NCBI GenBank assembly: GCA_003024175.1
Contig: MDYQ01000050.1
Span: forward strand, 62,001 to 126,000
Source: Planoprotostelium fungivorum
Lineage: Eukaryota; Evosea; Variosea; Cavosteliida; Cavosteliaceae
DNA: 64,000 nucleotides
Direction of reading: 5' to 3'
Shown: positions 1 through 64,000 of the stretch, in pieces
Numbering within the stretch: position 1 is the stretch's first letter
Layout: the number at the start of each line of letters is the position of its first letter
Notes under the pieces: model-generated
What the model saw: only the letters and a program-made list of their open reading frames with translations
Databases searched by the model: none
What the model was told of the DNA's origin: nothing
Made by a program: the position numbers and the translations under genes

Positions 1-253
1 TGATGCAACCTAGAACGACGTAACGATCGCGCCCAACATCATCACTGCCTTCGTGATGACCTTACACAGAAGAGGATGCAGCAATATAGAGGATGGTAGA
101 TATAGTCTCTCTTTGACTCTTCCCCAAGTGAATCTACATTTTCGACACCGACGCGACACACCCAACTCGACCATCTCATCAAACATCTCCCTTCATCTCC
201 CCCGCACCACGGCCCAGACGACAATAAAACGATACGAACACTCTGTATAAAAT

Positions 254-1303
254 TTAATACATCATCATCTTCACAAAACCAACGACCGAGTCACTGAGCT
301 TCCTCCTCAGTCTCTTCTTGACCGGCTGCTTACTCTCTTCCATCCCTCCAGCCAGCCAAGGACTGTCTACTATATCGTATGTGCCATATCTCGAGTCGAC
401 GTGTGGCGTCAGACACCCTCTGATGAGATCGTGAAGAGCTTGTGAGTTCCCCTTCAATTGTCCCTCGCACCAATTCCCCTCCACCATATACACGATCTGC
501 TCTCTCGCATCGCGTCCGGACCATGGTACCTGATGGAAGGTCAACGCATGTCTCGTTTAATGAGAGACTCACTTTACCGCTGACGAGGCAATAGAGGAGG
601 ACACCCATGGCCCACACGTCCGTCTTCGGACCGATGTATGACTCTTGTCGAAAGATCTCGGGTGCGGCGTAGATGGGTGAGCCACACGGCGTCTTGAGAG
701 CTCTGGCCACGTTCCACTCGGCCGCGAAACCAAAGTCGATGAGCTTGCAGGTGCCTTCTGGAGTAATCATGATGTTTTCCAACTTGATGTCTCTGAAGAG
801 GATGAGATGAAATGCGAGCCGATGGGTCCAGTTCACCTGTGAACGAAAGAGTTCTCGTGAAGATAGACGACGGCCGATACGATCTGCGAGAAGATTTGTC
901 TGGCCTGCGAGACGTAAGAAGGTGTTGGATGTACCTCTTATCACCTCCTTCTCTTGCAACTTGCCGGTGGAGTGTGTGTCGATGAAGGTGAAGAGGTCCA
1001 TTCCTCTCACGTATTCCATCACGAGACATGTTGCACCCTCTATCTCGGCCACCTCTATCAGTCTGACGATGTTGTGGTGTTGCACTCGCGAGTGGATTTC
1101 TATCTCCCTCCTCAATCGTGAGATGTCCAGGAGCTTGTGGGAGATGAACTGTGCCGATTCAGACAGTGCTCGCGATTAGAGCCCACCTTCAGTGCCACTT
1201 TCTCTCCTGTTGTTGCGTGGCTTCCCAGCTTGACTTTTGAGAAGTTTCCCCAGCCTAGTGTCTCTCCGATGAAGTAAGCTCCGATCGTCTTGTCCTTGCG
1301 CAT
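254..1303 (-). CDS. Ser/Thr protein kinase, CAMK/SNF1-like
   Basis: Four or more exons encode a nearly bare kinase domain of about 310 residues. In order: a glycine loop (ETLGWGNFSKVKLG), the ATP-anchoring lysine in VALK just before an intron, the alpha-C region (RREIEIHSRVQHHNIVRLIE), the HRD motif split by an intron (FVH / RDIKLENIM), the DFG motif (LIDFGFAAEW) and YAAPEIF. All catalytic residues are present, so it should be active. A short basic tail (KKRLRRKLSD) ends the protein. The fold and the GSPIYAAPEI activation segment match the CAMK-like/SNF1-related group. The start is the first ATG in frame with the glycine loop; an earlier 5' exon is possible. It lies downstream of three co-directional homeobox genes, with no evidence of a functional link. 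Confidence 0.88.
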
Positions 1304-1710
1304 CGCGATGACTCCGGCGACGATGCTCCTCTCACGGTGGTAAATGCAAGTGATAGTCTACGGAGCTTCCATGCTCTACCAACCATCTGGTGTGTAAACG
1401 AACACACTCCTTCCATTACGCCTTAGGAGCTTGTATTAATCGTCGGTCGTTTTTCTATTCAGAAGAATTGGGCTAAAGGCCAGGCTGAGGTGGCAGATCA
1501 ACCGCTTCTGTATTGCTTCCGTGGTCTGGTCTTGGAGTTTACATTTACGCATCATACGACGTCGGGATCTGGGCGACTCCGGACCGGAGCTATAAATAAA
1601 AGGGATGAATTGCTCACACACGCATTCGATCATCTATGAGACGTGATGTGCGCTCGATTCTGTTGAGAACGTCGTGAGGAGACAGGAGACGGTGATTCGA
1701 TTACATTTAT
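1304..1710. other. Intergenic, kinase / homeobox gene 1
   Basis: About 400 bp without a supported gene. It must hold the promoter of the kinase and the 3' end of homeobox gene 1. A plus-strand TATA-like box (CTATAAATAAAAG, near 1591) faces away from both neighbours, so its role is unclear. Confidence 0.4.
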
Positions 1711-2067
1711 TTACAAGTCCGAACAATCATCTTCCATAATCCTTCCATTTCCATGTCTCGCTCTTCGGTTCTGAAACCACACTTGGACCTTCCTCTTGTG
1801 AACGTTGAACTTTCTAGCCAGTGCCTCCTTCTGCTCCATCGTTGGATACTTTGTCTTATGGAACAACTCCATCAATTCCGTCTGTTGATGGGCATCGAAC
1901 GTCTGTCTCGGGTTCTGGTAGAGAGGCCCCTTGCTCAGGTCCTTCAGTTGCCATCCTTCATCGTCGACCGAGAAGGAGAAGAACTTCCGTCGCCCCAAGT
2001 TGATGGTGCATTGGGATGTGCAGGTGAAGCGCTCGTCATCGTTGGACATGAGAGAGTGGATGCGCAT
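1711..2067 (-). CDS. Homeobox protein 1 of a tandem trio
   Basis: Intronless, 118 residues. Residues about 52-107 form a homeodomain: NPRQTFDAHQQTELMEL (helix 1), TKYPTMEQKEALARKF (helix 2) and a recognition helix with the canonical WFQNRRAR. Residues about 12-45 form a second module shared with the two neighbours: C-x3-C-T-I, then a run of aromatics and SVDDEGWQLKDL. This module is not one I recognise. The protein should be nuclear and bind DNA. It has the same strand, layout and size as the next two genes, so the three arose by tandem duplication. Intronless structure is unusual here. The short acidic end (EDDCSDL) is unlike the paralogues. Confidence 0.88.
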   Translation of the reverse strand: MRIHSLMSNDDERFTCTSQCTINLGRRKFFSFSVDDEGWQLKDLSKGPLYQNPRQTFDAHQQTELMELFHKTKYPTMEQKEALARKFNVHKRKVQVWFQNRRARHGNGRIMEDDCSDL

Positions 2068-2535
2068 CGTGTCGGTGTGGAGTGGTGATAACTCTTCGTG
2101 TTGGTTTGGTGTGTGTCTCTCTGTGAGATTATTGGATAATGCCTCAGACCTGTGTGTATCTGTCTCCTAGGCACCCTGATCACGCCCGAAGGTCTCCCTG
2201 GTAATTAGACTTAACCCAGCCGCTCTCATTTCGTACAGGCAGCCGGCTGCCGACGTACTGCTGCTTTAGAGGTGAAAGGCCTGAGCCTGACGGTTGATCT
2301 TGTCAGATCGGTCAGATCTTCAGATCCTTTTCCACCTGCGGGGTCGTTTCCTGATCACATAACTGACAGCAATTGATACGAGGGACGGTGTGAAGTGATA
2401 CATGGAATGATGTCCCTGGGGAGGTAATAGATGAGAATGCGCCGCGTCAAGAACGATCTCACTCCTCTTCGCGTGAGCGAGAGCGGAAGACGATATAGAA
2501 GGAGATAAGAGAGGCTTCCTTATACGATTCATCTA
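2068..2535. other. Intergenic between homeobox genes 1 and 2
   Basis: About 470 bp; presumably the upstream region of homeobox gene 1 and the 3' end of gene 2. The open frames here have no family resemblance and are not credible genes. Confidence 0.4.
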
Positions 2536-2904
2536 TTATACAGGGCAGAAGTATACGGAGCCATCCCCCCGTAGTTTCTCTCCAGATCGGGCTCTCTTGT
2601 TTTGGAACCAGACCTGAATCTGACGTCTCTTCACGTTAAAGCGGCGAGCGAGTGCCTCCTTCTGTTCCATGGTCGGGTATTTCGTCCGTGAGTACAGCTG
2701 CAGGAGTTCCATCTGTTGGAGAGAGCTGAAGGTCCTACGTGGGTTCTGAGGCGCTGTGTCTTGCTTCAAGTCTCTCAGTTTCCATCCATCGTCCCCGACT
2801 GAGTAGAAGAAGTAATGACGACGCCCCACATCGATCGTGCAGTCAGATGGACACGTGAATTGATCTTCTTTCGAGATGAGGTCTTGCACTTTGGTCTCAG
2901 GCAT
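2536..2904 (-). CDS. Homeobox protein 2 of a tandem trio
   Basis: Intronless, 122 residues. The N-terminal module (C-x3-CTIDVGRRHYFFYSV, then DGWKLRDL) is followed by a homeodomain with TKYPTMEQKEALARRF and WFQNKRAR. The homeodomain is near the usual 60 residues with no insertion, so it is a typical (non-TALE) homeodomain. The stretch TKYPTMEQKEALAR is identical to homeobox gene 1, whereas the WFQNKRAR lysine is shared with gene 3. The protein ends GDGSVYFCPV. ATG chosen because the N-terminal module begins about 15 residues later, as in the paralogues. Confidence 0.88.
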   Translation of the reverse strand: MPETKVQDLISKEDQFTCPSDCTIDVGRRHYFFYSVGDDGWKLRDLKQDTAPQNPRRTFSSLQQMELLQLYSRTKYPTMEQKEALARRFNVKRRQIQVWFQNKRARSGEKLRGDGSVYFCPV

Positions 2905-3719
2905 GTTGGTCTAAGTCGGTGTGTGAGCTGGTGTGCGAGTTGGTGTGTGAAATAGTGTGCTCACTCGTGTATCCTCCGCTAATTATGCGCCGTTCTCTTG
3001 CCATACTTGTGTTGCCAGAGCGGCTGATGCTTCACCACGTGTCACCACGACGACGATAGGGGATAAACCATCTATCGTCAACCTCAATACTCGCAGCATA
3101 GAAACCAAACTTTCGAGACTCGTCTGAATCTCAGTTATGCCACACGATTCAGATCGTGTAGATATACAGCCGCGGAAATGGAATATCACTCACGAGCACG
3201 AGCACGGAGAAATCACCTTCTCTGAAGAAGGTGAGGCAGATCTGTGGAGTGATAGGTGGTGTATCCCCAAGTGTGGAGAGAAATATGGAGTCCTTTCCAC
3301 GGTGTAGGGGCATCGAAATTTCAGCATTTCAGTGTGAACACGAGCAGGAAGAGGAGAAGCTCTTCTTTCGTAAGATTATGTCGTGACTTGGGTGGTGTGA
3401 TAAAGAGAAGAAATCAATTTATCTGCTTGCCTCGTTGTTCGCTGATTGAAATCATCTTGGCATGCAGACACCTCGGGTCCATCACGATGACTAACCGGGC
3501 AGTGGAACGGCTTGCTTGTTGATGCTCTTATTCCAATCGAGCCGATGGTGGCGTGATATCGAGGGTCGTGCTTGTCCCCTCTCATCGAACGGTGATACGA
3601 GAGCATTCCCAATCTTAATCACATTTGAGTCTTTGTCTTCTATTCACGTACACTCTTCTTCGGTGAGAATTGTTTTATTTAACACTATATAACACGATGT
3701 CGGGTGGAGACCAAGGTGT
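2905..3719. other. Intergenic between homeobox genes 2 and 3
   Basis: About 815 bp, the longest spacer in the trio. I see no homeodomain remnant or other recognisable coding sequence. It should contain the promoter of homeobox gene 2. Confidence 0.4.
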
Positions 3720-4070
3720 TCATCCAACCTCTGTCTGCACCCTTCCAGAACGAGCTCTCTTGTTCTGGAACCATATTTGTATCTTTCTCTCGTCCACGTT
3801 GAACCTCTTCGCCAATGCTTCCTTCTCTTCTCGTGAGGGGTACTGATTCTTTTGGAACAAGTCCAATAGCTCGAGTTGTTGGTGTAAACTGAAGGTCCTC
3901 CTCGGGCTCTGATAGCACGGTTGCTTCTTCAGGTCCTTCATTTTCCATCCATCTCCGTCCACCGAGTAAAAGAAGAATTTCTTACAGCCCAGGTGGATGG
4001 TGCAGTCTGGGGTACACAGATTGTTCCTCTCCTCTCGTGATACTAAGAAGGGTACCTTCATCTTTGGCAT
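3720..4070 (-). CDS. Homeobox protein 3 of a tandem trio
   Basis: Intronless, 116 residues. The layout matches its neighbours: C-x3-C-T-I at residues about 19-25, an aromatic stretch ending SVDGDGWKMKDL, then a homeodomain (SPRRTFSLHQQLELLDL, QYPSREEKEALAKRF, WFQNKRAR). It is the most diverged of the three in helix 2 (SREEKEA rather than TMEQKEA), suggesting it split off first. Likely nuclear DNA-binding regulator; the target is unknown. Confidence 0.88.
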   Translation of the reverse strand: MPKMKVPFLVSREERNNLCTPDCTIHLGCKKFFFYSVDGDGWKMKDLKKQPCYQSPRRTFSLHQQLELLDLFQKNQYPSREEKEALAKRFNVDERKIQIWFQNKRARSGRVQTEVG

Positions 4071-4984
4071 GGTCGTCTGTTGTGTGTGTGCGTCTGTGGT
4101 GGTTTGTGAATCATTCTCCGTGTAACTCTAACGGATAAAGATAACCATGGTGACACTAAGATAAATACTATAAGCTTCAGACACTACGCAAAATTCACGG
4201 AGCAAAGTTTTAAGACGAGGGCATCTGAGGCGTATCTGCCGGATGCGTCAGATCATAAAGGGATGGTGTACATAGATCCCACGTTTCTACCAGGCAGGAG
4301 CAAAGTTGTACATCACCAGAAGAGAAGGTCTCCAACTAGAATTACACTCACGGATCGACATGAAGGGGAGGGTGGGTGATGATGAGCGTTGTGACCTTCC
4401 ATACTGGTTGGAATGGTTCTTCATAGAAGCGGCTTGTGATGTGTTCGTTTGGAAGCTAATAGATCGTCGTTACACCGAGGGCCTCAATGATGGGAACGTG
4501 ATAGATTTTCCTCAGATGCGGAGAATTCCACTTCCCCACTCGGGGAACATCATCGAGCAGCTCATGCGTGTACGTGTGAGACGTAAGCAAGGGATGTTCC
4601 TCTGTTGTGTTTGATACGACCGGACGAGTTGGAGTGGGCTCTGCTTCATCGAGCTGATGAAGGTAATGCAGATGGATTGGAGATGATTGACCGTCAATGT
4701 AGATACCTGCACCACCTCTTGATGATACCAATGAAGGTATCGTCACCAGTTTAGACACCACGAGAAGCATCTTACGTCTCTTCGTCGATGGGGCAAAGAG
4801 CGTGGGAAGAGAATATAAAGCGATGACAACACTCAGAAGCGTCTGTCGAATATGGAAAGACATCAGTTGAGATAAACTCCGTCGATACTGCCTGATCTTT
4901 CCATCAGTCGACACATGTTTCCTCGACTTAACGTGTCTCATCATCGCAATAGAAAGAAATGCTACAGAATCCGTACGCCATTTG
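4071..4984. other. Upstream of ankyrin gene; possible unresolved 5' exons
   Basis: Plus-strand stretches read like coding sequence (around 4306-4590 and 4620-4735) and could be 5' exons of the ankyrin gene at 4985. I could not join them with consistent splice phases. A long minus-strand open frame (4456-5013) looks like a shadow. Confidence 0.25.
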
Positions 4985-5560
4985 ATGGCCATCGTAGATC
5001 CCTCAGAAGACAATCAACGTGCTTTGAAGGTGGCGGTACTCGTCGGTAACGCGAACATCATCCGCATCCTCTTAGAGGATGAGCGAGTGGACCCTTCTGT
5101 GGATTCGAATTATGCTGCGAGGATGACGAGACAACCAGAAGTAATGAAGATGCTTCTTCAAGATTGCAGAGTTGACCCCAGCACCCAGAATGACTTTGCC
5201 ATCCGCATGGCAGCCAGAGACGGGTGAACACCATTGCAGACAAGTCCATGTTTCATGCCAATCATCCTCGCGTCTCATCTCGTCGATGAGTTGAAGTGAA
5301 TGACGTCTAACAGATACACCGAAATCGTTCGCTTGTTATTAAAAGATGGGAGGTCAGACCCATCGGCCTGCGACAACACCTCCATACGATTGGCATCACG
5401 AAACGGACACATAGAGATCGTTCGTCTCTTGTGTGCAGATCCTCGTGTGGACTCCTCGGCCAACAACCATCACGCTCTCAAGAGTGCGAGTCGGTGTCGT
5501 CGATTAGACATTGTGCATTTCTTGAGATGGAAGAATCACGAACTGAGAAGAATACATTGA
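4985..5560 (+). CDS. Ankyrin-repeat protein (5' end uncertain)
   Basis: Two exons joined by an intron at about 5223-5309; splicing restores an ankyrin helix (RDG / YTEIVRLLLKDG). About five repeats of the form IVRLLLxDxRVDPSA..D..AIRLASRNGH follow each other. This 'VDPS' repeat style is common in large amoebal and giant-virus ankyrin families; a protein-interaction role is likely, the partner unknown. The coding frame is open upstream of the ATG at 4985, so the true start may lie in an earlier exon. It converges on DDB1, whose stop is about 100 bp away. Confidence 0.6.
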
Positions 5561-5662
5561 GACGAACAGCCGATGCTTTCTACTTTCATCATCTTCATCA
5601 AAGGGTTCGAGGTGCACGTGCGAGATCACGAGATGGTTCGTGCGTAAATGATTTATTCTCTT

Positions 5663-8600
5663 TTAATGTATGGCTCTCTGTAACGTCTCGATCTCTCTCG
5701 ATAGATCTTCCACCGTCGTCTCCAACGCTTTCGCCACCTTCATCATCATCAACATCATCATCATCGTCTATATCTCCTCTCACCTCCTGCATCTTTGAAG
5801 AAGGCAAGTCCAAGAAGGACTCGACGAGGTCACCATCGATACAATTCTTCGCGTCGCTCGTCTTCGTATCATCATAGAAAGATCTCCACCTGTCTCTCGT
5901 CATCATCATGCATCATGCATGATCATCATCATCGTGAAGAGTCTTCGTTTTAGAACTCACTGTCTGTGTTCGAAACCTCCCACACCCTTTATCGTCTGAG
6001 CCAGTTGCTTCTGAACGCGATGAAAGTAGTTGTACTGGTCCGCCGTGAGGCTGGCGATGACTCCGACGGCACCCGACACGGAGGCCCAGATCATCGTGGG
6101 AACGTTCAGCCCCTCGTTCTCTCCCGCCTTCATGACCAAAGAGCCTGTGCGTGTGAATAAAATGAAATAAAAGGATTTACGGGGGGGTTTCGATGGGGAG
6201 ATAGAATGAACGTGAACGGGATAGAATGAGAAGAATAAAATAGAATAAAAGGGTCTTCACCTGGGCGTATGGCGTTCAAGAATTCACCGGTGTGGAAGTA
6301 ACCACAGTTTGTCAATTGCATTCTCTCTTCATCGGTAGCTGCTGCACTGTTCCTCTTCTCTACAATCAAATTGTACTTGTCGTCCGCCATGATGTACGTC
6401 TACCCCCGTCAGATTCGTTTTGGCGGGAACAGACGTCTCACCTCCTCATCCAAGAACTGTACGGAGGTGAGCCAGTGGCCGTTATCTGTGGCGATCTCTT
6501 CGAGGGTGGAGTTACCATCTACACTCTTGTAGAGGAAGAGGGACAGACCCTTCATTAGATCTCCGACGATGATGAAATCTCCGCGAGTGGCGATCTACAA
6601 CGAGTCAGTAAGGTTTCCCGCCCAATTTGAAATTCAAACCCACGTCGATGACGAGGATACCGCTCTGTATGGATGCCTCCATCTTCAAACTGCCTCCGTC
6701 TTCTCCTCCTTCGAAATCGTACAGGCACAACTGATGACGTCATCATCCATATACAACCCTGTAGATCACCTTCGAATTGTTTCCCGCCAAAAGTTTACCG
6801 TTGAATGACCTGATGGCGTAGACGGCACCCTTCGTATCAGAGACCTCCGTCGTCTGTTTTAATTTTCCGTCCATCGCGTTGAAGAGGAGAATTCTTCCGG
6901 ACTTGGGCGACACCTTTCACATGTGAGAAACGAACGAGAATAAAATAGAATAAAATAGAAAAGATGAAGAGGTGAACTTCACCTCGGTTGGAATGACTTT
7001 GGCAGTACCAACGGCGTAGTAGGTGATGTCACTACCTTCCTTTTCAAATTTAACGCTGGCCACCGATAACCCCTTCTCGTCAGGGTGAAGAGAGAAACTG
7101 TGAAGCACTGCACGCCCGTGAGAAGAATAAAATAGAATAAAATCACGTCTTTCTATGTCACAACGAAAGAGAAGCGAGAAGAGAGAAGAGAGAAGCGAGA
7201 AGAGAGAAGAAGAAAGAGAAGAGAGAAGAAGAAAGAGAAGAAGAAAGAGAAGAAGAAAGAGAAGAGAGAAGAAAGAGAAGAGAAGAAGAAAGAGAAGAGA
7301 GAAGAAGAAAGAGAAGAGAGAAGAAGAAAGAGAAGAGAGAAGAAGAAAGAGAAGAAGAAAGAGAAGAAAGAGAAGAAGAAAGAGAAGAAGAAAGAGAAGA
7401 GAGAAGAAGAAAGAGAAGAAGAAAGAGAAGAGAGAAGAAGAAAGAGAAGAGAGAAGCGAGAAGAGAGAAGAAGAAAGAGAAGAGAGAAGAAGAAAGAGAA
7501 GAGAGAAGAAGAAAGAGAAGAGAGAAGAAGAGAGAAGAGAGAAGAGATGAATCACCTTCGAATGTTTGATCGTCGATTAATCTAAAACTGTCCGTGTTGT
7601 CCTCGTCTGACACGATGACCCCTGACCCTCTCAGTTTTCCCGCCAAATTTCATCGAAATCTCACCGAGAGTTCCAGATTCCTTCTGGTGTACGATGCGGG
7701 AGGGCATGGCGTTGAGTGGTACCGTCTTGATGTGAAGCTTCTGGATGTCATCGATGGTGCCGATGGATAGAGAGTCGTCCGTGGCAAGGGCAATACTCTC
7801 TGGGAAGCTCTCGGAATGGAAGGAGCTCATGTTGTTTACTTCCTGTCATCATTCAGATATTTGAGAGAAGAAAGAGAGAAGAGAGAGAAGAAAGAGAGAA
7901 GAGAGAGAAGAAAGAGAGAAGAGAGAGAAGAAGAAAAGAAAGATGAAAAAAGTCGATATAGAATTTGAAATTTAATCTTCGGAATGCAATACTTTGACTT
8001 TTCAAAGAAGGTAACAATGAAGTCATCATCACCTTGATGTTGACGTTAGAGAAGAGTAACTTCTTGTTGCTGCTGTAGATGACCGTCGGACGGTCCGACG
8101 CAGCGAACACGTGCACGTTTCCGTTCGTTCGGAAGGTAGACAAGACGATGGGTTGCGTTCCGAGAGAAATCTTACGTCTGTCGCTCAGTTCACCGTTGAG
8201 GCCGAGAGTGAGAGTGAAGAGGTGACCGTCACCGAGGGCGATGAACAAGTAGTCGATGCCTTCGAAGGTAGAGAGGAGGACCGAACGTGGGAGGATTTCA
8301 CCACCGAGGGACTCTTTCGTGACCTGGAAGGAATTCAATTTCGTCTTCGTTGTAGATGGAAGGGTGGCTCGTTGTAGATGGGAGGATGGCTGGTTGTAGA
8401 TGGTCGTATATTCACCTGAGTGAGGGAGGGCAATATGAGGAGGCGTACGGAGATGTCCCAGAGACCGACGACGCAGAGGCTCGAATCACCTCCCGCCGTC
8501 GATTTGATATTGATGCAAGAGATCTCCGCATCCAGCTTGGCCCTTCCGATCTACAACCCGCCATCAGTATTTCCCGCCTTTTCTTCCCTCACCTCGTTCA

Positions 8601-10879
8601 ACTGATCACCCTGGATCTGCAGGTAGATCACGTGACCTCCACCGGTTCCCAGAACAATCTGACTGTTATTGCACGAGGCCACGTTGATCTTCTGATTGTC
8701 CGGTGTCCAAGAGGTCACCAGCTTGAGGCTGTTCGAATCGACCAATCTCACCGAACTATTTCCATCAATTTCGTCCATCTACAACGTTGTAGACTCACGT
8801 GGGGGTGATCTGCAGGAATTTCCCACCCTTGGCGTTTCCGCTGTAGATGGTCTGTTCTTCCGCGCTGAATCCTTCAATTTCAGTCTCTTCTAATTCTTCT
8901 CCTGTCATGCTGAGGACTCTCGTTTCACCAACAAAGGAGAGAATGATGTACTTGTCAAACTCTTCCGATTCAGAAGGCTTCAGAGACCAGAGTCCCTGAG
9001 TCAGTGTCAACGATGAGATCACGTGAGGATGGATGTCACGATGGTGATCGTGCATGGTGATGGAAGAGGGAGGGTGCGTCCCATGATGGTGTGGATGTTT
9101 CACCTTGATACCGGGTAGTTCGATGGTGGCCTGTTCGTTGATGCCCACTCCATTTCGAATGACACGGAGCGATCCATCCTTCCAAGCACCAGAACAGGTG
9201 ACCACCTTACTTCATCAGATACAATCATTGTGACATCATACGATAGGATGTCTTCTTTTCTGTCACAGAGAGCTTACGATGTGTTTGATGAAGAAGAGAT
9301 AAAAATCAATGGGAAGATCATCTGATGGTGTCTCACCTGGCCTTGACCTTGTCTCTCCAGATCTACAACGCAGAAATCGGATATGGGTCCCAAATTATTG
9401 AAACGCATGAGCTCAGTGATGAATGAACCCTCTTCGTTCTTGTCGGAGGACATTTTGATCAACTGTGAATCGCCAAAGGTTGAGCCGATGAATACGACAC
9501 CATTGTCCAAGTAAGAGACATTGTTTGGTGATGTAGTGTCTCCCAACAACTGTCCTCACGTCAGCACTCTGTCGTCATGATGACACGACGTGATGTCATC
9601 ATGACATCACTTGGGCGTGAAGATTGGTAGAACGATTCACCTCGAGATGCATGTTCAATCCACTGTTTGTCTTGTCCAACACCAACATGGTCAACTGCCC
9701 GCTGACGTGCCCCAACAGAAACCTTTTCCTCTTCACTCTTCCTCTCCCTCTCCCTCTCACCTGTGATCGTCCACTTGATTGTAGCAGCGTATGGGACCAT
9801 AAGAGGAAGGTATGGCCTTGAAGGCATCACCGTTCGTGTGGGAGATGCTGTCGTCAGACAAGATCAAGACGCCTCCGATGGGCTTCGGTACGGCGACCAA
9901 CAAGTTGGCAGACTGCGATAGATCGATCATAGAGATCGAAAATGGCTCCATGCTCTTGTCTTTCATGTTGATCTGGTAAGACAAGAGTCCTCGATTCTAC
10001 AGTGAGTGAGCACGTGACTTGTGATTTCGTTCGAATGAGACTCTTCACCTCTCTCGCGTCTTGGTAGAGGGTGACAAAGGTGGGCTTCGTTGTGTTGTGA
10101 AGGAAAACCAAGTCTAAGACTTGGAGTTCGAGGCCTGGCAGATCGAATGCCTCTCTGAGTTGTCCGCCGGCCTCCATGGGAATGATCTTGAGGACGGATC
10201 GACGGTTGAAGAAGGCTGATGAGAGGTGAGTGGATGGTTCGGGTGTGATGATGGAAGATGAGACGTGATGAAGTGGAGGAGAGGGGGTGATGGAAAGAGG
10301 GTGATGATGATCACCCATCGAGCGGCAATCTGGATCGATCAAGACTTTGGGGTTATCTACAGGTTTTCCAACTGAATAAAATGAGTTGAGAGTTACGTTT
10401 CAACGGTAATGATTTCTCTCTATCGTGTGTATTGCATTCTGTTCATCACATCACGAATCACAACAGGGAATAAGTGAAGATTAGAGATCTTTGACTCACC
10501 GGCCTCAGAGACATCACCACGAGCTCTCGTGTGTATCTCTCCCGTGTTCGAATCATAAGACAGAATGGAAAAGACATTCCTCTCAGTTGAAACTAGAAGC
10601 AAGTCCTGTTGTTCCCCAGCGGGTCGAAACAACTTGAGAGAGGATATTCTTCCATAGATTCCAATATCAAGCAGAGGTTGAAGCCCATCCGGTGTCAGAA
10701 GATGAATCTCTATACGGCTATTCTTGCTGTGGATGTGTTATTGTCTCGAAAAACGAACGTGCACAATCGTTACGGCACCTGATGATCAGATTCATCTCTG
10801 TGCTCTTGGTGAAGTTACCGACCGTGGCGTGCGTGACCGCGGTGGGCTTCTGAGCGGTTACAATGTAGTTGTAAGACAT
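5663..10879 (-). CDS. DDB1: DNA damage-binding protein 1 (CUL4 adaptor)
   Basis: Around 1,100 residues over more than 15 exons. DDB1 is the triple beta-propeller adaptor of CUL4 ubiquitin ligases in nucleus and cytoplasm. The N-terminus [15 protein letters not shown] nearly matches the family. Later landmarks in order: [62 protein letters not shown]-like, [24 protein letters not shown]-like, [19 protein letters not shown] and, near the end, [12 protein letters not shown]. The C-terminus [16 protein letters not shown] corresponds to the usual VEELTRIH end after removing a 5'-GTGAG intron. AATAAA lies 8 bp past the stop. Introns carry the T-rich and palindromic elements described in the findings, and a very long purine/pyrimidine tract. 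Confidence 0.95.
7165..7547. repeat. Purine-rich (GAGAAGAA)n satellite in a DDB1 intron
   Basis: About 380 bp composed almost only of A and G on the plus strand, built from variants of AGAGAAGAAGAA. In DDB1 transcript sense it is one huge pyrimidine run, next to the 5' splice site of the intron after DDQTFEG. Homopurine tracts with mirror symmetry can form triplex DNA. Open frames across it are low-complexity artefacts. Confidence 0.9.
7863..7943. repeat. Second purine-rich tract in DDB1
   Basis: About 80 bp of GAGAGAAGAAA repeats on the plus strand, inside another DDB1 intron. It has the same composition as the larger tract 300 bp away. Confidence 0.85.
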
Positions 10880-11040
10880 CGTGGTGATGTTGCTGTTGTG
10901 AATTGTCACATGAAACGACGTCACCATAGGCGCATGTTTCTGAAAACCGCGAAAGCGATTCTACCTCACGTGAGATTCCGGTATCATCAACACACGACTC
11001 AGACCATTACACATCGTGTCCATAATATATTCATTGTCCA

Positions 11041-12252
11041 TCAACCGTATTGATTATACAGGAAACCAGCGATGGCCAATATGATGCAGATGAAGACGAC
11101 CGTAATGCAGAAGTTGTCTGCCTTCTGTACCTGCAACCAAGTTAGAAAGAGTTCAGAGAGTGCGAATCGAAGTGAATGGACTCACTCCGGCTAAAACCTT
11201 CTTCATGCGAGCGTTGATGGTCTCCAATTGGTTGTTCGCCTTGTCCACGTCCCTGTCGATCTCTGCAATGATTCTCTCTTGCAAGTCCAACTCCTGAGGT
11301 CTTTATGTCAGACTCGAACAAGATGATGATGATGCAAGAGGTTTCACCTTGTGCATGTCGTTGGCCATAGCTCCCAAGACTCCCACCGCCTCTGAGATCT
11401 GATCCAACTTTGAATTCTAAAGAGTTTGTCAGGCATCATCGTTTCATCATGTTCGCTCTCACAATAAAATTGTCCTTTGCTTTTAATTCTGTTCCGAGCT
11501 CTCCCTCGATATCAGGCAGGTCCGTTTTCGTTGGGTCATTCGTTAAGAATCTATGGACAAGTCATTCTTCATCTCCATCTCGATGACGGTAATCGTCACA
11601 TGATGGAAGACATCATCACCTGCTGCCTCTCTCTCCCGCCAGTTTTCCTTTTCCATTACGAACGCTTCTCAAGATCTTCTTGCACTCGTCGATGTGTTGT
11701 CTGGCCAGATCGATGACTTCGGCCCTCGTGACCAATTGGGCCTCCACTTCTGGTGTTATCTCTTTACCCTGCATATAATCAACGATGAGATGCAAAATGA
11801 TGGAAGTTACCTTCTCTCTCCTCTTCTCTACTTTGGCCTTTTGTTGCTCCAAGAGGAGAGTAAGAGTGTCCACTCCTTTGTTCAGCTCGCCCAATTTGGT
11901 TCGAACTTCAGCCGTAGCTCTCACGGTGGCTTCGTTTCCGTCCGGGCTGCCGTTCAAGAGCTCGTTTCTCTCGGCCAGTTGCTAAAGACATTGAGTCATA
12001 CATCATCGTATCACGATATCGATGGAACTCGTGATTACCTGTCGCGTATCCTTCAAATCCCTCCCCAATTGCTTGCGAAGTCGATCGAATTCATCCAAGT
12101 CCTTCTCTGCTTCCATCTGTCTATTCGACACGCGTGTCAGAAACAGCGTCACATGAGCGGAGAGCATGAAAAGAAGAGACTCACTTCCTCCTGGCCTCTT
12201 TACCAACCGTGGCCAGGTTGATGATCATCAGTTGTTTCATCAGCATATTCAT
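11041..12252 (-). CDS. Qc-type SNARE (SYP7/syntaxin-like)
   Basis: Multi-exon, roughly 260 residues. The N-terminal half is helical (AEKDLDEFDRLRKQLGRDLKDTRQ; VDTLTLLLEQQKAKVEKRREK). The C-terminal half is a SNARE motif of heptads (LDQISEAVGVLGAMANDMHKE, then ERIIAEIDRDVDKANNQLE) with a central glutamine register (LQERI), followed by a tail anchor (FCITVVFICIILAIAGFLY). This layout fits Qc SNAREs that drive vesicle fusion on endomembranes; SYP7-like is my best guess. It is transcribed divergently from the synapsin homologue 450 bp away. Confidence 0.75.
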
Positions 12253-12703
12253 GGCTTATGTCTTTTTCTCCTTAGAGTCAGAGGGTGGTGATACTGGCTG
12301 AAGATTCTGCGGTTGAGAGGTGTTTGGGCGATGCGGTTGCCGATGATGTCGGGCCAGGAAAAATAAACACCTCGGTTTTATTCGAATTCTTGTCTATTCA
12401 AAGAAGGCTGACGCTGTTGCCGTGGTCTGTCTTCACCACTGCTGGGCCCGAAGCCGATTAGTAGGGAAGTTGCAACCGACAGGCACGAACGACGATGGTG
12501 TTTATATGGGTAGGTGATTCCGAGCGTCATCTTGATCTAGCGAGTCGTCTATACAGAAGTGAAGAGGTCTGGTGGTGAGGAATGTCTGTGAACTGAGTTG
12601 TAAATACGAGATAAATCACGTTGTAGATATACGTCCGACTTTCGGCGAAAAGGTATCCTGAAGCCCATCATGGAATACCGCACACACAAACATCTCAAAC
12701 ACC
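12253..12703. promoter_or_regulatory. Shared upstream region of SNARE and synapsin-like genes
   Basis: About 450 bp between two divergent ATGs. It must contain both promoters. I found no clear TATA box or named factor site. A stray GTTGTAGAT half-element occurs near 12615. Confidence 0.45.
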
Positions 12704-14026
12704 ATGCCTTTCACCGTCTTATGCATCGATTATTCCATTGATTGGACTCCGATCTTGACGAAGCTCAAACTATCGGATGGCTCGACCATCAGAGTCGAAC
12801 AAGCGGAGTGGAAAGACATCTCACTCGTATCCAGGTGATGAGAGATCCTTTGAATCTGCTGACATGTTCAACAGCACTCAGAAGGGTATCGTTGTCCATC
12901 TGAAGGCAGCAGAGAACCCCTGGCCCTTCACGAGACAGAAAGAAGATCGCACTTTGACTCAGGTGAACCGACCACCTATGTAATGTAATTGATCCAGATC
13001 AGATCGATCTCGTTCTGATGAGAAACTTCCCCACAGATCTTCACGGCAAAGATTATCGCAGCATCGTCATGGGTGAAACACATCCACCTCTCCTTCCATC
13101 TCACTCCATCAGGTTTCATGATCGCAAGGATCCCCGCCGTCAACTCCTTCCACTCGGTATTCATGTGCATGAACCGCATCTTGCTTCAAGCCGAGATGAC
13201 ATCGGCCACCGAGAGAGCGAACGACCTTCTGAAAGAATCCGCAGCTCAAGCACCTCAATTGAGGGCCGTCTCCATTCACTATTTTCCCAACACGAGCCCG
13301 ACGGAGAATCATCTGAAGAGACCCGATGAGAGCATCTCCTTCCCCGCCGTGATCAAGGTGTGATGTGATGACCCGTACGACGCGATGGTGATATCTTGCA
13401 GGTGGGAAATACACATGCAGGCTATGGTAAGATGAGGGTCTTCGATCGATGTGACGAAGATGATCTGAGATCCATCATCGCTCTCACGAACGAATACTGC
13501 ACGTGAGCCGATCTCGATCACGATGCAAGTTGATCGAGAGACAGAGTCGAACCACTGGTGGAATATGAATACGAATATCGCATTCAAAAGATTGGAGAAC
13601 ACGTGAGATGCTTCAGGAGAAATAACACGAAGAGGGGAAAAGGGTGAGAGATGACCCTGTCGAGTGTTTCGGATGACACGGTGGCTCATGCGATGATAGA
13701 GATCATGGAGACTGGAAGAACAACTGGGGGAATTTGGCCTTCGAGAATATGGACACAGAGCCCCACCATCGAGTGTGGATCGAGGAATGTGCAAAGGTGT
13801 GAGACCTTTAGACTGTGATGAACTCACACGAGCCCAGATCTTCGGAGGTTTAGACATCTGCGCTTTAGACGTCTTCCACTGCAGAGATGGAGAGGTCGCC
13901 ATCGAATTGAACGACACCGCGTGCGGTCTCATGTTCGAACATCAAGATGAAGACATCGGCCACATGAGAGACCTCATCGTCGACCGTCTGAACCGTCTCA
14001 TCATCTCCCCTCCTCTGAAAGAGTAA
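12704..14026 (+). CDS. Synapsin-like ATP-grasp protein
   Basis: Five or six exons, roughly 330 residues. It aligns from memory over the whole synapsin core: VEQAEWKDISLVS (synapsin VEQAEFSDLNLVA), IDLVLMRNFP, DYRSIVMG, IPAVNSFHSVFMCMNRI (IPSVNSLHSVYNFCDK), FPAVIKVGNTHAGYGKM (YPVVVKMGHAHSGMGKV), IFGGLDICALDV (identical to the synapsin IFGGLDICA) and EHQDEDI near the end. The first half is the pre-ATP-grasp domain, the second the ATP-grasp fold. It lacks the metazoan phospho-A/B regions and proline-rich tails, so it is a bare core. Animal synapsins bind synaptic vesicles; the ancestral role is unknown. It neighbours a SNARE gene. Confidence 0.88.
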
Positions 14027-14526
14027 AGAGTATCTGTTAGGTGCCAGCGCGATAGGCCCGACGTTGACCAGTCAACATCACCCAATGTAAAATATATTTG
14101 TTCCCGATACACCTGCGTAAATGATCTATTTTCACTCTCGCATGCAAACTCTTCACGTTCTCTCGTTCGATTCGATTCGCACGACTGTATGGATGGACAC
14201 ACGAACACAAGACATCGAAAGAGGCTCTTCGAGCGGAGGCTGTGGACAGTTGCGGATGTTGATGTCAGGTACACCGGAGGCGGAGGTACGCGATGACAAT
14301 ATAAAAGGTGTGAGATGTAGCTCCTTATAGACCGATGAACTGACTGCAGGTGAGGTGATGCAGCTGTGAATCCGCGGAATTGGTCACAAGGAAGGGAAAA
14401 ATGTTCTAACGAGACCAATTCACAAAAAAAGACGTTCCCACCCGAGCGGTTCTCTGGAGGTTCCCTCAGGCTCGTAGGGCATCGATTATAAGTCAGACAG
14501 TCTGTAGGGTTAGAGGTAGTGGCTGC
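14027..14526. promoter_or_regulatory. Upstream region of ammonium transporter
   Basis: 500 bp with no supported gene. A 265-codon minus-strand open frame crossing it (13942-14739) also runs antisense to the first transporter exons and has no family resemblance. Confidence 0.4.
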
Positions 14527-16996
14527 ATGGCGAACTCGACCGTCACGATGGACGAGATGATGGCCAGGATGGATCAGATCACGGTTGGGGTGGATATGGC
14601 GTATACCCTCCTGTCGGGTGCATTGGTACTTTGTGAGTATAGAGGATGGAAGGGAAGGGCTGATGGGAACAGTGATGCAGGCGGGCTTCGCCATGTTAGA
14701 AGGAGGTATCGTCACGAGGGACAGCACGAAGAACATCATGTTTCACGTGAGTTCATTGTAGAAGATACAAAAGACAAAGAGTCTTACGAGTTTCAGAGTC
14801 TAGCGGATACTCTCGTCGGGGCTGTCGGTGAGTTCCCCCCTCTCCATTTTCGTCTCAAAAGGTCGCAGTCTATTACATCGTGGGTTATGGTGTAGGATAC
14901 GGAGTGGGGGACGAGCCGAACGGTTTCATTGGTGACTGTCGTTCATTGTCTAGACATGATCTGACGTTAGATCAGGCACTGTCAACTTGTTTGGGTTCTG
15001 GAAGGCTAATGACACCGATCACATCAAATGGCTCTTCTCCGTGAGGACCTCCCTCTCGTTCCTTCAATGACCCTTCCAGTTTGCATTTGCCGCCGTCGCC
15101 ACCACCATCGTCAGTGGAGCCACGGCCGAGAGAATCAAAACCCTGGGTTACATGATCTACGTCGTCGTTGCCAACGTCCTCCTATACCCCATCATCGCCC
15201 ATTGTGATTCCATATGACATCCATCCCATCTGATGCATCGTCCAGGGATGTGGTCCACCACCGGATGGATCTCTCCTTTCAATCGTCTGAGCGAGAAGGG
15301 ACCGATCGCCTCTCTTGGAGCTATAGACTTTGCCGGAGATGGTGCTGTTCACCTGTGAGACTATCCTCTTAAGAGTGTTTCTCACGTTTCGCAGCGTCGG
15401 AGCCGTGCCCAGCTTCGTGGGAGCCCTCTTGTTGGGATACAGAGGACAGGTGAGGTCCATCGTGCATCGCATGCGATGGTGATCGGATGCACGTGACGAT
15501 GACACTCTTCAGTACACTCGAGACAAGGAAAGGTACCCGCCTCGTTTCTACAAGGATGCAAACCACAAATGGCAGATCAACGAGTTCGCTGGTAACAAGT
15601 CAGTAGCCTCCCTCTTCTCCGTCTCATCATCACAATCTCCATCGTCCATTCGATCATCTGATCATCATCTAATCATCATCATCATCTGATCTCCCTTCAG
15701 TGATATCACGGCCACCGTTGGTGCCATGCTCCTATGGGTCGGTTGGTACGGTTTCAACTGCGGCTCCACCCAAGCGATCGTCAGCCAGACCCACATTGTC
15801 GGCCGCATTGCAGTCAACACGACATTGTCCGCCGCCGCCGGCGGCATCGCCGGCTCCATCGTGGGTGAGCTATAAATAGACGAATGATCTATAAATAGAC
15901 GTCTCGGTGTCTGAATCGTACCATCAGGTATGTTTGTAGACAAGACGAGACAGTTCAATCTGTCGGACGGCATCAACGGCATGCTCGTGGGCTTGGTTGC
16001 CATCACCGGTGGTTGCTCTGTGGTAGAGCCTTACGGTGCAATCGTCATAGGAGGTGGGAGGGAGGTGGAGGTGTAGAGTGACGGTGTCAGTTGTGGGGGC
16101 CATCATCTGTAAATTCGTCAGCGTGGGAATGCTGAAGGCGAGAATAGACGATCCAGTGGACGCCGTCGCAGTGCACGGAGGTGGAGGTGAGATCGAGGGA
16201 TGACGATCGATCGATGATGATCGGATGACGATGAGATGAGGCTGACGCGTGTAGGTGCTTGGGGACTTCTCGCTATCGGATTCTTTGCTACGAAAGAGTA
16301 TGTCGCTGAAGTCTACAACCGACCCGCTGCCGTCGATGATTGGGGGGTGATGATCTCATCATGTCATTCGTCTCATCGTCACATCAACACGACGTTGCAT
16401 CATGGTCACGCAACACGTTCTGATTTCCTCAGGTCTTCTATGGAGGAAGTGGTAGACAGTTGGGAGTCCAACTCTTATCCATCGTTGTCATCACCGGTTG
16501 GTGTGCCCTCATCGCGCTCATCGTCTTCGGAGCCATCAAATTGGTCGACGATTTCAGAGAGAGACCACTCTTCACCTTCAGAGGTATAGATAGACGTCAC
16601 CGTTTCATCACGATCTGACGATCATCACAGATGAGAGCAGTTTCGAGATCATGGCCTTTGGTGCCGAGAAGAAGGACAACGCCAGAGCTGCATTCGTAGA
16701 CCCCTCCATCCTAATGTCATCTCGTCCACGTGAGCCATCATCTCATCATCATCCATCTCGCCTCTCATCTTCTATAAAACTGACTCACTTCAGGTGGAAA
16801 CGACATTCCTTTGACGACCATGTCCCTCACTCAACACAGTCACTCCCCAGACACGACACCTCAGCCCACCATCACACTTCACTCGCACAACATGCCACAG
16901 ACTCGCAGCACGGGCATCACTGGCTCTCCTATCTTAAGAAGTGGTGAAGGCGCTGCCTCTGGAGAGTCTGATTCGGACACGGACTCATCGGTCTGA
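14527..16996 (+). CDS. Ammonium transporter (AMT/MEP family)
   Basis: About ten exons encode a typical ~470-residue plasma-membrane ammonium channel. Seen in order: AGFAMLEGGIVTRDSTKNI (family AGFA.LE.G), FGFWKANDTDH, FAFAAVATTIVSGATAERIK, WISPFNRL, the first pore histidine in IDFAGDGAVH, GAVPSFVGALLLGYR, MLLWVGWYGFNCGS, SLSAAAGGIAGSIV-like, LSDGINGMLVGLVAITGGC, and the second pore histidine in VDAVAVHGGAWG. The cytosolic tail is Ser/Thr/Pro-rich and acidic, ending DSDTDSSV, a likely regulatory region. One intron (about 15866-15930) holds a short duplication of CTATAAATAGACG. Both pore histidines are kept, so it should be functional. Confidence 0.93.
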
Positions 16997-17152
16997 TGAT
17001 TGGATGTATTATTATTACAGTTAAGAATGCAATACAGTTTTAACGCGACAGCACGTGTGACTTTTCATATGTCGTCTCGTGTGATGAAGGGAGGATGTCG
17101 ATGGACAAGTTCGTGAATGATGGAAGAGTTGAATGATTACGTTTTCATTTTA

Positions 17153-17684
17153 TCAGACGGTGGGATTCTCTTGGCGTAATAAGCTGTCGATGTTGGATAA
17201 TTGTGCCAAAGCTTTCTTCGAGTCTTGGATCTGTTCGAATGTCAGGAGGTAAGATGACGTCAGAGGCTGTCGCATTGTGTGTTCACGTTATTGGTGTATA
17301 CAGAAGGATGAGTCCACTTCTCACCTCCGCTTGAAGTTGCTTCTTCTGTTGTGCTATATCTTTCGAAATGGCTGTATTCTCTTGCTGTGCCTGCGTGAGT
17401 TTCTGGCTCAGAATGTCGACTTCTCCATTCAATCGAACGATCTCCTGCTTGGCCTCTGCATACTTCTTCTTCAGATCATCTCTCTCTGCGATGACGAGGG
17501 CCGCATCCTCTTCATTCTCCTTCTGATGCTTGATGGCATCTTCTAATTTCTTCGCTGTGACGGTTGTGGCGTCGCTGAGTTTCTTCTCCAAGGCTGAAGA
17601 CTGCTGAGCCATCAGCATCAGATCGGAGACCTGTTTCGTTAACAGAGCGATCTGAGCGTCTTTGTCTAATGATTGGATGTCCAT
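17153..17684 (-). CDS. Coiled-coil protein, unrecognised
   Basis: Two exons, about 160 residues. Nearly all of it is heptad coiled coil rich in A, E, K, L and Q (LTKQVSDLMLMAQQSSALEKK; ERDDLKKKYAEAKQEIVRLN). The final exon is IQDSKKALAQLSNIDSLL and ends ENPTV. The start is the ATG before MDIQSLDKD; the frame is open a little further but without ATG. Function unknown; a small structural or scaffold protein is plausible. Confidence 0.6.
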
Positions 17685-18196
17685 GTTGCGTGATGATTGA
17701 TGTTGTGTGTCTGCTCTTTCATTTCCCAATTTTCATCCGATTTTCGTTGACATGCCGATTTTTTGTCTTATCTTAGAGGCAACCAGCTGATGCTCGAGTT
17801 CCATGTTCTGTCCCTCGCCGTTCAACTCACAAGTGTCAATCGATGTATACATCCTTGATTTTTTACTACAACGCCAATGACGATGAGATCAATCGCTCGG
17901 TGCCCCTCACCTACTCCGATGACGTCTTAAACCACTCACCTGCTTCTGTGATCATCAGGGGTGAGTAACACGTGCTTGCGCTGTGGAACACGCGGGTAGA
18001 CATTCATCCAAGAGAGCGGCACAAGTTGCTGATATTTCGTCGCAATTTTGGACGATACGGTTCTGCGAATTGATAGCGGAGATACTCTCGCGCACCACAA
18101 CAACTACACATCCTCTATCGGTGAGCATGCATTGCGGATTGAGAGAGAGTCTCTGACATAGAACAGATACAGAGACACACTCTACGAACGCAAAAC
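17685..18196. other. Intergenic, divergent promoters
   Basis: About 510 bp between the divergent coiled-coil and CCCH genes. No coding sequence I would defend; short plus-strand stretches near 17850-17960 might be a 5' UTR exon. Confidence 0.35.
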
Positions 18197-18951
18197 ATGA
18201 CGAACGTGACCGAATCATTGTGGAAGACAGTCGATTCACCCGCAGCCTGGGGCACAGGTGCCAACCTTGGCAAGGAGAAGATTGTACCTCCCCCCGCTGA
18301 GCTGTCCAACACGGCCGTCTTGAGCTCAGTCGCTGTCCATCCATCAAAATCCTCTCATGGCTGGGCCCTCTTAGAGGCTGGCTCTTTCAAAAAATCATGC
18401 TCGAAGCTCTTCGGCCGCCGCAAGTCCGCCACGCCAGAGGTGAAGCCCACGGACGAGGTGCATTGAGAGATCCGTAAGAATGTAACGATTGACATGGACA
18501 GGTGCCCGCCCACATCAGCAATATCCCCCCCTCCAGTCTTCTCGATCACGAGCTGGCATTGGACATTGGGTATGGTCTAGAAGATCTCGATCTCGCCTTA
18601 GAGGAGGACATGAACAGACAGAATCTATACAAGACCGAGCTCTGCCGCACCTTCCAAGAGACCGGACAATGCAGATACGGACAGAAGTGCCAGTTCGCGC
18701 ACGGCAGAGAGGAGCTCAGATTCGTCCAGAGACATCCCAAATACAAGACCGAGGCCTGCAAGACGTTTGCAAGCACTGGCATGTGCCCTTACGGCAATCG
18801 CTGCCGCTTCATACACGAGACATCCGTAAGACCCTCGCTGGATGGCTGGACCAACGAGTGGAAGGCAACCGCACCCGAGAAGAAGAAGGAGAAGAAAGAG
18901 AGGGAGGTAGAGGGCAGTAGACTCTCCATCTTCAAGCAGCTGGCCAGATAG
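18197..18951 (+). CDS. Tandem CCCH zinc-finger protein (TTP/TIS11-like)
   Basis: Two exons (intron about 18457-18501), about 235 residues. Residues in the second half carry two C-x8-C-x5-C-x3-H fingers: [20 protein letters not shown] and [20 protein letters not shown], each led in by YKTE-L/A-C, spaced 18 residues apart. This is the exact arrangement of tristetraprolin-type proteins, which bind AU-rich 3' UTR elements and promote mRNA decay. The N-terminal part is low-complexity; the end is highly basic (KKKEKKERE). Two AATAAA/ATTTATTT-type signals directly follow the stop. Confidence 0.9.
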
Positions 18952-19422
18952 AAACGACGGACGAGGCCTGCAGCGGATGAATAATAAACTATTTATTTCC
19001 GTCACGATGAGTCGTGTGTGATGAAGATGGAATCGTACATTGATGGTGTACACAACATCAACGCGAACGAGCTACATCGTACGAAAGAGGCAATCCATTT
19101 CGGAGTACCATTGGTGAGCGCGAGATCGCACCAACATCATCCAGAATGAAGTCGATCGTGATCCTCCATTACGTCTTTTATCGTACAGATCCCACTACAG
19201 CATACCAGCGATGCGATGTCTTTTCTATTTTGATCTGGATGGAAGTCTCCAACGCTTAATGTCCTCACCAAGATGATCATCCCACCACATTTGTTGCTCC
19301 CAACAGAAGTGAATTTCTCGTGTTTCACTTCTTTTGGCGGGAAAATATATTGCGATTCAAAAAACAATTGAATTTGGCAGTTACAACACTCTTCTCCCGC
19401 AATCACAATAACCGGCAGCACA
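18952..19422. promoter_or_regulatory. Upstream region of Myb/SANT gene
   Basis: 470 bp with the CCCH poly(A) region at the left and the Myb gene promoter at the right. A 129-codon antisense open frame (19137-19526) overlaps the Myb first exon and is probably a shadow. Confidence 0.4.
19332..19345. promoter_or_regulatory. Candidate E2F/DP binding site
   Basis: TTTTGGCGGGAAAA, a full match to the E2F consensus TTTSSCGS with A/T flanks on both sides, 78 bp before the ATG of the Myb/SANT gene. The match is seen; use in cell-cycle control is inference. Confidence 0.45.
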
Positions 19423-21469
19423 ATGGCGAGCGCTGACGTCGAGCCGATCGGTATCGTAGGATTCTTTCCTGAAGAGATAAGCAATGACTCGAAGTCTTGG
19501 GCCAAGAGAGGTAAATCATTGGACATTATTTGTTTCTAACGTCCCATGCTCGTCACAGACGGGTCAAAGATCCCTTCTGTCTTCACATGTTCAACCCTGC
19601 ATTCACATTGAAGATTGCATTATGCTGACTGATCCCCCCCAGCCAAAAAGACCTTCCCCGTGCCTGAAATCAATTGGGAAGAGTTCATTTCTTCCATTCC
19701 TCTCAATCCAGCCGAAGAAGAAGAGGATGAAGAACCAGAAGGTGCTCTCATACGCTCGATTGACTTTCTCACATTTTATAAGCTGACTCTGAGCCAACGA
19801 AGGAGACCAACACTGCTGCCATCTTCAAGGCAGATGTCTTTGCGGACGAGATCACCCCCGAAGAACAGAAGATCATCGATGAGAGAATCAAGGCACAGAG
19901 AAGAAAGATGAAGGAGAGGGAGAGACAACAATTCAAAGAGCAAATCAAACAGGTTTGCATTCTCTCAAATACATCTTCTCATTTCACTTAGGTCAAAGCC
20001 ATTCACCCTTACGTCACAAGAGAGGAAGCACTTGAAGCCCTCCAACTCTCCAAAAACGATGAAGTACGTCTCATCCACCTTCATTTCGAGTCTAACGTGG
20101 TATCAGGCAGAAGCATGCATCTTCCTCACAGATCTCTTCAACTTACAGACCGTTCGAAAGAACATTGCACTCAGACATTCTCCCGCCGTACCTGCCCCGC
20201 AGATCGAAGAAGAGAAGGGAGAGGAGAGTGATCCCGAAGACATCGTCAGACTCTACCGAAAGAGGAAGTCTAAGAACTTGATTCGAAAGTCTCGTGCCAA
20301 TGCCACAGATAAGACGGGGTACGTGCACCGACTCATTCGAGATGAAATCATCTGATGTGATGTCATTAGAAGTGAACAACCGAAGCTCCGATTGGATGAC
20401 GCTCTGAAACAGAGGAAGGAGGGAAGTATGGAAGGTTGGTCCGTGGCTCGCATCAAGGCATATGAGATGAGGAGTGAGACATTCCATCGTCCGACACCAT
20501 CTCATCATCGACAGAAACCAATCCCAACGCTTACTATTATCGATTCAACGACCCCGGAGAGGAACAAAAGAGTGGAGGATGGACAAAGGCAGAAGGAGAG
20601 CTCTTTCTCAAACGCATGGAAGAGGTACACAGAACATCAGATCACATCGTCATCGTGTCTCATCTGTTCTTCCCAGGTCGGTGTCAATGGACAGTGGGGT
20701 GTCTTCGCTATGGCCATTCCAGGAAGAGTGGGCTATCAATGCAGCAACTACTACCGGTGAGTTGAGCCTCATGCGACACGTCTCACCCTCTATAGACAGT
20801 TGGTCGTGTCTGGACAGATCAAGGATCCCAATTACATCGTAGACGATAAAGGAAAGGCTCACTTTCTATTCAAAGGCAAGCCAAGGAAGCGCCGAAAGTC
20901 CAACGGCGAGCTGGGTGAGATTTATTTCATTTTATTCTTCTCATGACTGACCCCGACCAAAGAGGACAGAGACGTGCTCGCCGCCGCGGCGAAGAAGGCA
21001 AAGAAGACCGGAAAGAAGAAGTCAAAGAAGAAGTCCAACGATGACGATGAAGATGAAGAGATGGTGGATTCTGATGATGATGATTACCGCCCAGCCAGAT
21101 CATCCAGAGGTGATGACGGATCCATCATCGCGAACCCGTTCTAAAGACAAGCAGAAGAGGAAGTCCACGATCCATCGAAACACAACCCGCTGCCCGGCTT
21201 CGTGGATCACATCACTTTAGAGGAGGTCATCAAGCCCGCCATCTCCCCGTACGGTCACGTCTTATCGTAAGTACCACTTCTCGTGATGATGAAGACGATG
21301 GCCACGATGCATCACGTGTTGACACGTCTACAGGTACAGCACCTGGATCGATTGTCTGAAGAATTCGGGTGGAAAATGTCCCATCACAAAGAATCCTCTT
21401 AAACCGAGAGAACTCACCGTCCTGACGTGGGAAAACATTGAGGAGCATCGCTCGAAGATCAGAGAATAA
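19423..21469 (+). CDS. Myb/SANT-domain nuclear protein
   Basis: About ten exons, roughly 420 residues. Features in order: acidic N-terminus; a charged helix (ERIKAQRRKMKERERQQ-like); a CUE/UBA-like segment (IHPYVTREEALEALQL); a lysine-rich basic region; one Myb/SANT repeat (GGWTKAEGELFLKRME, WGVFAMAIPGRVGYQCSNYYR) with the spaced tryptophans; a basic/acidic linker; and a C-terminal U-box-like piece (KCPITKNPLKPRELTVLTW). Likely a chromatin or transcription protein. The stop codon overlaps AATAAA (GAATAAA), so the 3' UTR must be very short or absent of further signals. An E2F-type site lies upstream. Confidence 0.75.
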
Positions 21470-21637
21470 ACTGTTTTCAATGGAATCGGTCGGATTCTCG
21501 TCAGCGGAAGCCGTGCTGATCTCAAACAGAGACACGAGAGAATATAGAGGTGCGATAATAATAGACTCGCTCGTTCACAAGAGTGCTACAGTGACGAACT
21601 TAATACATTTATTCACACTTGACATTTCCGAGCGTAT

Positions 21638-22276
21638 TTACATGAGACAAGTGCGAAGATGTGCCTCTCTTGGTTGTTGCTTTCTGGCCAGCTGAACCTC
21701 GTTCGAAGTCAAGTGGGCCCGTCCACAGTATCCATCGTCTGTCTCGTATTCGATGGTGAAGCCCAGCCTCAGAGCTCTCAGATCACACTTGCCGGCGATC
21801 TTGACCGAGATGGGAGGCGTTCTCTTGTGAGGAATAGAAAGCAGCGTTTCCTTGCCATACGGACCATAGAGGTGCGTCTGCTCGTGGCAGTGCAGAGGTG
21901 AGCCGTGGATATCCAAGAGTCTGACAGTGACGGTACAGCGTTTGAGGCGATTGTTGAGAGGCGAGGACTGAAGAAGAGTTAGCGAGATGCGGAGGAGTGA
22001 TGTTGTGAAACTCACTGGGTTGAGCACGATGACAGGCCTTGGTGTGAGGAAGCGGCTTTCTCCTTCGTACGATTTTCTCTGTCTTGTCCTGAGAGGCTCT
22101 AACAGCTGAAAGTCTTGTTGCTGGTAGAATGGCAGAAGCTGCTCCAGCATAGCCTCGTAGTTCTCTTCTTGTGTGTCGAAAGCCAGAGGAGCGGACATAT
22201 CTTGAGCCCACATCTCCTCGACCCACTGCATGGCGAGCTGAAGAGCAGGGCCGGTGACGAACGACGTTTCTTGCAT
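21638..22276 (-). CDS. Unrecognised protein, beta-rich C-terminal half
   Basis: Up to 212 residues. A helical N-terminal part (LQLAMQWVEEMWAQ) precedes a beta-rich half (CTVTVRLLDIHGSPLHCHEQ; GKCDLRALRLGFTIEYETDDG). A 48-nt segment at 21968-22015 starts GTGAGT and ends TTCAG but is a multiple of three without stop, so it could be an intron or be retained. I do not recognise the family. Good start: ATG directly before QETSFVTG. Confidence 0.55.
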   Translation of the reverse strand: MQETSFVTGPALQLAMQWVEEMWAQDMSAPLAFDTQEENYEAMLEQLLPFYQQQDFQLLEPLRTRQRKSYEGESRFLTPRPVIVLNPVSFTTSLLRISLTLLQSSPLNNRLKRCTVTVRLLDIHGSPLHCHEQTHLYGPYGKETLLSIPHKRTPPISVKIAGKCDLRALRLGFTIEYETDDGYCGRAHLTSNEVQLARKQQPREAHLRTCLM

Positions 22277-23211
22277 TTGCGTGTTGAGTCTTGTAGGTGT
22301 GGCTGATTATGTGGACTGGTCGAGCTATATCGTCCATACACTACCGATCTCCAATGATATGGAAGGATCTGAGATAATCTAGTGACCTGTCATAATCTGG
22401 CAGGTCATGTGATGAAATTGCTATGGAACATCCAAGGTGGAGGCGGCTCTGTGGTGGCTTCGGAGCTCAACCTACGGGTGGAATTTCCATCACGGTTGTG
22501 ACGTGTCAGTGTGATCCGGTAGCATAGCGTGCGGTCGCTCCCAGCGACACGGTTCGTTAACGCGAACGAGCCTTCGTAGTTTTGATCCCCCGTGGATTTA
22601 TCGGTGGAGTGCGTCCGCGCCGACAGCCCATCCGATGTGTATTAATTCTAGAATGATCGGGAACAGTATATCTACTCATCCCTGGGACCAGCTTACGTGA
22701 TACGCCCGGGGATAATACGATGACCTGTCAGAAATGCCCTCCAGGTTGCTATAATGTCATATGATTGTATTACTGCGAGCACCTGCTGTGGCATGTGAAT
22801 TCGTGCACGGAGTCATCCAGTCAGACACTGGGATCGACGCAATGCTGAAAACGAACAGAAACCAACCGCAGGGTGCTAGCCGAAAGATATAGATATAGAT
22901 ATAGATGCATGATCCCTCTTCCTTTCTATCCACATCTCATCGTCTAGTGAACCGATGAGACGTGGTCACATATGATTCGCTTCCAATTTATTAATTTTTA
23001 TAGAATGGACGTGTTCCCTCCCTTGGCATTATACAACTCGGCCATGGCCTGTAAAATTAAGAGCTTCCAGAGGCATCGGTGTTCTCAAAGTTCTTCCCGT
23101 CTGTGAATTCATGGTAGTGTTCAGACCACGTAGGTGGTGCACTGCAAACGAGACGCGATGATGCACAAGATCGTCTCCACACGAATCATCTGATCGAACA
23201 ATGACACTCGT
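22277..23211. promoter_or_regulatory. Long spacer with inverted repeat and possible exon remnants
   Basis: About 935 bp. The part near 22384-22406 has an inverted repeat GACCTG..CAGGTC, and TGACCTGTCA recurs at 22721. A short (GATATA)n run lies near 22890. Minus-strand open pieces at 22999-23145 (TWSEHYHEFTDGKNFENTD; AMAELYNAKGGN) look coding and are followed by AATAAA, but I could not build a gene from them. Confidence 0.35.
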
Positions 23212-26200
23212 TTATCTGAAATCGCCATCGAAGCCACTGAATCCACACAACTTGAATATGGGATAGTACTTCTTCTTCGGTAGCTTCTCACACCAATTCC
23301 AAGCAGAAGTCAGTCTTCCATCGATGCAAGATCCAGCATCGTAAAAGTTGTCGGCACCGGAGCCATCTATAACGATGAGAGGAGATATAGACGAGAGACT
23401 TCACCGAAAGCATGACGGAAGAAGTCAGTCAAGATGGTCTTCTTCAGCATGTCTACGCCATTGAAGGTGCTTCGAATGTATTCGGCCAGGCCTTCATCCT
23501 GAGCGATGTCGTCGATCAACTTGATGACAATGAGGATCGGGTTGATGATCCTGATGACAAGATCAGAAACGCGACCTCCATGTGATGGTGATCGTGATGC
23601 GAACGCGATGTGGAGATGACACATCTTCAAGTGAGCGATGATGGATCACCTCGGGACTTGCGTGTACTTGTCGATGAACATGAGCGCATTCGGCACGTTG
23701 TGATCACCCAGATGAACCACCGATGAACCGACCCAATCCCCGACACTCTTCTTCGTCCTCGACAGGAGCTCCTGCATGGCCTTGCCTATACTCGGTGCGT
23801 TCTGAACGCGGTTCAAACCCTGTCCCCGGCGTCAATCTTTTTCCCTCTTCTTCTCTCCACCTGGCCCGTATTCGTGAGACGATAACGGTTGTGTGCGTCT
23901 AAGAGATCCCTCTCAGCTAAAATCCACAGACGAAACATGTCGTTTGTGATCTCTCTCCACAGGTGAAGTGACTGCAAAGCGTAGGCATACTGACGCGCGT
24001 GGTCGTGTGACAATCTGGCACCGTTGTGGCCCGACTGGATGGACAGAGAAAAACCTGGAGGGGGGTGAGGAGGGATTCGAGGGTGGCGGCGGAAACGTTC
24101 GCGGCGGCTCACCTTTCTCGGGCGTGGTGGGATTGAAGTATTTCTCGAGTAGCTCGATCATGCCGTCGACGGGGTCGCGGGTGCCGATCAAGAAGGAAGC
24201 GTTGTCTCCCATGGATCTCAGGCAGAGCTGTGGCGGTCAGTTCGAAATTCAAATCGCGCGGGAAGACACCTTGATGTCGGAAGACTTGAGTGTGGCGTTG
24301 GAATATTTGTCGGCCAGATGTTCCACGGCTGCTTCCTTTGCTTTGATTTCTCTCTGGATTTCATTTCTCTTCTTCCTCTTGTCATCCACAATGGCCTGTC
24401 TCCGTCAGTGAAGAATAAAATAGAATAAAAGCGATTCGCGTGCATTCAGGCGATCACGTGATCGTTGTAGATGGTTACACGACTCACCATGGTGGCTAAT
24501 CTGAGATTGGGGTCTTGCAAGAGAGACAGACCTTTTCTCTCTTCTAAGTAAGAGTGAACGGTGATGACCGGTTTAACGGCCGAAAATCCCATGAGACTTT
24601 CAAAATTCAAAAACTGAATCGAGCGGGAGACTCACTCTTGGATCTCTGGCAGTGCCGAGTCCATCAATAAATAGACGAGCTTTCCGTATCTACAACGAGT
24701 CAGTCAATCGATTCTATTGAATTAAATTTAGAAATAAAATGTCGATCGATTCCCTCTTCATCATAGCTGCACGTGCAGCAGGTGAAGTATAGACTCACTC
24801 GGTTCTCATTTTCTCTGGGTTCATGATCTTGTGTCTCCTGGCGATCTCAAATACAGATTGGAAGAAGTTTTCGTTGTCGGCAAAGTTTCGATCCACGATC
24901 AACTTCTGACCGGCAGAGTAATCTGTGACGATTCAATGGAAAGATGAGATGATGCTGATGAGATGATGCTGATGGGATGATGCTGATGAGATGACGTTCG
25001 AAAAATGGATGAGATGATCTCATCGCGATGCGAAACAATAAAATCTTTTAAAATCGATTTCAACTCACCCGAAGCCACCAACAGACCAGACAGAATGGCA
25101 CAGATTTCCTTCAGCTGCTCGTGCGACCTCGCACCTCTCTTCCCTCCCAGGACGTCCACCTTTCACGTCGTCATCCATCTACAACGCTGTAGACGCTCAC
25201 CTTTCCAGTGTAATCTGATACGTTCAGAGCGGCTTCGGCCAGACGCAGCAGGTGTCTCTCTTTGTCGTTCAGACGCACCGGGATGAACTTGGCTCTCGCG
25301 GCCAAATCGTTGACGATGTCCAACTGTTAGACATGTGAGTGTGAGATGAGATCGTGTGATGGAGATGTGATGATGTGATCGATCGCATCGTGATCGGTGA
25401 TGATACAGTTTTTCATTTGACGATAGATATTCTTCTCTCTCATCGATATCACATCACGACGCGAAAATTCTTTACATCGTCGAAATTATTTCTCAAGAGA
25501 ATCTTCTCACCTTCGGTCTCTGCATGACAGGCGAAGAGACATCATCATCATCATCATCACCCTCTTCCATCATCATCTTCTCTGTAGCCTCAGATTCCAT
25601 AGAGGAGTCCACTGTTACGGGTGAACAGAAGAACAGTTTACCAAATAACCAGCGTGAGACGTCGCTCGGGATGTAGCTGCGGTAAGCAACCACGCCGCGG
25701 TCACGGTAGTTAACGCGAGAGTGAGGGGGTCCCACTCCTGACCACAGAGGTCGGACAACTACAACGAGAAGAATTCGGAAAGTCGGAATCACCTGACATG
25801 AGGTTGTCATCGGTCGGTGCGAGGGCTACGTCTAAAGAGAGGGCTTCTGCGATGGATGAGATGGAGATGGATGAGGGGCTCACCCGTTGGCTTCTGATTG
25901 TAATCGGGCTCTTCCACGGAGATCTTCGCTTTGCCCAATGATAAGATCCTGTCCGTATTGGTGAGGATGATTCGATTCGAAACGTCTCACTTGACTCGAT
26001 GGCCCATCTTCTTGATGCCGATCTCTTTCAATAGATCATGATTCAATAATCTGTCGTCTCATTTAATGGGGATGGGAGAGATTGACCCACTTGGATGTTA
26101 AAATGGAGGAATCGATCTCGTGGGTTGCCATGGCCGATGCATAAGTCTCCGTCTCTTCTGCAAGGAACCCCAACGGTCGGAGAGTCTCTATGACTCCTGC

Positions 26201-26221
26201 TTTTGTCTTCTCGAAATCCAT
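23212..26221 (-). CDS. SAM domain fused to DUF2009 protein
   Basis: More than 12 exons. The first 60 residues form a SAM domain ([34 protein letters not shown]), which usually mediates self-association. The remainder matches the eukaryotic DUF2009 family from memory: [24 protein letters not shown]-like ([13 protein letters not shown]), [68 protein letters not shown], and the family end GFDGDFR. DUF2009 has no established function. One intron (25160-25200) is nearly identical to one in the RasGEF-kinase gene. The start is the ATG before DFEKTKAG; a tiny upstream exon near 26520-26560 is possible. Confidence 0.8.
25160..25200 (-). repeat. Intron made of the palindromic element (DUF2009 gene)
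   Basis: 41-nt intron between SDYTGK and VDVLGGK. Its core CTACAGCGTTGTAGATGG followed by ATGAC and ACGTGAAA occurs again at 50051-50084 in the RasGEF-kinase gene. It is a full intron, bounded by GTGAG and AAAG. Confidence 0.7.
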
Positions 26222-26648
26222 TCCGACTGACCATCCATCAACCACATGACAAAACGGAAGAATGAGAATGTATGTCTTCAGCTGACACGAGATACAGAAT
26301 TGGAGAAGCAACAGGTGATGTGGTGATCGGATTGGATGATTGGATATTGTCACGGATAAGAGTAGGAAATGGTCTGAAGAATGAAGACATGAGCATCACC
26401 TGATTCCTTCTGTTGAAGACAAACGAGAAGCTCTACCGAGGGCGCGTGTCTCGTTGTAAAATGTGTGAAAATCGCAAATGCCAAGTGAAACACACAAAAA
26501 CACAGGCCCCAAGCGATCAGAATGTCCCTCACCAGCTAAACGGTTGATCCTCCTCATTTCTTGTCCTATTGGAGTCTGTCAGGGGTTGTAGCTGTCAGCT
26601 AATTCGCTTCGAATTGAAAATAGTTTCGCAATCGGCAACACATACAAC

Positions 26649-28646
26649 ATGACCATCGTCGCACGCACTCTGATCCTCACGATCCGAGCTGTGCCATGGG
26701 TTCTTTTCTCTGTCCTATTACTATCCTTCATCGAATTCATCACTAGCCTGGACATTCAACCTCAGTGGCTATTCTCGCTCGAGCACCGCACGACGGTAGG
26801 AACGATCATCATATATTGGTCTTTGTTCGAGTGCATCTTTTTCCTCTATCGCATCTATCACCAACGACATCTGCCATCCAGAACGAAGTGGACCAATACA
26901 AAAGATGAAAGAGCAGAAACGTTCAGGAGGTGAGAAATGGATCCCAGTCCACGTCACATCTGATCGCCCGAAAGATGTTTCGATCACCTCCCAACGCCCG
27001 ACGCATGGCTGGGTTGGTTCTTAGACGCACAGCTATGTGACATTCAGTTCGATAATATCGCAGAATGGCTCTGTTTCGCCCTTTTCAATCTCAGGTATCA
27101 TCTCAAGATCGAACGTGGATTCCAATCGATGACAGTCTCACTTCATATGTAACATCTGAAATTGAGACGTCTCTGCAGCATGACCGAATTACAATATCAT
27201 CCCAATACCATCGATCTCACAAAGGAGTTACACCATTATATCCAACTCATCGAAGAGAAGATGGATCACAAATTTCCCCCTGGCTACAACGATAAAGTCA
27301 CATCCATGCGTTTGAACCTGGATCATGTGCCTCCACTACATCGCCCCCTCCTCATCTACTTGGTGATCTCTCCATCATCATCACACAGCTCTCTTTTTTC
27401 TTACGACATCGATCGATCGACACACCATCGTCACTGCTGATGACGTCCAACAGGTGATCAGCCTCCTGGACACCTTCTCTCAGCTCCAATTGTTCTACAA
27501 GGGATACACACACTTTGTACCTGATGTGTCCACCGGCTGTCGCTCTTACTTTCCTCCCACCATCTCTTACGTCCCCGGATTGTTTCGTTCTTCCGGCTCC
27601 ACCCTTCACTATTGGTACAGACCACCCACAGATCCATCTCAGAGAGGTAGAGCTGTCGTCTTTGTCGGGTGAGGACTGGTTCATCTACAACGGTAGTGTA
27701 GATGGTCGAATTTAATTCACCTTTATTTTGTATTCATTTCACTGCAGGGGTATCGGTGCTGGGATATACGGCGCGAAACATGCGATCGTGAGGATCGCAG
27801 AATCCAGTCCGGGCTCTCCCACCTACATCGTAGACAACTTGGCCGTGGGCATGCGGTACGTAAACTACGTACCCACACCCGAGGAGACGCTCGAAGGGGT
27901 GGAGAAGGTGTGTCACGTGACCTCCAATCCTCTCACGCAGCTGCAGATGCTGAATCGCAGTGAACGATCCGATTGTGTTTTCATCGGATTATCTCTTGGC
28001 AGCACGCTGGGAGCGTGGCTCATTCGAATGAAACCCAGCATGGTCACTCACTGCATCATGGTGGACCCCGTCTGCTTCATGCTGCACCTGCCCGACGTGG
28101 CGTATAATTTTGTCTACAAGCAGCCGAAGACGGCCAACGATTGGGTCAGGTGGTACTTTGTGGGAAGAGAAGAAACCGTTCTGTCCTTCCTGAGGAATCA
28201 CTTCATATGGTGAATGGTTTGGAATTTAAAGTGTTTTATTCTGAATCGGGTGTAGGAACAGAAACATACTGTGGAAAGATCAGGTACCACAGGGAGGTGA
28301 GACATTCATCACCTCCTATCATCAGACGATGATTTGAATCGAATGGGTCTTCTTTGTCTTCACAGAATAAAAGTTGAAAATCTCATGATGAATCGACTGA
28401 TCGGCTTCAGGACGTTCTGCCGTGTTCTTATCAGAGGAAGACAGCATCTCACCTGTCCATCACGTCTGGACGGAGCTGACTGGAAGAGACGTACCACGTG
28501 ATGATGGAAGAGGTGTCTACATCGATGAAGGAAACATCACCACACACTGGAACTTTGGCCTCAAACACGGACAGAGCATGTTCATCAAGCGATCGAAAGA
28601 CATCGTTGTTCGATTGGGAACCCAATTTGCAAAGGAAAATGGATAA
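26649..28646 (+). CDS. Membrane-anchored alpha/beta hydrolase
   Basis: About eight exons, roughly 540 residues. The N-terminus has one or two hydrophobic segments (VLFSVLLLSFIEFI; TVGTIIIYWSLFECIFFLY), so the enzyme is probably membrane bound. The catalytic part has an oxyanion-type GIGAGIYG stretch, a nucleophile elbow GLSLG with the likely catalytic serine, a candidate acid in FLSEEDSISP and a candidate histidine in LKHGQSM near the end. Probably a lipase or esterase of lipids; the substrate cannot be told. The stop is 8 bp from the stop of the convergent gene. Confidence 0.75.
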
Positions 28647-28654
28647 AGAAAGGT

Positions 28655-29184
28655 TTACTGTCGTTTGATGTGTTGTTGGCCTTCTTCTTTCCAGATGAGA
28701 AACCACATGTAAGGTAACACGATGATTAGATCAGAGGCGATAGTTCCGATTAGCTGATGGATGAAAGCGTCAATGATGGATCATGAATGCACCTTTAACA
28801 CACCGCATCACGATGCAGCCAGTTCTCTTGTGCACCTCTCAATAGACACGCTCCAACATGAACGAAACCTGCCAAGACAAAACCGAACATCAGAACACGC
28901 CTGACGCTGGGTTCGCTCGATCTGCCAGATCGTCACTGTCTATCGACGATGGACATCGCGTGCAACGATGGACAATCACGATCTCACCTGGACGCAGCAA
29001 TCATGGCGAAACCGCCGATGAAGAAGTAGGCGGATAGAGTTCGCACGACCCACTCCAACTCTGGATTCATCTCTTTCGCATTCCAAAAGAAGTGGCTGGG
29101 GTAGAAGAGGGAGGCGATACCCGATGCGAAGTTGATGAGAGAATCGAAGACGAAGAAGATGGTGAGAAAACGATTGGTTGTCAT
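28655..29184 (-). CDS. Small four-helix membrane protein
   Basis: Three exons, about 135 residues, with four hydrophobic segments (FLTIFFVFDSLINFASGI; TLSAYFFIGGFAMIA; VLMFGFVLAGFVHVGACLL; IASDLIIVLPYMWFLIW) and a basic C-terminus (HIKRQ). It resembles small uncharacterised four-TM proteins of protists; no function can be named. An in-frame upstream exon (FNVVDNRHNFRRH) may add a short N-terminal extension. Confidence 0.65.
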
Positions 29185-29445
29185 GTCGTTCCTCGTGGTG
29201 GCTGGTGTTTGAGCTGGTGAAATATGGATCGGACTCACCGTGCCGACGGAAGTTGTGTCGGTTGTCCACCACATTGAACCTACGGAAAACAAAGGTAGTA
29301 TTTGTCTGGAGGGTAGATAGGGTAAACGAGACAAGCTCAACTGATGATAGTGAGGTCGTCTAAATAGACAGAACCTCTTCGTCACACCCATGGGTCACGT
29401 GGATCATCTTTCCGATGTTGATTTTCACATTATCCACGCAACATC

Positions 29446-29928
29446 ATGACGAACAGAATCAAGGTGCGACATTCATCCTGATATATTCATATGTCTAACA
29501 CATACCAGGTAGACAAGTTCACTTTACCGACCCCACTCGGTTGGTTTACCATCGGAATGGTCTTCTTCGCTTACTACGTTCTGTTAGAACCTGAGCCCAT
29601 CGCTCCTCTTGATATCTTCAGTAGTGCGTCTCCAGTCACATCTCGATGTGCATTCTGAATGATTCTTCAGAGATACTTCCAATGTGGTTCCAAACTGCAG
29701 TCATCTTTGGAATCCCCATCATACACATCGCAGAGCTCTTCATCTTCACCATGCCTCTTTTGAAGAAACACAAATGTGGAGAATGGAATAGTTTTCTGTG
29801 GATCGGCAGCGGCCTTTTAGAAGGCGGTCCGGCTTATCTGAGGTGATGCAGCTGCTCAATCCTGTGTCTCACTCATCATCAGATACAAGAGTCTCATCCC
29901 AAAAAATGGAAGAAGAGCCCAGAACTGA
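29446..29928 (+). CDS. Small membrane protein, unrecognised
   Basis: Four exons, about 120 residues. The first exon is only six codons (MTNRIK). Hydrophobic segments are WFTIGMVFFAYYVLL, AVIFGIPIIHIAELFIFTM and a weaker FLWIGSGLL; the end is basic. AATAAA follows within about 5 bp of the stop. It is divergent from the four-helix membrane protein 260 bp away. Family not recognised. Confidence 0.65.
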
Positions 29929-30322
29929 GACGCAATAAAAGTGACACGGGCTGGTCATCGCATGCGCAGCCAACGATATAGACTAATCCACACGATGAGA
30001 GGGTAGTGGGAGCTCATGAGAGAGCCAGCAGAGATCTTTGAGCGAATCTCGCTTCTGAGATATGTAAAAATAACGTCTCTCACACGTGTCCGTCCGTATT
30101 TTCATTCTCATCTTTTTCCCGCCGACGACAGCTGCAATCGATATCGGTCCAGAGGTGGGTTTGTGACTCACACATACGTCCTTCTATATCCTCTTTTGAT
30201 GCGCTCTCTGTCATCTCCGCATGGCTCATACAGTGTTGTGAAATCTGATCCGCTTCGTTCGAAATCCATAGCACCTCTTCATAACGATTCATCTTCCTCA
30301 CAGCTGATGTCTTTCAGGTATC

Positions 30323-32451
30323 ATGGAGCCCGATTCAAAGAGGGCCCGTCTTAAGACAGAAGGAGAGCTGAGAGAGGCACAACCGAATCTCTCTGCTTCC
30401 ACATCACCCGCACCTCGTGCGGGGGGGTCATCGAATCTTAACATTTCCTCGTTGAATCGCCCACGGGCAGTTTCCTCATCTCAAGGCTATTCCATCGTTC
30501 ATTCCGCTTACCAAGCCGTCTTAGGACTCAACAATGGAACGAATCCGACACCACCACCGACGAGTACTCCATTTCCTCAAGCGCTAGTCGTCCCACGGCC
30601 CGTCTCTGCCAATGTAGAATCGCAGCATAAGAACGGACTACCCAACGGCTCTTCAAATGGAAATGGCACATCCCATTCGAATGGCGATGCCAGCGAAGTC
30701 GAAGCTTTGCGTCAAACTGTAGAGGTGAAATCGACTCATGCGAACGAATACATGACATTCCATCCTCTCTCATGTTCAATCCAAAGATGTCGAATAGAAT
30801 GGAACGAACGATGATCATCTCTGAGACATTTATAGAACCTCACTCGTGAGGGAGAGAGACGTGAATGTGCAATGACCGATCTCGTGCGGAAACTGGACGA
30901 CGCAGTCAAGCAGATCAAAGTACAGAAGGAGGAGATCCATGGTGAGATGAGATCATCCGCCACCGCATGACATCTCATCATCACAGGTCTTCGCGTTCGA
31001 TTGGGGGAGAACGTTGCTCCTGTCACTCTCTCACCACCCGACGTTCAGACGGTGCATCCACCGGACGTGAGATTTTATTTGATTTTATTCACAAAAATTT
31101 ATCTTCTCGATTTCGATACATATCCCATCGATTTGTATGATATGAAAATGGTTTGATCTCACATCTATACGAATGTGTTCCTCATGATGGGACGTTCTTC
31201 ATCTCACATGGTCCATGATCGACTGTCTCATGACATCTCATCAGGTAGCTGAGACGCTCAGCTCAATTGGAGAGGAACAAGGACACAAGGTATCGCTGCA
31301 GATCTTGCAACATCCTCCCACGCAGGCCGTCTATCAACGTATCTTGAGACCCTTCCCCACCGTCGCTGTCGTCGGTGCTTCTCATCTGAAGACGACCAAT
31401 AATCTGTTCGTAGAGGTGATGATTTATTCTATTTTAATCTTTCTCCTTCTCGTCCACTGCAATTCATTCGATCTCATTCCTCGTGGAATTCGTCTGATTC
31501 TATTTTATTTCATTTTATTCTCTCTCACAGTGGCCTCAGGTATCTCTCCTCAGGCAACACGAACAAGGCAACACCACGACAGAGACAAACGGAAAGTCAA
31601 ATCCAGACAAGAAACATCTCATCGGAGGACAACTCGTCCAACGCAGTGAATGGGGGCCCAACCCTGATAAGTTGATCGTCGTCTTTCGGAAACTGAAGAT
31701 ATTGACGACCACGGCACAACAGGTGAAGATGAGACGATGATGATGATGGAGTTGATGTGATGCAGGGTGGATCGTTCTTCGTGTTGAAATTTATACTGAA
31801 GAGGTACGTGGACAACAACTTTGAAGTTGTGCCCGGTGTAGCTCTCGCTATATCAGATCCAATGGAGGTGAGATCTTCATTTTATTTCATTTTATTCTTT
31901 CCACTCGTAGACAAATAAAAGGAAATAAAATGACCGATGGATCAGGTTTTCTCACACACGTTGTATCTGAAGAGCAGGAATCCAAACCCACAGAGTGTTC
32001 CACCTCCTCTCTCAATCTCACACAAGGATGAACCAGGGCAACCGAAGAGGTCGGCCAGCCCTCCACCTCCTCAATCAAGAGACAAGATGTCCAGTTCAAG
32101 GAACAGAAGCATAAGGTGAAATGATTCATCTCTTCTCATCGACATCATTACCATCGACGACATCATGTGATCTGATGGACGAACAGTCTTCCACCGGCCT
32201 TCGCACCCGCACCACCTTCCCTCTTAGATCCAACAAGATTCAATCCAAACGGAAGAGCTTTCTCTCTCATCGAGCAGGTGATGGAAGATGATGAGACGAT
32301 GGAGTCTGATGTTGCATCACAGGGGCCGCGACCTGTCATCACGCACCCGATGGACGTGGATAGTGATGGAGATGACTCGGATGGAGACAGTTTGGAGTCA
32401 CAAGCCAGTTTGTTGCAGCTGCTGAGACGTAGCGGTGCGAAGAAGGAATAG
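30323..32451 (+). CDS. Putative CudA-like nuclear regulator
   Basis: About nine exons, roughly 480 residues. A disordered Ser/Pro/Asn N-terminus and a coiled coil (RKLDDAVKQIKVQKEEIH) precede a conserved-looking core: VYQRILRPFPTVAVVG, NNLFVEV-like, LIVVFRKLKILTTTAQQGG, FVLKFILKRYVDNNFEVVP, ISDPMEVFSHTLYL. This core recalls the amoebozoan CudA transcription-factor family (SH2-like, STAT-related), from memory only. The C-terminus is acidic. The ATG follows an AG that could end a 5' UTR intron. Introns at 31072-31930 are rich in the T-rich element. Confidence 0.55.
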
Positions 32452-33105
32452 ATCGTCTGGAATGTAGATGTAGAAGTCATGATGTTACATCTCGTTCGCC
32501 CGTGTGACGCGTCTCATCAACAATCACCGTCTCTTCACTTCACAAGCTCTTCCCTCATCATTCAATTCACAACCCTCTCATTTCACCATTCATGACACGA
32601 TCATCAATTTCACCATCACAACAGAGAAAGAAAGACGAAAGAGAAAAATAGATAAATCCCTTTCTATTTCTCGAGTCGTTCTTCAGCGTTGTAGTGCGGA
32701 CTACAATGAGACTGAGAGAAGAGCAGGAACCATTCACTTCGGGCTCTCTCTTCAGCAGGTAAGACATTCTTTCGAGCCACCTTCTTCTCCACTCCATCTG
32801 ATGACCAATCTTTTTTCCCCAAAATATCGACGATGATTACATAACGGAAACATTCAAGCCATTATCTGATCCAATCATCTCAAATACTCCACGTGATCCA
32901 CGTGTTCACCCATCTAACGTGTAGTATAGGTATCGGTTATACTATCCTGTCTGATTAGAGAAGGTCGATAAAAGTTATTTGTTATGCCATGCTCTCTCTT
33001 TCGTCTTTCAAACACATCGCGTTTGTTTCTCATCTGCCTTTTTGTAACGGACGTTGATTGCTGCAGTTAAGAACCTTCCTCTCTTTCGAATACCTGTTGA
33101 TCGAT
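32452..33105. other. Intergenic, no gene supported
   Basis: About 650 bp. Plus-strand open sequence at 32504-32836 has no recognisable features and no codon pattern I trust. Confidence 0.35.
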
Positions 33106-33487
33106 ATGAACAGGCTTCCATCTCGCAGGTTATCTGCTCTGATAGGGTATGACCCTTTCTACGGATCACACGTTGGTGGTGATGCAGCATTGTCTAGGCG
33201 AAGAGCTTTCGATCACTCAAGTATTCAGAGATAAGCACTCGAAAGCATCGCCGAGCTTCAGGTGGCCTCGATCTCACCGTCTCACATTTGATCCCAACAT
33301 CGATCGCACCGTCACGCCATGACACGAACCATTCTCACACCATTCTTAGGTGTTCTCTCCTTCCACTTTGGAATATCACGATATGCGTGGTATCTCGAAA
33401 CAGCTTCCAAATAGGAAAGAGATACGCATACACTCGTTGCCCGTTCAACATCACAAAACGATCCAAGCTGCTGCTCTCCACCGATAG
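33106..33487 (+). CDS. Candidate small orphan gene, three exons
   Basis: Splicing three pieces with GT-AG introns of fitting phase gives about 87 residues, basic overall, containing RRLSALIGYDPFYGSHVGG and LEYHDMRGISKQLPNRKEIR and ending AAALHR. No known family, no signal peptide. The model rests only on frame and splice-site consistency. Confidence 0.3.
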
Positions 33488-33863
33488 ACCAAGCTATCTC
33501 CACCACACACGAGGAGAGTAGAACTTCACAGGAATGTCTTCAGATTACACCTCTAGAGGCGTTGATTGTTAAGTGAGCAAAATGTGACATGTCTTACGTT
33601 ATATTCATCAGATTTCGGTGACTTTCTTGCTCACACGTGTGAGATCCATAAGCCGTGCAGCGGCTTACCATAGATTAAGAGCCCGAAGGAAAGAAATGAT
33701 CGCTAGACTGTTCTTCATTGAAGATGACGTTATACCAGTAGATCTGTAGATCCTTATGACAACACAGATCTACAGATGAACTCACCCCACCCGTGGGAGG
33801 TTGAAATCTAGAGTCGACACTCCTTCATTCACGACAGAGAGAGACCACACGAACACTAACATC
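33488..33863. promoter_or_regulatory. Upstream region of PARP-like gene
   Basis: 375 bp without a gene; it contains a short inverted repeat of GATCTGTAGATC / AGATCTACAG type near 33740-33775. Confidence 0.35.
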
Positions 33864-34881
33864 ATGATGCGACTGAGCCACGGTACGTGGGGACATGCTG
33901 AATTCGATCACAAGCCGGAGATCATTCCGAGGACGTTGAAGAGGAAGGCACCGGTGCAAGGTGGGGAGATGTTGTGAGAGTTTCTCAACAGGAACAGATG
34001 CAAGAATCGAATTATTAAATGAGAGAGATCCTTCATATGAGACAGTATTGGCTTCCTTCCTTCGCGGATGGAAGACACAACCACCGGAGGTCGTTCACGT
34101 CTATCGGGTCAGTTATAGAGAAGATTCTGGTTAGCTGAAAACATCTCAGGTCATTCCTGGACAACATCAAGCCGAGCGTTTCGCAGAGTCGAAAAGATTA
34201 GCCACTCTCACGGCCGAAACGAAGATGGAACCATTGAAAGACGAGAGCAAGAAGGAGAAGAATGTAAAGGATGAAAAAGAAGCCACCGACATATCAAAGA
34301 AGGAAGATACGGGAGATAACCGACAAGGAAAAGAGGAAAAGGGTAATGTCTTCACAATGAAGCGAAATATTGAAGCTCTTATTAGAAGTCCAAGATGTAG
34401 AGGAAACAGTGTTCTATGGACCGTCTTCAAGCGCATGCGATCTTGGGCTCAGTCAGTTCAAACTTGGCCTCTGCAGCACCGCTCCGTGTGTCGTATGTGA
34501 CTCCATCAGCCGTGGCATTTCACAAGAACACTCTTGGAGTGGTCGTTTCGGTCGCGGCCTTTACTTCACGAAAGACGCAGAGAGGTAATGGAGCCCCCAT
34601 CGGCCAGTGTCCAATGTCTGATATGATCCCCCAGGTCACATCACTATAACGGAGGAACCGAATACTCTTACGAAGGACACAGAGCCATGCTCATGGCCCA
34701 ACTGGTCAAGGGAAGAGCTGCTCGCGTCGAGCACGGAGACTCTGCATTAGAAGGTGCACCCCCGGGATACCACTGCGTATTAGGTGTATCAGGGACGACG
34801 TTAAATGAGGAGGACTACATCACATATCGAGACTACTCCGCCTTACCCAGCTACCTCTTCATCTACAAGCACACGAGCTGA
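33864..34881 (+). CDS. PARP/ADP-ribosyltransferase-like protein
   Basis: Five exons, about 255 residues. A Lys/Glu-rich linker (about residues 65-110) precedes a PARP-fold domain: ACDLGLSQF, CSTAPCVVCDSISRGI, GRFGRGLYFTKDAERSHHY, GHRAMLMAQLVKGRA, APPGYHCVLG, LNEEDYITYR and ALPSYLFIYK. This matches the plant and fungal PARP-like proteins with the C..C..C insert. At the usual YHGT donor-site motif it reads FYGP, so the histidine that holds NAD is missing, and catalysis may be lost or altered. Exons join in phase at every junction. Confidence 0.78.
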
Positions 34882-35150
34882 TGATGAGATCATGTATATA
34901 CGAAGAACATGTAGACGACGAGACATCGTTCGAGGCCGATATTATCATTTAATGAAGAGAGTACTGTTTGTTGGTTTCTCTTCTTGATGTGATGTGACTC
35001 CTTCATCTTTTCACCACACCATGCACGGGCTCACATGTGCAAACCTCTTTAGAACGTTTCGCTCACTCATCCTCATTCAAGATCTCTAATGACGAGGAAC
35101 AGATGATGGCTGAGCGAACGAGCTTGAATCGTCGCATTTATTTTTCATAT

Positions 35151-36695
35151 TTAAAGAGGGTATCTCTCTTCGTTGTTGGTTCCATATGTCGTAGAATCTC
35201 CAACCTCTTCTTCCTCTCTCAACTGGGAGTATTCACCCCCCGTGGCAGGTGTTTCAGAGACAACGTTTACGTTTCTCATGTGAGGCAGCACGGACACGAT
35301 GACGATGAGATAGATGAGATGGAAGCCACGTAAGAAGGGGGTCCAGAGGAAGTTTGTCTTCCATAGAGAGAGGTCGCCGTATCTGACGTCATCATTAGGT
35401 AGATGTCTTTACAAAGATGCATGATGGCGTGTGTGCGATCGATGACCACCACGATTCGATGAGATCATCACATGAAAAGGGCGATGAACAGGAGAAGAGT
35501 AGAGATGGCGGCTAAACTCAATAGAGACCAGGCAAAGATGAACATGCCTCGGTTCCTCTCAGACTGGCTCCTCTTCAGATATTCGAGCCAAGTCAAGCCG
35601 AGCTGTCCGTGATGTCAACATGATGAGTCTGATGAAGGGTGTAGGAGAAGAGAGGCTCACGATGATGGCGATGTATACGAGGGCGGGGAGAATCCACATG
35701 GCAGCAGTTGCAGCTAAGACATTGCCTCCGGCATGCTGTGCCCTCTCATGTTGCCAGAGATAGAATCCGATGCAAAAGACACAGAGGAGAACGATAGAGA
35801 TGAGGATTCTGACGTCGCGTCTGTGATGATGAGTCGATTACATCATGTGATTCGGATGGGATCATCTGACCTGACTGTGATCTTTTGTTCAGAAACGGAA
35901 TCCTTAGAGGTCCAAAGGTTCGATATAGACAGCGAGAAGAGGCTGAAATAAGTGAAAGCCATCAGAACTGCCATGCCCGCAGATTCCGCCATGATAAAGA
36001 AATAGAACCATCCCCGTGTCGATTCCACTGAAGAGAGTGAAGGAGATTGGTCATCATCGTGTTTCAAATGATGTGATTGAGATGACATGTCATGGAAAAG
36101 ATACAGAGACGATAGTGCCCCGTCGAATTCTGTTCTTTGAAGAGGGCGATGCCCAAGATGTGCTCCATGATGGCCGATGTGAAGACGATGATGATGGTGA
36201 TGCAGACACTGCTCTTGAGAGGTAGGTGACTCTGTCTGAAGAAATAGACAAAGAGGGCAATAGAACATATGTAAAAAGCCAAGAGGAAAGAGTGGACGGC
36301 CTGAATTCTTTAGATGGGTACGAACGATGATGGGACACACGATGAACGGTGCGTCCTCTCCTGCCAAATAACCGTAGACACTCCTCATGGCAATTTGTCC
36401 CTCTAACGACAGAGTTCCATCGATTCCGGTCTCATCATGGCACCTGATGATATTCGATGGTGTCTTCCGTAACGGAACGATAGATGATGGAGACTCACGC
36501 TACCAGATAAGTCTCGTAATAATCCGTGTTTGTGATATCGATCGACTGAATGTAGAGTGAGTGTGAAGAGGATCGGTGGAGAGATGATGATGGAGATCTC
36601 ACGTGATGGAGTGATGCGGTGTCGTTGATGGAGAGATAGTCTGACGAATCAAGAGTTAAATTGATATGCCAGCTCGCATGCCAGCTGTAGATCAC
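35151..36695 (-). CDS. GOST-type seven-helix membrane protein (GPR107/TMEM87-like)
   Basis: At least eight exons; the 5' end is unresolved. An N-terminal lumenal part (INLTLDSSDYL, GTLSLEGQIAMRSVYGYLAGEDAP) leads into seven hydrophobic helices: FYICSIALFVYFF, CITIIIVFTSAIM, FFIMAESAGMAVLMAF, ISIVLLCVFCIGFYLW, AAMWILPALVYIAIIV, SLLSLAAISTLLLFIALF and FHLIYLIVIVSVLPHM. LWKTNFLWTPFLRG before helix 7 and a short acidic tail match the GOST group, which acts in Golgi and endosomal traffic. Splicing an intron inside helix 6 is needed to avoid an early stop at 35468. AATAAA follows the stop. Confidence 0.6.
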
Positions 36696-36903
36696 CTGAT
36701 CTCGATGTCAATCATCGTAAAGATTTGTGATGGCTGGTAGTGAGGGAGTGGATACTCACTAAACTAGAATTGTATACTGCACGGCCCAATGTATGGCAGG
36801 TACCTCTGTCTAATAGATCTTTCGTGCAGCAGAGGTGGTCCTAACATGGTTGAATACGATCACAGATCTCGCCGTGTGTGGATGATTTGTTCACTTTTGA
36901 TCC

Positions 36904-37135
36904 ATGCACAATGCCAAGTCCATCTTCTGTGTCGCGCTGTCTGTGCTTCTGATCCAATGTCAACACATACAAGTCAAGGCTGATAATATGCCCGCTGTGA
37001 ATCGAATGTCGTATGGTCACGTTAACTGAGAGGGGTTAGATTCATACAGAAGATGATAGCCCACGATCAATGTCAACAGATGCCGAACCATTGTCACTCA
37101 AGAGGGCGGGCGGATCATCTGCATATATACCTTGA
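36904..37135 (+). CDS. Candidate secreted peptide precursor
   Basis: Two exons with a 35-nt GT-AG intron give 65 residues. The start MHNAKSIFCVALSVLLIQC has the n-, h- and c-regions of a signal peptide. An acidic middle (EDDSPRSMSTDAEPLSL) is followed by a dibasic KR and a short end AGGSSAYIP, the layout of a processed peptide. No family is known to me; composition alone supports it. Confidence 0.35.
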
Positions 37136-37206
37136 CCGCTTTCCCACTGTGTACCTCCTAGTAGCTTCATCTTTTCAATCTTTTTGTATTGCAATATCTC
37201 ACCCTA

Positions 37207-37683
37207 TGATGCCTCAAGTTCCAGATCGAAGCTTCCACAAAGACAACGAACAGGAGGAAGAAGATGAAACAGGTCCGACCCATTCTCTCCGATGAACGAA
37301 ATGCTTTTGGACACGAAAATGTCAAATGTGTCTACAAACCATTTATACCTATATTTTCATCCATCCATGGTATTCGAACAACGCCATCAAGATCATCGCA
37401 TCACCGTCATCACCTTCCAGCATCCAGCGTGTGATATCACGACAGTCCCCCACTGGACTCCATCTCTGATGAGTCATGGAAGGATGCAATCATCCTTCTC
37501 TCTGATCTGCGAAGTCGTTCCTGCGAAGTCGGGTTTCAATACGCTGACATAATCCTCCCCGACTTGTTTCCGTTGCTTCCTCACGATGGAATCTCAGAGA
37601 ATGAACCTTGGTTGTCAGCGTGCTCACCTCACCTCTTCAGACGTACTCTCTCATACCTGTGGAACTTTGGCACCCATAGATGA
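37207..37683 (+). CDS. Candidate gene, unresolved splicing
   Basis: An acidic first piece (NEQEEEDETG) and a long open last piece with convincing composition (SWKDAIILLSDLRSRSCEVG; PDLFPLLPHDG; TLSYLWNFGTHR, then stop). I could not find a consistent intron between them. Family not recognised. Confidence 0.25.
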
Positions 37684-37890
37684 CTGCCAGCTGCAATCGC
37701 GAGATCTGCAAGGGTAAGCCTTAACCTCAAGTGGAGTTCAAAGGAGAAGAAAACTTGGACAAAGGTGGTTCCTGTGCTGTGCGGAAGAATGCCAAGATGT
37801 TTGGCTGACACCACCATAGCGATATAAAGAACAGAACTGCAACCTACCCGCAGCATGAGAAGGTCTAACAGCACAAACACCTCCAGTGCC

Positions 37891-39906
37891 ATGAGTTCGG
37901 CATCATCCTACACTTCCGACCTGATCTCGGTGAGTGGGTCTGAGACATAACGCATGAAAACATGTTCTGATGGAAGATAGAGCGTTCGTAATGGAGATTT
38001 CGCGACTGTCGAAGACTTCCTGCAGAATCTTGATGTCGATCAGTGGCCCCTCTTTGCAGATGTCCTCTTTAGCTACTGCGACGAGACAGACCTGTGGCCC
38101 CTCCTGTCATGGGTGGCAGATCGAGCTGCCTCACGAGCTCAAGCCAAGATGCTCGATCTGAAGACAGACTTTACGGATATGATCGTCAATCGCCTCGGGT
38201 ACAGTGACAGAGTCGTTCACTTTCAGAGACGTCACATGATACCATTCCACAAGGAGGCAGCCGAATCCGCTCTCACGTACGAGGTGGGTTGTAGACACAG
38301 CACTCCATCACCAACACGAATCATCAGAGTTTGAGCGGAAACGAGAGAGATGAAGAGGTCTGCCGATTACTGGCGAGATTCTTTGAGAATCTGATCGAAA
38401 GCATGGCGTACTGTCCTCTGTGAGTGAACATCACATCACATTCAGCCAACTCGAATACAGTCCCCTCCGTCGCGTTTCATCGAGGTCGAGATCCAAGATG
38501 GGTTTCGGACCTGAAGTCTTGGGCGGACAGCTGTGTCGATTACTGACATGGAACATGGTCCCCATCGTGAGAGATCCCTCTTCCATCGATCTCGATGAGG
38601 GTCCAGGTAATCCAAGATCTCATCTTCTAATCATCATCGACATTGACCATCACGACACTGGATTGACTCTTCTCAGAGACTCGCACTGCGATCCATCAGA
38701 CATTATTAGAGGACTGCTGCAAAGCCATCATCAACATGTGTCGTCAGAAGGCCTCACCTCCCTCGGAGCCATACAAGACCCTCTACGAAACATGGAACAA
38801 GCCTCTCAACGATGGAATGAACATCCTAAACTGCCCGACAGAAGTCGCCATGGCCGTGAAGATCATGACAGCTCAGGTGCATCATCAACTCCATGTCTTC
38901 TTATCTTCGATCTCGTTGTCTGCACGTCTTGAGCGTTTCCATCCTACGATCTCTCATCATCTACATCACATGCATCATCTCACGTCCAAAAGGTGAAACC
39001 CAATGAGAAAGCCATCAAGAAGGAGGAAGAGAAGTTTCAGAGATACATCAACGGTTTAGACGACAGTCACATGACGATCCACACCGCCATCAGCGTGAGT
39101 CCATGCCGATGATGCAGACTCTCAACGCCATCAGATGCACGAGAATTTCACGGCACTGAAGGAAAAGTTGGTCGATAAAAGATGGAAGAAGACGAAGGAG
39201 AGCGAAGGAGTCGTCCTCTATACCGCGAACCTCTCGGTGAGATGACAACGATGATGGAGTTTACATCTGATGATGAGATCAGGGTGTGTCCGCTCGTATC
39301 ACCTTCTCGACTGCAGGAGACATAGAGACTGTGACGCAGAGGATCATTAAGAGCCTCTTCACCAAATACAACGTCAGTCCATCACCATCATCATCGCAAT
39401 CACGAGTTGACACGTCTCAGGATTACAACGTCCAAGTGTTGACACCTTACCACTGTCTGACTACCTTCCGTAAAGACCTTCCGTTTCCCTTCTCCCCTCG
39501 TTTCACCAGCTCACACATCAGATGCGAGGTGACCGATAAAGAAGGCATCGTCCTCGTGGAAGATGAAGACGTGACGCCAACACCTTCCGGACACCAGAGG
39601 GCCATCATGCAAAGTGAACATCATCACACGTCACATCGTCCATCTTGATCTTCTTCGTGTGATGAGTCGTTGACGATAGACAGTCTGTGGTGCTCACATC
39701 GTCATCGGAAAGAAGGGACTCGTTGATGTAGACCTCATGATCCACTCCGATTTGTGTGGCAGCGTCCCTCAATGGGTGAGTTGAGAGAAGGGGAGAAGAG
39801 TTGATGGAGAGAACAGGTGATGAACATGCAGAATAAGGGTGTTGGAAAGATGTTGGTGTGGACGGCGAAGCAAGTAGAGAACAAAACGGGAGCGGTTGGG
39901 TGTTAG
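37891..39906 (+). CDS. START-like domain protein with helical N-terminal half
   Basis: About ten exons, roughly 470 residues. The N-terminal half is helical and aromatic-rich (VEDFLQNLDVDQWPLFADVL; WPLLSWVADRAASRAQAKM; GGQLCRLLTWNMVPI). The C-terminal ~190 residues resemble a START lipid-binding domain: VVLYTANLSGVSARITFS, VLTPYHCLTTFRKDLPFPFS, GIVLVEDEDV, HIVIGKKGLVDVDLMIHSDLCGS-type beta strands, and a final helix (MNMQNKGVGKMLVW). The N-terminal half may be a small-GTPase regulator fold, but I cannot show that. Exon 1 (MSSASSYTSDLIS) joins exon 2 in phase 0. A 2H phosphoesterase gene starts 40 bp after the stop. Confidence 0.5.
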
Positions 39907-39946
39907 ATAAAAGTTTTATGATTTGAGCTCGTGAGGTGATCGATCC

Positions 39947-40591
39947 ATGATGCGACCGCGATTTGAATTAAAAATTTTTGGGCTACATCAGATGCTGGCA
40001 TCGACCGAATCAACTGTAAAGAACTACACCCTGTGGCTCTGTCCGAAAGATCACTCCTCTCCTCTGTACCACCTTGTCAGGGACATTGCAAGAGATGCAT
40101 CTCTTCCTGCATTCGCATTCCACGTCACCCTACTAGGATCCAATCACCTTCCATCCGAATACATCGGTCAATTGGATCGATTGATCGAAGTCATCAGAAG
40201 AGGAGTGACGAAGTGGAAGGAGCGAGGACGCTCTGATCTCTCCGTCCGCTTCAATGCGGTGAGATCAGGTGTTGATCATCACGGACAGTATTCGGGACCT
40301 ACGATCGACGTCAAAGAGGATGGACCATTGATGGAAATGTTCGACATCATCACAACACAGCTGGGTTTAGAGACTGTCCCTACCTATCGACCACACGCTT
40401 CGTTGTGTTACGGTTTGAAGAATGAAATGAGGGAGCCATTATTGGATGTGTGGAAGAAAGAGGGCAAGATCACCCCAACAGTTGAGGGATGTAGCGTCGC
40501 GGGAGAAGAAGGCTTCACGGCCTGCATCGTCGTCATGCAAGGGAGAGGTGGTTTCGCAAGTTGGGAGGAGAGATACCGAATGGACATCTGA
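39947..40591 (+). CDS. 2H phosphoesterase, cyclic nucleotide phosphodiesterase-like
   Basis: Intronless, 214 residues. Two H-x-T/S-x motifs define the 2H fold: FHVTLLG at about residue 60 and YRPHASLCYG at about residue 145. The opening (NYTLWLCPKDHSSPLYHLV) matches the 'cyclic phosphodiesterase-like' branch that opens ADP-ribose 1'',2''-cyclic phosphate or 2',3'-cyclic nucleotides in tRNA-splicing clean-up. Both catalytic histidines are present. Absence of introns in a gene-dense, intron-rich region is notable. The codon after the first ATG is also ATG; either may be used. Confidence 0.85.
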   Translation: MMRPRFELKIFGLHQMLASTESTVKNYTLWLCPKDHSSPLYHLVRDIARDASLPAFAFHVTLLGSNHLPSEYIGQLDRLIEVIRRGVTKWKERGRSDLSVRFNAVRSGVDHHGQYSGPTIDVKEDGPLMEMFDIITTQLGLETVPTYRPHASLCYGLKNEMREPLLDVWKKEGKITPTVEGCSVAGEEGFTACIVVMQGRGGFASWEERYRMDI

Positions 40592-41071
40592 AGCGTTATA
40601 AACCCTAAATCCGTTGTACGATCGCGTCACGCCTTCTCCACCTTCACCTTGAAATGCGTTCAGAGATGAACGATAGATAAAATAGAATAAATGAAGATGT
40701 TAGGATACGTATCCAACTTCCATAGAAATGATCCTACATCAGCCGAGATCGGAGCGAGAGATGAAGACCTCCGACCTCGGTCGTCCACCCCGAGTCCCCG
40801 ATCTGGCACCAGCACCTCCACCACATCTTCCATCTCTTCTTCAGCATCTCTCTCATCATCTGATCAGCATCGCCGTTGTGGGGTGACTATTTTGATCACA
40901 TCGGTATTTGACATCTTCAGCTTCGGAAGTCGGAGGCAATTTGCGGAAATTCCCGGCAATTCAAGCTCCTACCGCGGCTGATGGCGGCAGTTATCGAACG
41001 ATCATATTTGAGAAGAGGGCCGTGCCAGACCACACACCGACACACAGTCAGACAGATAGACACACAGAAGC
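40592..41071. other. Intergenic; low-complexity open frame rejected
   Basis: 480 bp with one T-rich element copy in reverse sense (AATAAAATAGAATAAA, 40678-40693) just after the phosphoesterase gene, perhaps serving as its poly(A) signal. A Ser-rich open frame at 40691-40981 lacks support. Confidence 0.35.
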
Positions 41072-41326
41072 ATGGTCATTGCAGAGCAACCATCGAGATT
41101 GAGAGGAGTATCATTGGATCAAGTGAGGAGAGCGTTGAGAGAAGAGAGACCCATGGAGGCCATTCTGAGGGAGGACGGCTACGAACCGACACAGTTCCAA
41201 CATCATGTTAATTCGGGGAACCTATCGAAGAGCCCATCACAAGAATCAACAACGGCGCCTATGACCGTGCAGAGCAGCACAGGCAAGCACAAGAGGCTGA
41301 GTCAGCTGTTTCATAGACATTCGTAA
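41072..41326 (+). CDS. Candidate small protein
   Basis: Intronless, 84 residues, basic. The first half is predicted helical (SLDQVRRALREERPMEAIL), the second is Ser/Thr-rich, ending KRLSQLFHRHS. No family recognised; could be the last exon of a longer gene. Confidence 0.3.
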   Translation: MVIAEQPSRLRGVSLDQVRRALREERPMEAILREDGYEPTQFQHHVNSGNLSKSPSQESTTAPMTVQSSTGKHKRLSQLFHRHS

Positions 41327-41517
41327 AGCGATGGAGATGGAAGATGTTGGATCAAACATTGGAAGAGTTGAACTCTGTCCATTCAAACATGCAACCCCCA
41401 GGTTTCTCATAAATTATTATTGAACTCTTCTCCTCTTCGTATTCTCAAACTAACTTTCTCCAGAATGTGTGATTCATAATCACCAATGCATCTTTATACA
41501 TTAAACCCATCTTCCCA

Positions 41518-43839
41518 TCATCCACTGATCTCCAGCTTCTTGATGAGACGAGTCGTAAACGATTTGAGTTGAGGAGAGCACCACATGGTGTGGTGATACC
41601 ATTCGTTCGAGAACCACCATGGGTCGGTGTACTGCCCCAAGAGCTCGTCTAGAGAGAGAGGCAGAGCTGCCGAGAAACAAGGGTAGTTGTGAATTTGACT
41701 GGGCTCAGATGGCTCAGTGAACATCCGGATGAGGCCATTAGAAGGCTTGAAGACGGTCTTGGGTGGGTTTCGCTTGAAGATGGAGACTGACCACGGAAGT
41801 AACAGGGGGACCTATTGGAACGGCCGTGAGAGATGTGTGATGGCGAACGTCATGCATTTTGAATGACGATCGATGATGGATGGGATAGATCCATTGATAC
41901 ACACCTGGCTGTTGATTGATGTGAAAAGAATGTCATCAAAGGGATAATTCGTAATAAATTCCCTCTCATCTTCTGGTTTCGTCTGTCTATAGAGCTCCTC
42001 GGTGTGTGTCACTCATCGTCTCAGATGATCATCTCTCACCATAACTTCCTTCACTTTGATTCGTATCTCAGCCTTCCATGCAATCTCAGGCTCACTCGTA
42101 GTCTCTCCATCTTGTCTAAAACATTCCGTGAAGAAAAGGAGAAGATTTGTCTTCATCTGTTTGGCATCGAAACATTCTTCCATCATCTCAGTCACCTGTC
42201 GAATTAAGAGGCTGTCGTACGAATAAAATAGAATAAAATGATTTCGAAATATCCTTCTCCTCACGTCTCTGGGGTCCATCTTGGCGATTCGATCGAGAGT
42301 GTCATCCGATGTCTGTCTCTTCATTAGTATTGTGATGAGAGGATGATGAGACCACCTTTGTGTTTCTGGCGGACACACGGATGATGTCGGGTGCATGACT
42401 TCTGATCTCGTCTGCAGTGATGTTCAAGTCTTTCAACAATTGTTCGGACATCAAACTGTGCCGAGTCAGAATTTCATCATGGACCCGTCCCACCGAATGG
42501 CATTCAATCCTCCCCCAGAGGCCCGCTGCACCTTGTCTTGATCATCCAAGAACTTTAATTTCTCTTCCACATACTCTGTCGCGTGAATGTCTCGTGGGTT
42601 CTGAAGCGGAGTGAGATCATGTGATATCTTTGGACATCTGCATGTGACCCACTTCGTACAGTTTTTGTGCTGCCATATCAGAGAGAGAAGGGATTTTACG
42701 TCTCAGATGAGGTGGTGTCACCAATTCGACGAGTTGGAGGATGTCTTCGAGGCGGAGGAGACGCTTGATGTCTTCGTGTTTTCTGTTATACTTGGAGATG
42801 TAATAGAAGATGCCAGACAGACCGACAGAGTATGGACCTCCACTGTGTTGTGTGATTACCTTGATGGAATGCAGAAATCGTAAGATTCAGATGGATGATT
42901 CACCTCGAGAGATATTCTGGGTCGTCACTCTTATCGTAAGAGAATATCACGTTCGTGTCGCCATTCTTTGCTTTCAATGAAATCTGCGAATCATCAGAGA
43001 GACCTCCACTGATTCAGCTCACTTCTACCGTTACAGGTCCGGCTTCCTTGGTGTTGGCACCTGTGCTGTCGCCCATGTGTGATGTGGTTGAATTGTGGCC
43101 TCAAATGTTTGAGCCACTACGTCATCTTCTGGGAAATGTCCACAGCTCAAGGTCATCTAGATGCTTCAATTCATCGCCTACTCTGTCTGAGAGGGACTGA
43201 ACTCCATGTTGAACTCACATTCCAAGAGAAGACGTGAGTGAAATGCCATCGACACGTTTCGCCGTGATCCATCTTCATGAACCAACAATTTTGATTTCCA
43301 ACGTCGCGATAGACCTTCACTATGGTTCGTGTTGAAGAAGTGCCTTCTTCAATGAAATCGACCTTTAGAGAGCCGCGGAGCTGGGAACTCCTCTGCCCAT
43401 GACATGCTCAAACAACAATAAACAAGGATGGAGATTATTCGAAATATTGCTGAGGCCTTTAACGACAGAGAACTCACAGATCATTGGTCCTCATGCTGCT
43501 GACCTCTCTGTCACCTCACATGGTCGACGATGAGCTGGAAAGCTTCATTGTTGTAGACAAGGAGGTTGCTGTTCCCGAAAACACAGGCCAGCATCAGCAC
43601 GAGGCTTTTCGACCCCCACTCGCGCGAAAGCAGGTGGAGGAATATGTTTTATAGACTCCCTCTGTCGTTCTTCCTCTTTCCATCGACAGCCGAGATTGAA
43701 CTGTATAGGGAGTCCACCACATTTTAATGAGCAAGCGGAATCGTGCTCTTCCAACGTTTCCAGAAGCAAATTCAACGGGTGGGTTTCCTAAATGCAAAGA
43801 CATATATATGACCAGCAATCTTTGAGGATCGTGATTCAT
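41518..43839 (-). CDS. Large multi-exon gene, unrecognised
   Basis: At least nine exons have coding character in one direction: VDFIEEGTSSTRTIVKVYRD, HGETCRWHFTHVFSWN, NVIFSYDKSDDPEYLSR, LLRLEDILQLVELVTPPHLR, IHATEYVEEKLKFLDDQ, LLKDLNITADEIRSHAPDII, MMEECFDAKQMKTNLLLFF, REFITNYPFDDILFTSINSQ and the final exon with LDELLGQYTDPWWFSNEWYH, ending KKLEISG. Most joins are in phase. The 5' exons (43545-43839) are ambiguous in frame. I do not recognise any domain. An intron at 42190-42240 carries the T-rich element in sense orientation. It is divergent from the RasGEF gene, whose ATG is only about 30 bp away. Confidence 0.5.
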
Positions 43840-43870
43840 TTTGTCTTTAGAGGACGATGCAACGGAGAAT

Positions 43871-46800
43871 ATGGAGGAAGAAACTATGAACAATTCTGCA
43901 ACTGACGCTTCGGCTCGAGCTGCAAGAGCGGTCGAGGTAAGTCGCGTGATGGTGTCACCGTCTCTATCCCTACGTCCTTTTTACCCTCCTCGTCATCCAT
44001 ACCTGCAAATCGATCGTCCAATTTAATCCTCGATTTCACATAACGCAACCACGTCATCCTTCTTTCGCTCCCTTCTTTCGTCTATCTATCACTTCCCTCC
44101 GCTTCACATCGGTTCCATCTGCTCAACCCATCGTATGACATGATCTCAGGAATTCGAACGCCGAGAGCTTCCACCACTCCCCAACAAACCGAGACAATTG
44201 AGACGTCCAACGGCCCCCAGACCCTCCCCTCTACGCAAGAGCCCATCATCCGGATGGCTGCAGGTGTGCACACCTTTTATTTCCTTTTATTTCCTTTTCC
44301 ACCACCGTATCGACGCTGCGAGCAGAGAGAAATGGAAGAAGAAGAGAACGCCTCCAGCGAGGCGAAGCTCAACCTTCCAAAATCACCCAAAATGAAAGAG
44401 ACCGCACCAGGGTCACCCGGCATACGCCAGTCGAAGAGTCACGAGGCCATCGCTTCCCTCGTCAAGCAATCTGTAGAGGTGACGTCACACAGTCCACGTC
44501 CGAGATATTAAAGAGGGTAGAACGGACTCATGCAGTCGGCCTCATCAGACAACCCAGTCGCCCGCGATCCGGACTCGTTAGACATGGCTGAGTTTCAGAA
44601 GAGGGCCATCTTGTCCATCGTCAGGGGACGTTCAGTCATCGTCGATTTAGACAAGGTACCCGCCAATCGAGACGAGAAGAACAACGATTTCATGTTCAAG
44701 AGTGTCGACACGGTCAGCAAGGAGAGTCTGTTCGAGAGCGTCATGCAGAGCTCGAATCCAGCCAGTGAGTTTCGTTTCTCATCATCGTTGATGTGATGGA
44801 TGATGTGTGTGATGCGTCCGTTGATTCACATCACATCGAGATGACATCATCGATTTGTCTATTCGCTCAACGGTGACAGATGATCCCTTCTTAAGGCCTT
44901 TCTTGTTGGTCCACAGACAATTCACTGATTCATTTGAACTGGTCCACTTTCTGTACAAGAGATACATGTTAGATTCTCCCAACGCCACGACAGACCGTAC
45001 AAAGTGAGAAATTCACATTCCTATTCCAACTATCTACATGTACACATTCGAATTACATCTGACCATCTACATATACACATTCGAATTACATCTGACCATC
45101 TACATATACACAGTAGAACTATATTTCTATATCTATATATACACAGTAGAATCACATAGATGGGTCATCGGCTGAACTTGAAATCGCAGGGTCTTGGAGA
45201 TATTGAAAGTGTGGATCAATCTGAACAAGGAAGATCTGGAAGACATTCGAATTCGAGTTCTCTTGTCGACGTGGCATTGCACGCTCATCAATTCGAGCAG
45301 AGCCAACGACACAAAATGGGCCGACACCATTCGATTGTGCTGGGATCAACCTCACGTGAGTTTCATTGGATTACGACGGTCTCATTCGATTGCGGCGGCT
45401 TCGTTGATGGAGTATGGAGGGAATTTGACGGAAATTTCAGGAAGAATCGAGAGATCTGACGCCGACGATTCAGAGGAACATCGGATCGAAAGAGAGTAAA
45501 AAGGTATTTCATTATTCTTTTCGTTTTGAATCCATCTACAACGATCCAGGTCCTCAAGTTGAAAGACCACGAATTTACCGAGAAAATTCCAGAGTTCTAC
45601 CTCGCGTGTCAGGTGTGTACCCCTCACCCTGCGACATCTCGACGATACGTCAAGACATCTTCGTGACCCATTCGAACAGATGACCGCCCTCGAATTCGAG
45701 TTCTACGAGAGAATCGACATCAATGATCTACTCAAGAAAGATTGGCACAAGAACACGACTTCTCTCTGTCCAGCCAGAGACCACTTCAACAAGGTGACGG
45801 TTCGTTGTAGATGGAGGGTTGACGGGTTGTAGATGGTGCAGTGGATCGCCACGGAGGTGATGTCGCAGTCGCATAACAGTCAGAGGGTCACTCTCGTCAA
45901 CAAGTTTGTCAAGATCGCAGATGTGAGACATCTATCACTTTCACTCATCTCAACACGTTCCTATTCTACATCTCATCTTCACATTGTTTATCGATTTTAT
46001 ATTTTATCTTTCACTCGACCAGATGTAGAAATGATTTTATTTCCATTTATTTCTACATCCGTGGACCAATGATTCTGATCGTATCAGGTTCTGATGCGAT
46101 TGAATAACTTCAATGGAGTGATGGAAATCTATCAAGCTCTCACTCTTCCTGCCATCGCCAGATTATCTCGGCTGTGGAAGGTGAGTGTACAAGTGGCACG
46201 TTGTAGATTGACGTGAATCAGAAAATATCGACGGAAGCCAAGTCCTCGTGGAGCACCATCGAGAGCGTGATGAAGAGAGACAGCGAGGGAAAATGGGCCG
46301 TCTACAACTCGCTCATCCGAAAGGCAGACGGTTGTCTCATCCCCTGTCTGTGTGAGTACCATCTACATCGTTGTAGATAAGTCTATTTTTTCTTCCCGCG
46401 TCATACTCTAATTGATAGACAAACTCTTCCTCTTTCACCTGATCAAATCATGATGACACATCGCTTTATTTTATTTTATTTGACTTGATGCAGACATAGT
46501 CATGTCAGAGATGGAGGAGATCGACAAGAGTTTCTCACATGATGACACAATGTTCAACTATAACAAGATCACAGCCCTTGGAGAAATCGTAGAATCATTC
46601 AGGAGGCATCAGACCATTCAGTACAACATCTCTAGGGACAGAAGGGTACAGACTTTCCTCAAGGAACAAGTGAGTGATGATGATGATGATGACCGACTGA
46701 TGATGATCGCGATGATGATGGCTGACGACGTGTGGCAGGTGAGAGTGGAGTCCAGCCGTAAATTATCCGCTCTATCTCAGAGATACGAGCCCGCTGGTGG

Positions 46801-49800
46801 CGTCGATCCATCTACAATGAGACAAGAGGCACCGATCGAATCTTTCATCTGGTATTACGGTAACGCCTCCCGAGCCCACACGGAAGACATCCTACACCGT
46901 TGTAAATTCAGGTGATTTTATTCTATTTTATTCTCTTCTCACCGATTGACAGATCTTTCTTGATTCGAAACAGCAACAGCCACCAAGGTCACTACTCTCT
47001 ATCTCACTGCAACGGTGAGAGAGGACAAGTCGTTCACACCCTCATCAACCCATGGTGAGTCGAATTTTCTCAGAATATTCTGAGAAATATCCCGGAATAT
47101 TTATAGACCTTTCACGACATTTTCTTCGAATCTTCTCTCACGCTTCGTCAGCCCCGGTGGTTTCTACTTGCAGGGATCGACTGGTGTGTACAAATCTCTG
47201 GCTCAGCTCGTAGAAGGCTGTTCGGAGCTTTACGGCTACAAACCAGCTTGGAACGCCGCCGCGAAGACGGTCAAGCTGGAGCTAAAATTACCTCTTCCAC
47301 CGGTGGAGCCTGATTCGAACGTCTACAACAGCATCTTACCCTCCGTAAAGAAAGCCACGTCGAGGGTAGAAAAGTGAGTGAAATTTCGTACATTTCTCTC
47401 ATCTACAACTCGCCTCGATGTCTCCTCATCTCATTTCAGGTTCTTCGGTACAAACAAATACGCCCACGTGCCTCAATCCACTTCATCGAATCAATTGATC
47501 GTTCGCAAACAAAACGAAGCGGAAGCTGCCATCGAGACGGGAAACATTGCACGTTTGGTCGAACTCATTCGAGAGGGTTTAGAATTAGACAACACGTTCA
47601 AATCGGGACAAAATCTGTACCACATCGCCGCCGACTACAACGATCCACGTCTCATCGAGTATCCTCACCTCTTCCATTCTCCGAAATTTCCCGTACTTTT
47701 CTTTGACTTTTCTCCGTCTCATCATGGAGTATGACGTGTACGATCAGCCGGATATCAACGGTAGAGACGACGTAGGGTGGACTCCCCTCCACACTGCCTG
47801 TTACAAATCACATCTGCGAGTCATCGAGGCACTGATCGAATGTGGTGCGGAGGTTTCGAAGATTTCAAACAGCGGAGCGACGCCGTTACATTATCTGGTG
47901 AGTCGGAAATTGGGACGAGGGCGGACGGAATTGGACTGAAGGGAGTAGGTGAGGAGCAATCACACGGACGAAGAGAGTTTCACGCAGGTGTTGAAGATTG
48001 TCGTGGAGAGGGGAGGAAATGTGAATTGTCAAGATGTCAACGGTTGTACTCCCATCTGGCAAGGTATCCATTTATTCTATTTTATTCTATTTCAGATTGA
48101 AAAGTGATCACACGATCATGACATCACATGATCAGATGATCGAATCACATCATGATGTCATGTACTCATCACGTGCAGCCTGCGCGACACCCAACATCGT
48201 TGCGGTGAAATACCTCCTAGATGCCGGTGCCGATCCATACATACCCAACACCAAGGGTGAGACCGTATTCAAACTCGCCTCCGATCTGGGTCTCAAAGAG
48301 GTGAAATCTCGAGGAAAACTCGGACGGTCACGTGACTGGTCGTAGGTATTGGACGCTCTACAATTCAACAGTTCGAAGAGTAAGGGAAATCTACCGGGAG
48401 ATCTGCTGCTCAGAAACGACGATGCCGTTGTAGAGGGTCAGACGGTGAGAGATTGCACAGACTTATCCATCTACAACGCAACCTGACTATCGATCAGAGC
48501 AGTAAGGTCAGGAACAGCAGCCACTCGGCATTACGATTGGAGAGTGACAAGCCTCCCCCCTTTTCGACTTACTTTTATCGTAAAGGTGAGCGATACGTCC
48601 CACAAAATTCGATTTACACACGATTTATTGTCTGTCTACAACGAGACTGAACGACCGGTAGATCATTTGGATCTGATTGGAGTGGACCAGAGAGATGGTG
48701 TCATCATCTTGTCTTACGAGAGGATTCCAAATTCCACCGGTATCTATCGAACACTCATCCGCACGAAAAAGGTACCATTTTATTCTATTTTATTTCTATC
48801 CTCCACTCGACACCGACGTCACACGACGATCTTACGACATCACATACGACAACCCCATGATGTCGTGACGAAACGGTGGTTGATGTTTGCAGGGAGACGA
48901 GATATTGGAATTTCACTTGGTACCAGAGGCCATCATTCTCGTCAATTCACTTCGCATCTTTGTCGCTCTAGACATGCGATTCATCGACAACTTGAACTTT
49001 TCTGAACTCATCCACAATCGAGAGGAAGAGTTGGTGTCGAGATCGATCACGGCGGGACTATTGCTGGTGCCCGATGGTTATTACACGGAGTCGAAATATC
49101 TGGGAGACGGTGAGATTTTATTTCATTTTATTTTCGTTGCCTATCGATTGTGTAGAAAAATTCTGACGGGTTGTAGTGCCTCAATCTCCCGCGTTCGAGG
49201 AATTTATTCGATTTTTGGGAGTGAAGATACCATTCAAGACGGACATGAGGATGTACTCCCTGGGTGAGATCCATCTACACCGTTGTAGATCGACCCCTCA
49301 CCCCCTCACAGAAGAAACCGGAGAGCCCGACGATTACGCCATCCAGACGAAATACCTCGGAAACGAGGTGATTTCATCGTCTACAACGCTGTAGATCGAC
49401 GATATATCAGGTCATTTTCAACGTATCGACCGTCGTTCCTCGGGGCACAGAGAGAGTCGATCACATTCTCAACAACCGAATGACTGTCGTCTTCTTAGAA
49501 GCTTCCGTGGTCGATTCTACACAGTTGTTCGCCCACGATAACTCTTCTGTCCTCGTTGTCAAACCATTCAAGAGGGATAACGTGACGCATTACAGGTGAT
49601 GTAGATCGTTCATGGTTCGAGTCGACTCTGATCATCATTCGTCATCGAGATGATGATCGTGATGATGATGATGACGAGTGACTGAAGGAGAGACAGATTC
49701 GTCGTGACGAGAAAGAAGGGAATGAAACATTTCAATCCCTCCCTGGAGATTCCATCCATCTTCGCCAAAGACAATTCATTCCGCTCTTACCTCCTCACAA

Positions 49801-51290
49801 AACGTAATTTTTTCCTTCTTTTTTTCTACTTTTTTTTCTTTCTTTTTTTTCTTCCTTCTTGTTTTTCTTTTTTTTTCTTTTCGTTGATCACGATCTCACT
49901 GAAATTTCAGTCATCAACGGAGCGAGGTCCATTCAGCAAGGAGGGGATCGCAGCTCTTTAGAATCGACGAGAGATCGAATTCTCTATGAAATCCACGCTC
50001 AATCGAAATCTCTCCCAACGAAGCCACCGGAAGAGTGGAAGGTGGAGGATCTACAGCGTTGTAGATGGATGACTGACGTGAAAAAGATCGAGGAGAAGTA
50101 CAGGATAGACACGACGAAATTATTGGGAAGTGGTGCCACCTCTCAAGCTTTCCAGGCAGTCAACAGAAAGACAAAAGAACAGGTTTTTATTCTATTTCAT
50201 TTCATCTCATTCCACATCATGTCTCGTTCTATCTTATTTCATTTTATTCCATCGCGCTCCATTTATTCTATTTTATTTCTACGTCTCACGCCTGCAGGTC
50301 TGCATGAAGATTGTAGACAACGCTTGTCTATCCAATGAGTTGACGAGAAAAGCAATTGAGAGAGAAGTCACCCTCCTGCGAAAGATGGACCACCCACACA
50401 TCATCAAAGTCCTCGACGATTACCACCACAAGGGCTGTTTCTACATCATCTTGGAGCTGTGAGTCACGTTTCGAAGAAAATTTTCCCGCCAAAATATCGA
50501 CTGAACTGTACAGTTGCGTCGGTGGAACGCTCTTTGATGACGTGAACCAGAGCACAACTTTCAGCGAGCCACAAGCAGCCAAAGTAATGTACCAGATATT
50601 GACCGCAGTTGATCACGCTCACTCTACGGGTATCTCCCACAGAGACCTCAAGGTGAATATCTTCCATCTACAACTCTGTAGATGACCGAGTCGTACAGCC
50701 CCAGAATATTTTATTCGCCGATAAGATGAAGAGGAAGATCAAAGTGATCGATTTCGGTTACGGCAAAGACGTTGGAGAGGCATCGAATCTGAACAATACC
50801 GTGGCGGGAACTCTAGATTACGTCGGTGAGTTTTCTGTGATATTTCGGACATCGAGGTGACGTGTACAGCCATCGAGATGTGGGACGGAGAGTATGATTA
50901 CTTCAAAGTCGATATTTGGAGTTGTGGATGCATCGCCTACTTTTTGTGAGTAGAACGTGTGATGATGTCACACTCGTCAGACAACCATATACACAGTACC
51001 ATAAGATAACACAACAATCATGTATGTTGACATACATCAGGTTATTTGGACACACGTTGCACTCTGAGTATAAATCGATGAACGATTATCACGAGGCTCT
51101 GAAGAAGGAAGATCTCATCTCCAAGAAGACGAACCTCTCTCCAGAATGTGAGACACGATTCAACCTTCACATCCATTGAAACCCCGCAGGTAGAACCTTC
51201 TTGAAGAGGCTGCTGGAGATCAACCCGGTGAAGAGAGCTTCGGCACAAGAGGCATCAGAAGACCCTTGGATCATCAAACACACGCATTGA
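43871..51290 (+). CDS. RasGEF-SH2-ankyrin-RapGAP-kinase signalling protein
   Basis: About 30 exons, an estimated 1,600 residues. Reading frame carries through all but one intron in canonical phase. Domains: Pro-rich N-terminus (PPLPNKP); RasGEF_N (PFLLVHRQFTDSFELVHFLY, 44880-45000); RasGEF (EFTEKIPEFYLACQMTALEF to NISRDRRVQTFL, 45551-46671); SH2 (WYYGNASRAHTEDIL, FLIRNSNSHQGHYSLSHC with the phosphotyrosine-binding Arg, QVVHTLI; 46845-47230); three to four ankyrin repeats (47490-48310); Rap/Ran-GAP (FEEFIRFLGVKI, DHILNNRMTVVFLE retaining the Asn thumb, FRSYLLTKLINGAR; 48690-49960); and a Ser/Thr kinase (LGSGATSQAF, VCMKIVD, HRDLKPQNILF, VIDFGYGKD; 50087-51280) with all catalytic residues. It would connect phosphotyrosine binding to both GTP loading and GTP hydrolysis of Ras-family GTPases. 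Confidence 0.8.
45032..45150. repeat. Short tandem repeat in a RasGEF-gene intron
   Basis: Two to three tandem copies of a ~33-nt unit beginning CATCTACATATACACATTCG, decaying into ATATCTATATATACACAG. It fills the intron between the RasGEF_N exons and starts with the CATCTACA half-element. Confidence 0.7.
50042..50086 (+). repeat. Palindromic-element intron, 3n and stop-free
   Basis: 45 nt starting GTGGAG and ending AAAAAG, lying between PEEWK and IEEKYRI before the kinase domain. It contains CTACAGCGTTGTAGATGG and is nearly identical to the DUF2009-gene intron at 25160-25200, so I read it as an intron. If retained it would add 15 residues ([15 protein letters not shown]) without a frameshift. 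Confidence 0.6.
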
Positions 51291-51443
51291 GAAGAGAGAT
51301 GTGATGTAAAGTGAGCACGTGGAGTGAGGCAAGGCGATTCATTCGAAAATACAAAAGTCGTCGCAGATGTTTATCCTTCGTCTTCTTTTGTGATTCTCTT
51401 CATCCAACTCGTGATGATGATGTGTTCATCGTGACGATCATCA

Positions 51444-52861
51444 TCACAATTTGGCTGATGCTTCGATCGTCTTTCTCTTCTTTTCGGTTTCAACTCGGAT
51501 CATTCCTTCTTGAGATACGGAGACCAACAAGGTTCCATCCATACTGTAGATCTTTCCATGAGCTAAGCCTCTCGCACCACCGGACCAGGGTGCCTCCATG
51601 ACATACAACATCCATTGAGAGGGCTCAATACTGAAGACAATTCAGTGATTTGATCGTGATGACGATGATTACGATGACGATCGTGGTGATCGTGATGAAT
51701 GTCTCACTCGTTGTGGAACCACATGGTGTGATCGAGAGAGACCATCATGGCCAAACGCGGTTTAGACGTTCGAAAGTTGAGGCCGAGTGCGCTGCTGACG
51801 GTTCCGATGAGGTGAAAATCGCTGGCAAAAGCCACGAAAGCCTTCCTATTCATCATGTTAAGCGTGATCTATCCGGACGTGGATCGTCGCGATCACGATC
51901 TGATGACAATGATCACACCTCATCGCATCGACGGGTGGGACGGGTGCCCTGCTTCTGAACCAAAGCATTCTAGTGCTCTTCCCCGTCTTTCCCGTACCCT
52001 CTTCCAAGTGATCTGTTCTCACATCATCTTCCCTTCGTTCTTTCATCACTCACTCGAGATGAGCCGCGTCTCTACTGGGCTGATTCTCGATTCATCCAGT
52101 TTCATTTTTAGAAGGGACAAGAGGTCTTCCATCTTGGTCGTCGCCTCACCATCGGCTGCATCGTCTGTCACGGAGTGCATCGTGACACACGATCTCACCT
52201 TCCATCTTCTTCTTCTTCGCTTCGACTTCTGAGATCCATCGGTGGAAGGTGTTCTCTTCAGGTTTGATCGTGTCGGGGTGAGGTATGGAGGCCAGCTCTT
52301 GCATTGGCAGCTGGTGGCTCAGACCAGGCTCGGGTGTGTGAAATGAGCACATCAGAGTGAAGATGGCTTTTCCTCTCTGTCTCGCTTGTACTGATCTCGT
52401 TGCGTAACTCTTTCCCTCTCTGATTCTTGTTACCTAGTGATGTTATGAGCGACGATACGATGGATGGACACTCACTTGATAGAGGATGGGGATGTCAGGA
52501 TCTCCTGCGAAGATGAAGTAGCAGTGGATGCTGTGTAACTTCATCTCGGGACGGACCGTCTTCGTCGCAGATAATGTGGCCTGAGCGATGACTTGTCCTC
52601 CATAAACACCTCTGGCTCCCGCGGGAATATATAGACGTAGGCTGCGGAAGAGGTCTGTGTCGATCTGATGATATGTGAGACAAGGACAAGTGGGATTCTT
52701 CTGTTATGAAAGAGTGTCACTTGATAGTCTCTTACCTCTTCTACATCGAATGCGCCAACAATGTTATCTTCTGAACGATCGACAGTGTTACTATCGAATA
52801 CAGTCCCGATATTCGATGCAGTCACAGAGGCGAAAGAACGCCAGGAAGGTTTATAAGACAT
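51444..52861 (-). CDS. Acyl-CoA thioesterase II (TesB/ACOT8 type)
   Basis: Multi-exon, roughly 330 residues. Double hot-dog fold enzyme that hydrolyses acyl-CoA, usually in peroxisomes. Seen in order: IDTDLFRSLRLYIPAGARG, GVYGGQVIAQATLSAT (family GGQVIGQAL), LHSIHCYFIFAGDPDIPILY (family LHSLHSYFLRPGD), RQRGKAIFTLM, and the C-terminal hot-dog with LAHGKIYSMDGTLLVSVSQEG, which matches the family end. The last residues are ASAKL; the final tripeptide AKL is a plausible PTS1-like peroxisomal signal. Its start codon overlaps an ATG of the divergent gene by two bases. Confidence 0.9.
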
Positions 52862-52871
52862 GGTGTCTCTG

Positions 52872-53712
52872 ATGTCGTTGTTCGGAAAAATGTGCCTGGC
52901 CTACGGAGAAATCGGTCTTCCCAATTTTCCTCAGGCCGAGTTGTGGATCTTCCGTACAAGAACACTGTCCATGAGGTACGTTCTTTCCTCTATATCCGAT
53001 CACCGTCTCACCCGTCCCCGACCGACGAAAGCGTGATGATGGAATGACTCATCCATCGTCTCAGAAATCCGAGTGATCCTGTTCATCTCAGTGCTCACTT
53101 CTGTCCCTCAATACAAGGATTACGCATGGCTCGTTTTTCGTTGTAGATTCCTCGACAGAAAATCCGAGCGAAAATCGATCATTTCACTCCTTTTCACCGC
53201 AACATCGTATTTAAACCGACACTTCACTCCTTTGCAAGGCCCGTCTGTGGAACTCATCACGACCCCTTTCACAAGGTGATAGACAACATATTTCTCACGT
53301 AATGTGACGCGCGTGTGAAGGTGACCGAGTACAATCGATCTCCTCGTATTACTCCTTCACTTCACATCATGCGTTGCCGTTTCATTGAACGAGACGGAAA
53401 GAGTGCTATGAGGTTATCTGATGGCATCAGGTGAAATACGTTCTATGATCAGTGGTGTCCCGGTCTACAGGTGTCCCCGTCTCGTCTTTCAGATCTGGAC
53501 GAAATCTCCTTACGAAAAATGTTGTGCAGAAATTCCGCGGGGGAAAATCGTTCCCATGCGAGTCGAAATTTCCATCAACCGACGTCAACGCGGTCGCCAA
53601 CGGCTCAAGAGCTCTTGACGCAACCGCTTCGCGTTTGCTTACCGTGCACTTCCCTCCTGAAATGTTCACCATCGATGACGTTCGCATGATGTCCGTCGAT
53701 GTGATCACATGA
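52872..53712 (+). CDS. Unrecognised multi-exon protein
   Basis: Coding character is seen in MSLFGKMCLAYGEIGLPNFP..ELWIFRTRTLSM, then RNPSDPVHLSAHFC, RITPSLHIMRCRFIERDGKS and a last exon ending FPPEMFTIDDVRMMSVDVIT. Exon joins in the middle are unsettled. An earlier ATG at 52860 overlaps the start of the thioesterase gene, so I used the next one. The stop is about 70 bp from that of the convergent Spt23/Mga2-like gene. Confidence 0.35.
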
Positions 53713-53779
53713 TGAAGATGACTACACACATATGACGATTCCTTTATCACTATGTTCACAAAAATGTATTATACAGACA

Positions 53780-55020
53780 TCAAAAGGTAGCTCTTCTCGT
53801 TCCTGAAGGACTGAGTGGTGCCGTGGGGTAGAGGTGCACGTCCAAGGCGTGCTTCGTCTGATTCGTTTTTCTCCACTGCTTGACGAATACTTTGGTCTGT
53901 GCCATGTAGCAGATGCTGTTGTCCTCACTCTTCCTCAGAGATACGTTGTAGTTGAAATATGGCACGTTGTGATGTTCGCATGCACACATGATCTTGAGTG
54001 ATAACTGTTACGTCGATTAGATGATGGAGATGTAGAAGAAGAGACGATCTCACCTTGAAGGTGTCACCCTCTACGGATATGGGTGCGTTACTCTTGACCA
54101 ACACCATGCGGCCGAGTGCTTGTGGATTCGACTTGAAAAACTTGTGGTGATCGTAGTACTCATTGCAAGCCTTGCATTGCACGAGAGGGTTACCGTTGGG
54201 ATCTGTTATCCATGCCATGAGAAGAAAAGCTTTCTCGTAAGGATCTGGAACTCTCTGTAGAAGATGGTGAGACAATGCATTGGAGGATGGACTTCACCTT
54301 GTATCGTGTGGCGTTGCCGGAATAAGCGATGTCTGCATCGACGTAGACTCTCTGGCCCTCGAACGATTCACCACCGGCGAAGCGATGGAGGTTGCATTCG
54401 ACCGTGATGAAGAGGTTTCTGTAGACCATGGTGGGACCTTCTGGATCAACGACCTCTGTCTGTGTGTCTGGGGGTGTGGTGACGGCGGAGGACAGCATGA
54501 TGATGGGGTTGACCTTCTCGTCTCTCTCCATGGTGGGGGATCTTCTAAGAGGGGAGTGTCTCTGATTGGGACTGCCCAGCGATCGAGAGCGATCTCGAAT
54601 GGGAGATGTATGATGTTCCACGATGGGCGACTGTCTCTGGACGAGGGGCTCTGGATGGTGCAGCTGTAGGTGCATGGGGTCCATGTGCTGTGGATAGGAG
54701 TGGGGGTGTTGGTGTTGATGCATTGTCTGCTGCTCCCAGAGCATATCGTGGTGAGATGTGGGCTGTAGATCCATGGGAGACTCCATAGGGTGTGACATCA
54801 TGGACATTTGTGGGTGATGTTGCATGTACTGATCGTGTCGGAGACGAAGATTATCATCGTAAGAGAGAGCACCGGTGACGATCGATTCCGGAACGGCTAA
54901 GAGGTAAGAGTAGTCCTGTATGCCGGCTTGTTGCTGTTGCATGCCATGATGATATGCCGGGAGACCTCCAGTCTCGGACATATGGTGAAGGTGCTCATCT
55001 TGTTGTTGTTGCCCCTGCAT
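53780..55020 (-). CDS. Spt23/Mga2-like DNA-binding domain protein
   Basis: Three or four exons, about 385 residues. The first half is a disordered Met/His/Gln/Ser/Pro-rich activation-type region (MQGQQQQDEHLHH). The second half resembles the conserved domain before the IPT/TIG fold of fungal Spt23 and Mga2: LFITVECNLHRFAG, VYVDADIAYSGN, AWITDPNGNPLVQCKACNEY (fungal ..CESC..RE), RMVLVKSNAPISV and LKIMCACEHHNVPYFNYNV (fungal FRITCYCRHHQEKVGF). No transmembrane segment or ankyrin repeats follow, unlike the fungal membrane-tethered factors, so this would be a soluble nuclear regulator. Identification is from memory of the family. Confidence 0.55.
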
Positions 55021-55846
55021 CGTTGACGGTCTGTAGGTGTTGACCTCTCTCGTCCGATGAAAATGATTCCGAAGTCTGAGAAAAGGAGGTCAGACAAAGA
55101 GCATTTCACTGCTATAGAAACCAACAGAACTACTTAATATCATAGGGAGCAGTAAAAGCGATTTAGACGTTGACACACCCTTCCTTTAAACTTGAGGTGG
55201 TGTCCGTGTGAGTCTGTAGCACACAAAGGAGGCTGAGTGATTGAAAGGCTCTGAATCAGGTGGTTGGCTAGATCCTCTAAAGAGTATTTCTGGCTGTGGC
55301 TGGATCTGTATCGATTGAGAAGCTGCCCGCGATGATGTTCGGGGGTTTTGCGCAAAGGGCGTGAAAATCGCATTCTCGATCGTTTCGCACATCGAGTAAC
55401 ACATCAGAGCGTACTCACATGATCTCTCTCTAATGCGCTCGTGATGCTCGTGCGTGATGTGTAGACGTCCGGTTCCAATCGGTGTGGCGTTGGGCTCGTC
55501 GCAGTGAATCCGCACAACACATGAAAATTCACCATCGAACGCAACAATTCCAGAGAGGGACCACAGCGAAGAGGGGAACACTCAAGATTCGTTGCAACAT
55601 CTGGATAATGATCCTACCACTTACGTCAACCACTGGACGATATCCTCTCGATTTCATGAGAACATGCAGGGACGATGGACATGTGGGAGAGATTTCGGTT
55701 GGGTTTGTAGCTACTATACGTTTATTGCTTCGCGTGGTTCGCATCAGGAACACATGCGGCCGGAATTTGCCTCTATATGGAGATGTCGTCGGGTTTTAGA
55801 CTCGTCATCGTCTCGTATAACCACATAAACCCATGGGGTGGGACAT
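55021..55846. other. Spacer with possible orphan exons (minus)
   Basis: On the minus strand GIVAFDGEFSCVVRIHCDEP..GTGRLHITHEHHERIRE (55420-55545) and NHLIQSLSITQPPLCATDSH with a stop near 55142 read like exons of a small gene. I could not place the start or the middle splice. Otherwise this holds the Spt23/Mga2-like promoter. Confidence 0.25.
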
Positions 55847-57648
55847 TCAATAGAGCTTCAACATATCCAAAGCACGTCGGTTCTCTTGGGCACTGATGAC
55901 ACTCTTAAGAGCTTCCAGTTCCTGTTACGGGTTGAATGGGATGGGGCTGCGATGGAGGACTCACCCTACAGACTTGATTCAGACGTGACTTCAATGTCTT
56001 ACATAGCTCGTCTTTCTTCTCGACCATCTTTCTTAGATCGGAGATGTGTCTGTTCTTATCATCTACATCGTTTCGCAGGGCCTTGGCTTCTTCCACTAGC
56101 ACCTCACATCGCAATCGAGACTCTTTGGCTAGGTGATCTCTCCGATTGAGTTCTAAACTGATCGAACCTTAGAACACACGACGAATAATGGTCCATCTGA
56201 TTCACCTCGAATGACGTATTCTCTCCTCCAATTCTCTTCTCTTGTTCTCCTCACTCTTCTCACGAGCTTGCACAGCTTCTAATCGACCACGGAGCTCCGT
56301 CAGTAACTTATCCTTTCTCTCTACGTCCCTCATTGCAGATTGCATCTTGTTCATCATCTCTTCTCTCGTTTCTGTCTGTTGTTGGTTCTACGTCGTGTGT
56401 TAATTCGTGATCGTGGCCAGAAGATCATGCCGATCACCTTGCTAGCGTTCTCCTTCATGTTCTGCACCAGTTTTCTCTTTACATTCAATTCAGCCTTCAG
56501 TGTTCTCATCTGATTGGCCCTGTTGCACTTGTCATGCACGATCGTTGGCCCATCCAATCATCTCACACGGTGTCCCATTCCTGAGGTGGATGCCACGTAT
56601 TCTTCATCACTTCGAGTTGAGCCATGCTCTTACTCAGACGCTCAAAGGTGTCTTCAACTTCTCTCTCGTGTCTTTTCTGTGCCTCTTCAGCGTCACGACG
56701 GATGATTCTGTTCTCGGCGTGAGTGGATTGCAGTTCAGATCTCAACTGGGTGAGCTGATGGAGGTCAGATGATGTTCGATGACGAATGGAGCGTCACTTC
56801 ATCTTGGCTAGAATTCGTCTCCAATAGGGATTGGTATTGAAACATCAACTCTTCTCTGTCCCTCTCCATGCGAATCATTCGTGTCTGATCATGGAGTCAG
56901 ACCTGTTCTTCTCCCCTTCAAGAAGAGGCTCACTGTTAGATCAGAAATCTGTGAGTGCAATGCCTCTACCAAATGTTCGACTCTTGCATCATCCTCTTCC
57001 CTCTCCTCCATCTTCTTGCGATTCAGTTCTCTCCGATTTCGCATCACACACCCTACGTGTCCTCTCTAATTCCATCTCACTTAGACCTGCTCGCAGCTCC
57101 CGATTCTCTCTCTCGACATTGCGAGCGGTGAGCCTCGCCTCCTTCAGCTGCCGTCTCAGCTCTTCGATTTCACCGCAGTCACCTTCTCCCAAACAGAGTT
57201 GCTGATTGATTCGAGACAGATCTCGATTGCATTGTTTCGTCTCGCTGAGCTCCTTTAGAAGCTGAAGGTTCTCTATCTCCAATAATTTCAGCTGGATGGA
57301 TATCAGATGGAAGCTTCTCTCTTCACATCATCGATCACCCTGGATGATTGGGATGGAGATATGGACGTCGATGTGGTGTCCATGTGTTCAGTTCATCGCG
57401 GTGCTACAGCCAACAGAGACGAGGGAGAGATTGAAACTCACACTGAGCCACCCGTTCGATGGGGAACCTTTGTGTTGTAAAAACTTGAAAATCAAGAGGG
57501 CGGGAAAACAAGAAACCGCCACCATCACCTCCATCTCTGCATAGACATCGACACATGCATCACGATATTTATTCAAAACAGAGAACACTACCTCGTCGAC
57601 GTGTTCCCTGCGCGAACATGAGCTCCCGCCCCCTCCTCTACCGGGCAT
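55847..57648 (-). CDS. Long coiled-coil protein
   Basis: Eight or so exons, roughly 430 residues, nearly all heptad coiled coil: LLKELSETKQCNRDLSRINQ, IEELRRQLKEARLTARNVE, ERDREELMFQYQSLLETN, EAQKRHEREVEDTFERLSK, MRTLKAELNVKRKLVQNM, DVERKDKLLTELRGRLEAV, DVDDKNRHISDLRKMVEKK. It ends ENRRALDMLKLY. Such layouts are typical of centrosomal or cytoskeletal proteins, but no specific family is evident. The first exon (MPGRGGGGSS) overlaps the last codons of the upstream F-box-MORN gene by 11 bp in another frame; a later start is possible. Confidence 0.55.
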
Positions 57649-58722
57649 CACCTGGCATGACGAACGGTGGCTTCTTCCTCCTCTTCTTCTTCCCGTTGCT
57701 GCTGTAGCTCATGAGCATCCTCTTGATCCTCTGCTTCCTCGCCCGGACTCTCTCCTCATTGAACACGTCCCTCCAGTCCAACTCCAGCGCTTGGTCCTAC
57801 CCCCCGTCAATCTACAACCTGCCACTCCACCCCACCTTAGCGATGTAGATGTTCTCGTTCTTCTTTCCGTTGGTGTATTCTCCCTCCCACCGTGTTCCAT
57901 TGGCAAAGATGTCCACCCCCAGCCCGTGCTTGTTACCATCCTTCCACTTTCCTTCGTATCGATTTCCATTGTCATACGTGATGGCACCGAAACCTTCGCC
58001 ACGTCAGAGTGACGTGTGATGACGTCATCACCTTCTTTCTCTCCATTGACGTAGCCTCCCTCGTAGACACTCCCCACGGCCTTGATGCACTTTCCACTGC
58101 CGCTGAGGACAAAGTCCTTCCACTTTCCTTCGTAACGGTCTCCGTTGATGAGAACGAGGACTCCGTGACCGTCCATCTTTCCGTCTTCGAACATGCCCTC
58201 GAATCTACAACGAGTCAGACGGAATCGGGCGAGTTGTAGACGGACCTGTCGCCGTTGCTGTAGACGTAACGGCCGAGGCCGCTCTTCTTTCCCTTCTTCC
58301 AATTTCCCTCGTATGTTTCCAGGAATGTGTCGAGGGCTCCACAGTTTGAAAAATAAAGCATCCTGCCGTAGCCGTGTCTCAAATTATTGTACCACTCCCC
58401 CTCGTACTCGTTCACGTTCTTGAATACGTAACGGCCCGTACCGTGTTTGATGACGTCACCCGAAAACGTCTTCTGCGTGACGCGTCAATCTACAACCCGC
58501 CAATCCTCTCACCAGCTTGGCGTGGTATGTCCTCTTCCACTGTTTGATGATCTGTCTCTCCACGGGCCACCGGCACCGAACGAGATCCTCCCAGATCAGA
58601 TTGGACTCTGCCACTCTCCTCCAATCACTGCAGACGAGACAGGAGAGACACAGGGACCGAACGTCTAAGAAGGAGAAAATCTTCACCGTGACGTTGTACG
58701 GTAACGTGAGGTCACCGCTCAT
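57638..58722 (-). CDS. F-box and MORN-repeat protein
   Basis: Six or so exons, about 300 residues. Residues 6-50 are an F-box (LPYNVTVKIFSFLDVRSLCL, VCSDWRRVAESNLIWEDLVR), implying an SCF ubiquitin-ligase adaptor. Six MORN repeats follow (YEGEWYNNLRHGYGRMLYF; YEGNWKKGKKSGLGRYVY; FEGMFEDGKMDGHGVLVL; YEGKWKDFVLSGSGK; YEGGYVNGEKEG; YEGKWKDGNKHGLG), usually membrane or protein contacts. The tail is very basic (KKKRRKK). Introns contain GTTGTAGATTGACG-type elements, and one is a complete hairpin. It starts 46 bp after another MORN gene ends. Confidence 0.8.
58205..58245 (-). repeat. 41-nt intron with terminal inverted repeats
   Basis: In transcript sense it starts GTCCGTCTACAAC and ends CTGACTCGTTGTAG. 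The CTACAAC and GTTGTAG arms pair, so nearly the whole intron is one hairpin with a CTGAC branch-like motif beside the 3' arm. Confidence 0.7.
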
Positions 58723-58768
58723 GGGTACGGGCCTGCGTGGGGTCAGAATCTTCCGAGAACGTTCTCTC

Positions 58769-59878
58769 TCACTTTTGGAGTTCGAGCGCGAGTTTCGAAC
58801 GGTGGACTTCAGATAGCATGATGTTGTCCAGCAGATGCGCTGTTGAGTTCAGAAGGAGGGAGAAGAATGTACGCACCGGCAGAGACAATGTGTGAGGACA
58901 AGAGGAGGCCCATCTTCCACTTTTGGATGCAGATGGCTTTCTCTTCTTTGATGTAGGCGATACCGTCTCCGTGCTTGCGATCGTTCTTGAATTTTCCTGC
59001 AGGAGTCGGTGGAAATTTTTAGAATTTTTCTTCACCTTCGTACTTGTTCGAGTTGGCTTCCGTCAATAGACCGATTCCATTCTGTTTGTCGTTCTTGAAT
59101 TCACCTTCCCTCCATCAGCATCAGCATCACACTTGTCAATCTCACCTTCGTAACGGTCTCCATTGTTGAACTGTAACGTACCGCTACCGTGCCTCTGTCC
59201 CTCCTTGAAATAACCCTCGTAGCGGTCTCCATTGGAATAATAGTAAACACCGTAGCCGTGCTTGAGTCCGTTTGAAAATTTTCCCTTGTACACGTCACGA
59301 TTGGCATAGTAATAGACTCCGTAGCCGTCTCGTTTGTCGTTGAGGAAACCTCCCTCGTACTTCTCTCCATCGTGCCAAGTGAAGACACCTCTGCCCTCTC
59401 GTTTTCCGTAGCGGAATTCACCTATCGATTGTTTAGAGGAGACATGCATTGATATGGGAGAGGGATATGATGGAATGGAGGTGCGGATGACGGAGGTAGA
59501 AGAGAGGGAGGCATCACCTTCGTAATGGTTTCCGTTGGCGAAAGTCAGAACACCCCTTCCATGAAGGTGACCTTCGTGAACCTGTGGGCGTTGAGAGATA
59601 GTCAAGAAGAGACGAGAAGGAGAGACGAAGCCATCACCTCTCCCTCGTAACGTGATCCATTCGAGTAGAAATACTGTCCGAAGCCGGTCCGTTTCCCGTT
59701 GACCCAGCGACCTACAGATGTTCGTGTTATCATGATGCTTAGGTCGTCCTTTTGAATGGAACGGGTCGGGATGTATCTCACCCATGTATCGGTTTCCATT
59801 TGGAAATGTGATGGTACCGTAACCATTGGGGACACCATTTCGGGATTCACCCTCGAATCCGTTATAAATGGGGTCCAT
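58769..59878 (-). CDS. MORN-repeat protein
   Basis: Six or seven exons, about 260 residues. Ten or so MORN repeats in tandem, for example FEGESRNGVPNGYGTITFPNG, EGHLHGRGVLTFANG, EFRYGKREGRGVFTW, YEGGFLNDKRDGYGVYYY, YKGKFSNGLKHGYGVYYY and YEGYFKEGQRHGSGTLQF. No other domain. The final exon is HRSKLALELQK. MORN-only proteins bind membranes or scaffold cytoskeletal sites. It is clearly a relative of the F-box-MORN gene directly downstream. Confidence 0.85.
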
Positions 59879-60879
59879 ATACTCTCAAATCTACTCCATT
59901 CAGACCCGCAGCTAATAAAAAAGATAGACGTCTAGATGATTCACCCGTGAGCAAACCACAGTGCATGAAGGCTCTCGAGAGATCTCTGTAATGTTCCTCC
60001 CTCCGCGATGAATCGAATTTCCTATCTAATAAAGAACGTCGACACGCGATATTTGCCTATCTAAAACTGTCGACAAAACTCTTCCAACGGCAAAACTCCC
60101 CGCCCTCTGGAGGCCTGCAATATTTAAAGTCCATCTGAGGGAAGACGATGCGACTCCGAGACGAAGGCTTATGAAGCATGAATACGAGTGGGCATATGGA
60201 AGTGTCTATTATGACGCTTATCGCCTATAGTCCTCTTCGATACTGTATCATACCTCCAACATCGCCTCGACTTGTGATTTACCACTTAGGTATTGCTTGG
60301 ATCGTCTAACTTGACACATGCTGAAAGTTTATGTAAATTACGCTGAAGATCTCGTCAGAATCACGTCGTTGTGGACACGCAGAGGGTCACCAGCAACTCC
60401 TGATTTATCTTAGGATATGTTGGGAAGAAGTGTCAATGGTAGTTTCGATCATACAACAATGATACAGCATCATCTGGTTTCAAATGAAGAAATCCTGGTT
60501 CACTTTCTCTATCTATCAGTCTGAATTGAATGATCAATATTCCCACCCAACAGAAGGAAGATGGTATTTGTTCATCTTCACAGATAATGCAGAAACCAAC
60601 GTCGTATTAGTCAGACTTTGTTGTCGAGAATAAGAGTTCTCAAATAGTCCTGACCGACGTCATCTTGTTTTCTATCTTGTCGATCAAGTGCTGTCCAGCC
60701 ATCTGTGAGAAGACAAGATCTCCAGTTCCTGGGCTTTATATTTCAAGTCGAATGCATCGCAGTCTTCAACAAGGGGATACGCTACGTTCACTTCTAAGAA
60801 GCACGTTCACCATGTGTCGACGGATCAGTTGTAGACGCACATGATCTATCCGTGCACAGATATTTTTCGGGTACCAAAC
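59879..60879. other. Long intergenic region
   Basis: About 1 kb, the largest empty stretch in the window, A/T-richer than its surroundings. It holds the divergent promoters of the MORN gene and the small gene at 60880. I see no coding sequence, RNA gene or repeat. Confidence 0.4.
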
Positions 60880-61216
60880 ATGCCAGGACCAGCACCAGGG
60901 GCCACTGGAAACAAAGCCGCCTTCTTTGAACAAGCTGCGAAAGAAGGTCAGTCGTTCTCTGTTTCACATCTGACTCGCCATACAGCTAATCCAGCTCCAA
61001 AAGTGAAGAAGAGGTGCACCTTCTATTCGTCGTATCGTTTATCTTCTCCCGACTGATACGATGCAGTTGGAACGTGACCGGTCATTCGGGCGGAAATGCT
61101 AATGAGGGAAAATACAAACAGAAGACCACGTTCTCTGAGGCACCTCCAGGTGAGATTCCATCCGAATATCGTTTGAAATCGGTGTAGCGCCCAAGAGCGT
61201 CAAGGATCTACCCTGA
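60880..61216 (+). CDS. Small basic protein, unrecognised
   Basis: Four exons in phase give about 68 residues: a Pro/Gly/Ala-rich start (MPGPAPGATGNKAAFFEQAA), a lysine-rich middle (PAPKVKK), WNVTGHSGGNANEGKYKQK and a Pro-rich end (SEAPPAPKSVKDLP). All introns are GT-AG and 35-60 nt. No family recognised; disordered and perhaps actin- or scaffold-related, which is only a guess. Confidence 0.5.
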
Positions 61217-61328
61217 TCGATCCACACATGTTGTCCGAATAGAATAAAAGAACTGTAAGCAAAACATCTTCTCGTGAGTCGATGATAGGATCGGTCTCGT
61301 TCGTTCGTGGTGGACGCAACCGTGCGAA

Positions 61329-64000
61329 ATGATGTCGAAATTCAAAAGGTCGCCTACAACGGAAGGAATAGCCAGATTACATCACATTGCAGCGTTTGAG
61401 ATGATGGACAATAAGTCTTCAGGCTCTGGAGGAAAGGCCGAACAAGAGCAAGATGTTCTCCGAATCAACATCAAGACGATGAACAGTAACCTGCGTCCAT
61501 TCCCCATCGATGCAGGGCCCGAACAGACCGTCACTCAATTGAAGAGTATCATTGCTTCAAAGATGAACATCCCGGTGTCCTCTCAGAGATTGATTTATCA
61601 AGGAAAAGTGATGAAAGACGAGCAACAACTCAAGACATACGGTATCAAGAACGAGAACACAATTCATCTTGTCTCCTCTAAACCAGAGGTGATCCCATGG
61701 CTTCTTTGAAGATGATCCTGTGACATCACCTCACACAACGCAGGTTACTGCTAATTCCACAAATCTGACTTGTGAGGAGTCTTTGTAGCTGTTGTTGATC
61801 CCGTGTACTCACCCGTGACAGCATCCAATGGTGTGGATCAGATGCAGACGGAGAATGCAGATAGCGGAGAGACAGAAGGTGAGATCAACGTAGATGTTTC
61901 GACACCACTAAGACACCATCATCTCACGTCTCAGCATCTCGCCCATTACGTATCATCTCATAACATCCTTGACTGATCTTCCACAGCACCCACGATATCA
62001 AGCGTACAGAACCATTCGATTCGATCCACCGAACCACAGAGAAGTACGTTCAATTTAATCTAATTTATTCTCTTCCGTACCATCGTACTCATCTCACCAG
62101 CCACCACGAACGTGGACGGTTTCACCCATCTGCGGTCGCAGATTTCAGTTCTGCGCAGCTCCATCGCCACTCTTCCCACCTGGGCGTTTCCCAGAGATTC
62201 TCCAGGGACCCTCTCGGAATTTCCCATGTCTTCCACCACATCCTCCGTGGACAGTTTGGGACAGTGCATGTCCCAATTGTCGACGTCGGTGAATCGATTG
62301 CTCCCGGTGCTGAGCACGTTGAGTCACGAGTTGATGGAAGATGGAAGAGCGGGATCGTTCAACGACAATAACTCACAGCCCAGGACGAGTCAAGAGAGGT
62401 AACATCCTTTCTCTTCATTTCATCGATTCTAATCCATCTCATTCTATCACACACATCAGATCAATCGCACATCAAATCAATCATACACATCAAATCGATC
62501 AAATTAGATCCACAGAGCGTCGAATGAGATGTTCACTCCAATCGATTGATCACAACGATAGATTGAGAACACAACAATTGGCCACGCAGCTGAGTCCCGT
62601 AATGGAACAACTGGGTCACCTCTTCCTCTCCTTCTCCGAATCTCTTTACACCCTCCGAATGGGTGAGAACCCAGGCAGCAGTCACGTGTCCCCTCCTACC
62701 AGGTACCCTCTCCCTCCTCCCCTCCCTGACTAGTTGTAGATCGACCCAAAACGCTCGACCCACGGTACCTGGGGGTAGGACGAGTGGAAACGAAAATCTA
62801 CTGAGTACACTGAGTGCCGTTATGAACGGTGGAAACGGACCAGCGGGTGAGTCGATTGAATATCTATCCATGCCATTGTAGATGGAATATCGATGTTGAT
62901 GTCACGTGATGTTGAATGGAACAGAGTTATCAGGCTTATTTGCGAATCTGTCGCAGGCCATCACGGGGGAGCAGATGTCCGGTTTTCCCGCCATTTTCTC
63001 CGGTATCGGATCGGAATCACAAATGTCGACGGCAGACACCTCCCTCATCAACTCCGCCAGGTGCGTCTACATTTTCGACGACACGGTCCATGTTTCCCTC
63101 ACCTACCTCATCTCAATCTCACGCGAGAGATTGACACGGTACAGGAGCTCGGCTGGAGTCTTGATGTCTCAGACGTTCAACACGGTGAACCAGGCCATGC
63201 AAGAGAGCAGAAATACACCTGCCAATCAAATCATCCAATCGATAGCCAGAGGACTCAGCGATCGAGACCCCCCAGCCGTAGCGGGTGCGTTTCATTCGAA
63301 TGCGACCATCTACATCGTTGTAGATTGACGATGGGCAGAGACGACGACGGAGAGATTTGTGAATCAGATCCTGCAGGTCATCACTCTACCCGAGATCGTT
63401 CAAGTCATGGGAGGACAGTGGGGACCCGTGCAGAGGATACAACCTCAAATATGCGATTACGTAAAACGCGAACTGCTCAAGAACGACACGTCAGAGCGAG
63501 CCATCGAGGCGTTGTCCGATGACATCAACGGAACTTTCTTCGAAATTTTCGACCCTCAGAATCTGTCTCCTGCCCTGAGACAGAAATTACGATCCAGTGA
63601 GTTCCATTCGAATGAAAATTCTCACATCGGCAGGTTACGATCTACAACAGATCGTAAGTCACGTGACCAAGAAACGCATCGTGATGCTATTGAACATCAT
63701 CATTGCCGATTACACCGCAGCCCCTTCGGTGAGAGAAAAAAAACGCCGGGACCGGGGCTCGAATCCCTGACACTCTCAGCCGTTCGTGACTGTCCTACGG
63801 AATTGGTGCAAAGATTCCACGAACGAGACGGTCAGGGTCATGTCACAATCTTTCGTTGGAGGTGTGGCTGATGCTTCTTCTGCACTGCGAGAGCTGCTGC
63901 AAGAACGTCTCGATTTCTTGAGCCCAGAGTTTGCAGTCATGGCGACCAACATGATCACCTCTTACGTCATGCAGAACTGGTCTTCCACCAGACAACCACA
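61329..64000 (+). CDS. BAG6/Scythe-like ubiquitin-like-domain protein (partial)
   Basis: At least ten exons, cut by the window end. Residues about 45-115 are a ubiquitin-like domain (LRINIKTMNSNLRPFPIDA, TVTQLKSIIASKMNIPVSSQ, RLIYQGKVMKDEQQL, IHLVSS). Downstream come helical segments of BAG6 type: THLRSQISVLRSSIATLP, QQLATQLSPVMEQLGHLFLS, QIIQSIARGLSDRDPP, NQILQVITLPEIVQVMGGQW, DDINGTFFEIFDPQNLSPAL and SQSFVGGVADASSALRELLQ. BAG6 captures hydrophobic clients for tail-anchored insertion or degradation; here it could serve proteins such as the SNARE. The start could instead be the later ATG before MDNKSSGSGG. Confidence 0.75.
63753..63769 (+). other. tRNA T-arm-like sequence inside a BAG6 intron
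   Basis: CGGGGCTCGAATCCCTG forms a 5-bp stem (one G-U) with a 7-nt loop and resembles a box B. It lies in the 51-nt intron 63729-63779. No matching D-arm, anticodon arm or acceptor stem is present, so it is not a tRNA gene. Confidence 0.4.

Follow-up and report, generated by a model that had tools for sequence, protein, structure and literature searches.

A predicted Planoprotostelium fungivorum protein joining RasGEF, SH2, ankyrin, Rap/Ran-GAP and kinase domains in one polypeptide

Introduction

Several described proteins bring together some of the activities considered here. In animals, BCR and ABR combine in a single chain a GEF and a GAP that act on different GTPases, and kinase activity has been ascribed to BCR. 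The animal NSP/BCAR3/SH2D3 proteins have an N-terminal SH2 domain followed by a CDC25-like domain, which is mostly a Cas-binding fold, and no further domain is known in them; in the animal Grb2-SOS system an SH2-guided RasGEF is made up of two proteins, with no known RapGAP or kinase. Rap1GAP is not known to have GEF, SH2, ankyrin or kinase domains, nor the SHK kinases a GEF or a GAP. No protein known to us has RasGEF, SH2, ankyrin, RapGAP and kinase domains together, nor do we know of any chain that joins a RasGEF to a RapGAP, and a text search of the open-licence literature found no description of such an architecture.

Unions of two of these domains are on record for amoebae, namely RasGEF with kinase and SH2 with kinase (PMC1420674). 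A LISK and a ROCO kinase occur with a RasGEF in amoebae, and the SHK proteins of Dictyostelium are kinases of the TKL group, among which Shk1 depends on its SH2 domain to localise at the plasma membrane (PMC1420674). GbpC has a RasGEF and a kinase domain in a large multidomain protein, GbpC and GbpD having cGMP-binding domains as well (PMC1273635). In Dictyostelium, Ras and Rap1 act jointly on TORC2 (PMC4865869), and either loss or gain of RapGAP1 alters adhesion (PMC9197732).

Here we analyse a window of 64,000 nucleotides from a contig of P. fungivorum, in which one plus-strand gene had been predicted to encode all five domain types. The combination, assembled from ordinary known parts, is real and apparently new.

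Results

Gene model and splicing

The hand-built model of 35 exons (Table 1) gives a frame of 1555 residues in which the only stop is the terminal one. All 34 introns are GT-AG, 37-213 bp long with a median of 66.5 bp, and their ends read GT..CAG in 28 cases, GT..TAG in five and GT..GAG in one. The original prediction had spoken of about 30 exon joins that keep frame; the frame is indeed kept, at 34 joins, or 35 if an upstream start exon is included. Leave-one-out codon scores were highest for the assigned frame in every one of the 35 exons, a test which is not fully independent, since each exon was hand-drawn as an open frame and the scoring model was trained on its own exons; the margins are small for exon 1 (12.2 versus 11.2 bits) and exon 35 (11.8 versus 10.4 bits). 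The junction of exons 17 and 18 has three in-frame alternatives with near-equal Ank_2 scores (80.1, 80.7 and 77.8 bits). A variant in which exon 17 ended at a donor at 47659 and exon 29 lost 23 nt was rejected: the frame is lost, with stops across exons 18-29.

Translation more likely begins at an ATG at 43727 than within the modelled exon 1, to judge from the surrounding sequence. An in-frame TAG (43706-43708) lies six codons 5' of this ATG with no other ATG intervening, and a 72-bp GT..AG intron leading from 43778 to 43851 preserves the frame, to give a product of 1579 residues. The 45-nt stretch between GAP and kinase may be an optional intron; the palindrome inside it has other copies in this gene, which sit in introns, and the kinase profile match is the same after its removal.

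Table 1. Features of the locus, numbered from the first letter of the window
Feature	Position	Strand	Evidence
Probable first coding exon, 17 codons and one base	43727..43778	+	ATG 43727, frame-keeping 72-bp intron
Coding span, 35 exons, 1555 aa	43871..51290	+	open frame, codon scores
LPPLPNK, SH3-ligand-like motif, residues 29-35, proline-rich N-terminus	44168..44188	+	sequence
RasGEF N-terminal (REM) motif, residues 168-257, exons 4-6	44704..45274	+	PF00618, E=1.3e-8
RasGEF (CDC25) catalytic domain, residues 323-494, exons 8-13	45601..46570	+	PF00617, E=1.7e-33
SH2 domain, residues 565-640, exons 14-16	46850..47215	+	PF00017, E=1.8e-11
Ankyrin repeats, residues about 754-905, exons 17-20	47621..48279	+	PF12796 (Ank_2), E=2.7e-19
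Rap-GAP dimerisation-like region, residues 969-1012, exons 22-24	48567..48895	+	sub-cut-off PF21022, 1srq alignment
Rap/Ran-GAP catalytic domain, residues 1086-1241, exons 25-29	49182..49948	+	PF02145, E=5.7e-19
In-frame GT..AG stretch of 45 nt between GAP and kinase	50042..50086	+	palindrome, splice-like ends
Ser/Thr-type protein kinase domain, residues 1297-1550, exons 29-35	50114..51272	+	PF00069, E=7.9e-62

Domain content

The Pfam scan of the translated product comprised 16 families, with gathering scores as cut-offs and E-values for the whole protein. RasGEF_N, RasGEF, SH2, ankyrin, Rap_GAP and Pkinase all scored above their cut-offs, in the order REM, RasGEF, SH2, ankyrin, Rap-GAP, kinase, and these include the RapGAP and SH2 matches whose absence the original prediction had said would count against it. 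The residues it had singled out are likewise retained, namely Arg590 in the FLIR motif of the SH2 domain, Asn1152 of the GAP, and Lys1323, Asp1417 (HRD) and Asp1437 (DFG) of the kinase. The N-terminal LPPLPNK follows the class II SH3-ligand pattern.

The REM motif (35.5 bits, cut-off 28.3) is followed by the CDC25 domain (116.4 bits, cut-off 23.1), for which the profile match is near full-length (2-180 of 181). Among solved chains the CDC25 domain is closest to RasGRF1 (2ije, E=2.1e-20), which is a Ras exchanger, and after it to Epac2 (3cf6, Rap exchange factor 4, E=2.9e-16). The tip of the helical hairpin reads EEIDK, where RasGRF1 has VFIEE; the matching residues of SOS1 insert into Ras, and the predicted exchange activity is for this reason not assured.

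The SH2 domain (44.4 bits, cut-off 21) keeps Arg572 and His613 in addition to Arg590, which is the beta-B5 arginine. Its best solved chain is RASA1 (8dgq, E=4.4e-11, summed over the two SH2 domains of RASA1).

The Rap_GAP match (68.8 bits, cut-off 27) is accompanied by matches to Rap1GAP structures (1srq, E=9.7e-16; 3brw, E=1.3e-15). Rap-GAP_dimer (PF21022) scored 18.1 and 20.6 bits, below its cut-off of 27, and the alignment to 1srq (chain residues 16-331) spans that region and runs continuously across the dimerisation and catalytic subdomains. Asn1152, in HILN, stands opposite the Asn of HIGN in 1srq, that is the Asn thumb, and His1149 is kept as well; the pair preceding this His is VD here and KR in Rap1GAP.

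By its sequence the kinase is of Ser/Thr type and CDPK/CaMK-like. The profile match is near full-length (4-263 of 263), the nearest solved kinase is calcium-dependent protein kinase 2 (4mvf, E=8.3e-45), Glu1342 is retained with the residues named above, and HRDLKPQN fits the Ser/Thr-type HRDLKPxN; the APE motif is AIE.

Relatives

A tblastn search for paralogues in the window returned 24 matches, one of them outside the gene. This candidate (25169-25354, minus strand, E=0.024) was dismissed as chance, the only clear Pfam match of that region being DUF2009. With the RapGAP piece as query (341 of the 1555 residues), there were 6 pattern matches in a viral and 61 in a prokaryotic contig collection and none was a confirmed relative, which says little given that these collections are non-eukaryotic.

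Discussion

At the level of sequence, the analysis shows an unbroken frame, the order of the domains and the conservation of key residues. On what is known of the domain families, and with the key residues intact, the gene would encode a single protein of about 1555-1579 residues that is recruited by phosphotyrosine, loads a Ras-family GTPase while emptying, at that very site, a Rap-like one, and has a Ser/Thr kinase output; this is the likeliest functional account, and its chances seem to us evenly poised. Docking would be through the SH2 domain, on a membrane partner phosphorylated at tyrosine, where the GEF would load a Ras-family GTPase and the GAP, via its Asn thumb, would empty a Rap-family GTPase, so that one recruitment event might locally favour Ras (TORC2, actin) at the expense of Rap (adhesion). 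As an output or a feedback, the kinase would phosphorylate some target close by or the protein itself. We advance more tentatively, as a possibility short of probable, that the protein is a one-chain Ras/Rap exchanger which turns Ras on and Rap off at one spot upon phosphotyrosine recruitment, with the kinase as output or timer, the Ras-to-Rap ratio then being set by one stoichiometric machine in place of separate GEFs and GAPs.

It is very improbable that the model has merged two or more adjacent genes or that translation from an internal start yields a shorter product. The inter-module introns 13, 16, 20 and 21 measure only 69, 66, 45 and 53 bp, leaving little space for a gene boundary; in-frame scores of 21.0 and 18.1 bits mark the linker exons 21 and 22 as coding, and the end of the RapGAP and the start of the kinase lie in an unbroken frame, either within a single modelled exon (49911-50182) or in two split by the in-frame 45-nt intron. 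Open frame, codon scores and profile matches support the predicted single polypeptide at the level of sequence. An internal poly(A) site had been denied, and AATAAA is indeed absent from the plus strand of 43601-51700, where a single ATTAAA stands at 44507, within intron 3. A fresh ATG had been denied too, which held in part: Met codons are absent from the modelled frame between residues 554 and 1039, hence none lies shortly ahead of the ankyrin repeats or the GAP, but Met554 and Met1282 precede the SH2 and the kinase matches by 11 and 15 residues, respectively, so that an SH2-to-kinase and a kinase-only product could each be made. Intron 13, ahead of the SH2 exon, is stop-free if retained, which also speaks for separate or shorter products.

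If there is one protein, its GEF and GAP could share one GTPase target, since Epac2 follows RasGRF1 among the structural matches, and the target of the GEF may be Rap. The protein would then be a cycling or pulse device in which the GEF starts and the GAP ends a Rap pulse, and tethering both to one GTPase would be expected to speed turnover; the best match is nevertheless to RasGRF1, sequence does not decide specificity, and we regard this arrangement as unlikely. Equally doubtful is a protein that serves mainly as a scaffold, with GEF, GAP or both weak or dead and the work done by the kinase under SH2 and ankyrin targeting. The hairpin substitutions and the VD ahead of the GAP His speak for it; on the other side stand the near full-length RasGEF and kinase matches and the catalytic residues retained in the RapGAP and the kinase. 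Moreover, SOS1 tolerates loss of the hairpin side chains in vitro, and the AIE motif would impair the kinase, not the GEF or GAP.

Should the protein turn Ras on and Rap off as proposed, coupling the two under phosphotyrosine control would make a natural ratio switch, since Ras and Rap act on common machinery in migrating cells, in Dictyostelium on TORC2 (PMC4865869), and would offer a ready-made test of the ratio idea. A single chain, probably of an amoebozoan lineage, would also link the reading of phosphotyrosine directly to the control of Ras and Rap.

Set beside the described systems, the protein resembles BCR and ABR in working only, in that a GEF and a GAP share one chain; those have a Rho-family DH-PH GEF and a RhoGAP (neither DH-PH nor RhoGAP is one of the 16 families of the Pfam scan), another kinase, and no known SH2 domain or ankyrin repeats. 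Its GAP aligns with Rap1GAP (1srq, 3brw) across both subdomains, and retains the His and the Asn thumb. With GbpC, GbpD and other amoebal RasGEFs it shares a RasGEF within a large multidomain protein, SH2 and RapGAP going unmentioned for them in the parts of the sources drawn on; with the SHK kinases, as described there, it shares SH2 and kinase in one chain, although theirs belongs to the TKL group and the kinase here is CDPK/CaMK-like. Like the NSP/BCAR3/SH2D3 proteins it joins an SH2 domain to a CDC25-type domain, but in the order CDC25 then SH2 and with ankyrin, GAP and kinase in addition, which NSP/BCAR3 are not known to have. And whereas SH2 and RasGEF belong to separate proteins in Grb2-SOS, here they lie in cis.

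Gene Structure

Judged from the DNA alone, the plus-strand stretch 43871-51290 appears to be a single gene encoding a single polypeptide. Hand delineation of exons as open frames in the window sequence gave a model with 35 exons and 34 introns that encodes 1555 residues, the sole stop codon being terminal. Every intron is GT..AG (37 to 213 bp, median 66.5), and CAG or TAG acceptors are found at 33 of the 34. When each exon was scored by the codon usage of the remaining exons against intron triplets, the assigned frame scored highest in 35/35 exons (5 to 62 bits), with the narrowest margins in exon 1 (12.2 versus 11.2 bits) and exon 35 (11.8 versus 10.4); because the exons were hand-drawn as open frames and the codon usage was trained on this same model, the test is not fully independent.

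The original prediction of one gene carrying RasGEF, SH2, ankyrin, Rap-GAP and kinase domains is borne out by one frame, a terminal stop only, and Pfam matches for all five; its "about 30" in-frame exon joins are corrected to 34 introns, with frame kept throughout. No promoter-sized gap separates the modules, as had been claimed: the introns between them measure 69 bp (GEF to SH2, intron 13), 66 bp (SH2 to ankyrin, intron 16), and 45 and 53 bp (ankyrin to GAP, introns 20 and 21). The asserted lack of an internal poly(A) site holds for AATAAA, which is absent from the plus strand across 43601-51700, but one ATTAAA lies there at 44507, within intron 3. Likewise, no fresh ATG precedes the ankyrin or GAP parts, which are without a ready start since Met is lacking in the modelled frame between residues 554 and 1039, but Met554 stands shortly before the SH2 domain and Met1282 shortly before the kinase. 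These two internal codons would suit shorter products; that such products are made, or that the model has merged neighboring genes, we consider very improbable, the short inter-module introns, the missing AATAAA and the coding scores of exons 21 and 22, the linker from ankyrin to GAP (21.0 and 18.1), all arguing against a merger.

Translation more plausibly starts at 43727 than at 43871. The 43727 ATG has an in-frame TAG six codons upstream, with no intervening ATG, and opens a 52-nt exon; the 72-bp intron that follows has a T-rich acceptor and leads in frame into 43851, for a product of 1579 residues. Three versions of the exon 17/18 junction keep the frame (Ank_2 scores 80.1, 80.7, and 77.8 bits); this choice leaves the non-ankyrin domains unaffected, and the choice of start changes no domain. 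A single open exon, 49911-50182, holds the Rap-GAP end and the kinase start. In exon 29, a 45-nt GT..AG stretch (50042-50086) keeps the frame whether spliced or retained, the kinase profile match being the same after its removal, and could be an optional intron.

Domains and Conserved Residues

Pfam profiles were searched with curated cut-offs against the whole protein and then five pieces separately, and the families agree. The RapGAP and SH2 matches, named beforehand as a test of the prediction, both lie above their cut-offs; Rap-GAP_dimer reached 18.1 and 20.6 bits (cut-off 27).

Features of the predicted protein (residues) and of the window (nucleotides)
Feature	Position	Strand	Remark
RasGEF_N	168-257		above Pfam cut-off
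RasGEF	323-494		above Pfam cut-off
SH2	565-640		above Pfam cut-off
Ankyrin	754-905		several Pfam models, above cut-off
Rap_GAP	1086-1241		above Pfam cut-off
Pkinase	1297-1550		above Pfam cut-off
Second protein kinase domain	within 1-1400	-	two frames; not related to RasGEF-kinase gene
Homeodomain matches	about 1753-1914, 2587-2742, 3750-3905	-	three within 2.2 kb
RSE1/DDB1/CPSF1-type beta-propeller gene	about 6.2-10.7 kb	-	
Synapsin-like matches	about 12710-13993	+	two frames; weak: N-terminal 23.4 bits (cut-off 23), ATP-binding 25.5 and 29.5 (cut-off 22.5)
Ammonium transporter	about 15041-15869		downstream of synapsin-like matches
DUF2009 (non-canonical E2 ubiquitin-conjugating enzyme) gene	within 22.8-27.3 kb	-	three frames
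Acyl-CoA thioesterase gene	about 51.5-52.6 kb	-	convergent neighbor of RasGEF-kinase gene
F-box and MORN-repeat matches	within 54.7-60.0 kb	-	
Ubiquitin-like domain	about 61464-61682	+	
Palindrome CTACANNGNTGTAG	8779, 25179, 46363, 49275, 49381, 50051, 50668, 63310		8 places, 15 strand matches
TTTTATTCTATTTTATTT-like copies in RasGEF-kinase gene	46464, 46916, 48070, 48778, 49116, 50185, 50261		7, all in introns

Searched against solved structures to E=0.1, the GAP piece hit Rap1GAP only, in two chains (9.7e-16 and 1.3e-15), over chain residues 16-331. Its HILN aligned opposite the Rap1GAP HIGN, and Asn1152 therefore occupies the position of the catalytic Asn, so that the GAP Asn is kept as predicted. 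VD precedes the GAP His where Rap1GAP has KR. The GEF piece matched RasGRF1 (2.1e-20), then Epac2 (2.9e-16) and SOS1 (9.7e-14); the tip of its helical hairpin reads EEIDK versus VFIEE in RasGRF1 (pairwise alignment), and the corresponding SOS1 residues insert into Ras. For the SH2 piece RASA1 was top (4.4e-11) and SHP2 next, these E-values summing two SH2 domains per target; the best single RASA1 stretch has an i-Evalue of 2.2e-4. Among the best 60 of 254 matches, the kinase resembles calcium-dependent and calmodulin-dependent kinases (top 8.3e-45); its HRDLKPQN motif is of Ser/Thr type, and AIE replaces APE. The proline-rich N-terminus includes LPPLPNK, a motif resembling SH3 ligands.

Proposed Function

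The protein is most likely a phosphotyrosine-recruited regulator. Predicted SH2 binding would bring it to phosphotyrosine, where the predicted GEF would load Ras and the predicted GAP unload Rap at one place, with a Ser/Thr kinase as predicted output. A Ras-on, Rap-off setting is plausible because in Dictyostelium Ras and Rap1 jointly control TORC2 (PMC4865869), and adhesion shifts one way with GbpD, a Rap exchanger, and the other way with RapGAP1 (PMC9197732). The former account has RasC driving TORC2 activation with Rap1 as support, so a Ras-on, Rap-off protein would be no simple raiser of TORC2 output.

That GEF and GAP instead share one GTPase is unlikely: the RasGEF does match Epac2, but its top match is RasGRF1. 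The EEIDK hairpin, the AIE motif and the VD before the GAP His are points against full activity, as far as the residues can suggest, and the hairpin and VD would fit a scaffold with weak enzymes; retention of Asn1152 speaks against such a scaffold, which we likewise doubt.

Repeated Motifs and Neighboring Genes

The window (GC 48.2%) has intron-rich genes, and no tRNA was found in it; the GC content, the introns and the domain types would suit an amoebozoan source. The palindrome CTACANNGNTGTAG, present at 8 places, averaged 0.00 over 100 shuffles, and its half-site ATCTACAACG has 20 copies versus 0.09. Of the five palindromes within the RasGEF-kinase gene, modelled exon 29 holds one and introns the other four. 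Allowing ≤2 mismatches, an AT-rich sequence resembling TTTTATTCTATTTTATTT recurs at 14 places in the window (shuffle mean 0.00). The homeodomain trio may be either three consecutive homeobox genes or one gene with three homeodomains. The synapsin-like candidate, if real, would be a notable non-animal case.

Comparison with Known Systems

Dictyostelium has a RasGEF with a kinase in one protein (PMC1420674; PMC1273635) and an SH2 with a kinase (PMC1420674), and dictyostelid GEFs or GAPs generally can carry ankyrin repeats and kinase domains (PMC8923023). SH2 proteins in amoebae are counted as 15 in Dictyostelium, 18 in Physarum and 48 in Acanthamoeba (PMC4758236; for Acanthamoeba also PMC4053784), an earlier Dictyostelium count being 12 (PMC1420674). 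Text searches of open-licence papers returned no chain with both RasGEF and RapGAP. Some of the pairings are known, and the full combination is apparently new. We know of no other case of RasGEF and RapGAP in one chain; in BCR/ABR a Rho-family GEF is joined to a Rho-family GAP, whereas the protein described here pairs a RasGEF with a RapGAP.
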